Shown one piece after another: positions 1-45,339 of a stretch of DNA of 45,339 nt. This DNA is from an uncultured Phenylobacterium sp. (lineage in GTDB: Bacteria; Pseudomonadota; Alphaproteobacteria; Caulobacterales; Caulobacteraceae). How positions within the stretch are numbered: position 1 is the first letter of the stretch; the number at the start of each line of letters is the position of its first letter. The stretch is taken from assembly GCF_902826855.1 (NCBI RefSeq), contig NZ_CADEGK010000002.1:1-45339 (forward strand), given 5' to 3'. Both the position numbers and the translations under genes were made by a program. The notes below the pieces were generated by a model. It had not been told where the DNA came from. It ran no database searches and saw only the letters and a program-made list of their open reading frames with translations.

Positions 1-215
1 CCCACTGTCGTGCCGGGCGTTCCCGCCAGCGTCGCGGAGAGATGGAAGTTGGCGCCGTCATAGGTCGCACTGGCGCTGAGGATGTCCAGGTCGGCCGCCT
101 GCGGGCCGGTGTAGGTGGCCAGGAAGTCGTCCGCGGGGTCCGTCACGGCCAGCGCCGGCGTGGCAGCGATCGACAAGGCGCACGCGAGCGCCACGGAGAG
201 AAGCGGCTTGGACAT
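1..215 (-). CDS. secreted protein of unknown function, 5' part only
   Basis: The ATG at 213-215 is preceded by AGGGAG on the minus strand, and the frame stays open to the left window edge, so only about 71 residues are visible. The N-terminus is a classical Sec signal peptide: MSKPLL, a hydrophobic stretch, then a likely AxA cleavage at ATPALA. The mature part begins TDPADDFLATYTGP and continues with short beta-strand-like segments (DLDILSASATYDGANFHL). I do not recognise a named family with certainty; it resembles surface or PEP-CTERM-type secreted proteins. It is divergent from the CadC-like regulator and shares a 138-nt upstream region with it. Confidence 0.7.
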   Translation of the reverse strand, partial: MSKPLLSVALACALSIAATPALAVTDPADDFLATYTGPQAADLDILSASATYDGANFHLSATLAGTPGTTV

Positions 216-353
216 CGAAATGGACTCCCTTGCTTGGCGGCGGCCGCGAGCTTGCGGGGCGGAAGGCTGCGACCTTGTGAGGGCTGCGCCGCCTGGGCCA
301 TGATGAAGGCCTGAGGAACTTCTGAGGGTCTTCGACCCTGGGGGAGGTTGCGG

Positions 354-1883
354 GTGGATGCGCCGGGCGGAATGCTCACGCTGGCCGGGCTCGCGCGACG
401 GCCCGATATCGAGTTCGGGCCGGTCCGCATCAGCCCCTCGACTCGGTTGGTCCGCGGCCCGGCCGGCGAGGCCAGTCTCGAGCCGCGCGCCATGCAGGTG
501 CTGGTTGCGCTCAGCGACGCGGTCGGCGCCGTCGTCACCCGCGACGCCCTGTTTCGCCGTTGCTGGGGCGACGCGGTGGTGGGCGATGACAGCCTCAACC
601 GCGCCGTCGCCGACGTCCGCCGGGATATGCGCGCCGCCGTCGGCGACCTCGTCGCCATCCAAACGGTCCCGCGCACTGGCTATCGCCTCATTCTCGCGGG
701 CGAAGCCGCGCCTGGCCCAGCCCCGTCGGCCGCGCGGCGCCGGCTGCTCCTCGCCGGCGGTGGGGCGGCCGCGATCGCCGCCGCCGGCGCCGCCTGGTGG
801 GCCCTCCGCCCCGATCCTGCCCGCGCCCGCGCCGCCGCGCTGGTGGATGACGCCGAGCAAGCTCGCCAGACCGGGATGTCCGATGGCCATGTCCGCGCCG
901 CGCAAGCTCTCGAACAGGCCGTCCGGCTCGACCCCGCCAGCGCTGCTGCGTGGGGCAAGCTCGCCCTCGTCCGCAGCGCGCTCGCCGACGAGACCGCGCC
1001 AGACCGCGTTGCCGCCCTCACCGAGCAGGTCCAGCAGGCGGCCCGCCGCGCCCTGGCGCTAGATCCGCGCCAGCCCGACGCGCTGGCCGCGGGCGCGATC
1101 CTGCCGCCCTACTTCGGCGATTGGCAGGCCGCCGAGCGCCGGATGGACGCCGTCCTGAAGGTCGCGCCCAGCCACGTGGCGACCCGCGACGCCCGTGGCT
1201 TCCTCTATGTCTCGGTGGGCCGGGTCCGCGAGAACATGGCGGAGCGCCTGGCCATCGCCTCGCGCGAGCCGCTAAACGCCGTCCTGCTCTACCGCCTGAT
1301 CTACGCCCACTGGATCATAGGCCAGGTCACCGAGGCCGACCGCGCCGCCGAACGTGCGCTCCAGCTCTGGCCGCGCCATCCCGGCGCGTGGTTCGCGCGG
1401 CTGTGGGTGCTGGCCTTCACCGGCCGCGCCGAGCGCGCCTTGAGCCATCTCGATGACGCTGCGGCTCGCCCCGACCTGCCACCCTGGATGATGCAGACCT
1501 TGCGCACCGCCGTCACCGCTCTGATCACGGGCCGGCCGGCCGACGTGACCCTCGCCGCCGACCGCTTGCTGTCCGAGGTGGGCCGCAGCCCCTCGGCGTC
1601 GGTTAACGCCCTCCTGATCCTCAACGGTTTGGGCGAGGTCGACCGCGCCTTCGAGGTGGCCCGCGCCTACCTGTTGGAGGAGGGACCCCTGATGGCCAGC
1701 GTGCGTTGGCGCCCGGGCCAAGTGCTGGTTAGCGATCAGCGACGTCGCAAAACTCATATGCTCTTCACGCCGGTGGCGGCCGCCATGCGCCGCGACCCGC
1801 GTTTCCCCGATTTGGCCGAGCGCGTTGGGCTCGCCGCTTACTGGCGCGCCGTTGGGCGTGGCCCTGACGGCCCAGACCCGTGA
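354..1883 (+). CDS. CadC-like winged-helix regulator with membrane segment and TPR-like domain
   Basis: About 509 residues. Residues roughly 15-112 form an OmpR/PhoB-type winged helix (EPRAMQVLVALSDAVGAVVT, then SLNRAVADVRR and TVPRTGYRLI, the usual wing and recognition-helix pattern). One membrane segment follows an RRR run (LLLAGGGAAAIAAAGAAWWAL). The rest is an Ala/Arg-rich helical domain with TPR-like repeats (LDPASAAAWGKLALV, LDPRQPDALAAGAILP). There is no receiver domain, so it is a one-component ToxR/CadC-type regulator that probably senses at or across the inner membrane. I chose GTG 354 because GGGGGAGG ends six bases before it; TTG 348 and ATG 372 are alternatives. The target is unknown; the divergent secreted protein gene is one candidate. 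Confidence 0.82.
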   Translation: MDAPGGMLTLAGLARRPDIEFGPVRISPSTRLVRGPAGEASLEPRAMQVLVALSDAVGAVVTRDALFRRCWGDAVVGDDSLNRAVADVRRDMRAAVGDLVAIQTVPRTGYRLILAGEAAPGPAPSAARRRLLLAGGGAAAIAAAGAAWWALRPDPARARAAALVDDAEQARQTGMSDGHVRAAQALEQAVRLDPASAAAWGKLALVRSALADETAPDRVAALTEQVQQAARRALALDPRQPDALAAGAILPPYFGDWQAAERRMDAVLKVAPSHVATRDARGFLYVSVGRVRENMAERLAIASREPLNAVLLYRLIYAHWIIGQVTEADRAAERALQLWPRHPGAWFARLWVLAFTGRAERALSHLDDAAARPDLPPWMMQTLRTAVTALITGRPADVTLAADRLLSEVGRSPSASVNALLILNGLGEVDRAFEVARAYLLEEGPLMASVRWRPGQVLVSDQRRRKTHMLFTPVAAAMRRDPRFPDLAERVGLAAYWRAVGRGPDGPDP

Positions 1884-1949
1884 CGATTCACGGCTTGTGC
1901 AACCCCCACCAGGCCCCGCCCCAAGTCGTTCTCGAACGCGGACAGTCGA

Positions 1950-2358
1950 TCAAGGCCCATCCTGCGTCTCCGGCGTCGTGACTCGGGCGAGCGACAGCCG
2001 GACCGGCGCGGACTTGTAGGCCGGGGCGCCGCTGCGGCGATCGTGGTCCTCGGCACATTGGCCTCGCGATAGTAGGCGGCGATGCAGCCCCGCGGCAGCT
2101 CGCGGGCGACTGCGGTAAGGCCGCAGCCCCCCGCCGGCCGGCCGTCGAGATAGAACGCGGCGGCCAGATCGACCCGGTCCGCTCGTGTACTCGGCGATGA
2201 AACCGTGGCCCAGCACCGGCTCGCCGGCGCGGTCCCAGGTGACCAGGGCCTCCCAGGTCCTTCCAGACCAGGCCTGGCGAGAGGCGTACGCCGTCCGGCA
2301 GGCTGGGAGTCTCGGCGCGGGCCGCGGTCGCGGCGCAGCCGATCGTTCGAAGGGGCAT
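1950..2358 (-). pseudogene. frameshifted remnant of a small protein gene
   Basis: No single frame makes a sensible protein, but joining three frames on the minus strand does: DGVRLSPGLVWKDL, then ALVTWDRAGEPVLGHGFIAE, then DLAAAFYLDGRPAGGCGLTA through AAYYREANVP, then PAYKSAPVRLSLARVTTPET before a TGA at 1950-1952. That implies at least three frameshifts within about 400 bp. I do not recognise the family. It could be a decayed gene or a run of sequencing errors; the neighbouring FMN reductase and regulator genes are intact, which favours decay. The ATG at 2358 has no clear ribosome binding site, so the original start is uncertain. Confidence 0.55.
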
Positions 2359-2384
2359 GGTGGCGGCTCGGCGGGCGTGGAGGA

Positions 2385-2960
2385 CTATGCGCGCCTGCGC
2401 GCGTCGCGGCTGGTCAGGGCCGCCCAGTCGGCGAAGCCGGTGATCACCCGCTCCAGGAAGGCCCGGCCGTTCGGCGTCAGCACCTCACCCGAGCCATCGA
2501 ACATCGCCGCGGCCTCGCCGATGTACGCCTCGGGCTGCTGCATGACCGGCATGTTCAGGAAGACCATGCTCTGGCGGATGTGATGGTTCGCGCCGAAACC
2601 GCCCAGCTTGTAGGGCGAGACGCTCACCACCGCCGCCGGCAACCCGTCCCACGGACTCGGGTAGTCGGGACGGGAGCCGACATCGATGGCGTTCTTCAGG
2701 GCGCCGGGGACCGAGCGGTTGTACTCCGGCGTGGTGATCAGCACCGCGTCCGCCGCCCTGATCTCGTCGCGGAAGCGCGTCCAGGCCGCCGGCGGCGTGG
2801 CGTCGAGATCCTCGGTGTAGAGCGGCAGGTCGCCGATCTCGACGATACGACAGGCGAGGGTGGGCGGGGCCAGCGCGATCAACGCACGGGCGATCCGCCG
2901 GGTGTAGGAGGCCTTGCGCAGGCTTCCGACGAGCACGACGACGTTGAGCGGATCGGACAT
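2385..2960 (-). CDS. NADPH-dependent FMN reductase family protein
   Basis: 191 residues, the normal size for the flavodoxin-like FMN_red family (chromate/quinone reductase ChrR/YieF type). The FMN phosphate loop is visible at the N-terminus (VVVLVGSLRKASYTRRIA) and the second flavin-binding motif is TPEYNRSVPGALKNAIDVGS. The protein is cytosolic and would transfer electrons from NAD(P)H to free or bound FMN, or to quinones. It lies 77 nt downstream of the metallo-beta-lactamase-fold gene on the same strand and probably shares the transcript that starts at the dyad at 4186-4216. A reduced-flavin supplier would suit an oxidative degradation cluster, but the partner is not identified. Confidence 0.88.
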   Translation of the reverse strand: MSDPLNVVVLVGSLRKASYTRRIARALIALAPPTLACRIVEIGDLPLYTEDLDATPPAAWTRFRDEIRAADAVLITTPEYNRSVPGALKNAIDVGSRPDYPSPWDGLPAAVVSVSPYKLGGFGANHHIRQSMVFLNMPVMQQPEAYIGEAAAMFDGSGEVLTPNGRAFLERVITGFADWAALTSRDARRRA

Positions 2961-3037
2961 CGCAAAGATCTCTCGGAGTCAGTGGGAGGGCGGAGGGAAG
3001 TGGACGGGAAGCGGGCGCGGGGTGCGGGGACCGACGG

Positions 3038-4105
3038 TCAGTCGATGCGCAGGCTCTGCTCCATCGCGAAGCACTGGTCCCAGATGTAGACGTCGAAGCC
3101 CGAGAGTCGGTCCTGCCACTTGGGCGTCACCGTGTTCACGCATTTCACGACCACGCGGTCGATGTAGTTGTCGAACACCGCCCAGGGGTTGGTCTTGTCC
3201 TCGGCAGCGAGCTCCTCGCCGATGGCGGTGGTCTGCAGCGCCTGCCCCGCCGCCGCCTTCAGGTCGTTCATGAACTCCAGCTGCGTGCGCACGTCGGCGT
3301 GGGTTCCGGTCCGGCTGACATGGCCGCCGACGATCGTCTCGAAGGGCAGCTTGTCGATCAGGGCCACCTGCTCGAAGACGCCCTGCACGTCGTGCGCGAC
3401 CGCGAACCGCCGCCACGGCATCCAGCCCGGGAAGATCACGTCCACCACCATCAGGGTCTTCTGCCGCGGCGCGTAGATGAAGATGTTGCCGGGCACGTGG
3501 GCGTCGCCGTGGTAGCTGAGCTCCAGGACCTGGCTGCCGACCTTCAGCGTGTAGCGGTCCTTGAAGGTCACGGTCGGCGGCGGCCGCTTCGGGTCAGCAT
3601 CGCGGAGCAGCAGCCGCTTGGTCTCCTCCTGGGCGATGACGACCGGCACGCGGCCCAGGTCATTCACGCCGGCGATGTGGTCGGCGTGGGAGTGGCTGTA
3701 GATCACGTGGGTGATCGGCTTGTCGGTAACCTCGGCAATCGCCCGCCGGATGTGGGCCGAGTAGGTGGGGGGCGCGTCCACCACCACCACGCCGGTCTCG
3801 TAGACCAGGAACATCGACTGGTAGGCGTTCTCGGTGACCATCCAGAGCCCGTCGCCCAGCTTCTGCGTGCGGTAGCCCTTGGCCGGGTCGATGGCCGGGG
3901 GCGTGTTGTCTGCGGAGACCGGTAGGTAGCGGTCGGGGCGCACCCCGATCGGTGCGAGCGTGGGCATGTTCGCGTAGGGCGCGCCTGGCTGCCCGGGCGG
4001 GGACCCCGCCCGCGCCGGTGCGCCGATCAGGACCGCCACGAGCGCGGCGGCGCCGATGACCTGGCCGAATTGTCTCGTCGTCCGGTACGCGCGTGGGGTC
4101 GACAC
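3038..4105 (-). CDS. exported metallo-beta-lactamase-fold hydrolase
   Basis: 355 residues starting at GTG 4105, with GGAGAG upstream. A signal peptide is clear (VIGAAALVAVLIGAPARAG), so the enzyme is probably periplasmic. The zinc-binding signature is HSHADH (residues about 138-143), followed by the third-ligand histidine in YHGDAHVPGN and a later histidine in VGGHVSRTGTHAD. This is the two-metal MBL hydrolase layout; candidate reactions are hydrolysis of a lactone, thioester or sulfate/phosphate ester, and the sequence does not decide between them. The dyad at 4186-4216 sits 80 nt upstream of the start. The FMN reductase gene follows it. Confidence 0.85.
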   Translation of the reverse strand: MSTPRAYRTTRQFGQVIGAAALVAVLIGAPARAGSPPGQPGAPYANMPTLAPIGVRPDRYLPVSADNTPPAIDPAKGYRTQKLGDGLWMVTENAYQSMFLVYETGVVVVDAPPTYSAHIRRAIAEVTDKPITHVIYSHSHADHIAGVNDLGRVPVVIAQEETKRLLLRDADPKRPPPTVTFKDRYTLKVGSQVLELSYHGDAHVPGNIFIYAPRQKTLMVVDVIFPGWMPWRRFAVAHDVQGVFEQVALIDKLPFETIVGGHVSRTGTHADVRTQLEFMNDLKAAAGQALQTTAIGEELAAEDKTNPWAVFDNYIDRVVVKCVNTVTPKWQDRLSGFDVYIWDQCFAMEQSLRID

Positions 4106-4185
4106 GGTCGCTCTCCTGTCATGGCGCGGCGACGCTGCGCCGCCCTGGCCTGAGGAGAGAATTGGACCGGCGGCCCCGCTCCGGA

Positions 4186-4216
4186 ATTGGACTTAGGTGT
4201 CGCCGACACCAAAGTC
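4186..4216 (-). promoter_or_regulatory. regulon dyad, copy A, before the MBL hydrolase gene
   Basis: Read on the minus strand: GAC TTT, then GGTGTCGGCGACACC (a perfect 6-bp inverted repeat around a 3-bp centre), then TAA, then GTCCAAT. The GTCCAAT end points toward the MBL gene, 80 nt from its start. The TNCAAT part could be a -10 box, which would place the dyad in the promoter spacer; this is inference. Confidence 0.65.
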
Positions 4217-4242
4217 TCATCCGGCGCGACGGCCGCGCCGTG

Positions 4243-4764
4243 TCACCGGGCGGGCGACGCCACAGTGCGTCGCGGCAGCGTCCAGCCGGCGCGCGGGAAG
4301 TGGCACATGTAGCCGTGCGGGATACGCTCGAGATAATCCTGGTGCTCGGGCTCGGCCTCCCAGAAGTCGCCCGCTGGCTCCACCGCGGTCACCACACGGC
4401 CGGGCCAGAGACCGGAGGCCTCGACGTCGGCGATGGTCTCTTCGGCGACCCGCTTCTGGTCCTCGCTCGTATAGAAGATCGCGGAGCGGTAGCTCAGTCC
4501 GACGTCATTGCCCTGGCGGTTGAGCGTGGTCGGGTCGTGGATCTGGAAGAAGAACGCCAGAACGTCGCGATAGCTGGTCGCGGCCGGATCGAAGACGATC
4601 TCGATCGCTTCGGCGTGCGTGCCGTGGTTGCGGTAGGTCGCGTTGGGGACATCGCCGCCGGAATAGCCGACCCGGGTCGAGAGGACGCCGGGTTGGCGGC
4701 GGATCAGCTGCTGCATGCCCCAGAAGCAGCCGCCGGCGAGGATGGCGCGTTCGGTGGTCGGCAT
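4243..4764 (-). CDS. msrA: peptide-methionine (S)-S-oxide reductase
   Basis: 173 residues, close to the family norm. The catalytic motif GCFWG lies at residues 12-16 with the active-site Cys; the family signatures [20 protein letters not shown] and [14 protein letters not shown] are present. It repairs methionine S-sulfoxide in proteins using thioredoxin-type reductant. No extra C-terminal resolving Cys is seen near the end (…RRTVASPAR), so recycling would rely on another residue or partner. GAGGAG precedes the ATG by a short gap. It follows a broken hydrolase gene and has no copy of the dyad of its own. There is no evident signal peptide, so it is cytosolic. Confidence 0.95.
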
Positions 4765-4846
4765 AGGGGTCTCCTCTGGCGGTCGGTCGTCTTATGTGGT
4801 TGCGGCGCCCGGCGCCCGCAATCCGGAGCCCGTGGTGGGCCGAGTC

Positions 4847-5325
4847 TCAGGGCGGGGCGCTTTCCAGGAACTGTAGGATCAGCGCGGCCGCCTCGTCGAG
4901 CCGCTCATCGAGGGCGAAGTGACGGCGTCCAGCTCGAAGACGCAGCGCTGCACGCCGAGCTGGACGAGCAGGCCCGCATGGTCTCTCCAAGGTGGTCGAA
5001 GGTATAGGCGTAGTGCGCCGGCGCCGGCGCATCGCTCTGCCCGAAGCCCGGATAGTCGGGCGCGATGACATGGTACCGCCGGCCAGAAGCGGGATCAGAC
5101 CGTCGTACATGCGCGACGATGAGCATAGCCGTGCAGCATGACGATCGTCGGCGCGTCCGAGGGCCCCGCCTCGCGGTAGAAGACCCCAACGCCATCGACC
5201 AGCGCCCGGCGGTAGGTGGTTGTCACCGAGGTCGACGGCAGGGCGCCGGGTCCGGCCTCGGCCAGCGCGGCGGCCATGAGCGCGGCGAACCCGCACGGGA
5301 GGAGGAAGGTGCGCATGGTGGGCAT
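4847..5325 (-). pseudogene. alpha/beta hydrolase pseudogene with frameshifts and an internal deletion
   Basis: Pieces of one alpha/beta hydrolase appear in successive frames: a signal peptide (MRTFLLPCGFAALMAAALAE), [10 protein letters not shown] (oxyanion-hole HG), [61 protein letters not shown], and finally [20 protein letters not shown] before a TGA. At least four frameshifts are needed. The stretch that should hold the nucleophile elbow and most of the cap (roughly 150 residues in relatives) is missing between the last two pieces, so the product cannot be active. The dyad at 5387-5417 still stands about 60 nt upstream. Sequencing error could explain the shifts but not the deletion. Confidence 0.75.
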
Positions 5326-5386
5326 GCCGGTTCGTTGCGGTGTCGGATTGACGCCCCGATGAGATCGGATCGTGCGCCGCCGGGCC

Positions 5387-5417
5387 ATTGGACCTAGGCA
5401 GCGGCGATACCAAAGTC
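5387..5417 (-). promoter_or_regulatory. regulon dyad, copy B, before the broken hydrolase
   Basis: On the minus strand: GAC TTT, GGTATCGCCGCTGCC, TAG, GTCCAAT. The left half-site is intact and the right one has two mismatches. It overlaps the 3' end of the upstream dehydrogenase gene: the TAG of the motif is that gene's stop codon. It sits 61 nt from the start of the hydrolase pseudogene, in the same orientation and at the same distance as the other copies. Confidence 0.55.
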
Positions 5418-6257
5418 GTGCTGGGGCTGGGGCGCCGCCGACTCCTGGACCCGGTAGCGAGCGGCCGGCTCGGACCGCGAGAGGTTGGGGAATAACGCCT
5501 GGCGGGCCGCCTCGTAGGCCTGCCAGTCGCCGACGTCCGGGAGGGATGGCAGGGTGATGAGTTCGCCCTGGTCGAGGCCCGACAGGGCCGCGTCGACCGC
5601 ATCCGGCGCGCTCATCACGATCTCCCTCGGCAAGGTGTCCAGCGGCGCGCCCGAGGCGGCCCAGAAGGCGGTGCCGACGGCGCCCGGCAGGACGGCCTGG
5701 ACCCGAAGTCCGCGCGCGGCGAGCTCGTGGTGCAGCGACTGGGTCAGGGCGACCACGAACGCCTTGGTGCCGGCATAGACCCCGTTGAGGATCTCCGGTC
5801 CGACTGCGGCGATGGAAGCCATGTTGACGATCGTTCCGGAGCCCCGCTCGACGAACTTCGGGGCTGCGGCATAGGTCAGCCGCATCAGCGCCGTGACATT
5901 GAGATCGATCATGGGTTGCATGGCAGCGACATCCGAACTCAGGAGCGGCAAGGCGGAGCCGACGCCGGCATTGTTCACCAGCATCGAGATCCGCGCGTCA
6001 TCGCGCAGGCGCAGCACGATGTCGTCCACATGGTCGGCACGGCCGAGGTCGGCGGTCAGGGTCTCGACCTGCCGCCCGGTCGCCTGGATCAGGCGGCTGG
6101 CCACCGCTTCCAGGCGCATGGAGTCCCGCGCTACCAGGATGAGGTCGAACCCGCGGCCAGCGAGCCGGTCGGCATAGACCTCCCCCATCCCTGCGGACGC
6201 GCCGGTGATCAGCGCGACGCCCTTCGGCGGCGTTGGCGTGGCGGGTGTGTGCAGCAT
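5394..6257 (-). CDS. short-chain dehydrogenase/reductase
   Basis: 287 residues of classical SDR. The nucleotide-binding glycine motif TGASAGMG is near residues 19-26, NNAG is at about 94-97, and the catalytic Ser and Tyr/Lys are in NMASIAAVG and YAGTK. It would oxidise an alcohol or reduce a ketone with NAD(P); the substrate is not evident. GGTGGAGG precedes the ATG. The C-terminal tail (about 50 residues after the Rossmann core, ending HDFGIAAA) is less conserved and encodes part of the next gene's regulatory dyad. It has its own upstream dyad at 6331-6361, 73 nt before the start. Confidence 0.92.
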   Translation of the reverse strand: MLHTPATPTPPKGVALITGASAGMGEVYADRLAGRGFDLILVARDSMRLEAVASRLIQATGRQVETLTADLGRADHVDDIVLRLRDDARISMLVNNAGVGSALPLLSSDVAAMQPMIDLNVTALMRLTYAAAPKFVERGSGTIVNMASIAAVGPEILNGVYAGTKAFVVALTQSLHHELAARGLRVQAVLPGAVGTAFWAASGAPLDTLPREIVMSAPDAVDAALSGLDQGELITLPSLPDVGDWQAYEAARQALFPNLSRSEPAARYRVQESAAPQPQHDFGIAAA

Positions 6258-6330
6258 CGTCGACCTCCACCGTCATCACGGGCGCGGCGCCCGGCGCCTT
6301 CGAACCTGGCCGCGCCAGGGCTGGGCGGAC

Positions 6331-6361
6331 ATTGCACTTTGGTGTCGGCGATACCTTTGTC
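6331..6361. promoter_or_regulatory. regulon dyad, copy C, between two divergent dehydrogenase genes
   Basis: On the minus strand: GAC AAA, GGTATCGCCGACACC, AAA, GTGCAAT. The GTGCAAT end faces the minus-strand SDR (73 nt to its ATG). The plus-strand SDR starts 186 nt away in the other direction, farther than usual for this motif and without a CAAT-type end on that side, so control of the plus-strand gene is less certain. The rest of the 290-nt gap shows no other clear element. Confidence 0.62.
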
Positions 6362-6547
6362 TCGGTTGTGCGCGCGGGCCTCGCGACGGAGTCTCTGGCC
6401 GTCGGCGGGACGCCCCGGCGTTGCGCGCCGCGAACGACTGTCGCTCTCGCCGCGCCTCTAAGCGCGGGGCGGGGTCACGCCCGATTCCCGGGCTGCCGAG
6501 GCGGACAAAAGCGTCCGCACAACACAGGACAGGATCGAGACATCTCC

Positions 6548-7261
6548 ATGAGCCAACCTTCAAAGGTCGCCGTCATCACCGGCGCATCGCAGGGCCTGGG
6601 CGCGGCGCTGGCAGCCGCGTATCGCGCCGCTGGCTACAAGGTCGTCGCCAACTCGCGATCGATCGGACCGTCCGGGGACGCCGATCTGGCGACCGTAGCC
6701 GGTGACATCGCCGATCCGGCCGTCGCCGAACGCGTCGTCGCCACCGCGGTCGAGCGCTTCGGGCGGATCGACACCCTGGTCAACAACGCCGGGGTCTTCA
6801 CCGCGAAACCCTTCACGGCCTTCACGCAGGAAGACTGGGCGGCGAACACCGGCACCAACCTCGCCGGCTTCTTCCACGTGACCCAGGCGGCGATCCGCCG
6901 GATGGAGAGACAAGGCTCCGGGCACGTCGTGCAGATCTCGACGAGTCTGGTCGAGCAGCCGATCAATGGCGTCCCCTCGGTCCTGGCGTCCCTTACGAAG
7001 GGTGGACTGAACGCGGCGACGAAGTCCCTGGCGATCGAGTACGCCGGGCGGGGCATTCGTGTGAACGCGGTGGCGCTGGGCATCATCAAGACCCCGATGC
7101 ATCCGCCGGAAACCCACGCGGGCCTGGCCACCCTCCAGCCCCTCGGCCGCCTGGGCGAGGTCGAGGAGGCGGTCCACGGCGTCCTCTATCTGGAGAACGC
7201 CCCGTTCGTGACAGGCGAGATTCTGCACGTCGACGGCGGCCAGTCCGCCGGCCACTGGTGA
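6548..7261 (+). CDS. SDR-fold oxidoreductase lacking the catalytic tyrosine
   Basis: 237 residues. Rossmann signature TGASQGLG near residues 11-18, NNAG at about 79-82, and a C-terminal VTGEILHVDGGQSAGHW typical of FabG-like SDRs. At the active site the usual Tyr-x-x-x-Lys reads ALASLTK: the Lys is present but the Tyr position, four residues before it, is Ala. The Ser strand reads QISTSLVEQ. The protein may bind cofactor without classical SDR catalysis, or use another residue. ATG 6548 is chosen because the protein then begins with the standard SDR first strand; the longer open frame upstream has no family similarity. Confidence 0.85.
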   Translation: MSQPSKVAVITGASQGLGAALAAAYRAAGYKVVANSRSIGPSGDADLATVAGDIADPAVAERVVATAVERFGRIDTLVNNAGVFTAKPFTAFTQEDWAANTGTNLAGFFHVTQAAIRRMERQGSGHVVQISTSLVEQPINGVPSVLASLTKGGLNAATKSLAIEYAGRGIRVNAVALGIIKTPMHPPETHAGLATLQPLGRLGEVEEAVHGVLYLENAPFVTGEILHVDGGQSAGHW

Positions 7262-7266
7262 CCCTT

Positions 7267-7296
7267 CGCAGCGGGCCGCCCACGCGGCCCGCTGCG
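7267..7296 (+). terminator. GC-rich stem-loop between the SDR and tautomerase genes
   Basis: A perfect 13-bp stem (CGCAGCGGGCCGC pairing with its complement) closes a 4-nt loop just after the SDR stop codon. No T-run follows, so it may attenuate or stabilise the transcript rather than terminate it. Confidence 0.5.
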
Positions 7297-7317
7297 CTGC
7301 CCTGGAGCGCTCCGACC

Positions 7318-7560
7318 ATGCCGATCGTCAACATCCTGGTGACCCGTGAGGGCTCCGGACCCGACCGCACTGCGATCACCGCCGAGGAGAAGGCCCGCCT
7401 CATCAAGGGCGTCAGTGACCTGCTGCTGGAGGTCCTGGGCAAGCCGCTCGATTCGACGTTCGTGACCATCCAGGAGATCGAACTCGAGAACTGGGGGTGG
7501 GGCGGATTGCCGGCCCTCGAATACCGACAGTCCCGCACGGGTGCGCCTTCGGGGCAATGA
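7318..7560 (+). CDS. 4-oxalocrotonate tautomerase family protein
   Basis: 80 residues beginning MPIVNILVTREG. After removal of Met the N-terminal Pro1 is the general base of the tautomerase superfamily, which decides the start at ATG 7318. LIKGVSDLLLEVLGKPLDST and TFVTIQEIELENWGWGG match the helix and strand of the family; the length fits the longer 4-OT-like members. It would move a proton in keto-enol tautomerisation of an unsaturated 2-oxo acid, a step common in ring-fission pathways, though no dioxygenase is visible here. It lies 56 nt after the plus-strand SDR and is probably co-transcribed. Confidence 0.88.
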   Translation: MPIVNILVTREGSGPDRTAITAEEKARLIKGVSDLLLEVLGKPLDSTFVTIQEIELENWGWGGLPALEYRQSRTGAPSGQ

Positions 7561-7652
7561 AGGGTCGTCAGGCGCTTCGCGCTGGCCGTGCCTGCGAGGC
7601 TGCCCCGATGAACACCTTCATGGCGTCGAGCTGGTCCGTCGAAGTGGTCTCC

Positions 7653-8732
7653 TCAGGCGCGCAGGAGGGTGGTCCGCGCCTCGGCCAGTTCTCCGGCCAG
7701 CGTGGCCATCAAATCGGCCGCCGGGAGCGGCCGGGCAAGGGGCGCGCCCTGGCCCGCCCAATGGGCGCCGTAGCCTCCATCGCCCTTCGATCGCGCCGCG
7801 GCCGCCAGCGCCTTGCCGGCGTCGTAGGCGATCGGATAGTCGGGCGGGGGCGCCTGGCCGAGCGGGCCGGCCTTCAGGCGTGTGAAGCTGTTGGCGAGGC
7901 AGCGCGCCGGTCGCCCGGAGATCAGCGAGGTCATTTCCGTAGCGGACGCGCCGGATCCGAACAGCGCGGCGCGATGCGAGGCGTCCGCCCCGGATTCCGG
8001 GCAACCGACGAATGCGGTGCCAAGCTGGGCCGCGGCGGCGCCGAGCGCCAGGACCGCGGCGACGCCAGCGCCGTCCATGAGCCCGCCGGCCGCGATGACC
8101 GGGACAGGCAGTCGCGTGACCAGGAGCCGTGTGAGGGGGGCGGCGCCGAGCTGGGCGTCATTTGCGGTGGGATCAAACACGCCCCGGTGTCCGCCCGCCT
8201 CCCAGCCCTGCGCCACCACAGCGTCGACCCCGGCCCGGACCGCCGCCTCGCCTTCCGCCAGTGAGGTGGCGGTAGAGAGCAGGACGGCGCCTGTGGCCTT
8301 TAGGCGGTCGATCGCATCCTGCGGGGGTAGGCCGAAGTGGAAGCTGACAACGGCTGGTCGCGCCTCCAGCACAGCGCCCAGCATCTCCGGATCCGCCACG
8401 AGGCTGCGGTAGATTTCGCCGATCCGCTCGGGCGGGTGGCTGCCGAAACGCGCGAACTCGGGCGCCAGGGCGGCGAGCCAGCCGGCCTCGCGATCCGGGT
8501 GCGCCCGCGCGGGCCGGTGGCAGAACAGGTTGACGTTGACCGGGCCGCCGGTGAGGCGGCGAAGCGCGGCCAGCATGTCGCGGGCGCCGGCCACATCAAC
8601 CGAGCCGAGCGAGATCGAACCCAGGCCTCCGGCGTTGGTCACGGCCGCCGCAAGCTGCGGCGTCGAGGTTCCGGCCATCGGCGCCTGGATGATCGCCAAC
8701 CGGATGCCGATCCGCTGGAGCAGGGGCGTCAT
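7653..8732 (-). CDS. nitronate monooxygenase family flavoenzyme
   Basis: 359 residues with the FMN TIM-barrel features of the family: QAPMAGTSTPQLAAAV at the N-terminus, VVAQGWEAGGHRG with the catalytic-type His, PVIAAGGLMDGAGVAAVLAL (phosphate binding) and QLGTAFVGCPESGA. The family oxidises alkyl nitronates; many members in catabolic clusters have unknown natural substrates. Its ATG overlaps the TGA of the sensor-kinase gene (ATGA at 8729-8732), so translation of the two is coupled, an unusual pairing. The transcript should start near the dyad at 9440-9470. Confidence 0.9.
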   Translation of the reverse strand: MTPLLQRIGIRLAIIQAPMAGTSTPQLAAAVTNAGGLGSISLGSVDVAGARDMLAALRRLTGGPVNVNLFCHRPARAHPDREAGWLAALAPEFARFGSHPPERIGEIYRSLVADPEMLGAVLEARPAVVSFHFGLPPQDAIDRLKATGAVLLSTATSLAEGEAAVRAGVDAVVAQGWEAGGHRGVFDPTANDAQLGAAPLTRLLVTRLPVPVIAAGGLMDGAGVAAVLALGAAAAQLGTAFVGCPESGADASHRAALFGSGASATEMTSLISGRPARCLANSFTRLKAGPLGQAPPPDYPIAYDAGKALAAAARSKGDGGYGAHWAGQGAPLARPLPAADLMATLAGELAEARTTLLRA

Positions 8733-9361
8733 GTCGCCGGCGTGAGAGGCGCGCACAGGCGGGCGAAGGCGCCGCGCGGCGTAAACCACCAGTCGCACAC
8801 GCCGCCCAGTTCGAGCGCCAGGGCGCGGACGAGGCCGACCCCGCGTCCCGGACGTGCGCCGGCCAGGACGACGCCATCGTCGGAAACCGTACAGACCACG
8901 TCGCTGCCGGCCAGTGACAGGCGCACCACGATGGCGCCGGAACGGCCGGCAAGCCCGTGTCGTGCGGCGTTGCGCACAAGCTCGGAGACGGCCAGGCCGA
9001 GGCGCCACGCCCGGTCGGAGGCCAGCCAGATGTCGTCGGTTTCGACCGCGAGGCTCACCCCCCGGTCCGCCAGCGTCGACTTCGAGAAGGCGGCGCAGAG
9101 GCGACCGACGTAGTCGGCGAGGTTCACATGCCCGTCGATCGGCGGCAGGAGCGCCCGGTGGGTCTCGGCGTGTGCGTGCAGCCGGTCCGCCGCACGCCGC
9201 AGCGCCTGACGCACCTCCGTCCGACCGGACCCGGCCGCGGCCAGGGACAGGCCCGCGATGGCCTCCGCATACTCGTTGGCGACCCGATGGCTGATCTCCT
9301 CGACCAGATACAGCGGCAGTCCGCCGGCGTGGCCTTGCATCAGGTTCGTCTCAGGCGTCAT
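8729..9361 (-). CDS. small HisKA_2-type sensor histidine kinase without a sensor domain
   Basis: 210 residues. The phospho-acceptor region has the HisKA_2/HWE signature EEISHRVANEYAEAI, and the ATPase half shows ELVRNAARHG (N box), VSDDGV (G1) and GRGVGLVRALA (G2). There are no PAS, GAF or membrane segments, so it is a soluble minimal kinase whose signal must come from a partner protein. The start at ATG 9361 is tentative because no strong ribosome binding site is seen; in-frame GTG codons lie upstream. The dyad at 9440-9470 is 78 nt before the start. It lies between a regulator gene and the monooxygenase gene it overlaps. Confidence 0.82.
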   Translation of the reverse strand: MTPETNLMQGHAGGLPLYLVEEISHRVANEYAEAIAGLSLAAAGSGRTEVRQALRRAADRLHAHAETHRALLPPIDGHVNLADYVGRLCAAFSKSTLADRGVSLAVETDDIWLASDRAWRLGLAVSELVRNAARHGLAGRSGAIVVRLSLAGSDVVCTVSDDGVVLAGARPGRGVGLVRALALELGGVCDWWFTPRGAFARLCAPLTPAT

Positions 9362-9439
9362 GGCCGCGTTCCCAACTGCCGCTGCGCGGATCGCGTCGCG
9401 GTCTGCGAGGCATGAGACAACAGGGCCGGTCGCCGGACC

Positions 9440-9470
9440 ATTGCACCTAGGTATCATCGACACCTTCGTA
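9440..9470 (-). promoter_or_regulatory. regulon dyad, copy D, before the small kinase gene
   Basis: On the minus strand: TAC GAA, GGTGTCGATGATACC, TAG, GTGCAAT. Half-sites GGTGTC and GATACC differ only in the permitted C/T position. It lies just 3' of the FixJ-type regulator gene, whose stop is at 9477-9479, and 78 nt before the kinase start. Confidence 0.62.
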
Positions 9471-9476
9471 GGGGCG

Positions 9477-10166
9477 CTAGTCCTCTGGGTGCAGGCCCAG
9501 GCGCTGGCTCATGCGGACGAGATCGGCGAGCGACCGGGCCTGCATCTTCTCCATTACGCGGCCGCGGTGGGCCTTCACCGTGATCTCGCTGATGCCGAGC
9601 TCGCCCCCGACCTGCTTGTTGAGCAGGCCTGTGACCACCAGGTCCATCACCTCGCATTCTCGGCGGCTCAACCCCGCGCGACGATCGCGCAGCGCCTGTA
9701 GCGCTGTCTGCTCGGCGAGAACGGCCTGGCTACGCTGCAGGGCGTCGTCGATGGCGGCCAGCAGGACCTCGTCCCCAAACGGCTTTGTCAGGAACTCCGC
9801 GGCGCCGGCCTTCATGGCCCGCACCGTCATCGGCACGTCGCCGTAGCCGGTGATGAAGATGATTGGCATGCCGACGAGTTGGCTCCCGATGCGATCCTGC
9901 AGATCGAGCCCATTGAGGTCGGGCAGGCCGACATCCAGGACTAGGCAGCTCGGGCCCGCATCCGGCGCACTGTCCAGGAAGTCGGCGGCGCAGGCGAAGG
10001 TTCGCGCTCGCCATCCCGAAACCTGGATCAGGCCCTCAAGGGCCTCGCGCACCGAGACATCGTCGTCGACGACGTAGACCGTCGCCGTGGGACCCGTGCC
10101 GGAGCGCCGAGGCGCCTGGAGGACACACGTGTCGCTGGAAGATGGTTGCATGGAGGCGCCCTTCAT
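9477..10166 (-). CDS. FixJ/StyR-type response regulator
   Basis: 229 residues: a short leader, a receiver domain (VYVVDDD acidic pocket, phospho-Asp in CLVLDVGLPDLNG, Thr in IIFITGYGD, Lys in FLTKPFGDE) and a C-terminal LuxR/FixJ helix-turn-helix (LSRRECEVMDLVVTGLLNKQ, then LGISEITVKAHRGRVMEKM). It is a DNA-binding output regulator. The ATG at 10166 overlaps the stop of the lone-receiver gene (ATGA), so translation of the pair is coupled. It is encoded with the multi-PAS kinase and is the best local candidate to act at the repeated dyad; that link is inference. Confidence 0.92.
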   Translation of the reverse strand: MKGASMQPSSSDTCVLQAPRRSGTGPTATVYVVDDDVSVREALEGLIQVSGWRARTFACAADFLDSAPDAGPSCLVLDVGLPDLNGLDLQDRIGSQLVGMPIIFITGYGDVPMTVRAMKAGAAEFLTKPFGDEVLLAAIDDALQRSQAVLAEQTALQALRDRRAGLSRRECEVMDLVVTGLLNKQVGGELGISEITVKAHRGRVMEKMQARSLADLVRMSQRLGLHPED

Positions 10167-10534
10167 CCCTTCCCAAGCGCGGCGTTGACGGCCTGGACAA
10201 TGGCCGTTTCGGTGAACGGCTTGAGCAGGAAGGCCGCGGCGCCGCGCTTGAGCACCTCGGCCTCGAGTAGGGGGTCGGCGTGCGCCGTGATGAACACGAT
10301 GCCGATATCGGCGTTGCGGCGCGCAAGTTCGAGCTGGAGATCGGGCCCGGTCATTCCCGGCATGGCCACGTCCAGCACCAGGCATCGCGTGGTGATCGCG
10401 CTGTCGGAGGCCAGGAACGCCTCAGCCGAAGCGAACGGCCGGGTGGGAAAGCCGTACGATCCCAGCAGGTCGGGCAAGGCTTCCCGGACCGACTCATCGT
10501 CGTCCACGACCGACACCAAGTCACGCTTTGACAT
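10163..10534 (-). CDS. single-domain response regulator (receiver only)
   Basis: 123 residues, all receiver: VSVVDDDESVREALPD, phospho-Asp in CLVLDVAMPGMTG, Thr in IVFITAHAD and Lys in FLLKPFTET. There is no output domain, so it probably works as a phosphate relay, sink or protein-protein switch. The ATG lies inside the 3' end of the multi-PAS kinase gene (14-nt overlap) and its stop overlaps the next regulator start, so kinase, receiver and FixJ-type regulator form one coupled operon. The lone receiver is the natural shuttle or competitor between the kinase and the DNA-binding regulator. Confidence 0.9.
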   Translation of the reverse strand: MSKRDLVSVVDDDESVREALPDLLGSYGFPTRPFASAEAFLASDSAITTRCLVLDVAMPGMTGPDLQLELARRNADIGIVFITAHADPLLEAEVLKRGAAAFLLKPFTETAIVQAVNAALGKG

Positions 10535-13500
10535 TACGCTTACCCGTTACTGAACCTGTGGCCGACGGGGCGTCACAGGGGATGAAGAAGGAGAACGTGG
10601 CGCCGGGACCGGTGTCGTTGGGGGCCGCCGACAGCCGCCCCCCGTGGGCTTCGACGATGGACCGGCTGATCGACAAGCCGATCCCCATGCCCTCGGGCTT
10701 GGTCGTGTGGAACGCCTCGAACAGCTGCGCGGCCGTCGCGGGGTCGATGCCGATCCCGGCGTCGCGCACGTGCAGATGCACGTGGGCGGCGTCCGCCCGG
10801 CGGGTTGAGATCCAGAGTTCTCGCGGCCGGTCGGAGATTGTGGACATGGCGTCGGCGGCATTCAGGATCAGGTTCAAGATCACCTGCTGCAGTTGAATAC
10901 GGTCGGCCTGCACCAGCGGGGGGTCATGGGTGAACTCTGTCCGCAAGATGACCCGCCGCCGTTGCAGCTCGCTTGCGGACAGGGCCAGGACCTCCCGCGC
11001 CGCATCGTGCAGATCGACCGGCTCGAAACTGGGGAGCTGGCGGGAGAACAGCGCCCGGAGGCGCTTGATCACCTCCGAAGCGCGGTCGGCGTCACGCAGC
11101 GTCCGCTGCACCGTCGCCTGCGCCCCCTCCAGATTGGGCGGCTCGGCCGTCAGCATCCTCTGGGTGGTGCTGGCGTTGGTGAGGATCCCGGCAAGCGGCT
11201 GGCTCACCTCATGGGCGATCGAGGCGGTGAGCGTACTGAGGGCTGCGGCGCGCGCCACGTGCGCGAGTTCCGCGCGCGCCCGGTTGAGATCGTCCTCGGC
11301 GATCTTGCGCGCCGTGATGTCCTGCAGCGCGCCCATGAACACCGGCCGATCGGGGAACTGATCGATCCGGTGTCCGACCACATGCGCGTGGCGAATGTCG
11401 CCGTTCGGTGTCACGACCCGGAACACGAGGTCGAAGTTCTCGCCGACCGTCGCGCCACCCAGCAGGGTCTGAACCTCCAAAAGGTCGTCGGGATGGATGG
11501 CCCCCATCATCATGTCCATCGTGATGGCCGTGCCGGGCTCGTAGCCGAAGATCCGGTAGATGACCTCTGACCAGTTGTGGGCGTCCGCCTCCACATCCCA
11601 GGTGAAGCTCCCCGTCTGGCTGAGGCGCTGGGCGGCGGTGAGATAGGTGTTGGCGCGCGCAAGGTCGGCCTCGGCGAGCTTGCTGGCGGTCACATCCTGA
11701 GTGCTGCCGATGTAGACGAGGCGGTCGGCGATCTCCTTGACCCGCGTGCTGACCGTATGGAGATGCTTGACGGCCCCCGAAGGCGTCACGATGCGGTAGT
11801 GGACCTCGAAGTCCTCGCCGGTGTTCGCGCCCGCCACGATCGAGGCCGCTGCGCGCTCCCGGTCCTCCGGATGGATGCGGCCCAGGACCATCGCCATGGT
11901 GGGGGTGGTCGCCGGATCGAATTCCCAGATGCGGAAGTTCTCGGCCGACCAGTCCTGCTGCTCCGCCGCCACGTCCCAGGTGTAGCTGCCGGTCCTGCTG
12001 AGTCGCTGGGCGGCCGTGAGGTAGGCGTTGGTGCGCGCGAGCTCGGATTCGGCCAACTTGCTCGCGGTGACGTCCTGCGTGCTGCCGACATAGACGATCC
12101 GATCGCGGATCTCCTGGGCCCGCGTCCCAACGGTGTGGAGGTGCTTCACGCCGCCGGTAGGCGTGACGATGCGATAGAAGACCTCGTAGTCCGCCCCCGT
12201 GTCGCGACCGGCCGACATGGCGGCGGCGGCAGACTCCCGATCCTCGGAGTGGACCCGGTCGAGCACCATCTCCATCGTGGGATCCACGTCGGGATCGAGT
12301 TCCCAAATCCGGTAGTTCTCAGCCGACCAATCTTGCTCATTGGTCTCGGCGTCCCAGGTGAAGCTGCCCGTGCGGCTGAGCGCCTGCGCGCCGGTGAGGT
12401 ATTTGTTGGCCCGGGTGGCGGCCGTCTCACTGGCGCGCAGCGCCGCTTCGGCGAGCTTGCTCTCTGTGACGTCCTGGTTGGTGCCGATGTAGACCACGCG
12501 ATCCGCGAAGTCCGGCGTCAGCGTGGCGATGGTTTGCAGGTGCTTGATCGTCCCCTTGGGGGTTACGATCCGGTACACGAGTTCGAAGTCACCCCCGGTC
12601 TCGCGGGCCCTGCTCATCAGCGACTGCACGGCCTCTACGTCCTCCGGGTGGATCGCGCCCACGACGATGGCGGTGGTCGGCGTGCTGGCCGGATCGACCT
12701 CCCAGATCCGGTAGTTCTCGTCCGACCAGTCGAGCTCGTCGTGCTCGATGTCCCAGGTGAAGCTGCCGACCCGGCTGATCGTCTGGGCGGCCTTCAAGTA
12801 GCGGTTTGCGCGCCGAAGCCGCGCTTCGCTGGTCCTGAGAGCCTGCTCGCCAAGCTTGCTGGCGGTCAGGTCTTGGGTCGCGCCGACGTAGACGGGCCGG
12901 TCGGTCACGTCGCCGAGCCGCTCGTTCACGGTGTGCAGGTGCTTTATCTTCCCGCTCGGGGTGACGATCCGGTACGAGATCTCGTAGCTTTCGCCGGCGG
13001 CCACGGACTTGGCCATGATCGCTTCGACCGCGACCTTGTCATCGGGATGGACCACGGTGGCGTGGAGCGTGGGGACCGCGCGGTCATCCTCCGGCGCCAT
13101 CTCCCAGATCCGGTAGAGCTCCTCCGACCAGTCCTGCGCGCCGGTCTCGACGTCCCAGGTGAAGCTGCCGGTCTTGCTGAGCCGCTGTGCGCCGGCGAGA
13201 TAGCGGTTGGCGCGCCGCAGGTCCGCCTCGCTCGCCTTCAAGGCCTCTTCGGCAATCCTGCTCTCGGTGATGTCCTGAATCGAGCCGACATAGACCGAGC
13301 GGCCGGTGATGTCCGGCATGCGCGTGGCGACCGAGTGAACGTGCTTGGTGACGCCCTCCGGGGTGATGATGCGGTGGAACATCTCGAAGTCGGCGCTGGC
13401 CAGCGTCGCGTGGTTCAGGGCCTCGATCGTCGACTCTCGATCTTCGGGGTGGATCCCATTCAACACCATCGACATCTCAGGCGTGCGTGTGGGGTCGATA

Positions 13501-14918
13501 CCCCAGATCCGATAGGATTCGTCCGACCAGTCGAGCTCGCCCGTTTCCACCCCCCAGGTGTAGCTGCCCGTCTTGCTGAGCCGTTGGGCCGCGGTCAGGT
13601 ACATGTTGGCGCGGACGAGGCCGGTTTCACTGGCCTTTAGAGCTTCTTCGGCGAGCTTGCTCTGAGTGACGTCCTGTGAGCTTCCGAGATACACGACCCG
13701 GTCGGAAAATTCGGGGACGATCGCCATGACTGTCTTCAGGTATTTCACCCCGCCTTTCGGGGTCACGATCCGGTAGGAGACTTCGAAATCTTCCCGGGCC
13801 GCTGTCGTGGCCGCAAATGTCGCCAGTATCTCTGCCCGATCGTCGGGGTGGATGGCCTTCGCGGCCATCTCCATCGTCGGCGCCACGGCCGGGTCGAACT
13901 CCCAGATCCGATAGTTCTCGTCCGACCAGACCTGTTCGTCCGTGCTCGTGTCCAGCGAGAAGCTGCCGGTCTGGCTGAGGCGCTGGGCGCCGTTCAGGAA
14001 ACGGTTCGACCGCCGCAGGTCCGCCTCGGCCGCCTTGATGGCGATGTCCGACTGTGCGCGCTCGATGCCGATACCCGCGATCTTCGTGAAGCGATCGATG
14101 AGCTCCTGTTCCTCATCCGTCGGGCCGGTGGGCTCTCGCCGATAGATGGCGAAGATCCCAAGCACCTCGTTTTGGCTGCTGAAGATCGGAGCCGACCAAC
14201 AGGACACCAGGTCCAAGCGCGCCATGGTCGCCGGCCAGTCTTCCGCCCGCCAGCGCCCGTCGTTCCGGGGGTCGATGACGACGACGGGCTGGCGAGTTTC
14301 CACGGCCAGGGAACAAGGCCCGTAATAGGGATCGATGGGTTTGCCATCGAGGATCGCGTTGTAGTCCGCCGGAAGGGAGGCGCCGGCGCCGACCCTGAAC
14401 CGGTGGCGTTCTGCGTCGACCAGCAAGATGCTGCAAAAGGATCCGGGCGAAAGGGTCTCAACCTGCAGGGCGAGTTCCTTGAGAACGTCCGGAAGGGGTA
14501 CGCCGCGCGCTACGAGTTCGAGCAGGCGCTTCTCGGCCGCGAGCTGCGCTTCCGCCCGCGTGCGGTCTTCGATGTCGGCGTTGGCGCCACACCAGCCGGT
14601 GAGCCGCCCCTCCGCGTCGTGTAGCGGCCGAGTCTCCAGTTTGAACCTGCGGTAGACGCCATCGGCGCGCCGCAGGCGCGCCTCGAGGTGGATCTCGGCG
14701 GGAGGCGAGGTGGCGAGCGTCGAGGTCCAGGCCGACATCGCCGCGGCGACATCCTCGGGATGGAAGATCGCTGCCCAGCCCGCCGCCCTGACGCCGTCCA
14801 GCGTAAGGCCGGTGTACTCGCGCCATCGGCGGTTGACGAAGTTGCATTTCCCGTCAGGCGTGGCGGTCCAAACCATGCCCGGAAGCGCATCGAGCAGTCT
14901 GCTGAGATCCGTCTCCAT
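10521..14918 (-). CDS. large soluble histidine kinase: PAS, GAF, seven tandem PAS repeats, HisKA, HATPase
   Basis: 1465 residues from ATG 14918. Order: a PAS with PAC (about 1-125; LDALPGMVWTATPDG), a GAF (about 140-290; YYGPCSLAVETRQPVVV), seven near-identical PAS_3-type repeats beginning with the Arg-x-Asn-x-Tyr-Leu motif near residues 303, 436, 569, 703, 836, 962 and 1088, then HisKA (SIAHEVSQPLAGILTNAS, H-box) and HATPase (NLILNAADAMS, RDAGIGID, GMGIGLSISRSIVEAHGG). No membrane segments, so the sensing is cytoplasmic. It is the FixL/TodS-like partner of the two regulators downstream. No haem or flavin ligand motif could be confirmed. ATG 14971 is an alternative start but lies against the decayed dyad at 14978-15008. 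Confidence 0.92.
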   Translation of the reverse strand: METDLSRLLDALPGMVWTATPDGKCNFVNRRWREYTGLTLDGVRAAGWAAIFHPEDVAAAMSAWTSTLATSPPAEIHLEARLRRADGVYRRFKLETRPLHDAEGRLTGWCGANADIEDRTRAEAQLAAEKRLLELVARGVPLPDVLKELALQVETLSPGSFCSILLVDAERHRFRVGAGASLPADYNAILDGKPIDPYYGPCSLAVETRQPVVVIDPRNDGRWRAEDWPATMARLDLVSCWSAPIFSSQNEVLGIFAIYRREPTGPTDEEQELIDRFTKIAGIGIERAQSDIAIKAAEADLRRSNRFLNGAQRLSQTGSFSLDTSTDEQVWSDENYRIWEFDPAVAPTMEMAAKAIHPDDRAEILATFAATTAAREDFEVSYRIVTPKGGVKYLKTVMAIVPEFSDRVVYLGSSQDVTQSKLAEEALKASETGLVRANMYLTAAQRLSKTGSYTWGVETGELDWSDESYRIWGIDPTRTPEMSMVLNGIHPEDRESTIEALNHATLASADFEMFHRIITPEGVTKHVHSVATRMPDITGRSVYVGSIQDITESRIAEEALKASEADLRRANRYLAGAQRLSKTGSFTWDVETGAQDWSEELYRIWEMAPEDDRAVPTLHATVVHPDDKVAVEAIMAKSVAAGESYEISYRIVTPSGKIKHLHTVNERLGDVTDRPVYVGATQDLTASKLGEQALRTSEARLRRANRYLKAAQTISRVGSFTWDIEHDELDWSDENYRIWEVDPASTPTTAIVVGAIHPEDVEAVQSLMSRARETGGDFELVYRIVTPKGTIKHLQTIATLTPDFADRVVYIGTNQDVTESKLAEAALRASETAATRANKYLTGAQALSRTGSFTWDAETNEQDWSAENYRIWELDPDVDPTMEMVLDRVHSEDRESAAAAMSAGRDTGADYEVFYRIVTPTGGVKHLHTVGTRAQEIRDRIVYVGSTQDVTASKLAESELARTNAYLTAAQRLSRTGSYTWDVAAEQQDWSAENFRIWEFDPATTPTMAMVLGRIHPEDRERAAASIVAGANTGEDFEVHYRIVTPSGAVKHLHTVSTRVKEIADRLVYIGSTQDVTASKLAEADLARANTYLTAAQRLSQTGSFTWDVEADAHNWSEVIYRIFGYEPGTAITMDMMMGAIHPDDLLEVQTLLGGATVGENFDLVFRVVTPNGDIRHAHVVGHRIDQFPDRPVFMGALQDITARKIAEDDLNRARAELAHVARAAALSTLTASIAHEVSQPLAGILTNASTTQRMLTAEPPNLEGAQATVQRTLRDADRASEVIKRLRALFSRQLPSFEPVDLHDAAREVLALSASELQRRRVILRTEFTHDPPLVQADRIQLQQVILNLILNAADAMSTISDRPRELWISTRRADAAHVHLHVRDAGIGIDPATAAQLFEAFHTTKPEGMGIGLSISRSIVEAHGGRLSAAPNDTGPGATFSFFIPCDAPSATGSVTGKRNVKA
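11280..14012 (-). repeat. seven tandem coding repeats (PAS units) in the kinase gene
   Basis: The codons for Arg-x-Asn-x-Tyr/Phe-Leu end at 14012, 13613, 13214, 12812, 12413, 12035 and 11657. The steps are 399, 399, 402, 399, 378 and 378 nt. Each unit carries the strings GSFTWD, DWS.E.YRIW, IHPEDR, YRIVTP and KHLHT with few changes. The last full-length steps are 21 nt shorter because repeats 5 and 6 lack the seven-residue linker ending ASE. DNA similarity is high enough that unequal recombination could change the copy number. Confidence 0.93.
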
Positions 14919-14977
14919 TCCAAGCTTTCGTGGGCTGGGCCGCCGCCCAGGATGCAGGCCGCGACGTTGCATCGTCC

Positions 14978-15008
14978 ATAGTACTTTGGTGTTGGCCCGC
15001 GTCGAAGT
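14978..15008 (-). promoter_or_regulatory. decayed regulon dyad, copy E, before the multi-PAS kinase
   Basis: Only the gene-proximal half is recognisable: on the minus strand AACACC, AAA, GTACTAT, 59 nt before the kinase start. The distal half (ACGCGGGCC) does not match. TACTAT is a fair -10 box. If this is a true site, the kinase operon would feel the regulon weakly; it may equally be a chance match. Confidence 0.35.
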
Positions 15009-15034
15009 CGCCACCGCTCGCGCCCCCGAGGCCA

Positions 15035-17353
15035 CTAGAAGCGTGCGGAGACCGACACCCCGTAGGTCGCGGGCTGGCCGACGAAGCGGGCCAGCACATT
15101 GGCGTTCAGGAAGACGTTGCTCCAAGTGTAGGCATTGGTGACGTTGCGCCCCCAGATCCAGGCCCGTCTGCGCCCGTCCGAACTCTCGACGCCCGCGCGA
15201 ACGTCCAACAGGGCGTAGCCGCCGATCCGCAGGGGTTGGGGAGCGCCCACGCCAGCCCAGGTGCGGCTGCGATAGGTCAGGCTTCCGCCCACGAATCCGC
15301 CCCAGGCCTCCGTCACCGCGAACTCATAGTCGAGGTTGGTGGCGGACTGCCATTCGGGCGCGAACGGGAAGGGTGTCCCGGCCTGATCCCCAATCTGCGC
15401 GAGCCCGTCGACGCCCACGAAGCGGTCGATCTCGCTGTGCAGCCAGGTGACCGAGGTGTCCAAGGTCAAGCCTTCGATCGGCCGGGCGACCAGCTGGGCT
15501 TCCGCGCCGATCACGTGCGACCTCGGGATCGAGACCAGGGCTTCCAACGGGCCGAAGTTGGGATCCTCGAAGGCGCCGCGAAGCTGCTTGTCCCGGTAGC
15601 GGTAGTAGAAGCCGGACGCGTTGAACTGAGCGCGGCCCTCGAACAATGACGCCTTCACCCCCGCCTCGTAGGCGATCAGCGATTCCTGTTGGATGGGGTC
15701 GTACTGGGTCGTGGTGGATGCGGCGGCGACCGGGACGGCGCCGGCTTTGTAGCCCTTGCTGGCGTTGGCGTAGGCCAGCAGCCCCGGCCGTCCAGTCCAG
15801 GTGACTCCGAACCGCCAGGAGAGGCTGTTCTCGTTCAGTTTGTTGTGGACGTTCTGCGCGGGACGCAGTCCGTTCGCCGGATCGAGCACAGTGCAGTCAC
15901 CGACCTGGGTGACTGGCGACGCTCCGTTGCGGAAGAAATTCCAGAAGCGCGCAAAGTGGTCCGAGGGGGCCAGCGTACAGCTGTCGAAGCGCCGACGATC
16001 GATGTTGTAGCGCAAGGCCGCCTCGACCGTCAGGGCGTCGGAAAGCCGGTATTCCACATGGCCGAAGGCGGCGTAGGTGTTTACCCGCACGCGGCTGAAC
16101 AGCAGGTTCACGTCTGCATAGGCTTGGGGGTCAATCGACTCGTAAAGCTGCGCCAGATCCACATCGCGGAACGTCTGCAGCGGCTGGTCCTTGGCTCGGT
16201 CATGCGCGTAGTTCACGCCCGCCAGCCAGGTCAGGCGCCCCTGTTCACCCGCCAGGCGCAGCTCTTGGAACACCGATGAAACTTGGCCGTCCCTGTCGAT
16301 GACCTCATTGAGGTTGAATGGCGTACCATTGGGGTCCTGGCCATACTCAAGGTCGAGATAGGCGTAGGAGCTCAAGGAGGTCAGGGTCACCCGCTCGCCA
16401 AGCTGAAAATCGTTCCGCCATCTCACGTGCAGGAAGGTTGTGTCGCTCGAGTAGGGGAACGTCTCGCCGGTATCGACGCGCAACACGCTCCAGTCGGCGG
16501 CCCGGGGCTTGGTCACAGTCGGGAAGGTCAGGAGCCCGGGGGTCGCGAGCGCCGGCACGACCGGGCGAGCCGCGATGAACTGGGCCGCCGGAGTCTCGGA
16601 CCCATCGTGCGTGTAGGTCAAGGTGAGCCCGCTGGTCAGCCGCGGATTGGGGGTCCACTCCAGGCTGAGCCGCACTTGGAGTTCATCGATCCGGCCGAGC
16701 CGGTCGCCCGGTCGGGTGATGCTCTTCTGCCAGCCATCTCCCCAGCGGCCCTGCACCGCAAGACGCCCGAACAGGTCGCCCGTCAGCGGTCCGGTGACGT
16801 AGCCCCCCACCCGGATCCGATCGAAACGGCCGTAGGTCGCCTCCACCCCCCCTTCGGGATCGTTGCGCGGCGCCGCGGCGATGTAGTTGACAGCGCCGCC
16901 GGTGGCGTTCTGCCCGAACAGCGTACCCTGCGGTCCCTTGAGAACCTCGACCCGCTCCAGGTCGAAGGCGACGAGCTTGGTCATGGCCGGGTAGGGCAGC
17001 GGCGCCTCGTCCAGGTAGACCGTCACTGCCGGAGAGGTCGCCAGATCGCTGTTGAAGAAGCCGACTCCGCGCAGATTGAAGGACGTCGAGGCGAAATTGC
17101 TCTCCTGGAGGGTCACGCCTGGGACCAATTGCGGGAGGTCGGCTACGGCGTCGATGCCGCGCAGGCGCAGCGTCTCTGCGCCCGCGGCCGTGATCGCCAT
17201 CCCGACGCTGTCTGCCGCCTGCTCACGCTTCTGGGCGGTGACCACCAGCTCCTGGATGGGTTCGACGCCGGCCTCGTCAGCGCTGGCCGTGCCGAAGCTG
17301 ACCGCGGCCGCCAGGACGGCGCCGCTCGCGCACGCGAGGCCTCTTCGACGCAT
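15035..17353 (-). CDS. TonB-dependent outer-membrane receptor
   Basis: 772 residues. Start at ATG 17353 with GGGGGAG six bases upstream; signal peptide ACASGAVLAAAVSFGTASA. The TonB box region reads IQELVVTAQKREQAADSVGM, the plug domain carries LRGVGFFNSDLATSPAVTVY and VEVLKGPQGTLFGQNATGGAV, and the barrel ends in an aromatic residue (VSVSARF). This is the iron-complex-type receptor class expanded in Caulobacterales and Sphingomonadales and often used for organic substrates rather than siderophores. Its placement beside catabolic genes and its dyad at 17411-17443 suggest it imports the regulon's substrate; the ligand is unknown. Confidence 0.93.
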   Translation of the reverse strand: MRRRGLACASGAVLAAAVSFGTASADEAGVEPIQELVVTAQKREQAADSVGMAITAAGAETLRLRGIDAVADLPQLVPGVTLQESNFASTSFNLRGVGFFNSDLATSPAVTVYLDEAPLPYPAMTKLVAFDLERVEVLKGPQGTLFGQNATGGAVNYIAAAPRNDPEGGVEATYGRFDRIRVGGYVTGPLTGDLFGRLAVQGRWGDGWQKSITRPGDRLGRIDELQVRLSLEWTPNPRLTSGLTLTYTHDGSETPAAQFIAARPVVPALATPGLLTFPTVTKPRAADWSVLRVDTGETFPYSSDTTFLHVRWRNDFQLGERVTLTSLSSYAYLDLEYGQDPNGTPFNLNEVIDRDGQVSSVFQELRLAGEQGRLTWLAGVNYAHDRAKDQPLQTFRDVDLAQLYESIDPQAYADVNLLFSRVRVNTYAAFGHVEYRLSDALTVEAALRYNIDRRRFDSCTLAPSDHFARFWNFFRNGASPVTQVGDCTVLDPANGLRPAQNVHNKLNENSLSWRFGVTWTGRPGLLAYANASKGYKAGAVPVAAASTTTQYDPIQQESLIAYEAGVKASLFEGRAQFNASGFYYRYRDKQLRGAFEDPNFGPLEALVSIPRSHVIGAEAQLVARPIEGLTLDTSVTWLHSEIDRFVGVDGLAQIGDQAGTPFPFAPEWQSATNLDYEFAVTEAWGGFVGGSLTYRSRTWAGVGAPQPLRIGGYALLDVRAGVESSDGRRRAWIWGRNVTNAYTWSNVFLNANVLARFVGQPATYGVSVSARF

Positions 17354-17410
17354 CCGCAACTCCCCCTTCAGGACAGGGGCAGGATCGGTCGGGGGATCCA
17401 CCGGCGGCAA

Positions 17411-17443
17411 TTGTACCAAGGTATCGGCGACACCTTGGTACAA
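17411..17443. promoter_or_regulatory. regulon dyad, copy F, perfect 33-bp palindrome between TonB receptor and OsmC genes
   Basis: Arms TTGTACCAAGGT (17411-17422) and ACCTTGGTACAA (17432-17443) are exact 12-bp inverted repeats around a 9-nt centre, ATCGGCGAC. Each end reads GTACAAT outward, giving a TACAAT -10-like box toward both genes: 56 nt to the TonB receptor start and 93 nt to the OsmC start. This is the best copy in the window and probably a shared divergent operator/promoter. Confidence 0.78.
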
Positions 17444-17537
17444 TGGACCTTTGCGCCGTCAGCCAGCATCTGGGTTCCGCACCGGCTGGACTTTGATCCA
17501 CACGGGCCGCAGCCGACCGGGCGACGAGGAGCAGACG

Positions 17538-17960
17538 ATGATTCGCAAGGCGCAGGCCATCTGGCGAGGCACGGGCCGCGATGGCGACGGGGACCTCACC
17601 ACCGATTCAGGCGTCCTGAACGCCAGCCCTTACTCCTATCGGACCCGGTTCGAGGACAAGCTCGGGACCAATCCCGAGGAGCTCATCGCCGCGGCGCACG
17701 CGGGCTGCTTCACAATGGCGCTAGCTTTCCGCCTGCAGGTTGAAGGCTACGTCCCGACGGAGCTCGCCACAGAAGCCGCCGTATCGCTCGACCAGGAGGG
17801 TGACGGGTTCCGAATCTCCCGCTCGGCGCTCAGCGTGCGGGCCGACGTTCCCGGTCTCGACCAGGACACGTTCGCACGCGTGGCCGCTGATGCCGAGCAG
17901 AACTGTCCCGTCTCGCGGGTGCTTAAGGCCGAGATCACACTCGACGCGCAGCTGACCTAG
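17538..17960 (+). CDS. OsmC-family peroxiredoxin
   Basis: 140 residues, the standard size. Both redox cysteines are present: AAHAGCFTMAL (about residue 58) and AEQNCPVSRVLKAEI (about residue 121). YRTRFEDKLGTNPEEL is the usual N-terminal OsmC region. These cytosolic thiol peroxidases reduce organic hydroperoxides. GAGGAG stands a few bases before ATG 17538. It is divergent from the TonB receptor gene across the perfect palindrome at 17411-17443, so the same signal probably induces substrate uptake and peroxide defence. OsmC rather than Ohr is favoured by the overall layout; the assignment within the family is not certain. Confidence 0.92.
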   Translation: MIRKAQAIWRGTGRDGDGDLTTDSGVLNASPYSYRTRFEDKLGTNPEELIAAAHAGCFTMALAFRLQVEGYVPTELATEAAVSLDQEGDGFRISRSALSVRADVPGLDQDTFARVAADAEQNCPVSRVLKAEITLDAQLT

Positions 17961-17997
17961 GTTCCCAGGCGATCCCCTAGGTCCTGGAGCTTGAACG

Positions 17998-18017
17998 CCG
18001 CCGGCCCGCGCCGGCGG
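17998..18017 (+). terminator. stem-loop after the OsmC gene
   Basis: CCGCCGGC pairs perfectly with GCCGGCGG over a 4-nt loop, 38 nt after the OsmC stop. No T-run follows directly, so efficiency as an intrinsic terminator is doubtful. Confidence 0.4.
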
Positions 18018-18063
18018 TGTTCGATGACGTTTAGATAAATTCTTAGATTATTTGATGTAACGA

Positions 18064-18098
18064 CCAATACGAAGGTATATACTATACTATAGTTCAAT
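18064..18098 (+). promoter_or_regulatory. AT-rich variant of the regulon dyad, copy H, before the epoxide hydrolase gene
   Basis: On the plus strand: TAC GAA, GGTATATACTATACT, ATA, GTTCAAT. Aligned without gaps to copy F it matches at 19 of 30 positions, including AAGGTAT and the GT-N-CAAT end, which points to the epoxide hydrolase 82 nt away. It sits in a strikingly AT-rich stretch (18024-18130). An imperfect inverted repeat flanks it: ATTATTTGATG at 18047-18057 and CATCAAATTAT at 18118-18128, one mismatch in 11. Confidence 0.45.
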
Positions 18099-18180
18099 AG
18101 ATATCAGCGTGAATAGTCATCAAATTATTTCCTGTTAGTGGAGGCGCCGGAGATCGGCGACCCGCATCAGGAGAGGCGAG

Positions 18181-19497
18181 ATGTCATCGGAATCCAGACT
18201 TAAGACGCGGCGTCATTTCCTTGCGGTCTCAGCCACCGCAGGCGCGTTCGGCTTGGCCGGTCCGGCTGCGGCCGAGGTGGTGGGGTTGGCCCCGGAGCCC
18301 GTCGGCGGCAGCGGGAGCGGCGCCATCCGTCCCTATCGCATCCAGGTGCCGCAGAGCCTGCTCGACGACACCAAGCGTCGGATCCTGGCTACACGGTGGC
18401 CGGACAAGGAACTCGTCGCGGACGACTCCCAGGGCGTGCAATTGGCTACGGTGAAGGCGCTCGCCCAGTATTGGGCCAGCAACTACGACTGGCGCAGCTG
18501 CGAGACCTATCTCAACAACCTGCCGAACTTCGTCACTGAGATCGACGGCGTCGACATCCACTTCCTCCACATCAGGTCGAAGCACGCCGACGCCCTGCCG
18601 ATCATCGTGACGCACGGCTGGCCGGGCTCGATCATCGAGCAGCTGAAGATCATCGGACCGCTCACGGATCCGACCGCCCACGGCGGGACCGCGGCGGACG
18701 CCTTCCACGTCGTGATCCCCTCGCTGCCCGGCCACGGGTTCTCCGGCAAGCCGGCGCAGCTTGGCTGGGATCCGATCCGGATTGCGAAGGCCTGGGTGAT
18801 CCTCATGCAGCGGCTGGGCTACGGCCGCTACGTCGCCCAGGGCGGCGACTGGGGCAACGCCGTCACAGAGCAGATGGCGTTGCTGACGCCCAAGGGCTTG
18901 CTGGGCATCCACACCAACATGCCTGCGACCGTCCCGGACGACGTGGCCAAGGCGCTGCAGCTTGGGACCCCGGCCCCGTCGGGGCTGACAGCCGACGAAC
19001 GGCGCGCCTTCGACCAGCTCGATAGCTTTTACAAGCACGGCCTGGGCTACGCGAACGAGATGGCGAACCGCCCGCAGACGCTCTACGCGCTGGCCGACTC
19101 GCCGATCGGCCTGGCGGCCTGGATGCTGGACCATGACGCCAAGAGCCAGGAGCTCATCGCCCGTGTCTTCGCCGGCCAGAAGGAAGGCCTGAGCCAGGAG
19201 GACATCGTCGACAACGTCGCGCTCTACTGGTTCACCAACACGGCGGTTTCCTCGGCGCGGCTGTACTGGGAGAGCAAGCTGCCCTTCTTCGCTCCCAAGG
19301 GCGTGCGCATCCCGGTGGCGGTCAGCGCCTTCCCGGATGAGCTCTACCAGGCCCCCAAGTCCTGGGCGGAGCGGGCCTATCCGAAGCTGATCTTCTACCG
19401 GAAGCACGATCGCGGCGGCCACTTCGCCGCCTGGGAACAGCCGCAGCGCCTCAGCGAGGACCTGCGGGACGCGTTCCGGCCTCTGCACAAGGCCTAG
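18181..19497 (+). CDS. exported epoxide hydrolase (EHN domain plus alpha/beta hydrolase)
   Basis: 438 residues. A twin-arginine-like signal opens it (KTRRHFLAVSATAGAFGLAG). Residues about 50-160 form the epoxide-hydrolase N-terminal (EHN) domain (YRIQVPQSLLDDTKRRILAT, WRSCETYLNNLPNF). The alpha/beta core shows HGWPGSIIEQ (oxyanion hole), GGDWGNAVTEQM with the nucleophilic Asp, and HDRGGHFAAWEQP with the catalytic His. It would open an epoxide by water addition through an alkyl-enzyme ester. CAGGAGAGG precedes the ATG. It heads a plus-strand series that continues to Dps, although an intrinsic terminator follows it directly. Confidence 0.93.
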   Translation: MSSESRLKTRRHFLAVSATAGAFGLAGPAAAEVVGLAPEPVGGSGSGAIRPYRIQVPQSLLDDTKRRILATRWPDKELVADDSQGVQLATVKALAQYWASNYDWRSCETYLNNLPNFVTEIDGVDIHFLHIRSKHADALPIIVTHGWPGSIIEQLKIIGPLTDPTAHGGTAADAFHVVIPSLPGHGFSGKPAQLGWDPIRIAKAWVILMQRLGYGRYVAQGGDWGNAVTEQMALLTPKGLLGIHTNMPATVPDDVAKALQLGTPAPSGLTADERRAFDQLDSFYKHGLGYANEMANRPQTLYALADSPIGLAAWMLDHDAKSQELIARVFAGQKEGLSQEDIVDNVALYWFTNTAVSSARLYWESKLPFFAPKGVRIPVAVSAFPDELYQAPKSWAERAYPKLIFYRKHDRGGHFAAWEQPQRLSEDLRDAFRPLHKA

Positions 19498-19511
19498 CAG
19501 ACCGCCGGACC

Positions 19512-19556
19512 GGCGGATCGGCGCGCCTCCCCGGGCCGATCCGCCCCCCTTCTTTT
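19512..19556 (+). terminator. rho-independent terminator after the epoxide hydrolase gene
   Basis: GGCGGATCGGC (19512-19522) pairs perfectly with GCCGATCCGCC (19535-19545), followed by a C-run and TTCTTTT. This is the clearest intrinsic terminator in the window; genes downstream need readthrough or their own promoter. Confidence 0.8.
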
Positions 19557-19588
19557 CAGACTCCTCAGCTCCAAGGCGGCCCCGCGCC

Positions 19589-20665
19589 ATGCCCGTTGTC
19601 CTAGACCGCACAGACATGACGCCGAGCCGCCGGACCGCGGCGCTCGGCCTGTTCGCGGGGCCCTTGGCGGTTGCGCCAGGACTAGCCGCATGCGCTGCGC
19701 CGGCCGATGCCTGGCGCGGCTTCGCCGGCGCGGGACCGTGGCTGAACACGCCGCCGCTCCGGGCGGCGGACCTGCGCGGCAGGGTCGTGTTGCTGAACTT
19801 CTGGACCTACACCTGCATCAACAGCCTGCGGCCGCTGCCCTATGTGCGCGCCTGGGCCGATCGATATCGCGACCGCGGACTGGTGGTGATCGGCGCGCAC
19901 GCCCCGGAATTCAGCTTCGAGCACGAGCTGCCGCGGGTGCGGACGGCGGTTGCCGACCTGGGGATCCGCTATCCGGTCGTAATCGACAACGACTTCGCGA
20001 TCTGGCGGTCGTTCCGCAACAACGCCTGGCCGGGCTTCTACGTCCTGGACGGTGAAGGCCGGGTCCGCCACAAGCGCCTCGGCGAGGGCGAGGGCGAGTA
20101 CGACAGGACCGAGCGCGTCCTGCAGTCGCTGCTGAGCGGAGCGCGCGGCGAACGGGTCGACGACCCCATACAGCCGGTGGCGGGGGAGGGTCCGCAGGCG
20201 GCGCCGGACTGGCAGGACCTCCGTTCGCCCGAGAGCTACACCGGCTACGCGAAGGCGGAGACCTTCGCCGGCGGCGGCCTCCGCCGCGATGTCGCCCATG
20301 GCTACATTCCGCCCCCCCGCCTGCCGCTGAACGGCTGGAGCCTGTCGGGCGACTGGACCGTGCGCTCCGAATTCGCCGAGGCCGGCGCCGCGCCGGGCGC
20401 CATCGCCTTCCGCTTCCACGCCCGCGACCTCCACCTCGTCATGGGGCCGGGCCCCGGCGACCGGCCGGTCCGCGTCCGTGTATCGCTGGATGGCGCCGCG
20501 CCCGGGCCCGACCACGGCTGGGACGTCGACGCGGCCGGCCGGGGCGAGCTGCGCGAGGCGCGCATGTACCAACTGATCCGACAGGCCGGGCCGGTCGGCG
20601 ACCGCACTTTCACGATCGAATTCCAGGCCGCCGGCGCGCGCGTCTGGTGCTTCACCTTCGGCTAG
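19589..20665 (+). CDS. thioredoxin-fold lipoprotein with CxxS active site
   Basis: 358 residues. The start region holds a signal sequence ending in a lipobox-like GLAACAAPAD, so it may be an inner- or outer-membrane lipoprotein; ATG 19616 is an alternative start. Residues about 70-200 are a TlpA/redoxin domain (VVLLNFWTYTCINSLRPLPY, VIGAHAPEFSFEHE, NAWPGFYVLDGEG). In relatives the active site is usually CxxC; here it reads CINS, leaving only the first Cys. The C-terminal half resembles the DipZ C-terminal beta-sandwich region (GWSLSGDWTVRSE, LHLVMGPGPGDRPVRVRVSL). A CxxS protein is more likely an isomerase-like or mixed-disulfide-trapping thiol protein than a dithiol oxidoreductase. Confidence 0.82.
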   Translation: MPVVLDRTDMTPSRRTAALGLFAGPLAVAPGLAACAAPADAWRGFAGAGPWLNTPPLRAADLRGRVVLLNFWTYTCINSLRPLPYVRAWADRYRDRGLVVIGAHAPEFSFEHELPRVRTAVADLGIRYPVVIDNDFAIWRSFRNNAWPGFYVLDGEGRVRHKRLGEGEGEYDRTERVLQSLLSGARGERVDDPIQPVAGEGPQAAPDWQDLRSPESYTGYAKAETFAGGGLRRDVAHGYIPPPRLPLNGWSLSGDWTVRSEFAEAGAAPGAIAFRFHARDLHLVMGPGPGDRPVRVRVSLDGAAPGPDHGWDVDAAGRGELREARMYQLIRQAGPVGDRTFTIEFQAAGARVWCFTFG

Positions 20666-20678
20666 CGGGAGAATCCGG

Positions 20679-21704
20679 ATGTCCACGAACCTCGAGACGT
20701 CACGCCGTCGGCTGCTGGGGGCGGCCGTCATCTCCGCCGCCGCCCTGGGGCCGGGCCGGGCCGCAGTCGCCGCGGCGGGATCCGGCGGAACGCGCACCCC
20801 GTCCGGGGCCTTCCCACCCCTTCGCAGCGCCCGCGCCGGCGCCCTGGAGATCGCGTATGCGGAAATCGGGCCGCCCGGCGGCGACCCAGTGATCCTCCTG
20901 CACGGCTGGCCCTACGATATCCATGCCTTCGAGGACGTCGCGCCCCGGCTCGCGGCCGAGGGCTACCGGGTGATCGTGCCCTATCTGCGCGGCTTCGGCG
21001 CGACGCGCTTCGTCTCGCCGGACAGCCTCCGGAACGGCCAGCCCACCGCCGTCGCGCTCGACACCATCGCCCTGATGGATGCGCTGGGCGTTGGCAGCGC
21101 GATCCTGGGCGGGTTCGACTGGGGTGCGCGGAGCGCCGACATCATCGCCGCCCTGTGGCCGGAACGCTGCAAGGGGCTCGTGGCCGTGAGCGGCTACCTG
21201 ATCGGCAGCCAGGCCTCCGGCGCCAAGCCGCTGCCGCCGGAGGCGGAGTTGCAGTGGTGGTACCAGTTCTATTTCGCCACCGAGCGCGGCCGCGCCGGCT
21301 ACGAGGCGAACCGCCGGCCGTTCAACCGGCTGATCTGGCGGCTGGCCTCGCCGAAGTGGTCATTCGACGACGCTACCTTCGAACGGTCCGCCGCCGCCTT
21401 CGACAATACCGACCACGTCGCGGTGGTGATCCACAACTACCGCTGGCGCATGGGCCTGGCCGACGGCGAGCGGCGCTACGACGCCGACGAAGCCCGGCTG
21501 GCGGCGGCCCCGACCATCCGGGTCCCGACCATCACGCTGGAGGGCGACGCAAACGGCGCGCCTCACCCCGACCCGGCGGCCTATGCCGCGAAGTTCACCG
21601 GTCCCTACGCCCACCGCCTGGTCCCCGGCGGCGTCGGCCACAACCTGCCGCAAGAAGCGCCCGAGGCTTTCGCCCGCGCGATCCTCGATGTCGCCCGCCT
21701 CTGA
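20679..21704 (+). CDS. exported alpha/beta hydrolase, epoxide-hydrolase or haloalkane-dehalogenase like
   Basis: 341 residues. N-terminus SRRRLLGAAVISAAALGPGR is a twin-arginine type signal. Core motifs: LHGWPYDIHAFED (HGxP oxyanion hole), GGFDWGARSADI with Asp as nucleophile rather than Ser, and PGGVGHNLPQEAPEAFA with the catalytic His. An Asp nucleophile points to epoxide hydrolase or dehalogenase chemistry instead of an esterase. The gene starts 13 nt after the redoxin gene, with GGGAGAA as ribosome binding site. It is the second Asp-nucleophile hydrolase of the cluster and the likely functional counterpart of the broken hydrolase at 4847-5325. Confidence 0.88.
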   Translation: MSTNLETSRRRLLGAAVISAAALGPGRAAVAAAGSGGTRTPSGAFPPLRSARAGALEIAYAEIGPPGGDPVILLHGWPYDIHAFEDVAPRLAAEGYRVIVPYLRGFGATRFVSPDSLRNGQPTAVALDTIALMDALGVGSAILGGFDWGARSADIIAALWPERCKGLVAVSGYLIGSQASGAKPLPPEAELQWWYQFYFATERGRAGYEANRRPFNRLIWRLASPKWSFDDATFERSAAAFDNTDHVAVVIHNYRWRMGLADGERRYDADEARLAAAPTIRVPTITLEGDANGAPHPDPAAYAAKFTGPYAHRLVPGGVGHNLPQEAPEAFARAILDVARL

Positions 21705-21730
21705 CCCCCACCCCGAAAGGAGCGCACCTC

Positions 21731-22270
21731 ATGGACGACAACGTCATCGTCGACACGAGCTTCACCGCCGTGATCAACGCCCCCATCGAAGCCGTCGACA
21801 TCCCGGCCTGGTGCTTCAGCCTGCCGGACGTCGAATACCAGGGCTGTTCGCCGGCGCACGTGGCCGCCGGCGCCACGACCGCCCCCGACGGGCGCCGGAT
21901 GTCGATCAACGTCGAGGTGATCGGCGGTACGCCGATGGTGCAGCACTACGTGGAGCAGGAGGCGACGCCGCACCGCCTGGTGCTGAAGTCCGTCTCCGAC
22001 CTGTTCACGGCCGCGGGCCGCACCACCATGGTCGTGGTGTGGGAGCTCAGCGTGAAGAGCCTGGGCAGCGGGCGCTGCGAGTTCACCAACCGGGTGCATA
22101 CCTACCCGACCGAGGAGTTCCAGGCGTACCTCGATCGCCAGGGGATCCCCTTCGAGGTGTTTCGCGCTGGCCGTGCGCCCTACAGCGCCGCCCACAACGC
22201 CGGCGAGACGCCGCTGTTCGCGGCCAGCCTCGAGCGTTTCACCCAGCGTCACGCCGCCGCGGCCGCCTGA
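21731..22270 (+). CDS. SRPBCC-like small-molecule binding protein
   Basis: 179 residues starting at ATG 21731, with GAAAGGAG upstream. The opening DTSFTAVINAPIEAVDIPAW and the alternating strand pattern (HRLVLKSVSDLFTAAGRTTM, CEFTNRVHTYPTE) look like the START/Bet v1 (SRPBCC) fold, which binds hydrophobic ligands. I cannot name a closer family. The protein has no signal peptide, while its neighbours upstream are exported, so it probably acts in the cytosol after uptake. It lies 26 nt after the hydrolase and 9 nt before the isochorismatase-family gene. Confidence 0.7.
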   Translation: MDDNVIVDTSFTAVINAPIEAVDIPAWCFSLPDVEYQGCSPAHVAAGATTAPDGRRMSINVEVIGGTPMVQHYVEQEATPHRLVLKSVSDLFTAAGRTTMVVVWELSVKSLGSGRCEFTNRVHTYPTEEFQAYLDRQGIPFEVFRAGRAPYSAAHNAGETPLFAASLERFTQRHAAAAA

Positions 22271-22279
22271 GGTCGCGCC

Positions 22280-22903
22280 ATGACCCATTCGCCCCAGTCC
22301 ACGGCGATCCTGCTGGTGGACCCGTACAACGACTTCCTCAGCGAGGGCGGCAAATCGTGGCCCAAGCTGAAGCTGATCGCCGAGGAGGTGAACCTCCTCG
22401 ACCACCTCCGCGCCATCGTCGCGGCCGCCCGCGAGGCTGGCCTGAAGATCTTCTTCGTGCCGCACCACCGCTTCGAGGACGGCGACTACGCCCACTGGCA
22501 TCACACGACGCCCTACCAGCGCGCGGGCGCCCAGCGCCGGATCTTCGAGAAGGGCAGTTGGGGCGGGACGTTCCATCCCGACTTCCAGCCGCAGGATGGC
22601 GATGTGGTGATCCACGAGCACTGGGGCGCCAGCGGCTTCGCCAATACCGACCTCGACATGCAGCTCAAGCAGTACGGAATCGGCCGGGTGATCCTGATCG
22701 GGCTGATCGCGAACACCTGCCTCGAGGCCACGGGCCGCTTCGCGATGGAGCTGGGCTACCACGTCACCCTGGTGAAGGACGCCACCGCGGCGTTCAGCGC
22801 CGAGGCGATGCATTCGGCGCACGAGGTCAACGGGCCGACCTACGCGCACGCGATCACCAAGACCGCCGCGTTGCTCGCCGAGCTTGCGGAGGCGGTCGCA
22901 TGA
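22280..22903 (+). CDS. isochorismatase-family cysteine hydrolase
   Basis: 207 residues. The catalytic triad of the family can be read: Asp in LLVDPYNDFLSEGG, Lys in FEKGSWGGTFHPD and Cys in GLIANTCLEATGRFAMELGY. Members hydrolyse amides such as N-carbamoyl compounds, nicotinamide or biuret, or vinyl ethers; no substrate is indicated here. The mid-section VVIHEHWGASGFANTDLDMQ is typical. Its stop overlaps the start of the enoyl-CoA hydratase gene (ATGA at 22900-22903), so the two are translated together. Cytosolic. Confidence 0.9.
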   Translation: MTHSPQSTAILLVDPYNDFLSEGGKSWPKLKLIAEEVNLLDHLRAIVAAAREAGLKIFFVPHHRFEDGDYAHWHHTTPYQRAGAQRRIFEKGSWGGTFHPDFQPQDGDVVIHEHWGASGFANTDLDMQLKQYGIGRVILIGLIANTCLEATGRFAMELGYHVTLVKDATAAFSAEAMHSAHEVNGPTYAHAITKTAALLAELAEAVA

Positions 22904-23751
22904 GCGCGCAGGGCTTCTTCACCGTCGACCGGTCCGAGCCGGGGATCTGGCGGGCCACCTTCTCCAACCCGCCGATCAACCTGCTGCCGCCGGCCGCGAT
23001 CGTGGAGCTGCAGGCTCTGGTCACGGCGGTCGATGCCGATCAGAGCGTAAAGGTGCTGGTGTTCGACTCCGTCGACCCGGACTTCTTCATCGCGCATTTC
23101 GAGACCGCCGGGGCCGCCGAGATGCCCCGCGAGCCCGGGCCGAGCGGCCAGTCGCCCTGGATCGACGTGGTGCTCCGGCTCAGCCGCTCGCCGGTGATCA
23201 GCATCGCCAAGATCCGGGGCCGCGCGCGCGGCGTCGGCAGCGAGTTCGTCCTGGCCTGCGACCTGCGCTTCGCGAGCCGCCAGCGCGCGATCCTGGGCCA
23301 GCCGGAGGTCGGCGTCGGCTTGCCGCCCGGCGGCGGCGCGCTCGAGTGGCTGCCTCGGCTGGTCGGACGCGCCCGCGCCCTGGAGATCGTGCTCAGCGGC
23401 GACGACTTCCGCGCCGACACGGCGGAGCGCTACGGCTGGGTCAACCGGGCCCTGGACGACGATGCCCTGGATCCCTTCGTCGACAGCCTGGCGCGCCGGT
23501 TGGCGTCGTTCGACCGCGAGACGATGGGTGCGCTCAAGGCCCTCGTGAACCGGGTCGGCGTGCCTGACGGCGAGGCGTTCGAGGCCAGCAACCAGGCCTT
23601 CTTCGCCGCACTTGGTCGCCCCGCCGCGCAGGCGCGCCGCGGCCCGTTGGACGCGCTCGGCTACGGCGAGCGCAGTGACTTCGAGCTGAATTTCGGCCGC
23701 CGCCTCGCCGAGCTGCAGCGCGGCCCCGCACCCACTCGCCCCGCCATTTGA
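22900..23751 (+). CDS. enoyl-CoA hydratase/isomerase family protein
   Basis: 283 residues of crotonase fold. Visible motifs: WRATFSNPPINLLPP at the N-terminus, RGRARGVGSEFVLACDLRFA (oxyanion hole and first acidic residue) and LGQPEVGVGLPPGGGALEWL (second Glu). Both Glu positions of hydratases are kept, so hydratase activity is possible. The oxyanion loop FIAHFETAGAAEMP is unusual and the acyl-CoA contacts cannot be confirmed. It is a clear relative of the protein at 26112-26951, sharing ALE-(I/V)-LLS-type and RAL-D-A-LD motifs. It is ATGA-coupled to the isochorismatase-family gene. Confidence 0.9.
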   Translation: MSAQGFFTVDRSEPGIWRATFSNPPINLLPPAAIVELQALVTAVDADQSVKVLVFDSVDPDFFIAHFETAGAAEMPREPGPSGQSPWIDVVLRLSRSPVISIAKIRGRARGVGSEFVLACDLRFASRQRAILGQPEVGVGLPPGGGALEWLPRLVGRARALEIVLSGDDFRADTAERYGWVNRALDDDALDPFVDSLARRLASFDRETMGALKALVNRVGVPDGEAFEASNQAFFAALGRPAAQARRGPLDALGYGERSDFELNFGRRLAELQRGPAPTRPAI

Positions 23752-23777
23752 TCCTTCGTTTCGGGAGACACTCCAAC

Positions 23778-24257
23778 ATGTACGCCAGCCGGATCGACAT
23801 CCCCGACCACACGCGCAAGGCCGCTATCCGGCTGCTCCAGGCGCGCCTTTCCGACGCCCTCGACCTCGACGCCCAGCTCAAGCAGGCCCATTGGAACGTG
23901 CGCGGCATGGGCTTCTTCGGACTTCACCAGCTGTTCGACGCGGTACACGGCGAGGTCGAAGGGTTCGCCGACACCTTGGCGGAGCGTATCGCGACGCTGG
24001 GCGGGGTCGCCGACGGCCGGGTGCAGACTACCGCCGTCAGGACCCAGCTCTACGAATACGCGCTGCAGACGGTGGCGGGCGAGGACCACCTTCGGGCCAT
24101 CGCCGCTGTGCTGGCTCAGTTCGGCAAGAGCCTGCGGGCGGACATCGACGCTGCGGCCGCGCTCCCGGACGCCGACACCGCCGACGTGCTCACCGAGGTG
24201 TCCCGGGCCACCGACAAACAGCTCTGGTTCGTGGAGGCGCATCTGAGCGGCGCCTGA
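23778..24257 (+). CDS. dps: Dps-family DNA-binding ferritin-like protein
   Basis: 159 residues from ATG 23778, with GGGAGA upstream. The intersubunit ferroxidase site is visible: LKQAHWNVRGMGFFGLHQLF and DAVHGEVEGFADTLAERIATLG (His, Asp and Glu ligands of Dps). The N-terminal tail is short (MYASRIDIPDHTRKAA) with few basic residues, so strong DNA binding is doubtful and iron/peroxide detoxification is the safer role. It forms 12-mers in the cytosol. With OsmC and MsrA it makes a third oxidative-stress function in this region. A terminator follows. Confidence 0.92.
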   Translation: MYASRIDIPDHTRKAAIRLLQARLSDALDLDAQLKQAHWNVRGMGFFGLHQLFDAVHGEVEGFADTLAERIATLGGVADGRVQTTAVRTQLYEYALQTVAGEDHLRAIAAVLAQFGKSLRADIDAAAALPDADTADVLTEVSRATDKQLWFVEAHLSGA

Positions 24258-24309
24258 CGTGCGCCGCGCCTCCGCCACCCGCCCCGGCTTCCCCCGAGCC
24301 GAGGCCTGC

Positions 24310-24358
24310 GCCGCGCCTCCGGTCCAACCCCCGCCCGCCGGAGGCGCGGCGTCTTTGT
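24310..24358 (+). terminator. intrinsic terminator after dps
   Basis: A perfect 13-bp stem, GCCGCGCCTCCGG (24310-24322) with its complement (24338-24350), followed by GTCTTTGT. It closes the plus-strand series that begins at the epoxide hydrolase gene. Confidence 0.65.
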
Positions 24359-24420
24359 GCCGCCCGATGCCCTACCGACATATCCCGTGGTCCGGGCCGG
24401 GCCATGAGACGGAGCCCGAC

Positions 24421-24684
24421 ATGACGCGCATCGCCATCCAGACCTCCCAGATCGATAGTTTCGAAGAGATCGTCTTCGAGGGCGCGGCCGCCGGCCGCCC
24501 GCCCCGGCTGCTGACCCCCGACGAAGCCCCCGCCGCCTCTGAGGACGACCTGGAGGTGATGCGCTGGGATGGCGAAGGCGGCGCAGATCCGGACCCGGCC
24601 TGTCGCGGGGGACCCCGGACCCCTGCGTCGCATCCCGACCCACGAGCGGCAGCGATGCAACAGCCTACGAACTGGAGACCATGA
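24421..24684 (+). CDS. small protein of unknown function, coupled to the downstream SDR
   Basis: 87 residues from ATG 24421, preceded by CGGAG. The N-terminal half is protein-like (MTRIAIQTSQIDSFEEIVFE, then LLTPDEAPAASEDDLEVMRW); the C-terminal part is Pro/Arg-rich and low-complexity (CRGGPRTPASHPD). No family recognised. The reason to believe it is genuine is its stop codon, which overlaps the SDR start (TGATG at 24682-24686), and a shared GGAG. It may be a coupling peptide or a fragment of a longer gene. Confidence 0.5.
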   Translation: MTRIAIQTSQIDSFEEIVFEGAAAGRPPRLLTPDEAPAASEDDLEVMRWDGEGGADPDPACRGGPRTPASHPDPRAAAMQQPTNWRP

Positions 24685-25436
24685 TGGGATTGCTCGACGG
24701 AAAGGTCGCCCTCATCACCGGCGCCGCCGGCGGCCAGGGGCGGGTCGCCTGCCTCGCCTTTGCGCGGGAGGGCGCCCGGGTGATTGGCAGCGACCTCCAG
24801 GACGCCGGCAATGCGGAGACGGTTCGCGCGGTTCGCGCGGCCGGCGGACAGATGACCGGGTTCGCGCCTGTGGACCTGACGGATCCGCAGGCGGTCGGGC
24901 GGTTCGTCGATGCCGCGGCGGCCTGCTACGGCGGTCTCGACGTCATCTACAACAACGCGGGTGGGCCGCGCTTCGGCCCAGTGTCGGCGATGCCGGTCGA
25001 GGACTGGCGCGCCACGTTCGCCGTGGAACTGGACAGCGTCTTCTACGTCACCAGTTCTGCCTGGCCACACCTCGTGGCCCGAGGCGGCGGGGTGATCCTC
25101 AACATCAGCTCCGTGGCCGGTCTAATCGGCTTCCCGCAACCGCCCATGGCGGCCCACGCCGCCGCCAAGGCAGGGGTCATCGCCCTGACCCGCCAGCTGG
25201 CGGTCGAAGGCGCGCCTTTCGGCATCCGGGCCGTGGCCATCAGCCCGGGGGCGATCCTGTCGCGGGAAGGCGACCTGGACGCCGCACAGCGCGACCTGGT
25301 CACCGGCCGGACGCTTCTGAAGCGCTGGGGTCGACCGGAAGAGGTCGTCGAAGCCGCCGTGTTCCTGGCGTCCGACCGCGCGTCCTACATCACGGGCGCC
25401 AACCTTCCGGTCGAGGGCGGCGCCACCGCCTGGTAG
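24684..25436 (+). CDS. SDR-fold oxidoreductase with His in place of the catalytic Tyr
   Basis: About 250 residues. Glycine motif TGAAGGQGR near residues 13-21, NNAG near 91-94, and VTGANLPVEGG-like ending (ITGANLPVEGGATAW). The catalytic Tyr-x-x-x-Lys is replaced by HAAAK (in PMAAHAAAKAGVIAL): the Lys remains and the Tyr position is His. The Ser strand reads LNISSVAGLIG. Classical SDR catalysis would be altered; a His could still act as an acid/base. ATG 24684 is six bases after GGAG, better than ATG 24681, which would add one Met. It is convergent with the haem-binding-type gene; the 112-nt gap between them holds nothing evident. Confidence 0.88.
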   Translation: MGLLDGKVALITGAAGGQGRVACLAFAREGARVIGSDLQDAGNAETVRAVRAAGGQMTGFAPVDLTDPQAVGRFVDAAAACYGGLDVIYNNAGGPRFGPVSAMPVEDWRATFAVELDSVFYVTSSAWPHLVARGGGVILNISSVAGLIGFPQPPMAAHAAAKAGVIALTRQLAVEGAPFGIRAVAISPGAILSREGDLDAAQRDLVTGRTLLKRWGRPEEVVEAAVFLASDRASYITGANLPVEGGATAW

Positions 25437-25548
25437 GGGTCGGCGTTCAGCCGCGGAGGACCTCCTGCACCGGCCCGACGTCCGCCGCCGCGACGACCGC
25501 GATTGAGCTCCATGACCCTCGTCAGATCCGGTCTGGCGCCGTCCGGCA

Positions 25549-26070
25549 TCACCGGGGCAGGCGGTCGGCGACCTTCGCGATCCCGGCCCGCGCGCAGACC
25601 TCGTCCTTGTCGCCGCCTGGCGCGCCGCCGACACCCAGCGCCGCGACGATGGCGCCGTCGGCGTAGAAAGCCACCGCGCCCGGCAGCGCCATCACGTGAT
25701 CGACCTGGGCGAGACGCGGCGCATAAGGGTTGGTCTTCACGAGTTCGAAGAGCGCGCCCGAGGTGTCGAACCCGAACTCCGGGCCGAGGGTGACCACGGT
25801 GAACGCCTTCTCGAAGCTCGACTGGCCGGTGTGGACGGTCGCGCCGTCGCCCCGCAGCACCACCTGGGGAATGCCGTCCATGTCCACGACGGTTGCGGTG
25901 ACCCGGTAGCCCCGCAGGCCGCACACGCGGACCGCCTCCGTCGACGCCTCGAGCGCCAGGTCGAGGGGGAGCGCGTAGCGGTAGGGGCCTGGCGGCTTCG
26001 GTGCGGCCAGGCTCGCCGGGCCGGAGGCGGCGACCGCCAGGACGGCGCTGGCGGCGATCAGGGTTTTCAT
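25549..26070 (-). CDS. exported haem-binding-type protein (GlcG/HbpS family)
   Basis: 173 residues from ATG 26070. A signal peptide is present (MKTLIAASAVLAVAASGPAS). The GlcG/HbpS signature follows: ALEASTEAVRVCGLRGYRVT, VVDMDGIPQVVLRGDGA, then GAVAFYADGAIVAALGVGGA with a final DEVCARAGI. Members bind haem, cobalamin or small organic ligands, and the function of most is unsettled. It lies 41 nt downstream of the enoyl-CoA hydratase gene on the same strand and should belong to the transcript starting at the dyad at 27016-27046. Periplasmic location is inferred from the signal peptide. Confidence 0.85.
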   Translation of the reverse strand: MKTLIAASAVLAVAASGPASLAAPKPPGPYRYALPLDLALEASTEAVRVCGLRGYRVTATVVDMDGIPQVVLRGDGATVHTGQSSFEKAFTVVTLGPEFGFDTSGALFELVKTNPYAPRLAQVDHVMALPGAVAFYADGAIVAALGVGGAPGGDKDEVCARAGIAKVADRLPR

Positions 26071-26111
26071 GGGGTCTCCATTGTCGCGCGGGCCTATGGG
26101 GGATGGTCGGC

Positions 26112-26951
26112 TCAGCGCGCCGCCAGACGCCCGAGGTGGACGGCGAGGCGGGTCTCGACGTCGCCTGGCGCCTGGAAGCCCTTCTCGGTGAGGGCCGCGA
26201 TGCCCTCCTGCGCCGCCGGTCGGCCGAGCGACGCGATGCAGGCCTCCCAGCCGGCGCCCAGTTCGACATCCGGCGACAGGCTGGTGTTCACCAGGCGTTT
26301 GGTCTGGGCGATCGCCCACTTGTCGAAGCGCGCGATCCGGTTGGCGATCGCGTCGACGTGGTCATCCAGCTCAGCGTCGGGTAGGGCGCGGTTGATGTAG
26401 CCCCAGGCTTCGGCCTGATCGGCGCGGATGTCTTCGGACGTCAGCAGGACTTCCAGAGCCCGGTTCCGTCCGATGAGCTGCGGCAGCCGGGCCATGGGTC
26501 CGCCGCCGGCGACCATGCCGACGCCGACTTCCCACTGCGACAGGATCGCCGTCTCGCGGCTGGCGAAGGCCATGTCGCAGGACAGGACGATCTCGCTGCC
26601 GTTGCCCGTCGCCCGTCCGCGGATCAGGGCGATCGAGCACACCGGGGCCCGGGTCAGGCGCACGAGGAAGTCCGGCCACGGCGGCAGGCCGGTCGGCCCG
26701 GGCGGGAGAGCGAGCAGATCCTCCAGAGGCGCCCTGAAATCCGAGTGGTTCAGGAAGACGCCTTCGACGGCGCTGTCGAACACGACGACGCGAAGGCCCG
26801 GGGCAGCCTCGATCTCATCGATCAGCCCCGCGAACTCGCGGACCATCTGTGGACCCATCACGTTCAGCGGCGGGTTGTCGAAGGTGACCCGCCAGCAGGC
26901 GGAGCTGCGCCGGACCACACGGATCTGAGCAGGCGCTGCCTGGGCGTTCAT
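26112..26951 (-). CDS. enoyl-CoA hydratase/isomerase family protein
   Basis: 279 residues from ATG 26951, with GAGGAGGT upstream. Crotonase features: WRVTFDNPPLNVMGP, RGRATGNGSEIVLSCDMAFA and LSQWEVGVGMVAGGGPMARL, the last keeping the second Glu. It is a close relative of the enzyme at 22900-23751 (same motif order, RALPDAELD against RALDDDALD), so the pair came from one duplication or serves two steps of one route. The C-terminus FDKWAIAQTKRLVN resembles the family's helix H10. The dyad at 27016-27046 is 64 nt before the start. Cytosolic. Confidence 0.9.
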   Translation of the reverse strand: MNAQAAPAQIRVVRRSSACWRVTFDNPPLNVMGPQMVREFAGLIDEIEAAPGLRVVVFDSAVEGVFLNHSDFRAPLEDLLALPPGPTGLPPWPDFLVRLTRAPVCSIALIRGRATGNGSEIVLSCDMAFASRETAILSQWEVGVGMVAGGGPMARLPQLIGRNRALEVLLTSEDIRADQAEAWGYINRALPDAELDDHVDAIANRIARFDKWAIAQTKRLVNTSLSPDVELGAGWEACIASLGRPAAQEGIAALTEKGFQAPGDVETRLAVHLGRLAAR

Positions 26952-27015
26952 TGAGACCTCCTCGGCCGTTGCGTGCAGGACTGCAGACAGATTGCGCGCT
27001 GAGGGCCGCGACGCG

Positions 27016-27046
27016 ATTGGACGAAGGTCTCGCCGACACCAAGGTG
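27016..27046 (-). promoter_or_regulatory. regulon dyad, copy G, before the second enoyl-CoA hydratase gene
   Basis: On the minus strand: CAC CTT, GGTGTCGGCGAGACC, TTC, GTCCAAT. One mismatch in the right half-site. It is 64 nt from the start and oriented like the other copies. The remaining gap up to the urease terminator (27047-27150) shows only a GC-rich imperfect inverted repeat around 27075-27117. Confidence 0.65.
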
Positions 27047-27150
27047 TCAGCCGCACGTTCCGCCGCCACCGGGTGAGCGCCCGGCCGAACGCTTCGAACG
27101 CGGCGGCCCGGGCGTTGGACGGCTACTGACGGCGGAACTTAGTGGCGACG

Positions 27151-27172
27151 AAAAAGGCCCGCTAGCGCGGCC
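27151..27172 (-). terminator. terminator of the urease operon
   Basis: On the minus strand, GGCC…GGCC arms around GCGCTAGCG include the ureG stop codon and run straight into TTTTT (27151-27155). The stem has an internal mismatch, but the T-run and position at the operon end support termination. Confidence 0.55.
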
Positions 27173-27782
27173 CCATCTGCAGGCCGCCGCGTTCCGCCAC
27201 GAAGTCGACGACCTGGTCGACGCCCATGACACGCGTCAGGTCGGTGAACACGAACGGCCGATCGCCTCGCTGGCGGGCGGCGTCGCGACGCATCACCTCG
27301 ATGTCGGCGCCCACATAGGGCGCGAGATCGGTCTTGTTGATGATCAGGAGGTCCGACCGGCTGATCGCTGGACCGCCCTTGCGGGGGATCTTCTCGCCCT
27401 GGCAGACGCTGACCACGTAGAGCGTGAGGTCGGCCAGGTCCGGAGAGAAGGTGGCCGCCAGGTTGTCGCCGCCGGACTCGATGAAGATCACCTCCAGGTC
27501 CGGGAACCGCGCGCTCATCTCGCGGACGGCGGCGAGGTTGATGGAGGCGTCCTCACGGATGGCGGTATGCGGGCAACCGCCGGTCTCCACCCCCATGATG
27601 CGCTCCTCGGGCAAGGCCTGCAGGCGCGCCAGGATCAGGGCGTCTTCGCGGGTGTAGATGTCATTGGTTATGACGGCGATCGACCAGCGGCCGCGCATCG
27701 CCTTGCAGAGCTTCTCCACCAGGGTGGTCTTGCCGGCGCCCACCGGGCCGCCGACACCGACGCGAAGGGGACCGTGGATCAT
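27162..27782 (-). CDS. ureG: urease accessory GTPase UreG
   Basis: 206 residues from ATG 27782. P-loop [10 protein letters not shown] near residues 14-23, then the Ni-binding CPH motif in [30 protein letters not shown] (switch) and [13 protein letters not shown] (guanine specificity). It hydrolyses GTP to drive nickel delivery and Lys carbamylation in urease, together with UreD, UreE and UreF. Its ATG overlaps the ureF stop (TCATGA), the normal arrangement. It is the last gene of the urease operon and is followed at once by a terminator. Confidence 0.97.
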
Positions 27783-28456
27783 GAGAGGAACAGCCTTCCG
27801 TCCAGGGTTTCGTGCCGCATGGCGGCGATGTCGGCGGCGATCGCGCAACCGCCCAGGTCGTCCTCGCTAGCGGTCGCCGCGCGGGCGGCCAGATTGGCGA
27901 TGCGAGGCGCGATCCGGGCCAGGATACGCACCGCTCCCGCTTGGCCGCACAGGGACAGCCGCACGCCGGCGGCGATCAGGTTGGCGGCGAAGCCCGTGAG
28001 ATAGGCGGCGATGGCGTCGGTCGCGGGCGCGCCCAGGGCCGCCGTGCTCCACCCTGCCGTGACGGGGTAGGGCGTGGCTTCCAGTCCCGGTGGCGCCAGG
28101 GCCGGCCAACCTTCGCGCACGGCGGCGACGAAAGCGTCGCCCTGGCCCAGGGTCTCGGCTCTTCGCTCGCGTGAAGAACAGAGGGCCATGGCCAGGACGC
28201 CGACGTCACGCCAGGCGCCGACGTCGCGCGTCTGGCCCGCGTTCCAGGCGAGGTTCATCAGCACGGCGTCCGACCAGCCCCCACCGCGCATCAGCACGTC
28301 CTCCAGCCACGCCCCCAGCCAGGCTTCGTCCGCAGCCGGATGGGCCGCGGCCGCCTCGAGCCCATGCGACCAGGCGAATCCACCGGTGGGGAAGGCTGGC
28401 GAGAACCAGGCGAACAGCAGGGCCGGAAGCGCCGCTGGGCCGGGGTCAGTGTCCAT
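27779..28456 (-). CDS. ureF: urease accessory protein UreF
   Basis: 225 residues from ATG 28456 ([15 protein letters not shown]). The family's N-terminal signature is [19 protein letters not shown], followed by an all-helical body. UreF bridges UreD and UreG in the apo-urease activation complex and gates GTP hydrolysis. The start lies inside the 3' end of ureE (11-nt overlap) and the stop overlaps the ureG start, so translation is coupled on both sides. The much longer open frame upstream of this ATG is the His-rich end of ureE read in another frame. Confidence 0.93.
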
Positions 28457-28934
28457 GGGCGTGGCCGTGGCCGGGGTGATGGCCATGCGGGATGTGCGCG
28501 CCGCCGTAGGCCCCGCCTTCCGGATCGAAGGGCGCGTCCAGCTCACGGACGGTCGCCCCCAGGCCCGCCAGCATCTCGGCGATGACATGGTCGCGCCGGA
28601 TGAGGATGCGGTCTGCTTCGACCTGCGCCGCCAGGTGGCGGTTGCCGATGTGCCAGGCCAGGCGCAGGAGCGCGGGCGCGTCGGTGGCGCGAACCTCCAG
28701 CAGGGCCTCCTCGCGGGCCGTCACTTCCACCAGCCGGCCGTCTTCCAGGCGCAGCGCCGAGCCGCCCGCGAGCCGACGGCTCTCCGGGAAATCCAGCATG
28801 AACCGCGTGCCGTGTTCGGCCGTCAGCACCAGGCGGCGTCTATGGCGATCGTCGTAGTCCAGGCAGATGTGGTCGGCGGCGTGTCCGCGCCATTGGCCGG
28901 GGTCCAGCACCTCGATGACGCGATGCGGGGTCAA
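28446..28934 (-). CDS. ureE: urease accessory nickel chaperone UreE
   Basis: 162 residues. It begins at TTG 28934, which overlaps the ureC stop (TTGA), a start chosen from the UreE fold beginning [12 protein letters not shown]-terminal domain: [20 protein letters not shown]; the metal-binding C-terminal domain has [20 protein letters not shown] with the conserved His. It ends in a His-rich tail ([15 protein letters not shown]) that stores or delivers Ni(II). Classical UreE dimer in the cytosol, donating nickel to the UreG/UreD/UreF complex. Confidence 0.93.
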
Positions 28935-30640
28935 AACAGAAAATACCTTTGCGCCATGGGCAGGACATCCGCCGGTTCGCAGACCAGCAGTTCGCCGTCG
29001 GCGCGTACTTCATAGGTCTCGGGATCGACCTCCATATGGGGCGTGGCGCTGTTGTGGATCATCGAGGCCTTGCCGATCCCGCCGCGGGTGTTGTTCACCG
29101 CCAGGAGGGATTTCTGGGCGCCGATACGGCCGGCCAGGCCGTCGTCCACGGCGGCCTGGGACACGAAGGTCACCGACGAGCGGATGAGCGCGCCGCCATA
29201 GGCCGCGAACATCGGCCGATAGTGCACGGGCTGGGGCGTCGGGATCGAGGCGTTGGGGTCGCCCATCAGCGCACAGGCGATGGACCCGCCCAGCAGGACC
29301 ATGTCGGGCTTCACCCCGAAGAACGCCGGGCTCCACAGCACCAGATCGGCGCGTTTGCCGGCCTCCACCGAGCCGATGTGGCGGGACAGGCCGTGGGCGA
29401 TGGCCGGGTTGATCGTGTACTTGGCGATGTAGCGCTTCACGCGCGCATTGTCGGCCGCGCCGTCGCCGGGCAGCGCGCCGCGCTGGAGCTTCATCTTGTG
29501 GGCGGTCTGCCAGGTTCGCAGGATCACCTCGCCCACGCGACCCATGGCCTGGCTGTCGGAGGAGATCACCGAGAAGGCCCCGATGTCGTGCAGGATGTCC
29601 TCGGCGGCGATGGTCTCGCGCCGGATGCGGCTCTCGGCGAAGGCCAGATCCTCGGGGATCGAGGGGTCCAGGTGGTGGCACACCATCAACATGTCGAGGT
29701 GCTCGTCCACCGTGTTGCGCGTGTAGGGCCGCGTCGGGTTGGTGGATGAGGGGATCACATTCGGCAGGCCGCAGATCTTGATGATGTCGGGGGCGTGGCC
29801 GCCGCCGGCGCCTTCGGTGTGGAAGGCGTGGATCGTGCGGCCATTGATGGCGGCCACCGTGTCCTCGACGAAGCCGGCTTCGTTGATGGTGTCGGTGTGG
29901 ATCATCGCCTGCACGTCGTATTCGTCCGCGACAGACAGGCAGCAGTCGATGGCCGCCGGTGTCGTGCCCCAGTCCTCGTGCAACTTCAGCGCGCAGGCGC
30001 CGGCGAGGATTTGCTCCACCAGGCCCTCGGGTCGCGATGCGTTGCCCTTCCCTGCGAAGCCGATGTTCATGGGGAAGGCGTCGGCCGCCTGGATCATTCG
30101 GGCCAGGTGCCAGGGCCCGGGGGTGCAGGTGGTGGCGTTGGTGCCGGTGGCGGGGCCCGTGCCGCCGCCCAGCATGGTGGTGATCCCGCTGGCCAGCGCC
30201 TCCTCGATCTGCTGGGGGCAGATGAAGTGGATGTGGGCGTCCATGCCGCCGGCCGTGAGGATCTTGCCCTCGCCGGCGATCACTTCGGTGCCCGGCCCGA
30301 TGATGATGTCGACGCCGTCCTGGATGTCCGGATTGCCGGCTTTGCCGAGCCGGACGATCAGCCCATCCTTCAGGCCCACGTCGGCTTTCACGATGCCCCA
30401 GTGGTCGATGATCAGGGCATTGGTGATGACCGTGTCGACGGCGCCCTGGGCGCGCGTGACTTGGCTCTGGCCCATGCCGTCGCGGATGGTCTTGCCCCCG
30501 CCGAATTTAACCTCCTCGCCGTAGGTGGTGAAGTCGAGTTCCACCTCCACGAACAGCTCCGTGTCGGCCAATCGCACGCGGTCGCCAACCGTGGGGCCGT
30601 ACATGCCGGCGTAGGCTGCGCGGGAGAGCCGCATGGCCAT
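28931..30640 (-). CDS. ureC: urease subunit alpha (catalytic)
   Basis: 569 residues, the normal length. Nickel ligands can be read: AHIHF (the two early His), LKLHEDWG with the Lys that is carbamylated, [12 protein letters not shown], and the flap [11 protein letters not shown]. The Asp ligand is in [13 protein letters not shown]. It hydrolyses urea to ammonia and carbamate. The ATG at 30640 touches the ureB stop (TGATG); ATG 30634 is an alternative. It is the cytosolic catalytic subunit, assembled with UreA and UreB. Confidence 0.98.
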
Positions 30641-30945
30641 CAGAGGTCGCCCATCGCGGCGCCGCGGAAGCCGATCACTCTTCGCGCGCCGGTGAAGGGG
30701 ATCAGGGTCACCTCCCGCGACTGGCCCGGCTCGAAACGGACAGCCGACCCCGAGGGCGCGTCCAGCCGCAGCCCCCAGGCGGCCTCGCGGTCGAACCGCA
30801 GGGCGGGATTTGTTTCCGCGAAGTGGTAGTGGCTGCCGACCTGGATCGGCCGATCGCCGGCGTTGGCGACCAGCAGGACCAGCGTCGCCGCGGCGCCGTT
30901 CAGGACGACCTCGCCGTCACCGGGGATGATCTCGCCGGGAATCAC
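30640..30945 (-). CDS. ureB: urease subunit beta
   Basis: 101 residues from GTG 30945 ([15 protein letters not shown] is the family N-terminus, which decides the start). Further signatures: [40 protein letters not shown] and the end [11 protein letters not shown]. It caps the UreC active-site layer in the (ABC)3 assembly. The GTG overlaps the stop of the HupE-like gene (GTGA), so this small membrane-protein gene is translationally inserted between ureA and ureB. Confidence 0.96.
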
Positions 30946-31223
30946 GGCTGGCCGATCAAGCCCAGCGCCAGCGCGCCCAGCGCGACAACGCCGCCGAGGA
31001 GGCGCGCTACCGGCGGGCGGCGAAGCCGTAGTGCGATCAGCCACAAGCCGAGGCTTGCGGCGACCAGCAGGGCGGCGGAAGCCACGACGTGATCGGGGCC
31101 GGTGTGCGGATGGGCCAGGCCCGAGGCAAGGACGGCCTCGCCGTGGCCGGGATGGCCGAGGGCGGGGCCGACGGCCAGGAGCGCGGCCGTCACGGCGGAG
31201 GCCAGAACAACGGCTGTCTTCAT
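30942..31223 (-). CDS. miniature HupE/UreJ-like membrane protein
   Basis: 93 residues, about half the usual 190-200 of HupE/UreJ nickel permeases. A signal-like first segment ([20 protein letters not shown]) is followed by [20 protein letters not shown] and DHV, a good match to the HupE metal-site motif (LHP-TG-DH), then two membrane segments ([20 protein letters not shown] and [16 protein letters not shown]). Later HupE helices are absent, with no downstream remnant because the frame overlaps ureB. Position inside the urease operon favours a nickel role, as a small transporter subunit or a periplasmic Ni-binding anchor; both are inference. Confidence 0.75.
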
Positions 31224-31239
31224 GGGGGTCCCTTCGGGT

Positions 31240-31542
31240 TCACCGGATAGGCTCGTGGACGGTCACGAGTTTGGTTCCATCAGGAAACGTCGCTTCGACC
31301 TGGACGTCGTGGATCATCTCGGCCACGCCCTCCATCACCTGGCCGCGGCTCACCACGTGGGCGCCCGTCTCCATCAATTCGGCCACGGTGCATCCATCGC
31401 GGGCGCCTTCCACGACGAAATCGGCGATCAGCGCCATGGCCTCGGGGTAGTTCAACTTGACCCCACGCTCCAGGCGCCGGCGCGCCACGATCGCCGCCAT
31501 GCTGATCAGCAGCTTGTCCTTTTCGCGCGGAGAAAGGTTCAC
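31240..31542 (-). CDS. ureA: urease subunit gamma
   Basis: 100 residues, exactly the family size. [43 protein letters not shown] and the end VHEPI are diagnostic. It is a structural subunit of the urease trimer. It starts 4 nt after ureD and is followed by the HupE-like gene after 16 nt; GAAAGG lies near the start on the minus strand. Confidence 0.97.
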
Positions 31543-31546
31543 GCTG

Positions 31547-32368
31547 TCACACCGTCCAAAGACGCGGTGGCAGGGCGCCTCCGCGAAGCGCCGCCATCAC
31601 GGCCATCAGGGTTTGCCGCAGGTCGCGTGCGTCCGCGGTGGCGATGCGGCAGATCAGCTTTCCGTCCCATGCGCTCGCTCCGCCGTTGTCGCCCAGAACC
31701 TGGAGCACGGCGTCGAGAACGGCCTCAGCGTCCTCGGCGATCAACAGCACGAGAGCGAAGGCGGCGGCGTCGCGCAGCAGGGCAGGGCGCCCGGCTGTTG
31801 AGGGCCCAGCATCGAGGCGAAGCTCGTCTGCGAATATTAGTCGTTCACCCCATTGCACGCGCCAACGGTCGCGCAACCGGGCGCGGATCGCGGTTTCGCC
31901 CATGGCGTGACGGCCGAGCACGACCGCCTCGGTGGCCAGCAGGCGCGCCCCCGGCGCCAGACGCACGTCGAAGCGACGTTCAAGGCGTGCGCCCTCGAAG
32001 AGGATGGTCTCCTGCGGCAGCCATTCCAGGCTCGCACCGGCGGCCAGATCGATCCGCACCGCGACACTGGCCGGGTCGTCGCTGGCTGCGCGATAGACCT
32101 TCTCGCAGGCTTGTGTGACCACCCGACAACGTGCGCCCTCGACCAAGTCGACGCCCCAGGCGAATCGGTCGCCGCCCGCTAGCCCGCCAGCGGTGTTCAG
32201 CAGCACCGCCTCGCGCGTGTTGTCCTCGGTCCGGCAGAACCGGATCTTGGCCGACCCGGACTGATGGAGCCGCTCCAGCGCAACTCCGGGCCCCGCTCGG
32301 AACCAGCCCTCGCCCACGGCCCGCTGCGGCGAAGGCGTCGCGGCGCGGGAAGCTGGGAGCATGTCCAT
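31547..32368 (-). CDS. ureD: urease accessory protein UreD
   Basis: 273 residues from ATG 32368. Family features: [70 protein letters not shown] and the end [13 protein letters not shown]. UreD forms the scaffold of the activation complex on apo-urease. It is the first gene of the operon. ATG 32362 is a possible alternative; no strong ribosome binding site is visible at either. The shared motif TTTGACGTATT lies 70 nt upstream, in the gap toward the divergent porin gene. Confidence 0.93.
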
Positions 32369-32437
32369 CGGGCGAAACTGGCGACTGACGATCGCCCTGT
32401 CCACACGTGGGCCGCAGGAAACCGCGCAGCTACGCGC

Positions 32438-32448
32438 TTTGACGTATT
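32438..32448. promoter_or_regulatory. urea-locus motif TTTGACGTATT between ureD and the porin gene
   Basis: The 11-mer TTTGACGTATT (plus strand) is repeated exactly at 38138-38148 before urtA, and its inverted core TACGTCAAA occurs at 38192-38200. Here it lies 70 nt from ureD and 100 nt from the porin start. It contains a -35-like TTGACG, but no -10 box follows at 16-18 nt, so a regulator site is more likely. Confidence 0.5.
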
Positions 32449-32547
32449 CAAAATTCGCCCAGGAAAACGATCGTTGAGATCTCGATCGCATTCGGACCGG
32501 AGAGAAGATTCTCCGAGCGATGCGGTCATGTGCCGGGGGATAGACTT

Positions 32548-33708
32548 ATGCGAGACAACTCTGCCTTCACCTATGCTTGCCGGCGCATGTTCTGCGCAGG
32601 CGTCGGAGCGGCGGCGCTGATGGCTCCGTTGAGCGCGGCTCATGCCGGCGGACTGATCAAGATCGGCGACGGCGATCAGTCCATCAGCATCGGCCTGGGC
32701 ATCCGCGCCAGCGCCAACAGCGACGAGCACGGCGCCTCCGACGGCTCCCGCTCCACGGATGTCAGTCTGGACAGCGTCCGCCTCTACGTGAACGCCGAAG
32801 TCACCAAGACGATCGGGGCCACCTTCAACACCGAGAAGGACGGCGACGACGACATCAAGGTCCTGGACGGCTACGTCCGCTGGCAGCCGATGGATGAGTT
32901 CAACGTCTGGGTCGGCCGCATGCTGCCGCCGAGTGACCGCGCGAACCTCGACGGCCCCTACTACCTCAGCTCCTGGAACTACCCCGGCGTGGTGTCGCAA
33001 TACCCCGCCAAGTTCGCCGGGCGCGACAACGGGGTCACGGTCTGGGGAAAGGTGTTCGACAAGAAGCTGACCTATGCCGTCGGCGTGTTCAACGGCCACA
33101 ACAGGGCCCTTACCGCGTCGAACAAGGGCCATGAGCCGCTCTTCGCGGGGCGCGTCGCCTACAACTTCCTCGAGGTCGAGGACAACCCGGGCTACTACAC
33201 CAGCAGCACCTACTACGGCTCTGCCGACATCTTCACGGTGGCGTTCGCGGTGCAGTCCCAGAAGAACGGCGTGGGCACCGCGCTGGTCCGCGGCGACTAC
33301 ACGGCCTGGAACGTCGATGTTCTTTTCGAGAAGAAGGTCATGGACGGCGGCGCCATCACGCTGGAGGGCGCCTACTACGACTATGACACCGATGGGGTGC
33401 TGGACGTGCCGCCCGGCTTCGGCGGCGCGGGCCCGACCGACAACGTCGGCGGGATCGTCGACGGCAAGGCCTTCCTGGCTTCGGCGGCCTTCCTCTTTCC
33501 GACCGAAGTCGGGCCCGGCAAGTTCCAGCCAGTCGTCCGCTATCAGGAGTTCGATCCCAGGGTCGGCCCCACGGTCGAGGCCTACGACATCGGCCTGAAC
33601 TACATCATCAAGGGTCACAACGCCCGGCTGTCCGCGGTCTGGCAGCATGTCGATGCCGGGGCCGCCGACAACGACCGGCTCACCGCCGGCGTCCAGCTGC
33701 AGTTCTAG
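32548..33708 (+). CDS. outer-membrane porin, probably for urea or amides
   Basis: 386 residues from ATG 32548, with GGGGGA upstream. Signal peptide ending PLSAAHAGG. The rest is beta-barrel with alternating strands and polar turns (SLDSVRLYVNAEVTKTIGAT, GYVRWQPMDEFNVWVGRMLP, KVFDKKLTYAVGVFNGHN) and a C-terminal aromatic (GVQLQF), resembling the phosphate-selective porin (OprO/OprP) superfamily. Such porins often sit next to urt genes; urea specificity is inferred from location between urease and transporter operons. Divergent from ureD across the TTTGACGTATT site. Confidence 0.85.
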   Translation: MRDNSAFTYACRRMFCAGVGAAALMAPLSAAHAGGLIKIGDGDQSISIGLGIRASANSDEHGASDGSRSTDVSLDSVRLYVNAEVTKTIGATFNTEKDGDDDIKVLDGYVRWQPMDEFNVWVGRMLPPSDRANLDGPYYLSSWNYPGVVSQYPAKFAGRDNGVTVWGKVFDKKLTYAVGVFNGHNRALTASNKGHEPLFAGRVAYNFLEVEDNPGYYTSSTYYGSADIFTVAFAVQSQKNGVGTALVRGDYTAWNVDVLFEKKVMDGGAITLEGAYYDYDTDGVLDVPPGFGGAGPTDNVGGIVDGKAFLASAAFLFPTEVGPGKFQPVVRYQEFDPRVGPTVEAYDIGLNYIIKGHNARLSAVWQHVDAGAADNDRLTAGVQLQF

Positions 33709-33718
33709 AGGCAAGGCG

Positions 33719-33834
33719 CCGGTCGGTTTTTCCGCGAAGCCGACCGGACCGGGGTCGGCGTGCAGGAAGGTTGTTCCCCGCCTTTCTCGCCGGCCGAAGC
33801 GGGGCCAGGTCCGGCTGGAGCGGATCTGGCCCCG
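33719..33834. terminator. double stem-loop between convergent porin and regulator genes
   Basis: Two hairpins share the gap: CCGGTCGG/CCGACCGG (33719-33726 with 33740-33747, TTTTT in the loop) and CGGGGCCAG/CTGGCCCCG (33800-33808 with 33826-33834). They lie between the porin and the regulator, which are transcribed toward each other, so a two-way terminator is likely. Confidence 0.6.
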
Positions 33835-33847
33835 GCTCTTCTGCGCC

Positions 33848-34753
33848 TCAGTTGGAGATCACCCGCGTGGCGATGGCCGCTGCGGCGGCGCGGTTCTCCA
33901 CCCCCAACTTGGTGAAAACCTGCTCCAGGTGCTTGTTCACGGTGCGTGGACTGATGCCGAGGATCTCAGAGATGTCGCGGTTCGACTTCCCGGCTGCAAT
34001 CCAGACCAGCACCTCGGATTCACGGATGGTCAGGCCGAGCGCCGAGCGCAGCAGGTTGGCCTCGCGGCCTTCGATCAGCTGGCTGAGCCGGAAGTAGGAG
34101 GCGTCGTCCGCCCCGCCCACATAGGCCACCTCCAGCGTCGCCGCCCCGCTCTCTATCCGGGCCGAGGGAATGCCCGCCTCGTGGCGGCGCTGAATGAGGC
34201 CGCAGAGCGCCTTGCCGAGCGTCGAGGGCAGGCCGTCGCCGTCGTTGGGGCCGAGTGCGGCCAGCATTGCCTCGGTCTGGGGCGTCCGCCACAGCAACCG
34301 GCCGGCGCCATCGGTCGCCAGCATCGCGCGCCCAGCCACGTCCAGGGCGACCCGGGCGCTGTGCGCGATGCGAGCGGTCGCCAGGTGGACGCTGATCCGC
34401 GCCGCCAGTTCATCCAGGATGATCGGCTTGGTGACATAGTCCACGCCGCCGGCGTGGAGGCCCTCGATGACGTGTTCGGTCTCCGCCAGCCCGGTCAGGA
34501 AGATCACGGGCAGGTGGGCCAGGTCGGGGTTGGCCTTCATCCGTCGGCAGACCTCGAAGCCGCTCATACCCGGCATCACCGCGTCCAGCACCACAAGGCC
34601 GGGCCGCGCCTGGGCGGCCAAGGCCAGTGCGCTCTGGCCGTCCGCCGCCGGCAGCACGTTGAACTGCGCCTGGCGCAGGCCTGCGGCCAACATGTCGCGG
34701 GTCTCGGCGTCGTCGTCGACCACCAGGATGAGGTCGCGCGTGTCCGGTGTCAC
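33848..34753 (-). CDS. LuxR-type response regulator with an extended linker
   Basis: 301 residues from GTG 34753, which overlaps the kinase stop (GTGA). Receiver domain 1-125: LILVVDDDAETRDMLAAGLR, phospho-Asp in LVVLDAVMPGMSGFE, Thr in VIFLTGLAE, Lys in YVTKPIILDE. Residues about 130-230 are a linker with PAS-like hints (GRAMLATDGAGRLLWRTPQT). The C-terminal LuxR helix-turn-helix is LTIRESEVLVWIAAGKSNRD, then ILGISPRTVNKHLEQVFTKL. It is the obvious partner of the permease-kinase and the best candidate to bind TTTGACGTATT; the latter is inference. Confidence 0.92.
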   Translation of the reverse strand: MTPDTRDLILVVDDDAETRDMLAAGLRQAQFNVLPAADGQSALALAAQARPGLVVLDAVMPGMSGFEVCRRMKANPDLAHLPVIFLTGLAETEHVIEGLHAGGVDYVTKPIILDELAARISVHLATARIAHSARVALDVAGRAMLATDGAGRLLWRTPQTEAMLAALGPNDGDGLPSTLGKALCGLIQRRHEAGIPSARIESGAATLEVAYVGGADDASYFRLSQLIEGREANLLRSALGLTIRESEVLVWIAAGKSNRDISEILGISPRTVNKHLEQVFTKLGVENRAAAAAIATRVISN

Positions 34754-37700
34754 GTGGATGCGGCCTCCTCGCCGGCCTTCGTCCATTCCAGGTTGAGCAG
34801 GGTCCTCAGGCGGTCAAACAGGTCATCCACCTCGTAGGGCTTGAGCAGGTAGTCGTCGTGCGGGTCGTCCTCGCGCCAGCCTCGCGAGAAATCGTGGGCG
34901 TTGGCCGAAATCATCAGGATCGATAGCTCATCGCCGTGCTCGTCACGCAACGCCCGGGCCGCGTCCCAGCCGTTCATTCCGGGCATCGCGATGTCCATGA
35001 TCACCAGGTCGGGAGGGTCGCGACGCGCCGCCTCCAGCGCCTGCTCCCCGTCACGGGCGAAAGCCAGTTCAAATTCGAGCGACTGCAGAAACTGGCGCAC
35101 CAGGTCGAGGTGGGTCGGGTCGTCGTCGGTGACCAGGATGCGGCGGCGGCGGCCCAGGTAGCCGCCGATCCGCATCGTATCGGCGCCGCCCTTGGCCGGC
35201 GGCGGGGTGTCGCTGAGGAACAGCTTGACGGTGAACGCACTGCCAACGCCGAGCTCGCTGCGAACGGTGATGTCGCCGCCAAGCACCACGGTCAGCACCT
35301 TGGTTATGGTCAGCCCCAGGCCGACCCCCGGCCGACCCGCCGCCCGGCCCAGCCGTTCGAACGGTTCGAAGATGCGTTCAAGATCCTGCTTGGCGATGCC
35401 CATGCCGGTGTCGGAGACGACGAACTCGGCCGTGTGGCCGCGCCACTCGACGGTCAACGCCGCCTCGCCGGCATCGGTGTACTTGATGGCGTTGGACAGC
35501 AGGTTGATCAGCACCTGCCGCAGGCGTTTCTCGTCCACATAGATGTGCGTGGGCAGGGTGTCGGGCCAGGAATGGCGGAAGGCGAGGCCCTTGCTGGTCG
35601 CCTGCAGGCGGAACATGTCCACGATCTGGTTGAGCAACTCGATCAGGTTCACCCGGCTGCGCTCAAGCCGCAGCGCGCCGTTTTCGATGCGCGAGATGTC
35701 CAGGAGGCCATTCACGAGGTCGGACAGGTGGGTGGCGCTGCGGCGGATCACCCGGACCGCGTCGGCGGCGTGCGCCGGATCGCGTTCCAGCAGCTGGGCG
35801 TAGCCGGATATGGCGTTGAGCGGCGCACGGATTTCATGGCTGACGCCGACGATGTAGCGGCTCTTGGCGAGGTTGGCGTGTTCGGCCGCCTCCTTCGCTT
35901 TCTGCAGGGCGGCGTCGGTGCGCTGATGGGCTTCGATCTCCTCCAGCAGCATTGTCGTCTGGCGATCGCTCTCGCTCTCCGCGACACGCTGGTTCTCGCG
36001 GGCCAGGACGAAGAACCAGCCGGCGAACGAGGCGAGTGAGAACAGCGCCAGGAACACCATTACCAGGGTGTTGCGGATCGCGTCGGGGTCGGCCGCGCCG
36101 CGCGCTTGCTGGTAGTAAATCGCCCCCAGCACCGCCCACAGCGCCAGGGCCGACAGCAGCAGCACGCCCAGAAAGCGCGCCACCACGGCATAGCCGCCCT
36201 CGGTGAGGCGAGCCGGTGCGATCCGCCGCAGCAGGCCGGCGGCCTGCTCCACCACCTGTGAGTCTTCCTTGCAGGCGTCGTGGCAGCGCGCCTCCAGCGT
36301 GCAGCAGAGCGAGCAGATCGGCCCGGCGTAGACCGGGCAGAACGCCATGTCGGGCCGCTCGAAGGCGTTTTCGCAGACCGTGCAGACCAGCTCTGTCTGC
36401 GGCTGCGCGGGCAGGCTGTCCTCCCGCGCCAGGTAGTAGCGGCTGCGGGTGAGCCAAGCGATGGTCGGGGCCAGGCCGAACGCCACGCCCAGCCCAATGA
36501 GCGGCGACAGCGCCTGGGCGGTGGACCCCAGGGCGCCCAACGAAAGTGCGGTGGTGACGGCCAGCGATCCGCCCATGGCGCCCACGCCCACAGGATTGAC
36601 GTCGTAGAGGTGAGCCCGCTTGAACTCGATGCCCTTGGGACTGAGACCAAGGGGCTTGTTGATCAGGAGGTCGGCGGTGACCGCCCCCATCCAGGCGACG
36701 GCGAAATTGGCGTAGATCGTCAGGATCTTCGCCACCACCGTGACGATCCCCACCTCCATGAGCAGGAGCGCCACGGCGATGTTGAAGACCAGCCAGACCA
36801 CTCGGCCCGGGTGCCGGTGGGTGAGGCGGGAGAAGAAGTTTGAGGCCGCGATCGAGCCGGCGTAGGCATTCGTGACGTTGATCTTGACCTGGCAAACCGC
36901 GACGAACAGGCCGGTCAGCACGAGGGCCGCCGTCGGGCTGCTCAGCAGGCCCTGGAAGACGATGTTGTAGAGGGCCGCTGGCGCTGTGGCGTCGGCGAAC
37001 GGCAGGCCGCGGCCGATGGCGACATAGGCCAGGGCAGAGCCGATCAGGATCTTCACGCCGCCCAGCAAAATCCAGCCGGGACCTGCAAGGGTCAGGGCGG
37101 TCCACCAGCCCCGGTTCGGCCCGTCCGTCCGCTTCGGCGGGAGGAAACGCAGATAGTCGACCTGTTCGCCAATCTGCGGGAGCAGCGAGAGCAGCACAGC
37201 AAAACCGGAGGCGAACATCGCCAGGTCGAACCCGCGTCCGGCGATCGGACTGTAGCGGACCCAGCCGTCCAGCTGGGTGTGGTTGAGCGCCAGGTAGACC
37301 AGCGGGGCCAACTGCAGCACCAGCCAGATCGGCTGGCTCCAGGTCTGCATCCAGCTGATGCGACGCACCCCGTAGGCGGCGATAGGGATCACCACCACGG
37401 CGCTGATGACATAGCCCAAGGCCAGAGGGATCTGGAAACACAGCTTGAGCGCGGCGGCCATGATCGCCGCCTCGATGGCGAACAGGATGAAGGTGAAGCC
37501 CGCGTAGATCGCTGAGGTGATCGTGGAGCCGATGTAGCCGAACCCCGAGCCGCGGGTCAGCAGGTCCATGTCCACGCCGTAGCGGGCGGCGTAGTAGCAG
37601 ATTGGAAATCCCGTCACCACGATGACGCCGGCCATGGCGATCAGCGCGGCGAGCGCGTTGATGAAGCCGAACTCCAGGGTGATGGTCGCCCCCACGGCCT

Positions 37701-37914
37701 CGCAGGCCAGGAAGGCGATCGAACCCAGCGCGGTGTTGGCGATCCGCGACAGGGGCCATCGGCGGGCGCCTTCGGCGGTGAAGCGCAGCGCGAAGTCCTC
37801 AAGGGTCTGGTTGGCGGCCCACTGGTTGTATTGCCGTCGTGTGCGCACCACCCGCTGTCGGCGCTCCACCACACGCCGGGGCGGGTTCGAATCGCGGATC
37901 GGCTCGGCGGTCAT
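34750..37914 (-). CDS. NCS1-permease hybrid histidine kinase (transporter-sensor fusion)
   Basis: 1054 residues. Residues about 30-500 are a complete nucleobase:cation symporter-1 (purine/cytosine permease) type domain with about twelve membrane segments (LEDFALRFTAEGARRWPLSR, INVTNAYAGSIAASNFFSRL). Residues about 505-555 hold a Cys-rich module (CTVCENAFERPDMAFCP, then CSLCCTLEARCHDAC), probably zinc-binding. Two more helices follow (about 570-640), then HisKA (GVSHEIRAPLNAISGYAQ), HATPase (NLLSNAIKYTD, VSDTGMGI, GVGLGLTI) and a receiver (LVIMDIAMPGMNGWDAAR, LLKPYEV). It lies between urease/porin and urtABCDE, so it likely senses urea or a related nitrogen compound; whether it also transports is unknown. 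GTGA-coupled to its regulator. Confidence 0.93.
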   Translation of the reverse strand: MTAEPIRDSNPPRRVVERRQRVVRTRRQYNQWAANQTLEDFALRFTAEGARRWPLSRIANTALGSIAFLACEAVGATITLEFGFINALAALIAMAGVIVVTGFPICYYAARYGVDMDLLTRGSGFGYIGSTITSAIYAGFTFILFAIEAAIMAAALKLCFQIPLALGYVISAVVVIPIAAYGVRRISWMQTWSQPIWLVLQLAPLVYLALNHTQLDGWVRYSPIAGRGFDLAMFASGFAVLLSLLPQIGEQVDYLRFLPPKRTDGPNRGWWTALTLAGPGWILLGGVKILIGSALAYVAIGRGLPFADATAPAALYNIVFQGLLSSPTAALVLTGLFVAVCQVKINVTNAYAGSIAASNFFSRLTHRHPGRVVWLVFNIAVALLLMEVGIVTVVAKILTIYANFAVAWMGAVTADLLINKPLGLSPKGIEFKRAHLYDVNPVGVGAMGGSLAVTTALSLGALGSTAQALSPLIGLGVAFGLAPTIAWLTRSRYYLAREDSLPAQPQTELVCTVCENAFERPDMAFCPVYAGPICSLCCTLEARCHDACKEDSQVVEQAAGLLRRIAPARLTEGGYAVVARFLGVLLLSALALWAVLGAIYYQQARGAADPDAIRNTLVMVFLALFSLASFAGWFFVLARENQRVAESESDRQTTMLLEEIEAHQRTDAALQKAKEAAEHANLAKSRYIVGVSHEIRAPLNAISGYAQLLERDPAHAADAVRVIRRSATHLSDLVNGLLDISRIENGALRLERSRVNLIELLNQIVDMFRLQATSKGLAFRHSWPDTLPTHIYVDEKRLRQVLINLLSNAIKYTDAGEAALTVEWRGHTAEFVVSDTGMGIAKQDLERIFEPFERLGRAAGRPGVGLGLTITKVLTVVLGGDITVRSELGVGSAFTVKLFLSDTPPPAKGGADTMRIGGYLGRRRRILVTDDDPTHLDLVRQFLQSLEFELAFARDGEQALEAARRDPPDLVIMDIAMPGMNGWDAARALRDEHGDELSILMISANAHDFSRGWREDDPHDDYLLKPYEVDDLFDRLRTLLNLEWTKAGEEAAST

Positions 37915-38137
37915 CGGCAGGTCATGGCGGGTCCTGGTGCGCAGTCCAAGGTCGGCCGGCCGTCCTGGAAACGGAATGCGTCCGAGGGGTCTGAAGCGAT
38001 GCGGCGCTCCGCCTGCCGTGAAATCGGGCGCTCAACGGGCTGCTCGTGGCACTTCGGCAGGATTTGGGTCTTTCGGGCGGCGGCCGGGGGAACGTGCGCA
38101 GCAATGTCCCGACGTGATCCGCTCGAGACATGGGGCG

Positions 38138-38200
38138 TTTGACGTATTGTCCGATCCCGTCGGTGCGCGGGTCGAGACCCCGTCCAACGCCTACGTCAAA
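38138..38200. promoter_or_regulatory. paired TTTGACGTA sites in the urtA upstream region
   Basis: TTTGACGTATT at 38138-38148 and its inverted core TACGTCAAA at 38192-38200, centres 54 nt apart (about five helical turns). They lie in the 392-nt gap between the permease-kinase and urtA; the rest of that gap shows no other clear element, and no sigma-54 (-24/-12) promoter spacing was found. The repeat of the 11-mer seen before ureD/porin suggests one regulator for all three units. Confidence 0.52.
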
Positions 38201-38306
38201 TGGCGCATGCCGACCTTCGGCGCCCCCTGCACATAGTCCTGGTCACATCGGATCGCCCGGCATGACGCCGGTCGTCCGGCGATACTTTTGCAGAGGGGTC
38301 TGAGAA

Positions 38307-39533
38307 ATGGTCATGGGGGTGAAGGCAGGGCGCTTGGTCGCGGTTCTGCTGATGGGCGCGGCCTTGGTGGCCTGTCAGAAGAAGGAAGAGGGCCCGGCGG
38401 CGGCGGCTGCCGGTGAAACCGTCAAGGTCGGCGTCCTCCACTCGCTGAGCGGCACGATGGCCATCAGCGAGGTGACGGTGAAGAACTCCACCCAGATGGC
38501 GATCGACGAGATCAATGCCGCGGGCGGGGTGATGGGCAAGAAGATCGAGGCCATCGTCGAGGATGGCGCCTCCGACCCCTCCATCTTCGCTCAGAAGGCG
38601 GCCAAGCTGACCGACGGCGACAAGGTGGTCACGGTGTTCGGCGGTTGGACCTCGGCCAGCCGCAAGGCGATGCTGCCGGTCTTCGAGAAGGCCAAGAACC
38701 TCCTGTGGTACCCCGTGCAGTTCGAGGGCAACGAGTGCTCGCCGAACATCATGTACTCGGGCGCCCAGCCGAACCAGCAGATGCTGCCGGCCTTGGCCTG
38801 GGCGAAGGAGAAGGGCTTCAAGACCTACTTCCTCGTCGGCTCCGACTACGTCTTCCCCCGCACGGCCAACCTGATCGCCCGCAAGCACATCGAAGGCGGC
38901 GGCATGAAGGTCGTGGGCGAGGAATATCAGGCGCTGGGCGGCACCGAGTTCTCCGGTGTGATCGCCAAGATCAAGGCGGCAAAGCCCGAGTTCGTCCTCA
39001 ACACCCTGAACGGCGACTCCAACGTGGCCTTCTTCAAGCAGATGGCGGCCGCCGGCCTGACTCCGGACAAGGTTCCGATCATGTCGCTCTCCATCGCCGA
39101 AGAGGAAGCGCTGTCCATGGGACCTGCGCTGGTGAAGGGATCCTATGCGTCCTGGAACTACTTCGAGACCCTGGATAGCCCCGAGAACGCCAAGTTCATC
39201 GAGGCCTACCGCGCCAAGTTCGGGGCCGACAAGGTCACCAGCGACCCGATGGTCCACGGCTATGTCGACGTCTACATCTGGAAGGCCGCCGTCGAGAAGG
39301 CCAAGTCCTTCGACCCTGCCGCCGTCCGCGCCGCCGCGGTGACCCTGGAGTCGATCCCGACGCCGCTGGGTGCGGTGAAGTTCATGGCCAACAACAGCTT
39401 GGTCCAGACCGGTTACATCGGACAGCTCGACGCGGCCGGCAAGTTCAAGGTGATCTGGACCTCGCCAGCTCCGATCGAACCCGAGCCCTACGACCCGGTC
39501 ACCTTCCCCGGCAAGACCTGCACGATCAGCTGA
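38307..39533 (+). CDS. urtA: urea ABC transporter substrate-binding lipoprotein
   Basis: 408 residues. Lipobox LLMGAALVAC gives Cys19 or nearby as the lipid-modified residue, so it is membrane-anchored in the periplasm. Family motifs: VKVGVLHSLSGTMAISE, NAAGGVMGKKIEAIVED, FGGWTSASRKAMLPVFE, LLWYPVQFEGNECSPN, GSDYVFPRTANL and TLNGDSNVAFFKQM, matching UrtA rather than branched-chain amino-acid binders. It binds urea (or short amides) and delivers it to UrtBC. GAGGGG precedes the start; ATG 38313 is an alternative. First gene of the urt operon. Confidence 0.95.
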   Translation: MVMGVKAGRLVAVLLMGAALVACQKKEEGPAAAAAGETVKVGVLHSLSGTMAISEVTVKNSTQMAIDEINAAGGVMGKKIEAIVEDGASDPSIFAQKAAKLTDGDKVVTVFGGWTSASRKAMLPVFEKAKNLLWYPVQFEGNECSPNIMYSGAQPNQQMLPALAWAKEKGFKTYFLVGSDYVFPRTANLIARKHIEGGGMKVVGEEYQALGGTEFSGVIAKIKAAKPEFVLNTLNGDSNVAFFKQMAAAGLTPDKVPIMSLSIAEEEALSMGPALVKGSYASWNYFETLDSPENAKFIEAYRAKFGADKVTSDPMVHGYVDVYIWKAAVEKAKSFDPAAVRAAAVTLESIPTPLGAVKFMANNSLVQTGYIGQLDAAGKFKVIWTSPAPIEPEPYDPVTFPGKTCTIS

Positions 39534-39565
39534 TCGCAAGCACCGCGTAGAGAGCTGGACCTCCG

Positions 39566-40456
39566 ATGGACCCGACCTTCCTCCTGGGACAAGTCTTCAA
39601 CGGCTTGAGCGTCGGGTCCATCTACATCCTGGCTGCGCTGGGCCTGGCGCTCAGCTTCGGCCTGATGCGGGTCATCAACATGGCCCACGGCGAGATCGTG
39701 ATGCTGGGCGGCTACATCGCCTTCCTCACCATCAAGCTTGTCCCCGGACCCCTGGGCATACCCGCCGCCATAGTGGCGGCGCTGATCGGGGGCGGCCTGC
39801 TGGGCGCACTCCTCGAAACCACCCTGGTGAGCCGGCTCGCGGACCGCCCGCTGGACACGCTGCTGGCCACCTGGGGCGTCAGCCTCATCGTCCAACAGGC
39901 CGCCCGCGACCTCTTCGGCGCCACCGGGGTCTCGGTCACTGCGCCCGCATGGCTGGACGGGGCGATCAACGTCGGACCCTTGTCGCTGCCGCTGGCGCGC
40001 CTGTTCATCCTGCTGGTCGCGGCGCTGGCGCTGGGCGGGCTGGCGGTGCTGCTCAAGACGAGCCGCATCGGCCTGCTGGTACGCGCCGCCAACCAGGATC
40101 GGGCTACGGCCTCGGCCATGGGTGTCAGCGTGCGGCAGGTGGACATGTTCGTCTTCGCTCTGGGTTCAGGGGTGGCGGGCGTCGCTGGCGTGGTGCTGGC
40201 GCTGCTGGGCCCCGTGACGCCTACCGCGGGCCAGAGCTACATCGTGACGGCCTTTCTGGTGGTGATCCTGGGCGGCCTGGGCAGCATCGTGGGATCGGCC
40301 ATCGCCGCCCTGATGATCGGCATCGTCTCGGCCATGGCCCAGGTGTTCGTCGACGCCAGCTTCGCCCAGGTGGTGACCCTCGTCTTCGTGATCATCTTCC
40401 TTCAGTTCCGGCCGCAGGGCGTGATCGCCGTCCGGTCCCGCGCCCTGGACGACTGA
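39566..40456 (+). CDS. urtB: urea ABC transporter permease UrtB
   Basis: 296 residues, LivH-type permease with about eight membrane segments. Diagnostic stretches: FNGLSVGSIYILAALGLALS, MRVINMAHGEIVMLGGYIAF, RAANQDRATASAMGVSV and VILGGLGSIVGSAIAALMIG. With UrtC it forms the inner-membrane channel. It starts 32 nt after urtA and ends 3 nt before urtC, so the operon is compact. Confidence 0.95.
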   Translation: MDPTFLLGQVFNGLSVGSIYILAALGLALSFGLMRVINMAHGEIVMLGGYIAFLTIKLVPGPLGIPAAIVAALIGGGLLGALLETTLVSRLADRPLDTLLATWGVSLIVQQAARDLFGATGVSVTAPAWLDGAINVGPLSLPLARLFILLVAALALGGLAVLLKTSRIGLLVRAANQDRATASAMGVSVRQVDMFVFALGSGVAGVAGVVLALLGPVTPTAGQSYIVTAFLVVILGGLGSIVGSAIAALMIGIVSAMAQVFVDASFAQVVTLVFVIIFLQFRPQGVIAVRSRALDD

Positions 40457-40459
40457 CCC

Positions 40460-41533
40460 ATGACGCTGTCCCCCATCAAGCTCGTCGGCGGCCTGGCGGC
40501 CCTCGCCCTGGCGCTGGCGGCCCCCTTCTTCCTGTCGTCCTACGACCTCAGCCTGACCGGCCGGTTCCTGGCGCTGTCGCTGACGGCCATGGGCCTGGTG
40601 CTGATCTGGGGCCATGGCGGCATCCTCAGCCTGGGGCAGGGGATGTTCTTCGGGCTCGGCGGCTACGTGCTGGCGATGCACCTGAAACTGGTGGCTCTGG
40701 ATGTGGGCGAAGCCACGCCGGACTTCATGGTCTGGTCGAACGTCGCCGCGCTGCCCTGGTGGTGGGCGATCTTCAAGAGCCCTCTGGTTACGATGCTGGG
40801 CATCGTCATCGTGCCGGGGCTGGCGGCGGCGGCGCTGGGCTGGCTGGTGTTCCGCCGGCGCATCGGTGGCGTCTATTTCGCCCTGATCACCCAGGCGGTG
40901 ACCCTCGCCTTCTCCACGCTGCTGATCAGCCAACAGGGGATGACAGGCGGCTTCAACGGCCTGACCAACTATAAGACCCTGCTCGGGTTCGACTTGAACG
41001 ATGCGGCTGTGATCCGCGGCGTCTACTGGGTGACCGTGGCGTTCGTCGCCGCGGCGTTCCTCGGCGGCTCGTGGCTGCTGAGCTCCCGCTTCGGACGCCT
41101 GCTGCGGGCGACACGCGACAACACCAACCGCGTGCGTTTCCTCGGTTATGACCCCACGCCCTACAAGATCGTCGCCTTCACGCTCGCCGGCGTTCTGGCG
41201 GGGCTGTCGGGCGCTCTCTTCGCGCTCCACGCCGGCGTGATCTCGCCGGCCCTGGTGGCCGTGACGCCGTCGATCGAGATGGTGGTCTGGGCCGCGATGG
41301 GCGGACGCACCAGCCTCGCCGGCGCCATCGCCGGCGCCCTGGCCGTCAACTTCGCCAAGGATAAGATCTCGAGCGTCTTCCCGGAGTTCTGGCTCTACGT
41401 TCTGGGGATCGTGTTCATCCTCGTCGTGACGGTGATGCCCAAGGGCCTGGCCGGCCTGTTCCCGACCCGGACGCGCAACACCGAGGCCGACGCGCCCGTC
41501 GTTCCCGCCGCACCCAAGGAGGTCGCCACGTGA
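40460..41533 (+). CDS. urtC: urea ABC transporter permease UrtC
   Basis: 357 residues, LivM-type permease of the UrtC subfamily: LVLIWGHGGILSLGQGMFFG, LISQQGMTGGFNGLTNYKTL, NRVRFLGYDPTPYKIVAFTL and MGGRTSLAGAIAGALAVNFA. The insert FMVWSNVAALPWWWAIFKSP between the third and fourth segments is a urt-type feature. Its stop overlaps the urtD start (GTGA at 41530-41533). Confidence 0.95.
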   Translation: MTLSPIKLVGGLAALALALAAPFFLSSYDLSLTGRFLALSLTAMGLVLIWGHGGILSLGQGMFFGLGGYVLAMHLKLVALDVGEATPDFMVWSNVAALPWWWAIFKSPLVTMLGIVIVPGLAAAALGWLVFRRRIGGVYFALITQAVTLAFSTLLISQQGMTGGFNGLTNYKTLLGFDLNDAAVIRGVYWVTVAFVAAAFLGGSWLLSSRFGRLLRATRDNTNRVRFLGYDPTPYKIVAFTLAGVLAGLSGALFALHAGVISPALVAVTPSIEMVVWAAMGGRTSLAGAIAGALAVNFAKDKISSVFPEFWLYVLGIVFILVVTVMPKGLAGLFPTRTRNTEADAPVVPAAPKEVAT

Positions 41534-42276
41534 GCGCCCCCCTGCTGCAGCTCGAGGGCGTTACGGTCGACTTCGACGGCTTCAAGGCCCTGAACGACCT
41601 GTCGCTGTCGCTGGAGCCCGGCAGCCTGACCATCGTCATCGGCCCCAACGGCGCCGGCAAGTCGACCATGTGCGACACCATCATCGGCCGCGTGCGTCCC
41701 ACGGCGGGGCGGGTGCTGCTGCGCGGCGAGGACATCTCCAAGCTGCGCGAGGACCGCATCGTGGGGCTGGGCGTCTGCCGCAAGTTCCAGACGCCGGGCG
41801 TGCTGGTGGGCCTCAGCGTGATCGACAACCTGGCCATCGCCGCCACCAAGGACCGGCGCTGGTGGAAGAGCTTCACCCTCGCCGGGCCGGCGGCCGGCCG
41901 CGAGCGGGCCGAGCAGGTGCTCGAGATGATCGGGCTTGCCGACCGCCGCGACGTACTGGCCGGCGAACTGTCGCACGGGGAGAAGCAGTGGCTGGAGATC
42001 GGCATGGTGGTCGCCACCGACGCCGAACTGATCCTGCTGGACGAACCCACCGCCGGAATGGGAGCGGCCGAGTCCACCAGGACAGCCCAGATCATCCTGG
42101 GGCTGGTCGGCAGGCACGCGGTGCTGGTGATCGACCACGACATCGACTTCGTCGAGCAGATGGGCGGCCATGTCGCGGTGCTGCACCAGGGTTCGCTGTT
42201 CAAGGAAGGATCGTTGGCCGAGGTCCGCAGCGACGCGGACGTCGCCTCCATCTACCTGGGAAGGCCACGCGCATGA
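41530..42276 (+). CDS. urtD: urea ABC transporter ATP-binding protein UrtD
   Basis: 248 residues from GTG 41530. Walker A GPNGAGKST, Q-loop around CRKFQTPGVLVGLSVIDNLA, signature LSHGEKQWLEIGM (the H variant typical of UrtD/LivG), Walker B LILLDEPTAGM and the switch His in VIDHDIDFVEQMG. It energises urea import with UrtE. Overlaps both neighbours by 4 nt. Confidence 0.96.
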   Translation: MSAPLLQLEGVTVDFDGFKALNDLSLSLEPGSLTIVIGPNGAGKSTMCDTIIGRVRPTAGRVLLRGEDISKLREDRIVGLGVCRKFQTPGVLVGLSVIDNLAIAATKDRRWWKSFTLAGPAAGRERAEQVLEMIGLADRRDVLAGELSHGEKQWLEIGMVVATDAELILLDEPTAGMGAAESTRTAQIILGLVGRHAVLVIDHDIDFVEQMGGHVAVLHQGSLFKEGSLAEVRSDADVASIYLGRPRA

Positions 42277-42989
42277 GCCAGTTGTTGAACTTGCGAGCCG
42301 TGGACGTGGCCTACGGCAAGAGCCAGGTCCTCTGGGACGTGGCGCTCGACATGAGGAAGGGCGAAGCGGGCGCGATTCTGGGGCGCAACGGCGTGGGCAA
42401 GACGACCCTCTTGAAAACCATCGTGGGACAACTGCGGCTGCTGAAGGGCCAAGTCTTCCTCAACGAGATCGACGTCAGCCGGCGCCAGGCGCACGAACGA
42501 GCCAGGACCGGCGTCGGCTTCGTCCCCCAGGGACGTCACGTGTTCCCCCACCTCACAGTCGAGGAGAATCTGAACGTCGGGCTCTCAGCCCTTTCGCCCC
42601 GCAAGGGCAAGCACCCGAAGAAGATCCCACCTTACATCTTCGACTTGTTCCCAAAGCTGCGCGACATCTCGCAGCGCAAGGCCGGCGTGCTGTCCGGCGG
42701 AGAGCAACAGCAGCTGGCGATCGGCCGCGCGCTCGCCGGGCGGCCGGACCTCCTGATCCTCGACGAGCCGACGGAGGGCATCCAACCCAACATTGTCCAG
42801 CAGATCGAACGCGCGCTTTCCACCATCCGCAGTGAGCTGGGCGTGGGCGTGTTGATCGTCGAGCAGAACCTGGATTTCGCCTGGGCCTTCGCCGACCACT
42901 ACTTCGTCATGCAGCGGGGGCGGATCGTGCAGCAGGGCCGCGTGGCCGAAACCTCCACGGCGGACATCGCCCACCTGATCCAGGTGTAG
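42273..42989 (+). CDS. urtE: urea ABC transporter ATP-binding protein UrtE
   Basis: 238 residues from ATG 42273 (ATGA overlap with urtD). Walker A GRNGVGKTT, GVGFVPQGRHVFPHLTVEEN, signature LSGGEQQQLAIGRALAGRP, Walker B LLILDEPTEGIQPNI and H-loop in IVEQNLDFAWAFAD. LivF-type. It is the last gene of the urt operon; the 242-nt gap to the next gene shows no clear terminator. Confidence 0.96.
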   Translation: MSQLLNLRAVDVAYGKSQVLWDVALDMRKGEAGAILGRNGVGKTTLLKTIVGQLRLLKGQVFLNEIDVSRRQAHERARTGVGFVPQGRHVFPHLTVEENLNVGLSALSPRKGKHPKKIPPYIFDLFPKLRDISQRKAGVLSGGEQQQLAIGRALAGRPDLLILDEPTEGIQPNIVQQIERALSTIRSELGVGVLIVEQNLDFAWAFADHYFVMQRGRIVQQGRVAETSTADIAHLIQV

Positions 42990-43231
42990 CGGCGAAGTGG
43001 GGTGATGGGCTTGGAGCACCGCCGAGGGCCACTCGCGAGCGGCGAAACGATGTTGGCGGGTTGATTGGCGGTGAGCGTCGATGGTCGAAGGTGCGCACTA
43101 CGGGCCCGTCGCGAGATCGCCTCCTGTCGGCGCGCGGCTTTCGCCGAGCGGCTCTGCGAAAAATGGGCTGTCCGGCGGTCGCGTCGACGTTTAGTTCACG
43201 GAGAACGTTGATCGCTCAGAGGAGATCGAGG

Positions 43232-43405
43232 ATGACCGGGGAAGTTGAGAAGGCGCCTGTGGCGGCAGTGCTGGACGATGACGCGCTCGACACGACGGTC
43301 GGGGCTGGCGACACCTCCACCGGTGGCCGGTTCATGCTCGATGTCGCCGGCCACAATGTCGGCTACGCCGCCCCAACGCCGCCCAAGCCGCCGACGAGGG
43401 GCTAG
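43232..43405 (+). CDS. 57-residue peptide, possible RiPP precursor with a double-glycine-like leader
   Basis: ATG 43232 follows AGAGGAG at a 7-nt spacing, a strong ribosome binding site. The sequence divides into an acidic leader-like part (VAAVLDDDALDTTVGAG), whose L-D-D-x-L-D-x-x-x-G-x-G pattern resembles the end of double-glycine (Nif11/NHLP-type) leaders, and a 30-residue remainder that contains a second GG (DTSTGGRFMLDVAG) and ends Pro-rich (PTPPKPPTRG). No Cys, so not a lanthipeptide or sactipeptide core. It faces a cNMP-domain gene and an NHLM-type exporter. The role as precursor is inference; an ordinary small protein is the alternative. Confidence 0.5.
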   Translation: MTGEVEKAPVAAVLDDDALDTTVGAGDTSTGGRFMLDVAGHNVGYAAPTPPKPPTRG

Positions 43406-43493
43406 CGGTACATTCTTCGCGTCGCCATGAGGGCGCAACGTCCTTGCGATGAGCCAAGCCGAGCGCGCTGCCTCCCAAGGGACGACGCTGAGG

Positions 43494-44000
43494 TCAGTGC
43501 TCGCGGCCTCCAAGGAGGTTCATGAGCCGGACGAAGCGATCGCCGGCCTGCTGCAGCGTATCCAGCAGACCTTCGTCCAGCTCATCGCCAGCGGCCCCCT
43601 CCGTGGTCGCCGAGCGCAGTCGATCTGACAGGAAGATCGCGAGAGCGCGATAGAAGCGCGCCGCGAAGCCCGGGTCCTGCTCAAAGACCGCCAGCAAGGC
43701 CTCGCGCGGCACCGCGAGGACCTGGGACGCCGCGATCGCGGTGACGGAGGCGCTCGGCAGCCGCTTTTCAACGAACGACATCTCACCCACGACGTCGCCG
43801 ATCGCCATGGTCGACAGCCGGCTGCCACCCGGCGTCGACACGACGAGTTCGCCTTCGGTCACGAAGTAGAGGTCGCGGACCTCTCGGCCGGCGGTGATCA
43901 ACTGTTCGCCCTTCGCGAGCGTCCGCGTGGCGCCGTTGCGCGCCAGCCAACCGATATCGCGGTCGTCCAGCTCCCCCAGGATGTAAAGCGCCTTGCGCAC
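43494..44000 (-). CDS. stand-alone cNMP-binding-domain protein linked to an export ABC transporter
   Basis: 168 residues from GTG 44000. A cyclic-nucleotide-binding fold is clear (LAKGEQLITAGREVRDLYFV, TEGELVVSTPGGSRL, MAIGDVVGEMSFVEKRLPSA). In the phosphate-binding cassette the Glu of GEM is present, but the position of the conserved Arg reads Ser (PSASVTA), so true cAMP/cGMP binding is doubtful. There is no helix-turn-helix; the C-terminus is a helix pair (LLDTLQQAGDRFVRLMNLLG). Its start is 1 nt after the ABC transporter stop, so the two form an operon; such domains accompany or are fused to NHLM exporters. Confidence 0.82.
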   Translation of the reverse strand: MRKALYILGELDDRDIGWLARNGATRTLAKGEQLITAGREVRDLYFVTEGELVVSTPGGSRLSTMAIGDVVGEMSFVEKRLPSASVTAIAASQVLAVPREALLAVFEQDPGFAARFYRALAIFLSDRLRSATTEGAAGDELDEGLLDTLQQAGDRFVRLMNLLGGREH

Positions 44001-44001
44001 G

Positions 44002-45339
44002 TCAGTCCTCCAGCAACTGCCGGCGCGAGAGCGCAGCGAACGCTCCGTTGCGGGCCATGAGTTCTTCGTAGCTGCCTGTCTCCACGAACCTGCCGCCCTC
44101 CAGCACGCAGATCCGATCGGCCTTGCGGACCGTCGACAGGCGATGGGCGATGGTCACGCGGGTCGCGTGCAGGCTGTCGAGCGTCTGGGCGACGACCGAC
44201 TGGGTGGCGTTGTCGAGTGCGCTGGTCGCCTCGTCGAAGAACAGGATCCGGGGCTCAGCGGCGATCGCCCGAGCGATCAGGATTCGCTGCCGCTGTCCCC
44301 CCGACAGGGTGTCGCTCCCCTCGGTGATGGGGGTGTGCAGGCCAAGGGGCATCTGCTTGATGTCCGGCGCCAGCCCGGCCCGTTCCGCCGCGACCCGGCA
44401 CTGCTCAAGGCTTGCTCCGCTGGCGCCGCGGATATTGTCGTTGATCGAGCCGGCGAACAGCTTGCTCGACTGCAGGACCACGCCGATCTGGGAGCGGACC
44501 CGCGACGGATCCAGGCTCGAGAGCTCCTGGCCGTCATAGGTCAGCGAGCCGGTGCGGGGACGCTCAAACCCCAGCAACAGCCGCAGAATGGTCGACTTGC
44601 CAGAACCCGAACCACCGACGATGGCCAGGTGTTCACCGGGTCGGATCGCGAAGCTGAGGCCGTCGAGTAGCGGGGCGCCGGCGTCCGAGTAGGTGAAGCT
44701 CAGGCCGCTCGCCTGGATGTCGCCGGTCAGCCGCCCAGGGTCGGCGCGGCCGACCCCCGCCTCCGGCGCCGCGCTGAAGATCGGTTGGGCGCGTTCGGCC
44801 TGCGGGCGCACGGCGTACATCGCCAGCATCGACTCGCAGAACGCGGCAAACGCGCTCTGGAAGACCGCGAACGCCACCAGGAAGGCGATGAACACCCCGG
44901 GCTGCAGGTCTCGCGCGGCCAGCAAGATGGCCACGGCGAAGACGCCCATCAGGGTCACGATGCTCCAGCTGTCGGCGAAGGCTGCGAAATGGGCGCCGAC
45001 GCGTTCGCCGCGCAGCGTCGCGGCCCGTTCGCCGGCATAGCCGGCCCGCCAGCGCGCAAAGATGCGCGCCTCGGCGGCCGAGGATCGCAGCTTCGGAATA
45101 CCCTCGAGGATCTCGAACGTCAGGCTGGCGAGCCGTCCGTCGCGCTCCGCCGCTTCGCGCAGCGGGCCGGCCTGGGCGATCCGGCTGGCGGCCACGGCGG
45201 CGGCGTAGACTAGGGTCAGGGCCAGTCCCGCCAGGGCCATGCGCACGTCGTAGACGAAGAGCAGAACGAGGTAGACCGCCGCGAACACCAGGGTGAGGCT
45301 GGCGTTCAGGATGGTGTTGGTCATCAGCGTCCGGATGCC
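44002..45339 (-). CDS. NHLM-type peptide-export ABC transporter (permease plus ATPase), 5' end outside the window
   Basis: At least 445 residues; the frame is open to the window edge, so the N-terminal part is missing. Visible: membrane segments (VFAAVYLVLLFVYDVRMALA, SIVTLMGVFAVAILLAAR), then an ATPase with Walker A GGSGSGKSTILRLLLGFERP, Q-loop GVVLQSSKLFAGSINDNIRG, signature DTLSGGQRQRILIARAIA, Walker B ILFFDEATSALDN and switch His in IAHRLSTV. The GAS…EQCRVAAERAGLAPDI and LGLHTPITEGSDTLSGG features recall the second ABC protein of NHLM/bacteriocin systems. No peptidase domain is in the visible part. Confidence 0.88.
   Translation of the reverse strand, partial: GIRTLMTNTILNASLTLVFAAVYLVLLFVYDVRMALAGLALTLVYAAAVAASRIAQAGPLREAAERDGRLASLTFEILEGIPKLRSSAAEARIFARWRAGYAGERAATLRGERVGAHFAAFADSWSIVTLMGVFAVAILLAARDLQPGVFIAFLVAFAVFQSAFAAFCESMLAMYAVRPQAERAQPIFSAAPEAGVGRADPGRLTGDIQASGLSFTYSDAGAPLLDGLSFAIRPGEHLAIVGGSGSGKSTILRLLLGFERPRTGSLTYDGQELSSLDPSRVRSQIGVVLQSSKLFAGSINDNIRGASGASLEQCRVAAERAGLAPDIKQMPLGLHTPITEGSDTLSGGQRQRILIARAIAAEPRILFFDEATSALDNATQSVVAQTLDSLHATRVTIAHRLSTVRKADRICVLEGGRFVETGSYEELMARNGAFAALSRRQLLED

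Follow-up and report, generated by a model that had tools for sequence, protein, structure and literature searches.

A stretch of 45,339 nucleotides from an uncultured Phenylobacterium sp. (hereafter the window) encodes a hybrid histidine kinase with an NCS1-type permease fold as its sensor, which, together with a LuxR-type response regulator and a conserved 18-bp operator, probably makes up a two-component phosphorelay devoted to urea and similar short-chain amides. Judging from gene neighbourhood and operator sites, this system very probably controls the urt and ure genes.

The open reading frame at 34750-37914, which the sequence-only reading had described as a single protein with kinase and receiver domains, was confirmed and is read on the minus strand from 37914 to 34750 (Table 1). 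HisKA, HATPase_c and Response_reg all scored above their Pfam cut-offs, which defines the window protein as a hybrid histidine kinase. Its partner combines a receiver with a GerE helix-turn-helix domain (Pfam), as in NarL/FixJ-type regulators, and the proposed GTGA coupling of the two genes was found at 34753-34750; use of the upstream ATG start would instead give a 37-base overlap. UrtA, UrtC, UrtD and UreC were assigned by NCBIfam cut-offs and the remaining urt and ure genes by tblastn, and these placements agree with the earlier location of the kinase between the ure genes with the porin and urtABCDE. Formamidase-linked UrtA proteins of two other loci (L033 and L037) likewise exceed the TIGR03407 cut-off, so that this model cannot separate urea from amide binders. 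The longest ureD reading frame begins at 32491, in which case operator copy 3 would fall within ureD.

Table 1. Features of the window (coordinates in nucleotides of the forward strand).
Feature	Position	Strand	Basis and remarks
Span of ureA, ureB, ureC, ureE, ureF, ureG	27162..31542	-	ORFs, tblastn
ureC	28931..30640	-	TIGR01792 over cut-off
ureD	31547..32368	-	tblastn; ATG 32368 preferred
Operator copy 3, ureD/porin divergent gap	32430..32447	.	PWM 17.6
Probable outer-membrane porin	32530..33708	+	ExtI model 118 bits, under cut-off 150; ATG 32548 possible
Response regulator, receiver + LuxR/GerE	33848..34786	-	Pfam Response_reg + GerE; alternative start 34753
Hybrid histidine kinase, NCS1-type sensor, 1054 aa	34750..37914	-	ATG start at 37914; ORF, Pfam, model, Foldseek
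Receiver domain Response_reg (residues 926-1036), Asp974 by motif	34807..35139	-	Pfam over cut-off
HATPase_c (residues 794-900)	35215..35535	-	Pfam over cut-off
HisKA (residues 684-746), phosphoacceptor His693 by motif	35677..35865	-	Pfam over cut-off
Two extra helices, residues 575-604 and 610-679	35878..36192	-	DSSP of model
Eight-Cys knuckle, residues 508-549, short strands and helix in model	36268..36393	-	Sequence, model, conservation
NCS1-type permease domain, residues 24-488	36451..37845	-	AlphaFold model, Foldseek, conservation
Operator copy 2, one strong half-site, kinase/urtA gap	38130..38147	.	PWM 16.9
Operator copy 1, 18-bp inverted repeat, kinase/urtA gap	38191..38208	.	PWM 23.3
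urtA	38307..39533	+	TIGR03407 525 bits vs cut-off 492.75
urtB	39566..40456	+	BPD_transp_2 (Pfam); tblastn
urtC	40460..41533	+	TIGR03408 over cut-off
urtD	41530..42276	+	TIGR03411 over cut-off
urtE	42273..42989	+	Start from tblastn; inside ORF 41670-42989

The sensor domain was assigned with the help of an AlphaFold model of residues 1-680 (pLDDT 87.3, pTM 0.87). Each of the five best Foldseek matches was to Mhp1 or CodB (E between 1.6e-8 and 2.4e-7), with SSS structures ranked under the NCS1 ones, indicating a LeuT-type transporter fold nearest to Mhp1/CodB and not an SLC5/SSS transporter domain. At E ≤ 0.01 the window protein had no Pfam match to Transp_cyt_pur (PF02133, TC 2.A.39), and this family was absent from the 25 families listed at E ≤ 1 for 59 members of alignment A2; a PDB sequence search with the single window protein returned no match, and the sole match of a PDB profile search was a doubtful one to the zinc-ribbon protein CRIPT (E 0.68). 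The NCS1 label is therefore taken from the fold and from transitive homology, the sensor being about 43% identical to a stand-alone relative (L038) that scores 37.8 bits against PF02133 (cut-off 23.5). On the strength of the model, the sensor is kin of NCS1 beyond the reach of the Pfam model; the earlier reading of a complete NCS1-type permease is upheld by fold and homology.

With transmembrane numbering taken from the alignment to CodB, the conserved sensor residues are F68/E72 (TM1), Q247-E250-Q251-D253 (TM6) and K344-N346-N349-Y351 (TM8), and the polar residues among them are invariant in 143 or 144 of the 144 sensor rows (window included; L038 and L095, not a kinase, dropped). The structure alignment omitted 22 of the 80 loci: three (L110, L122, L129) carry an in-frame stop within the match, and 19 were judged by eye to be near-duplicates. 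The nucleobase-stacking residues W108/F204 of CodB align, remotely, with F/L144 and L244; without this aromatic pair the domain bears little resemblance to a nucleobase sensor, and nucleobase sensing is disfavoured. The Na2 threonines 278/279 of CodB align with V347 and T348, the Na+ ligand T278 being Val here. Ahead of the kinase, the Cys-rich module and two additional helices described earlier are both present in the sequence and the model. The eight cysteines (511, 514, 526, 534, 537, 538, 544 and 548), invariant in all 144 rows, window included, probably form a metal site, and helix 610-679 runs unbroken to the start of HisKA (DSSP of the AlphaFold model).

The kinase family occurs in 52 of 398 sampled genomes of the phylum (own genome counted) and in one cyanobacterium. 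Tabulation of neighbours, set beforehand as the refuting test, placed the homologues beside urea genes: urt, urease or formamidase genes lie near 53 of 57 sampled kinase loci and near none of 28 other hybrid kinases in the same genomes. The commonest neighbours are urt and formamidase, with urease less frequent, so that the ligand class would be urea or short-chain amides and not urea alone. In 54 of 56 sampled cases (130 of 137 overall) the kinase gene has a LuxR-type regulator next to it and on its own strand; in 43 of 56 (102 of 137 overall) a divergent urtA or ureA lies no more than 1 kb away. L095 was dropped from both counts. Strictly scored, 15 of 80 genome-contig loci are neighbourhood negatives, part of them because of contig ends, and six of these 15 have some urea genes (L096, L102, L113, L127, L152, L154). 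On two short contigs (L101, L105) and a plasmid record (L034) the kinase has no urea genes nearby and an operator near-match is absent, and two further loci (L091, L092) have no receiver, LuxR partner or operator site. Among 72,556 plasmid records, 527 match the sensor part, Klebsiella accounting for 342; at least one of these matches is a stand-alone permease. Sinorhizobium meliloti Rm41 also has a plasmid match to the sensor part. On the one K. pneumoniae kinase plasmid examined, the kinase is divergent from a urt/formamidase cluster. This cluster resembles the urea transport cluster of CG307/ST307, the available part of whose description does not mention a kinase.

A conserved 18-bp inverted repeat, ATACGTCA-NN-TGACGTAT, stands upstream of urt, ure and formamidase genes and co-occurs with the kinase. 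Sites scoring at least 15 were found in 82 of 97 kinase/urtA (or ureA) gaps, the matrix having been trained on 79 gaps. Beyond this training set, the same loci held 27 further sites, 26 of them no more than 450 bp ahead of a system gene, which was formamidase in 16 cases, and 56 further loci, including the window, held 38, of which 37 were so placed. Locus L031 of Novosphingobium sp. PP1Y, for instance, combines the kinase, urea genes and two sites. Control loci (540,592 bp scanned) and the urtA upstream regions of 40 kinase-free genomes yielded 0 operator sites, and three urease loci of kinase-free genomes (L218-L220) had none reaching 13. The kinase-free genomes were drawn from the phylum, because in the home order just 2 of 200 genomes had urtA at E ≤ 1e-100. 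As the threshold of 15 was chosen after the shuffle null was known (99% at 11.2, maximum 17.2), sites scoring 15-17, window copy 2 among them, carry less weight. On the opposing side, of the second urtA genes in kinase-positive genomes 1 of 20 has a site, thirty of the 56 further loci have no site of at least 15, seven of these having no kinase, and nine loci with kinase and urea genes (L035, L067, L069, L072, L084, L085, L096, L120, L167) have none even at 13. Where the kinase lies apart from the urea genes, two of three near-matches in Azospirillum (G779) stand before urtA and ureA, and the single perfect match in Marinomonas (G780) stands before urtA; pattern counts barely exceed the backwards control (own genome 2 vs 2, trans 3 vs 2), so the argument rests on site positions. 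The claim that the kinase governs urea use thus draws support from the neighbourhood, from operators at the window's urt/ure promoters and from trans sites in two genomes, with its restriction to urea alone given up in favour of urea or short-chain amides.

We propose that the NCS1-type domain would bind a small amide directly and change its conformation; the Cys-rich knuckle and the two closing helices, of which the second runs unbroken as far as the kinase, would carry that change to His693. A phosphorelay from His693 over Asp974 would then reach the LuxR-type regulator, which may bind the palindrome and presumably activate urtABCDE, probably the kinase gene too, and in the window also ureDABCEFG and the porin.

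Stand-alone relatives of the sensor adjoin urease, formamidase or aliphatic amidase in six of nine loci examined. They carry Y68/D71 in TM1 in 9/9 cases, whereas sensors have F68/E72 with L, C or M at position 71. A CxxC...CSLC tail is retained in five (L038, L205, L206, L207, L208), and the knuckle cysteines are mostly gone in those of Arthrobacter and Tsukamurella. The nine form one group inside the kinases (SH-aLRT 97), in a tree whose outgroup branches of 8-10 changes per site mean that this position does not set gain versus loss of the kinase. The sensor module is also fused to GGDEF-EAL in Sulfurimonas. A broader view, put forward tentatively, is that one NCS1 clade may comprise both a urea/short-amide receptor (in histidine kinases and the Sulfurimonas GGDEF-EAL protein) and secondary permeases for urea or amides that stand alone in operons for urease, formamidase and amidase, with F68/E72 to Y68/D71 as a sensor/transporter switch and a metal-binding Cys knuckle as relay from membrane domain to output.

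The entire permease fold kept in the model, and the PF02133 similarity of the 43%-identical stand-alone relative, also fit a fusion that, as a CbrA-like transceptor, itself imports urea or amides and whose signalling would report turnover and not occupancy with the regulon unchanged; CbrA transports histidine, which, in the available part of the study, had no significant effect on its kinase activities (PMC7096432). We find this rather unlikely, as the TM1 difference, although it reflects few evolutionary events, would fit the alteration of a coupling residue, and an ABC importer is encoded, by the rule applied here, in 43 of 57 sampled loci. That the kinase reads the state of UrtABCDE, or ammonium/nitrogen supply, via protein contact, with the permease domain a mere anchor, would suit its usual divergence from urtA; it is made improbable by the urease-linked kinases L078, L081, L084 and L085, around which no urt was seen in the 20 kb examined, by the near-complete invariance of the TM1/TM6/TM8 polar residues and by the Sulfurimonas fusion.

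Urease needs nickel, and the knuckle might instead sense a metal, such as the nickel or zinc available to urease, or the redox state, the permease domain being secondary. The invariant cysteines and the tail kept in five stand-alone permeases point that way, but formamidase and urt neighbours outnumber urease and the cysteines are largely lost in the Arthrobacter and Tsukamurella proteins, so that we judge it quite improbable. Least credible is the sensing of a purine-degradation intermediate (allantoin, allantoate or ureidoglycolate), as the NCS1 family name would have it: some stand-alone relatives are annotated as allantoin permeases and a xanthine dehydrogenase-family cluster lies near A. 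lipoferum L034, but among the gene types looked for the neighbours found were urt, urease, formamidase and amidase, and the heterocycle-binding aromatic pair of NCS1 proteins is missing.

Transporter-kinase fusions are known for other transporter families; as the sequence-only reading had supposed, no description of such a kinase/urea system was found in the open-access literature. In the parts of the literature surveyed, the receptor behind urea/small-amide induction of urt, urease and formamidase genes is unnamed; the kinase is a specific and widely distributed candidate that comes with a partner, an operator and a predicted regulon, and it adds one more transporter family to the few known fusions. 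In the comparable gene set fmdCABDEF of Methylophilus, formamide and urea induce a porin, a formamidase and an importer that depends on a binding protein, with no sensor kinase named in the available text (PMC10781810). Ectopseudomonas guguanensis has a like gene pair beside urtABCDE: a figure labels a hybrid kinase and LuxR regulator, and a LuxR-family two-component regulator is placed beside urt operon III, the accessible portion mentioning neither permease domain, operator nor function (PMC13296017). The ammonia sensor GrtK, a 427-aa PilS-type protein (PMC12918730), was ruled out as a relative. Mhp1 and CodB share the sensor's fold (Foldseek) but are not joined to a kinase; CodB, unlike the sensor clade, has W108/F204 and the full pair of Na2 threonines, and the NCS1 permease MetT takes a linear nitrogen compound (PMC13390362). 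The anammox protein Ks-Amt5 similarly uses the fold of a nitrogen-compound transporter as kinase input (PMC5764959), but with an Amt fold and ammonium as ligand. Closest in design are the SLC5/STAC kinases CbrA, CrbS and RpuS, which also bear a whole N-terminal transporter domain, CrbS being a hybrid kinase too (PMC5715377). Residues 488-684 of the window protein, between transporter and kinase, had no match among Pfam models (E ≤ 0.01). The SLC5/STAC kinases differ in their transporter family and probably in having STAC/PAS where the window protein has its eight-Cys knuckle, whereas here an NCS1-like fold is joined to a predicted urea/amide gene regulon.

The hybrid histidine kinase of the window belongs to a conserved two-component system, most likely for urea/amides, that apparently has no name yet and whose sensor is of the NCS1 type. 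The observation is real and clearly bounded, and it applies more widely than the window sequence alone could reveal. Pfam matches HisKA, HATPase_c and Response_reg in this kinase, with residues 1-680 lacking any match over the cut-off. The AlphaFold2 model of the sensor (59 sequences; pLDDT 87.3, pTM 0.87) was compared with the PDB by Foldseek, where places 1-5 were all taken by the NCS1 permeases Mhp1 or CodB (E 1.6e-8 to 2.4e-7; TM by target 0.64-0.78), the sixth match having an E of 2.6e-5 and the further ones being other LeuT-fold transporters. Because of these fold matches, and because L038, a stand-alone (kinase-free) permease about 43% identical to the sensor, passes PF02133 (37.8 bits vs a cut-off of 23.5), the sensor domain counts as a relative of NCS1 whose sequence has diverged beyond the reach of the Pfam model. 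The PF02133 profile has zero matches across the window's whole genome (G000), in which the permease query matches the kinase alone.

In the model, the permease is followed by the knuckle, a small unit of strand and helix that holds eight cysteines, and by two further helices, and a helix at residues 610-679 runs up to the start of HisKA at 684, as placed by Pfam. The single protein with permease, Cys-rich module, helices and kinase/receiver domains that the sequence-only reading described is borne out by Pfam, AlphaFold2 and Foldseek, and its GTGA coupling to a LuxR-type regulator is present in the sequence. As modelled, the last membrane helix continues unbroken to the kinase, which would give the signal a direct mechanical path. 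The eight cysteines are invariant in 144/144 aligned sensor rows (the window and one GGDEF-EAL protein included), as are Q247/E250/Q251/D253 and K344/N346/N349/Y351; E72 is kept in 143, the remaining row having a gap. With 1054 aa against a family median of 1135, the window kinase is on the short side, as are its relatives L096, L097, L099 and L100. A second receiver plus LuxR-type regulator also lies in the window (9477-10385, minus strand).

Kinase, regulator and operator features of the window
Feature	Position	Strand	Remark
Hybrid kinase gene	37914 to 34750	minus	1054 aa
LuxR-type regulator gene	34786 to 33848	minus	GTGA overlap with kinase gene
Kinase/urtA divergent gap	37915-38306		bounds are ATG starts
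Operator site	38191-38208		score 23.3; between kinase and urtA
Operator site	38130-38147		score 16.9; between kinase and urtA
Operator site	32430-32447		score 17.6; between ureD and porin

The permease part occurs in 1/99 genomes of the same family (G000 only) and, in an even sample of 398 genomes from the phylum, in 52, G000 counted. At least 578 relatives were confirmed among 84,980 species genomes; the best 80 of these, referred to here as the named loci, include a cyanobacterial kinase (L170) and a Sulfurimonas protein (L171, MAG, 3864-7100, plus strand). In the latter, GGDEF and EAL take the place of the kinase in the fusion with the NCS1-Cys-two-helix module, which shows that this input module is portable. 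Among 72,556 plasmid records, 527 match the sensor part (342 from Klebsiella), a few of them being stand-alone permeases. Two kinase variants, L091 and L092, are without receiver, LuxR partner and operator and have a formamidase-family gene near.

The association with urea genes, which the sequence-only reading had noticed at one locus, holds when homologue neighbours are tabulated: urea/amide genes lie near 53 of 57 sampled loci, whereas none of 28 control hybrid-kinase loci has urt, urease or formamidase genes by the same rule. For each of the 57 matches that the phylum sample holds besides the window, up to 20 kb around it was scored by tblastn, with two of urtA-C needed for urt. As controls, 31 genomes were searched for another hybrid kinase and the best-listed one was taken from 28 of them, the other three listing none, at 10.5-20 kb each. 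The sampled loci divide into urt plus formamidase (35), urease (8), urt plus urease (4), urt (4), formamidase (2) and none (4). Two of the last (L052, L094) are contig ends, L086 has urtA at 6.5 kb and fails the two-gene rule, and L095, 27% identical, is no kinase, so that the kinase count is 53/56. One control, L197, has an ABC cluster weakly similar to UrtB-E (82-161 bits), L192 and L200 being weaker still. Among the named loci 65 are positive and 15 negative by this rule, several of the 15 being truncated at contig ends. A LuxR-type regulator comes next after the kinase in 54/56 sampled cases (130/137 overall), and a divergent urtA (37) or ureA (6) starts within 1 kb in 43/56. On the Methylovirgula plasmid pHY1, ureDABCEFG, a separate ORF, kinase, LuxR and urt form one cluster; a second kinase there accompanies formamidase, a stand-alone permease and an aliphatic amidase.

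The kinase/urtA (or ureA) gaps share a perfect dyad, the top four dyads each occurring in 23-29 of 80 non-redundant gaps, against a maximum of 4 gaps in 20 shuffles. The 79 gaps other than that of the window served to train a matrix, which has the consensus ATACGTCA-AT-TGACGTAT and scores above the 99% shuffle level in 73/80. The 45-kb window holds three sites above 13, the next best reaching 5.2 and the maximum across ten shuffled windows 12.2. As these sites stand in the kinase/urtA and ureD/porin gaps, one regulator could govern uptake, hydrolysis and outer-membrane entry. Two places in G000 (4.9 Mb) are within 2 mismatches of the operator core, 38192-38207 and L214, the latter with no urea gene within 3 kb; the backwards control pattern likewise finds two, so that location, and not the match count alone, is evidence.

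Across 97 loci with a divergent gap, mostly training data, 82 have a site of at least 15 in the gap (92 sites), and 27 sites lie outside the gaps in 1.93 Mb: 16 are 80-167 bp before a formamidase gene, 9 near the kinase start, 1 before ureF and 1 before no query gene. The 56 untrained loci (window included; 1.07 Mb) have 38 sites spread over 26 loci, 37 of them at most 450 bp upstream of the start of a urt, ure, kinase, porin, formamidase, amidase or stand-alone permease gene; of the 30 loci without a site, 7 have no kinase. At five loci (L036 of S. meliloti, and L080, L082, L083 and L086) the site is beside urtA, with the kinase 1.8-6.5 kb away and without one. The 28 control loci (540,592 bp) have 0 sites. 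Forty hand-picked kinase-free genomes, with urtA and without a permease match in the phylum sample, have a site upstream of urtA in 0/40; their 229,781 bp contain two sites outside these upstream regions. Predicted operator control is mostly local, because only 1/20 second urtA genes of kinase-positive genomes carries a site (L280). The only other genome of the order (n=200) with UrtA at E<=1e-100, G700, has a 1122-codon kinase ORF that includes the knuckle, together with a regulator, urt and a site of 22.6 before urtA. In Acinetobacter L205 (5290-10560), kinase and same-clade stand-alone permease are adjacent and divergent, with a site of 24.8 between them.

Action in trans was assessed for five kinases without nearby urea genes, from four genomes and a plasmid record, those of L101 and L105 being on short contigs. 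Of Azospirillum, G779 was covered: 2/3 near-matches precede urtA (L282) and ureA (L284, ureD-ureA gap); in Marinomonas G780 the sole perfect match precedes urtA (L283), and 15 of the other 18 matches are one repeat-like word. The backwards control gives 2 and 9 matches, respectively, and operator matches are absent in the remaining three cases. In G780 (Marinomonas L174) the word TACGTCAAATGATGTC occurs many times over, partly in steps of about 245 bp on one contig, and is probably a repeat element.

Four kinds of evidence make urea and short amides the probable ligand class: the neighbours, the contexts of stand-alone permeases, the loss of an aromatic pair and the substrate of MetT. Urease, formamidase or amidase accompanies 6/9 stand-alones: urease L038 and L206, formamidase L207 and L210, an aliphatic amidase L212, and a formamidase/amidase cluster L211; none is annotated at L208 and L209, nor found by tblastn in L205. 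This clade, annotated as cytosine permease, allantoin permease or hypothetical, and in several members carrying a C-terminal Cys knuckle, comprises candidate secondary urea/amide transporters. The aromatic pair is conserved throughout NCS1 according to PMC9379551, but is lost in the sensor clade; MetT, which transports metformin, belongs to NCS1 (PMC13390362). In a remote alignment to CodB, N280 corresponds to N349, the Na2 residue T279 to T348, and T278 to V347. TM1 has Y68 and D71 in 9/9 stand-alones and F68 and E72 in 55/55 sensors of that set, a split that is a lead, not proof, because few evolutionary events lie behind it.

As far as texts of the open-access literature were available, neither an NCS1-kinase nor this operator was found described there, PMC13022988, PMC11109136, PMC3098086, PMC4617892, PMC11633122, PMC5877670 and PMC12918730 included. 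Next to urt, PMC13296017 marks a pair of HK and LuxR; PMC13209695 reports an amiE-fmdA-fmdB-urt cluster in P. veronii, which grows on formamide and acetamide; and PMC13060141 and PMC5506382 describe a Klebsiella urea cluster, the term 'histidine kinase' being absent from the texts of these last three. The analogous M. methylotrophus cluster is induced by urea and formamide (PMC10781810), which suggests that the regulator may act by activation. The transporter-kinase CbrA calls for caution: according to PMC7096432, it transports, yet its ligand has no significant effect on the kinase activities, so that a transporter-kinase may transport without its ligand significantly affecting the kinase.
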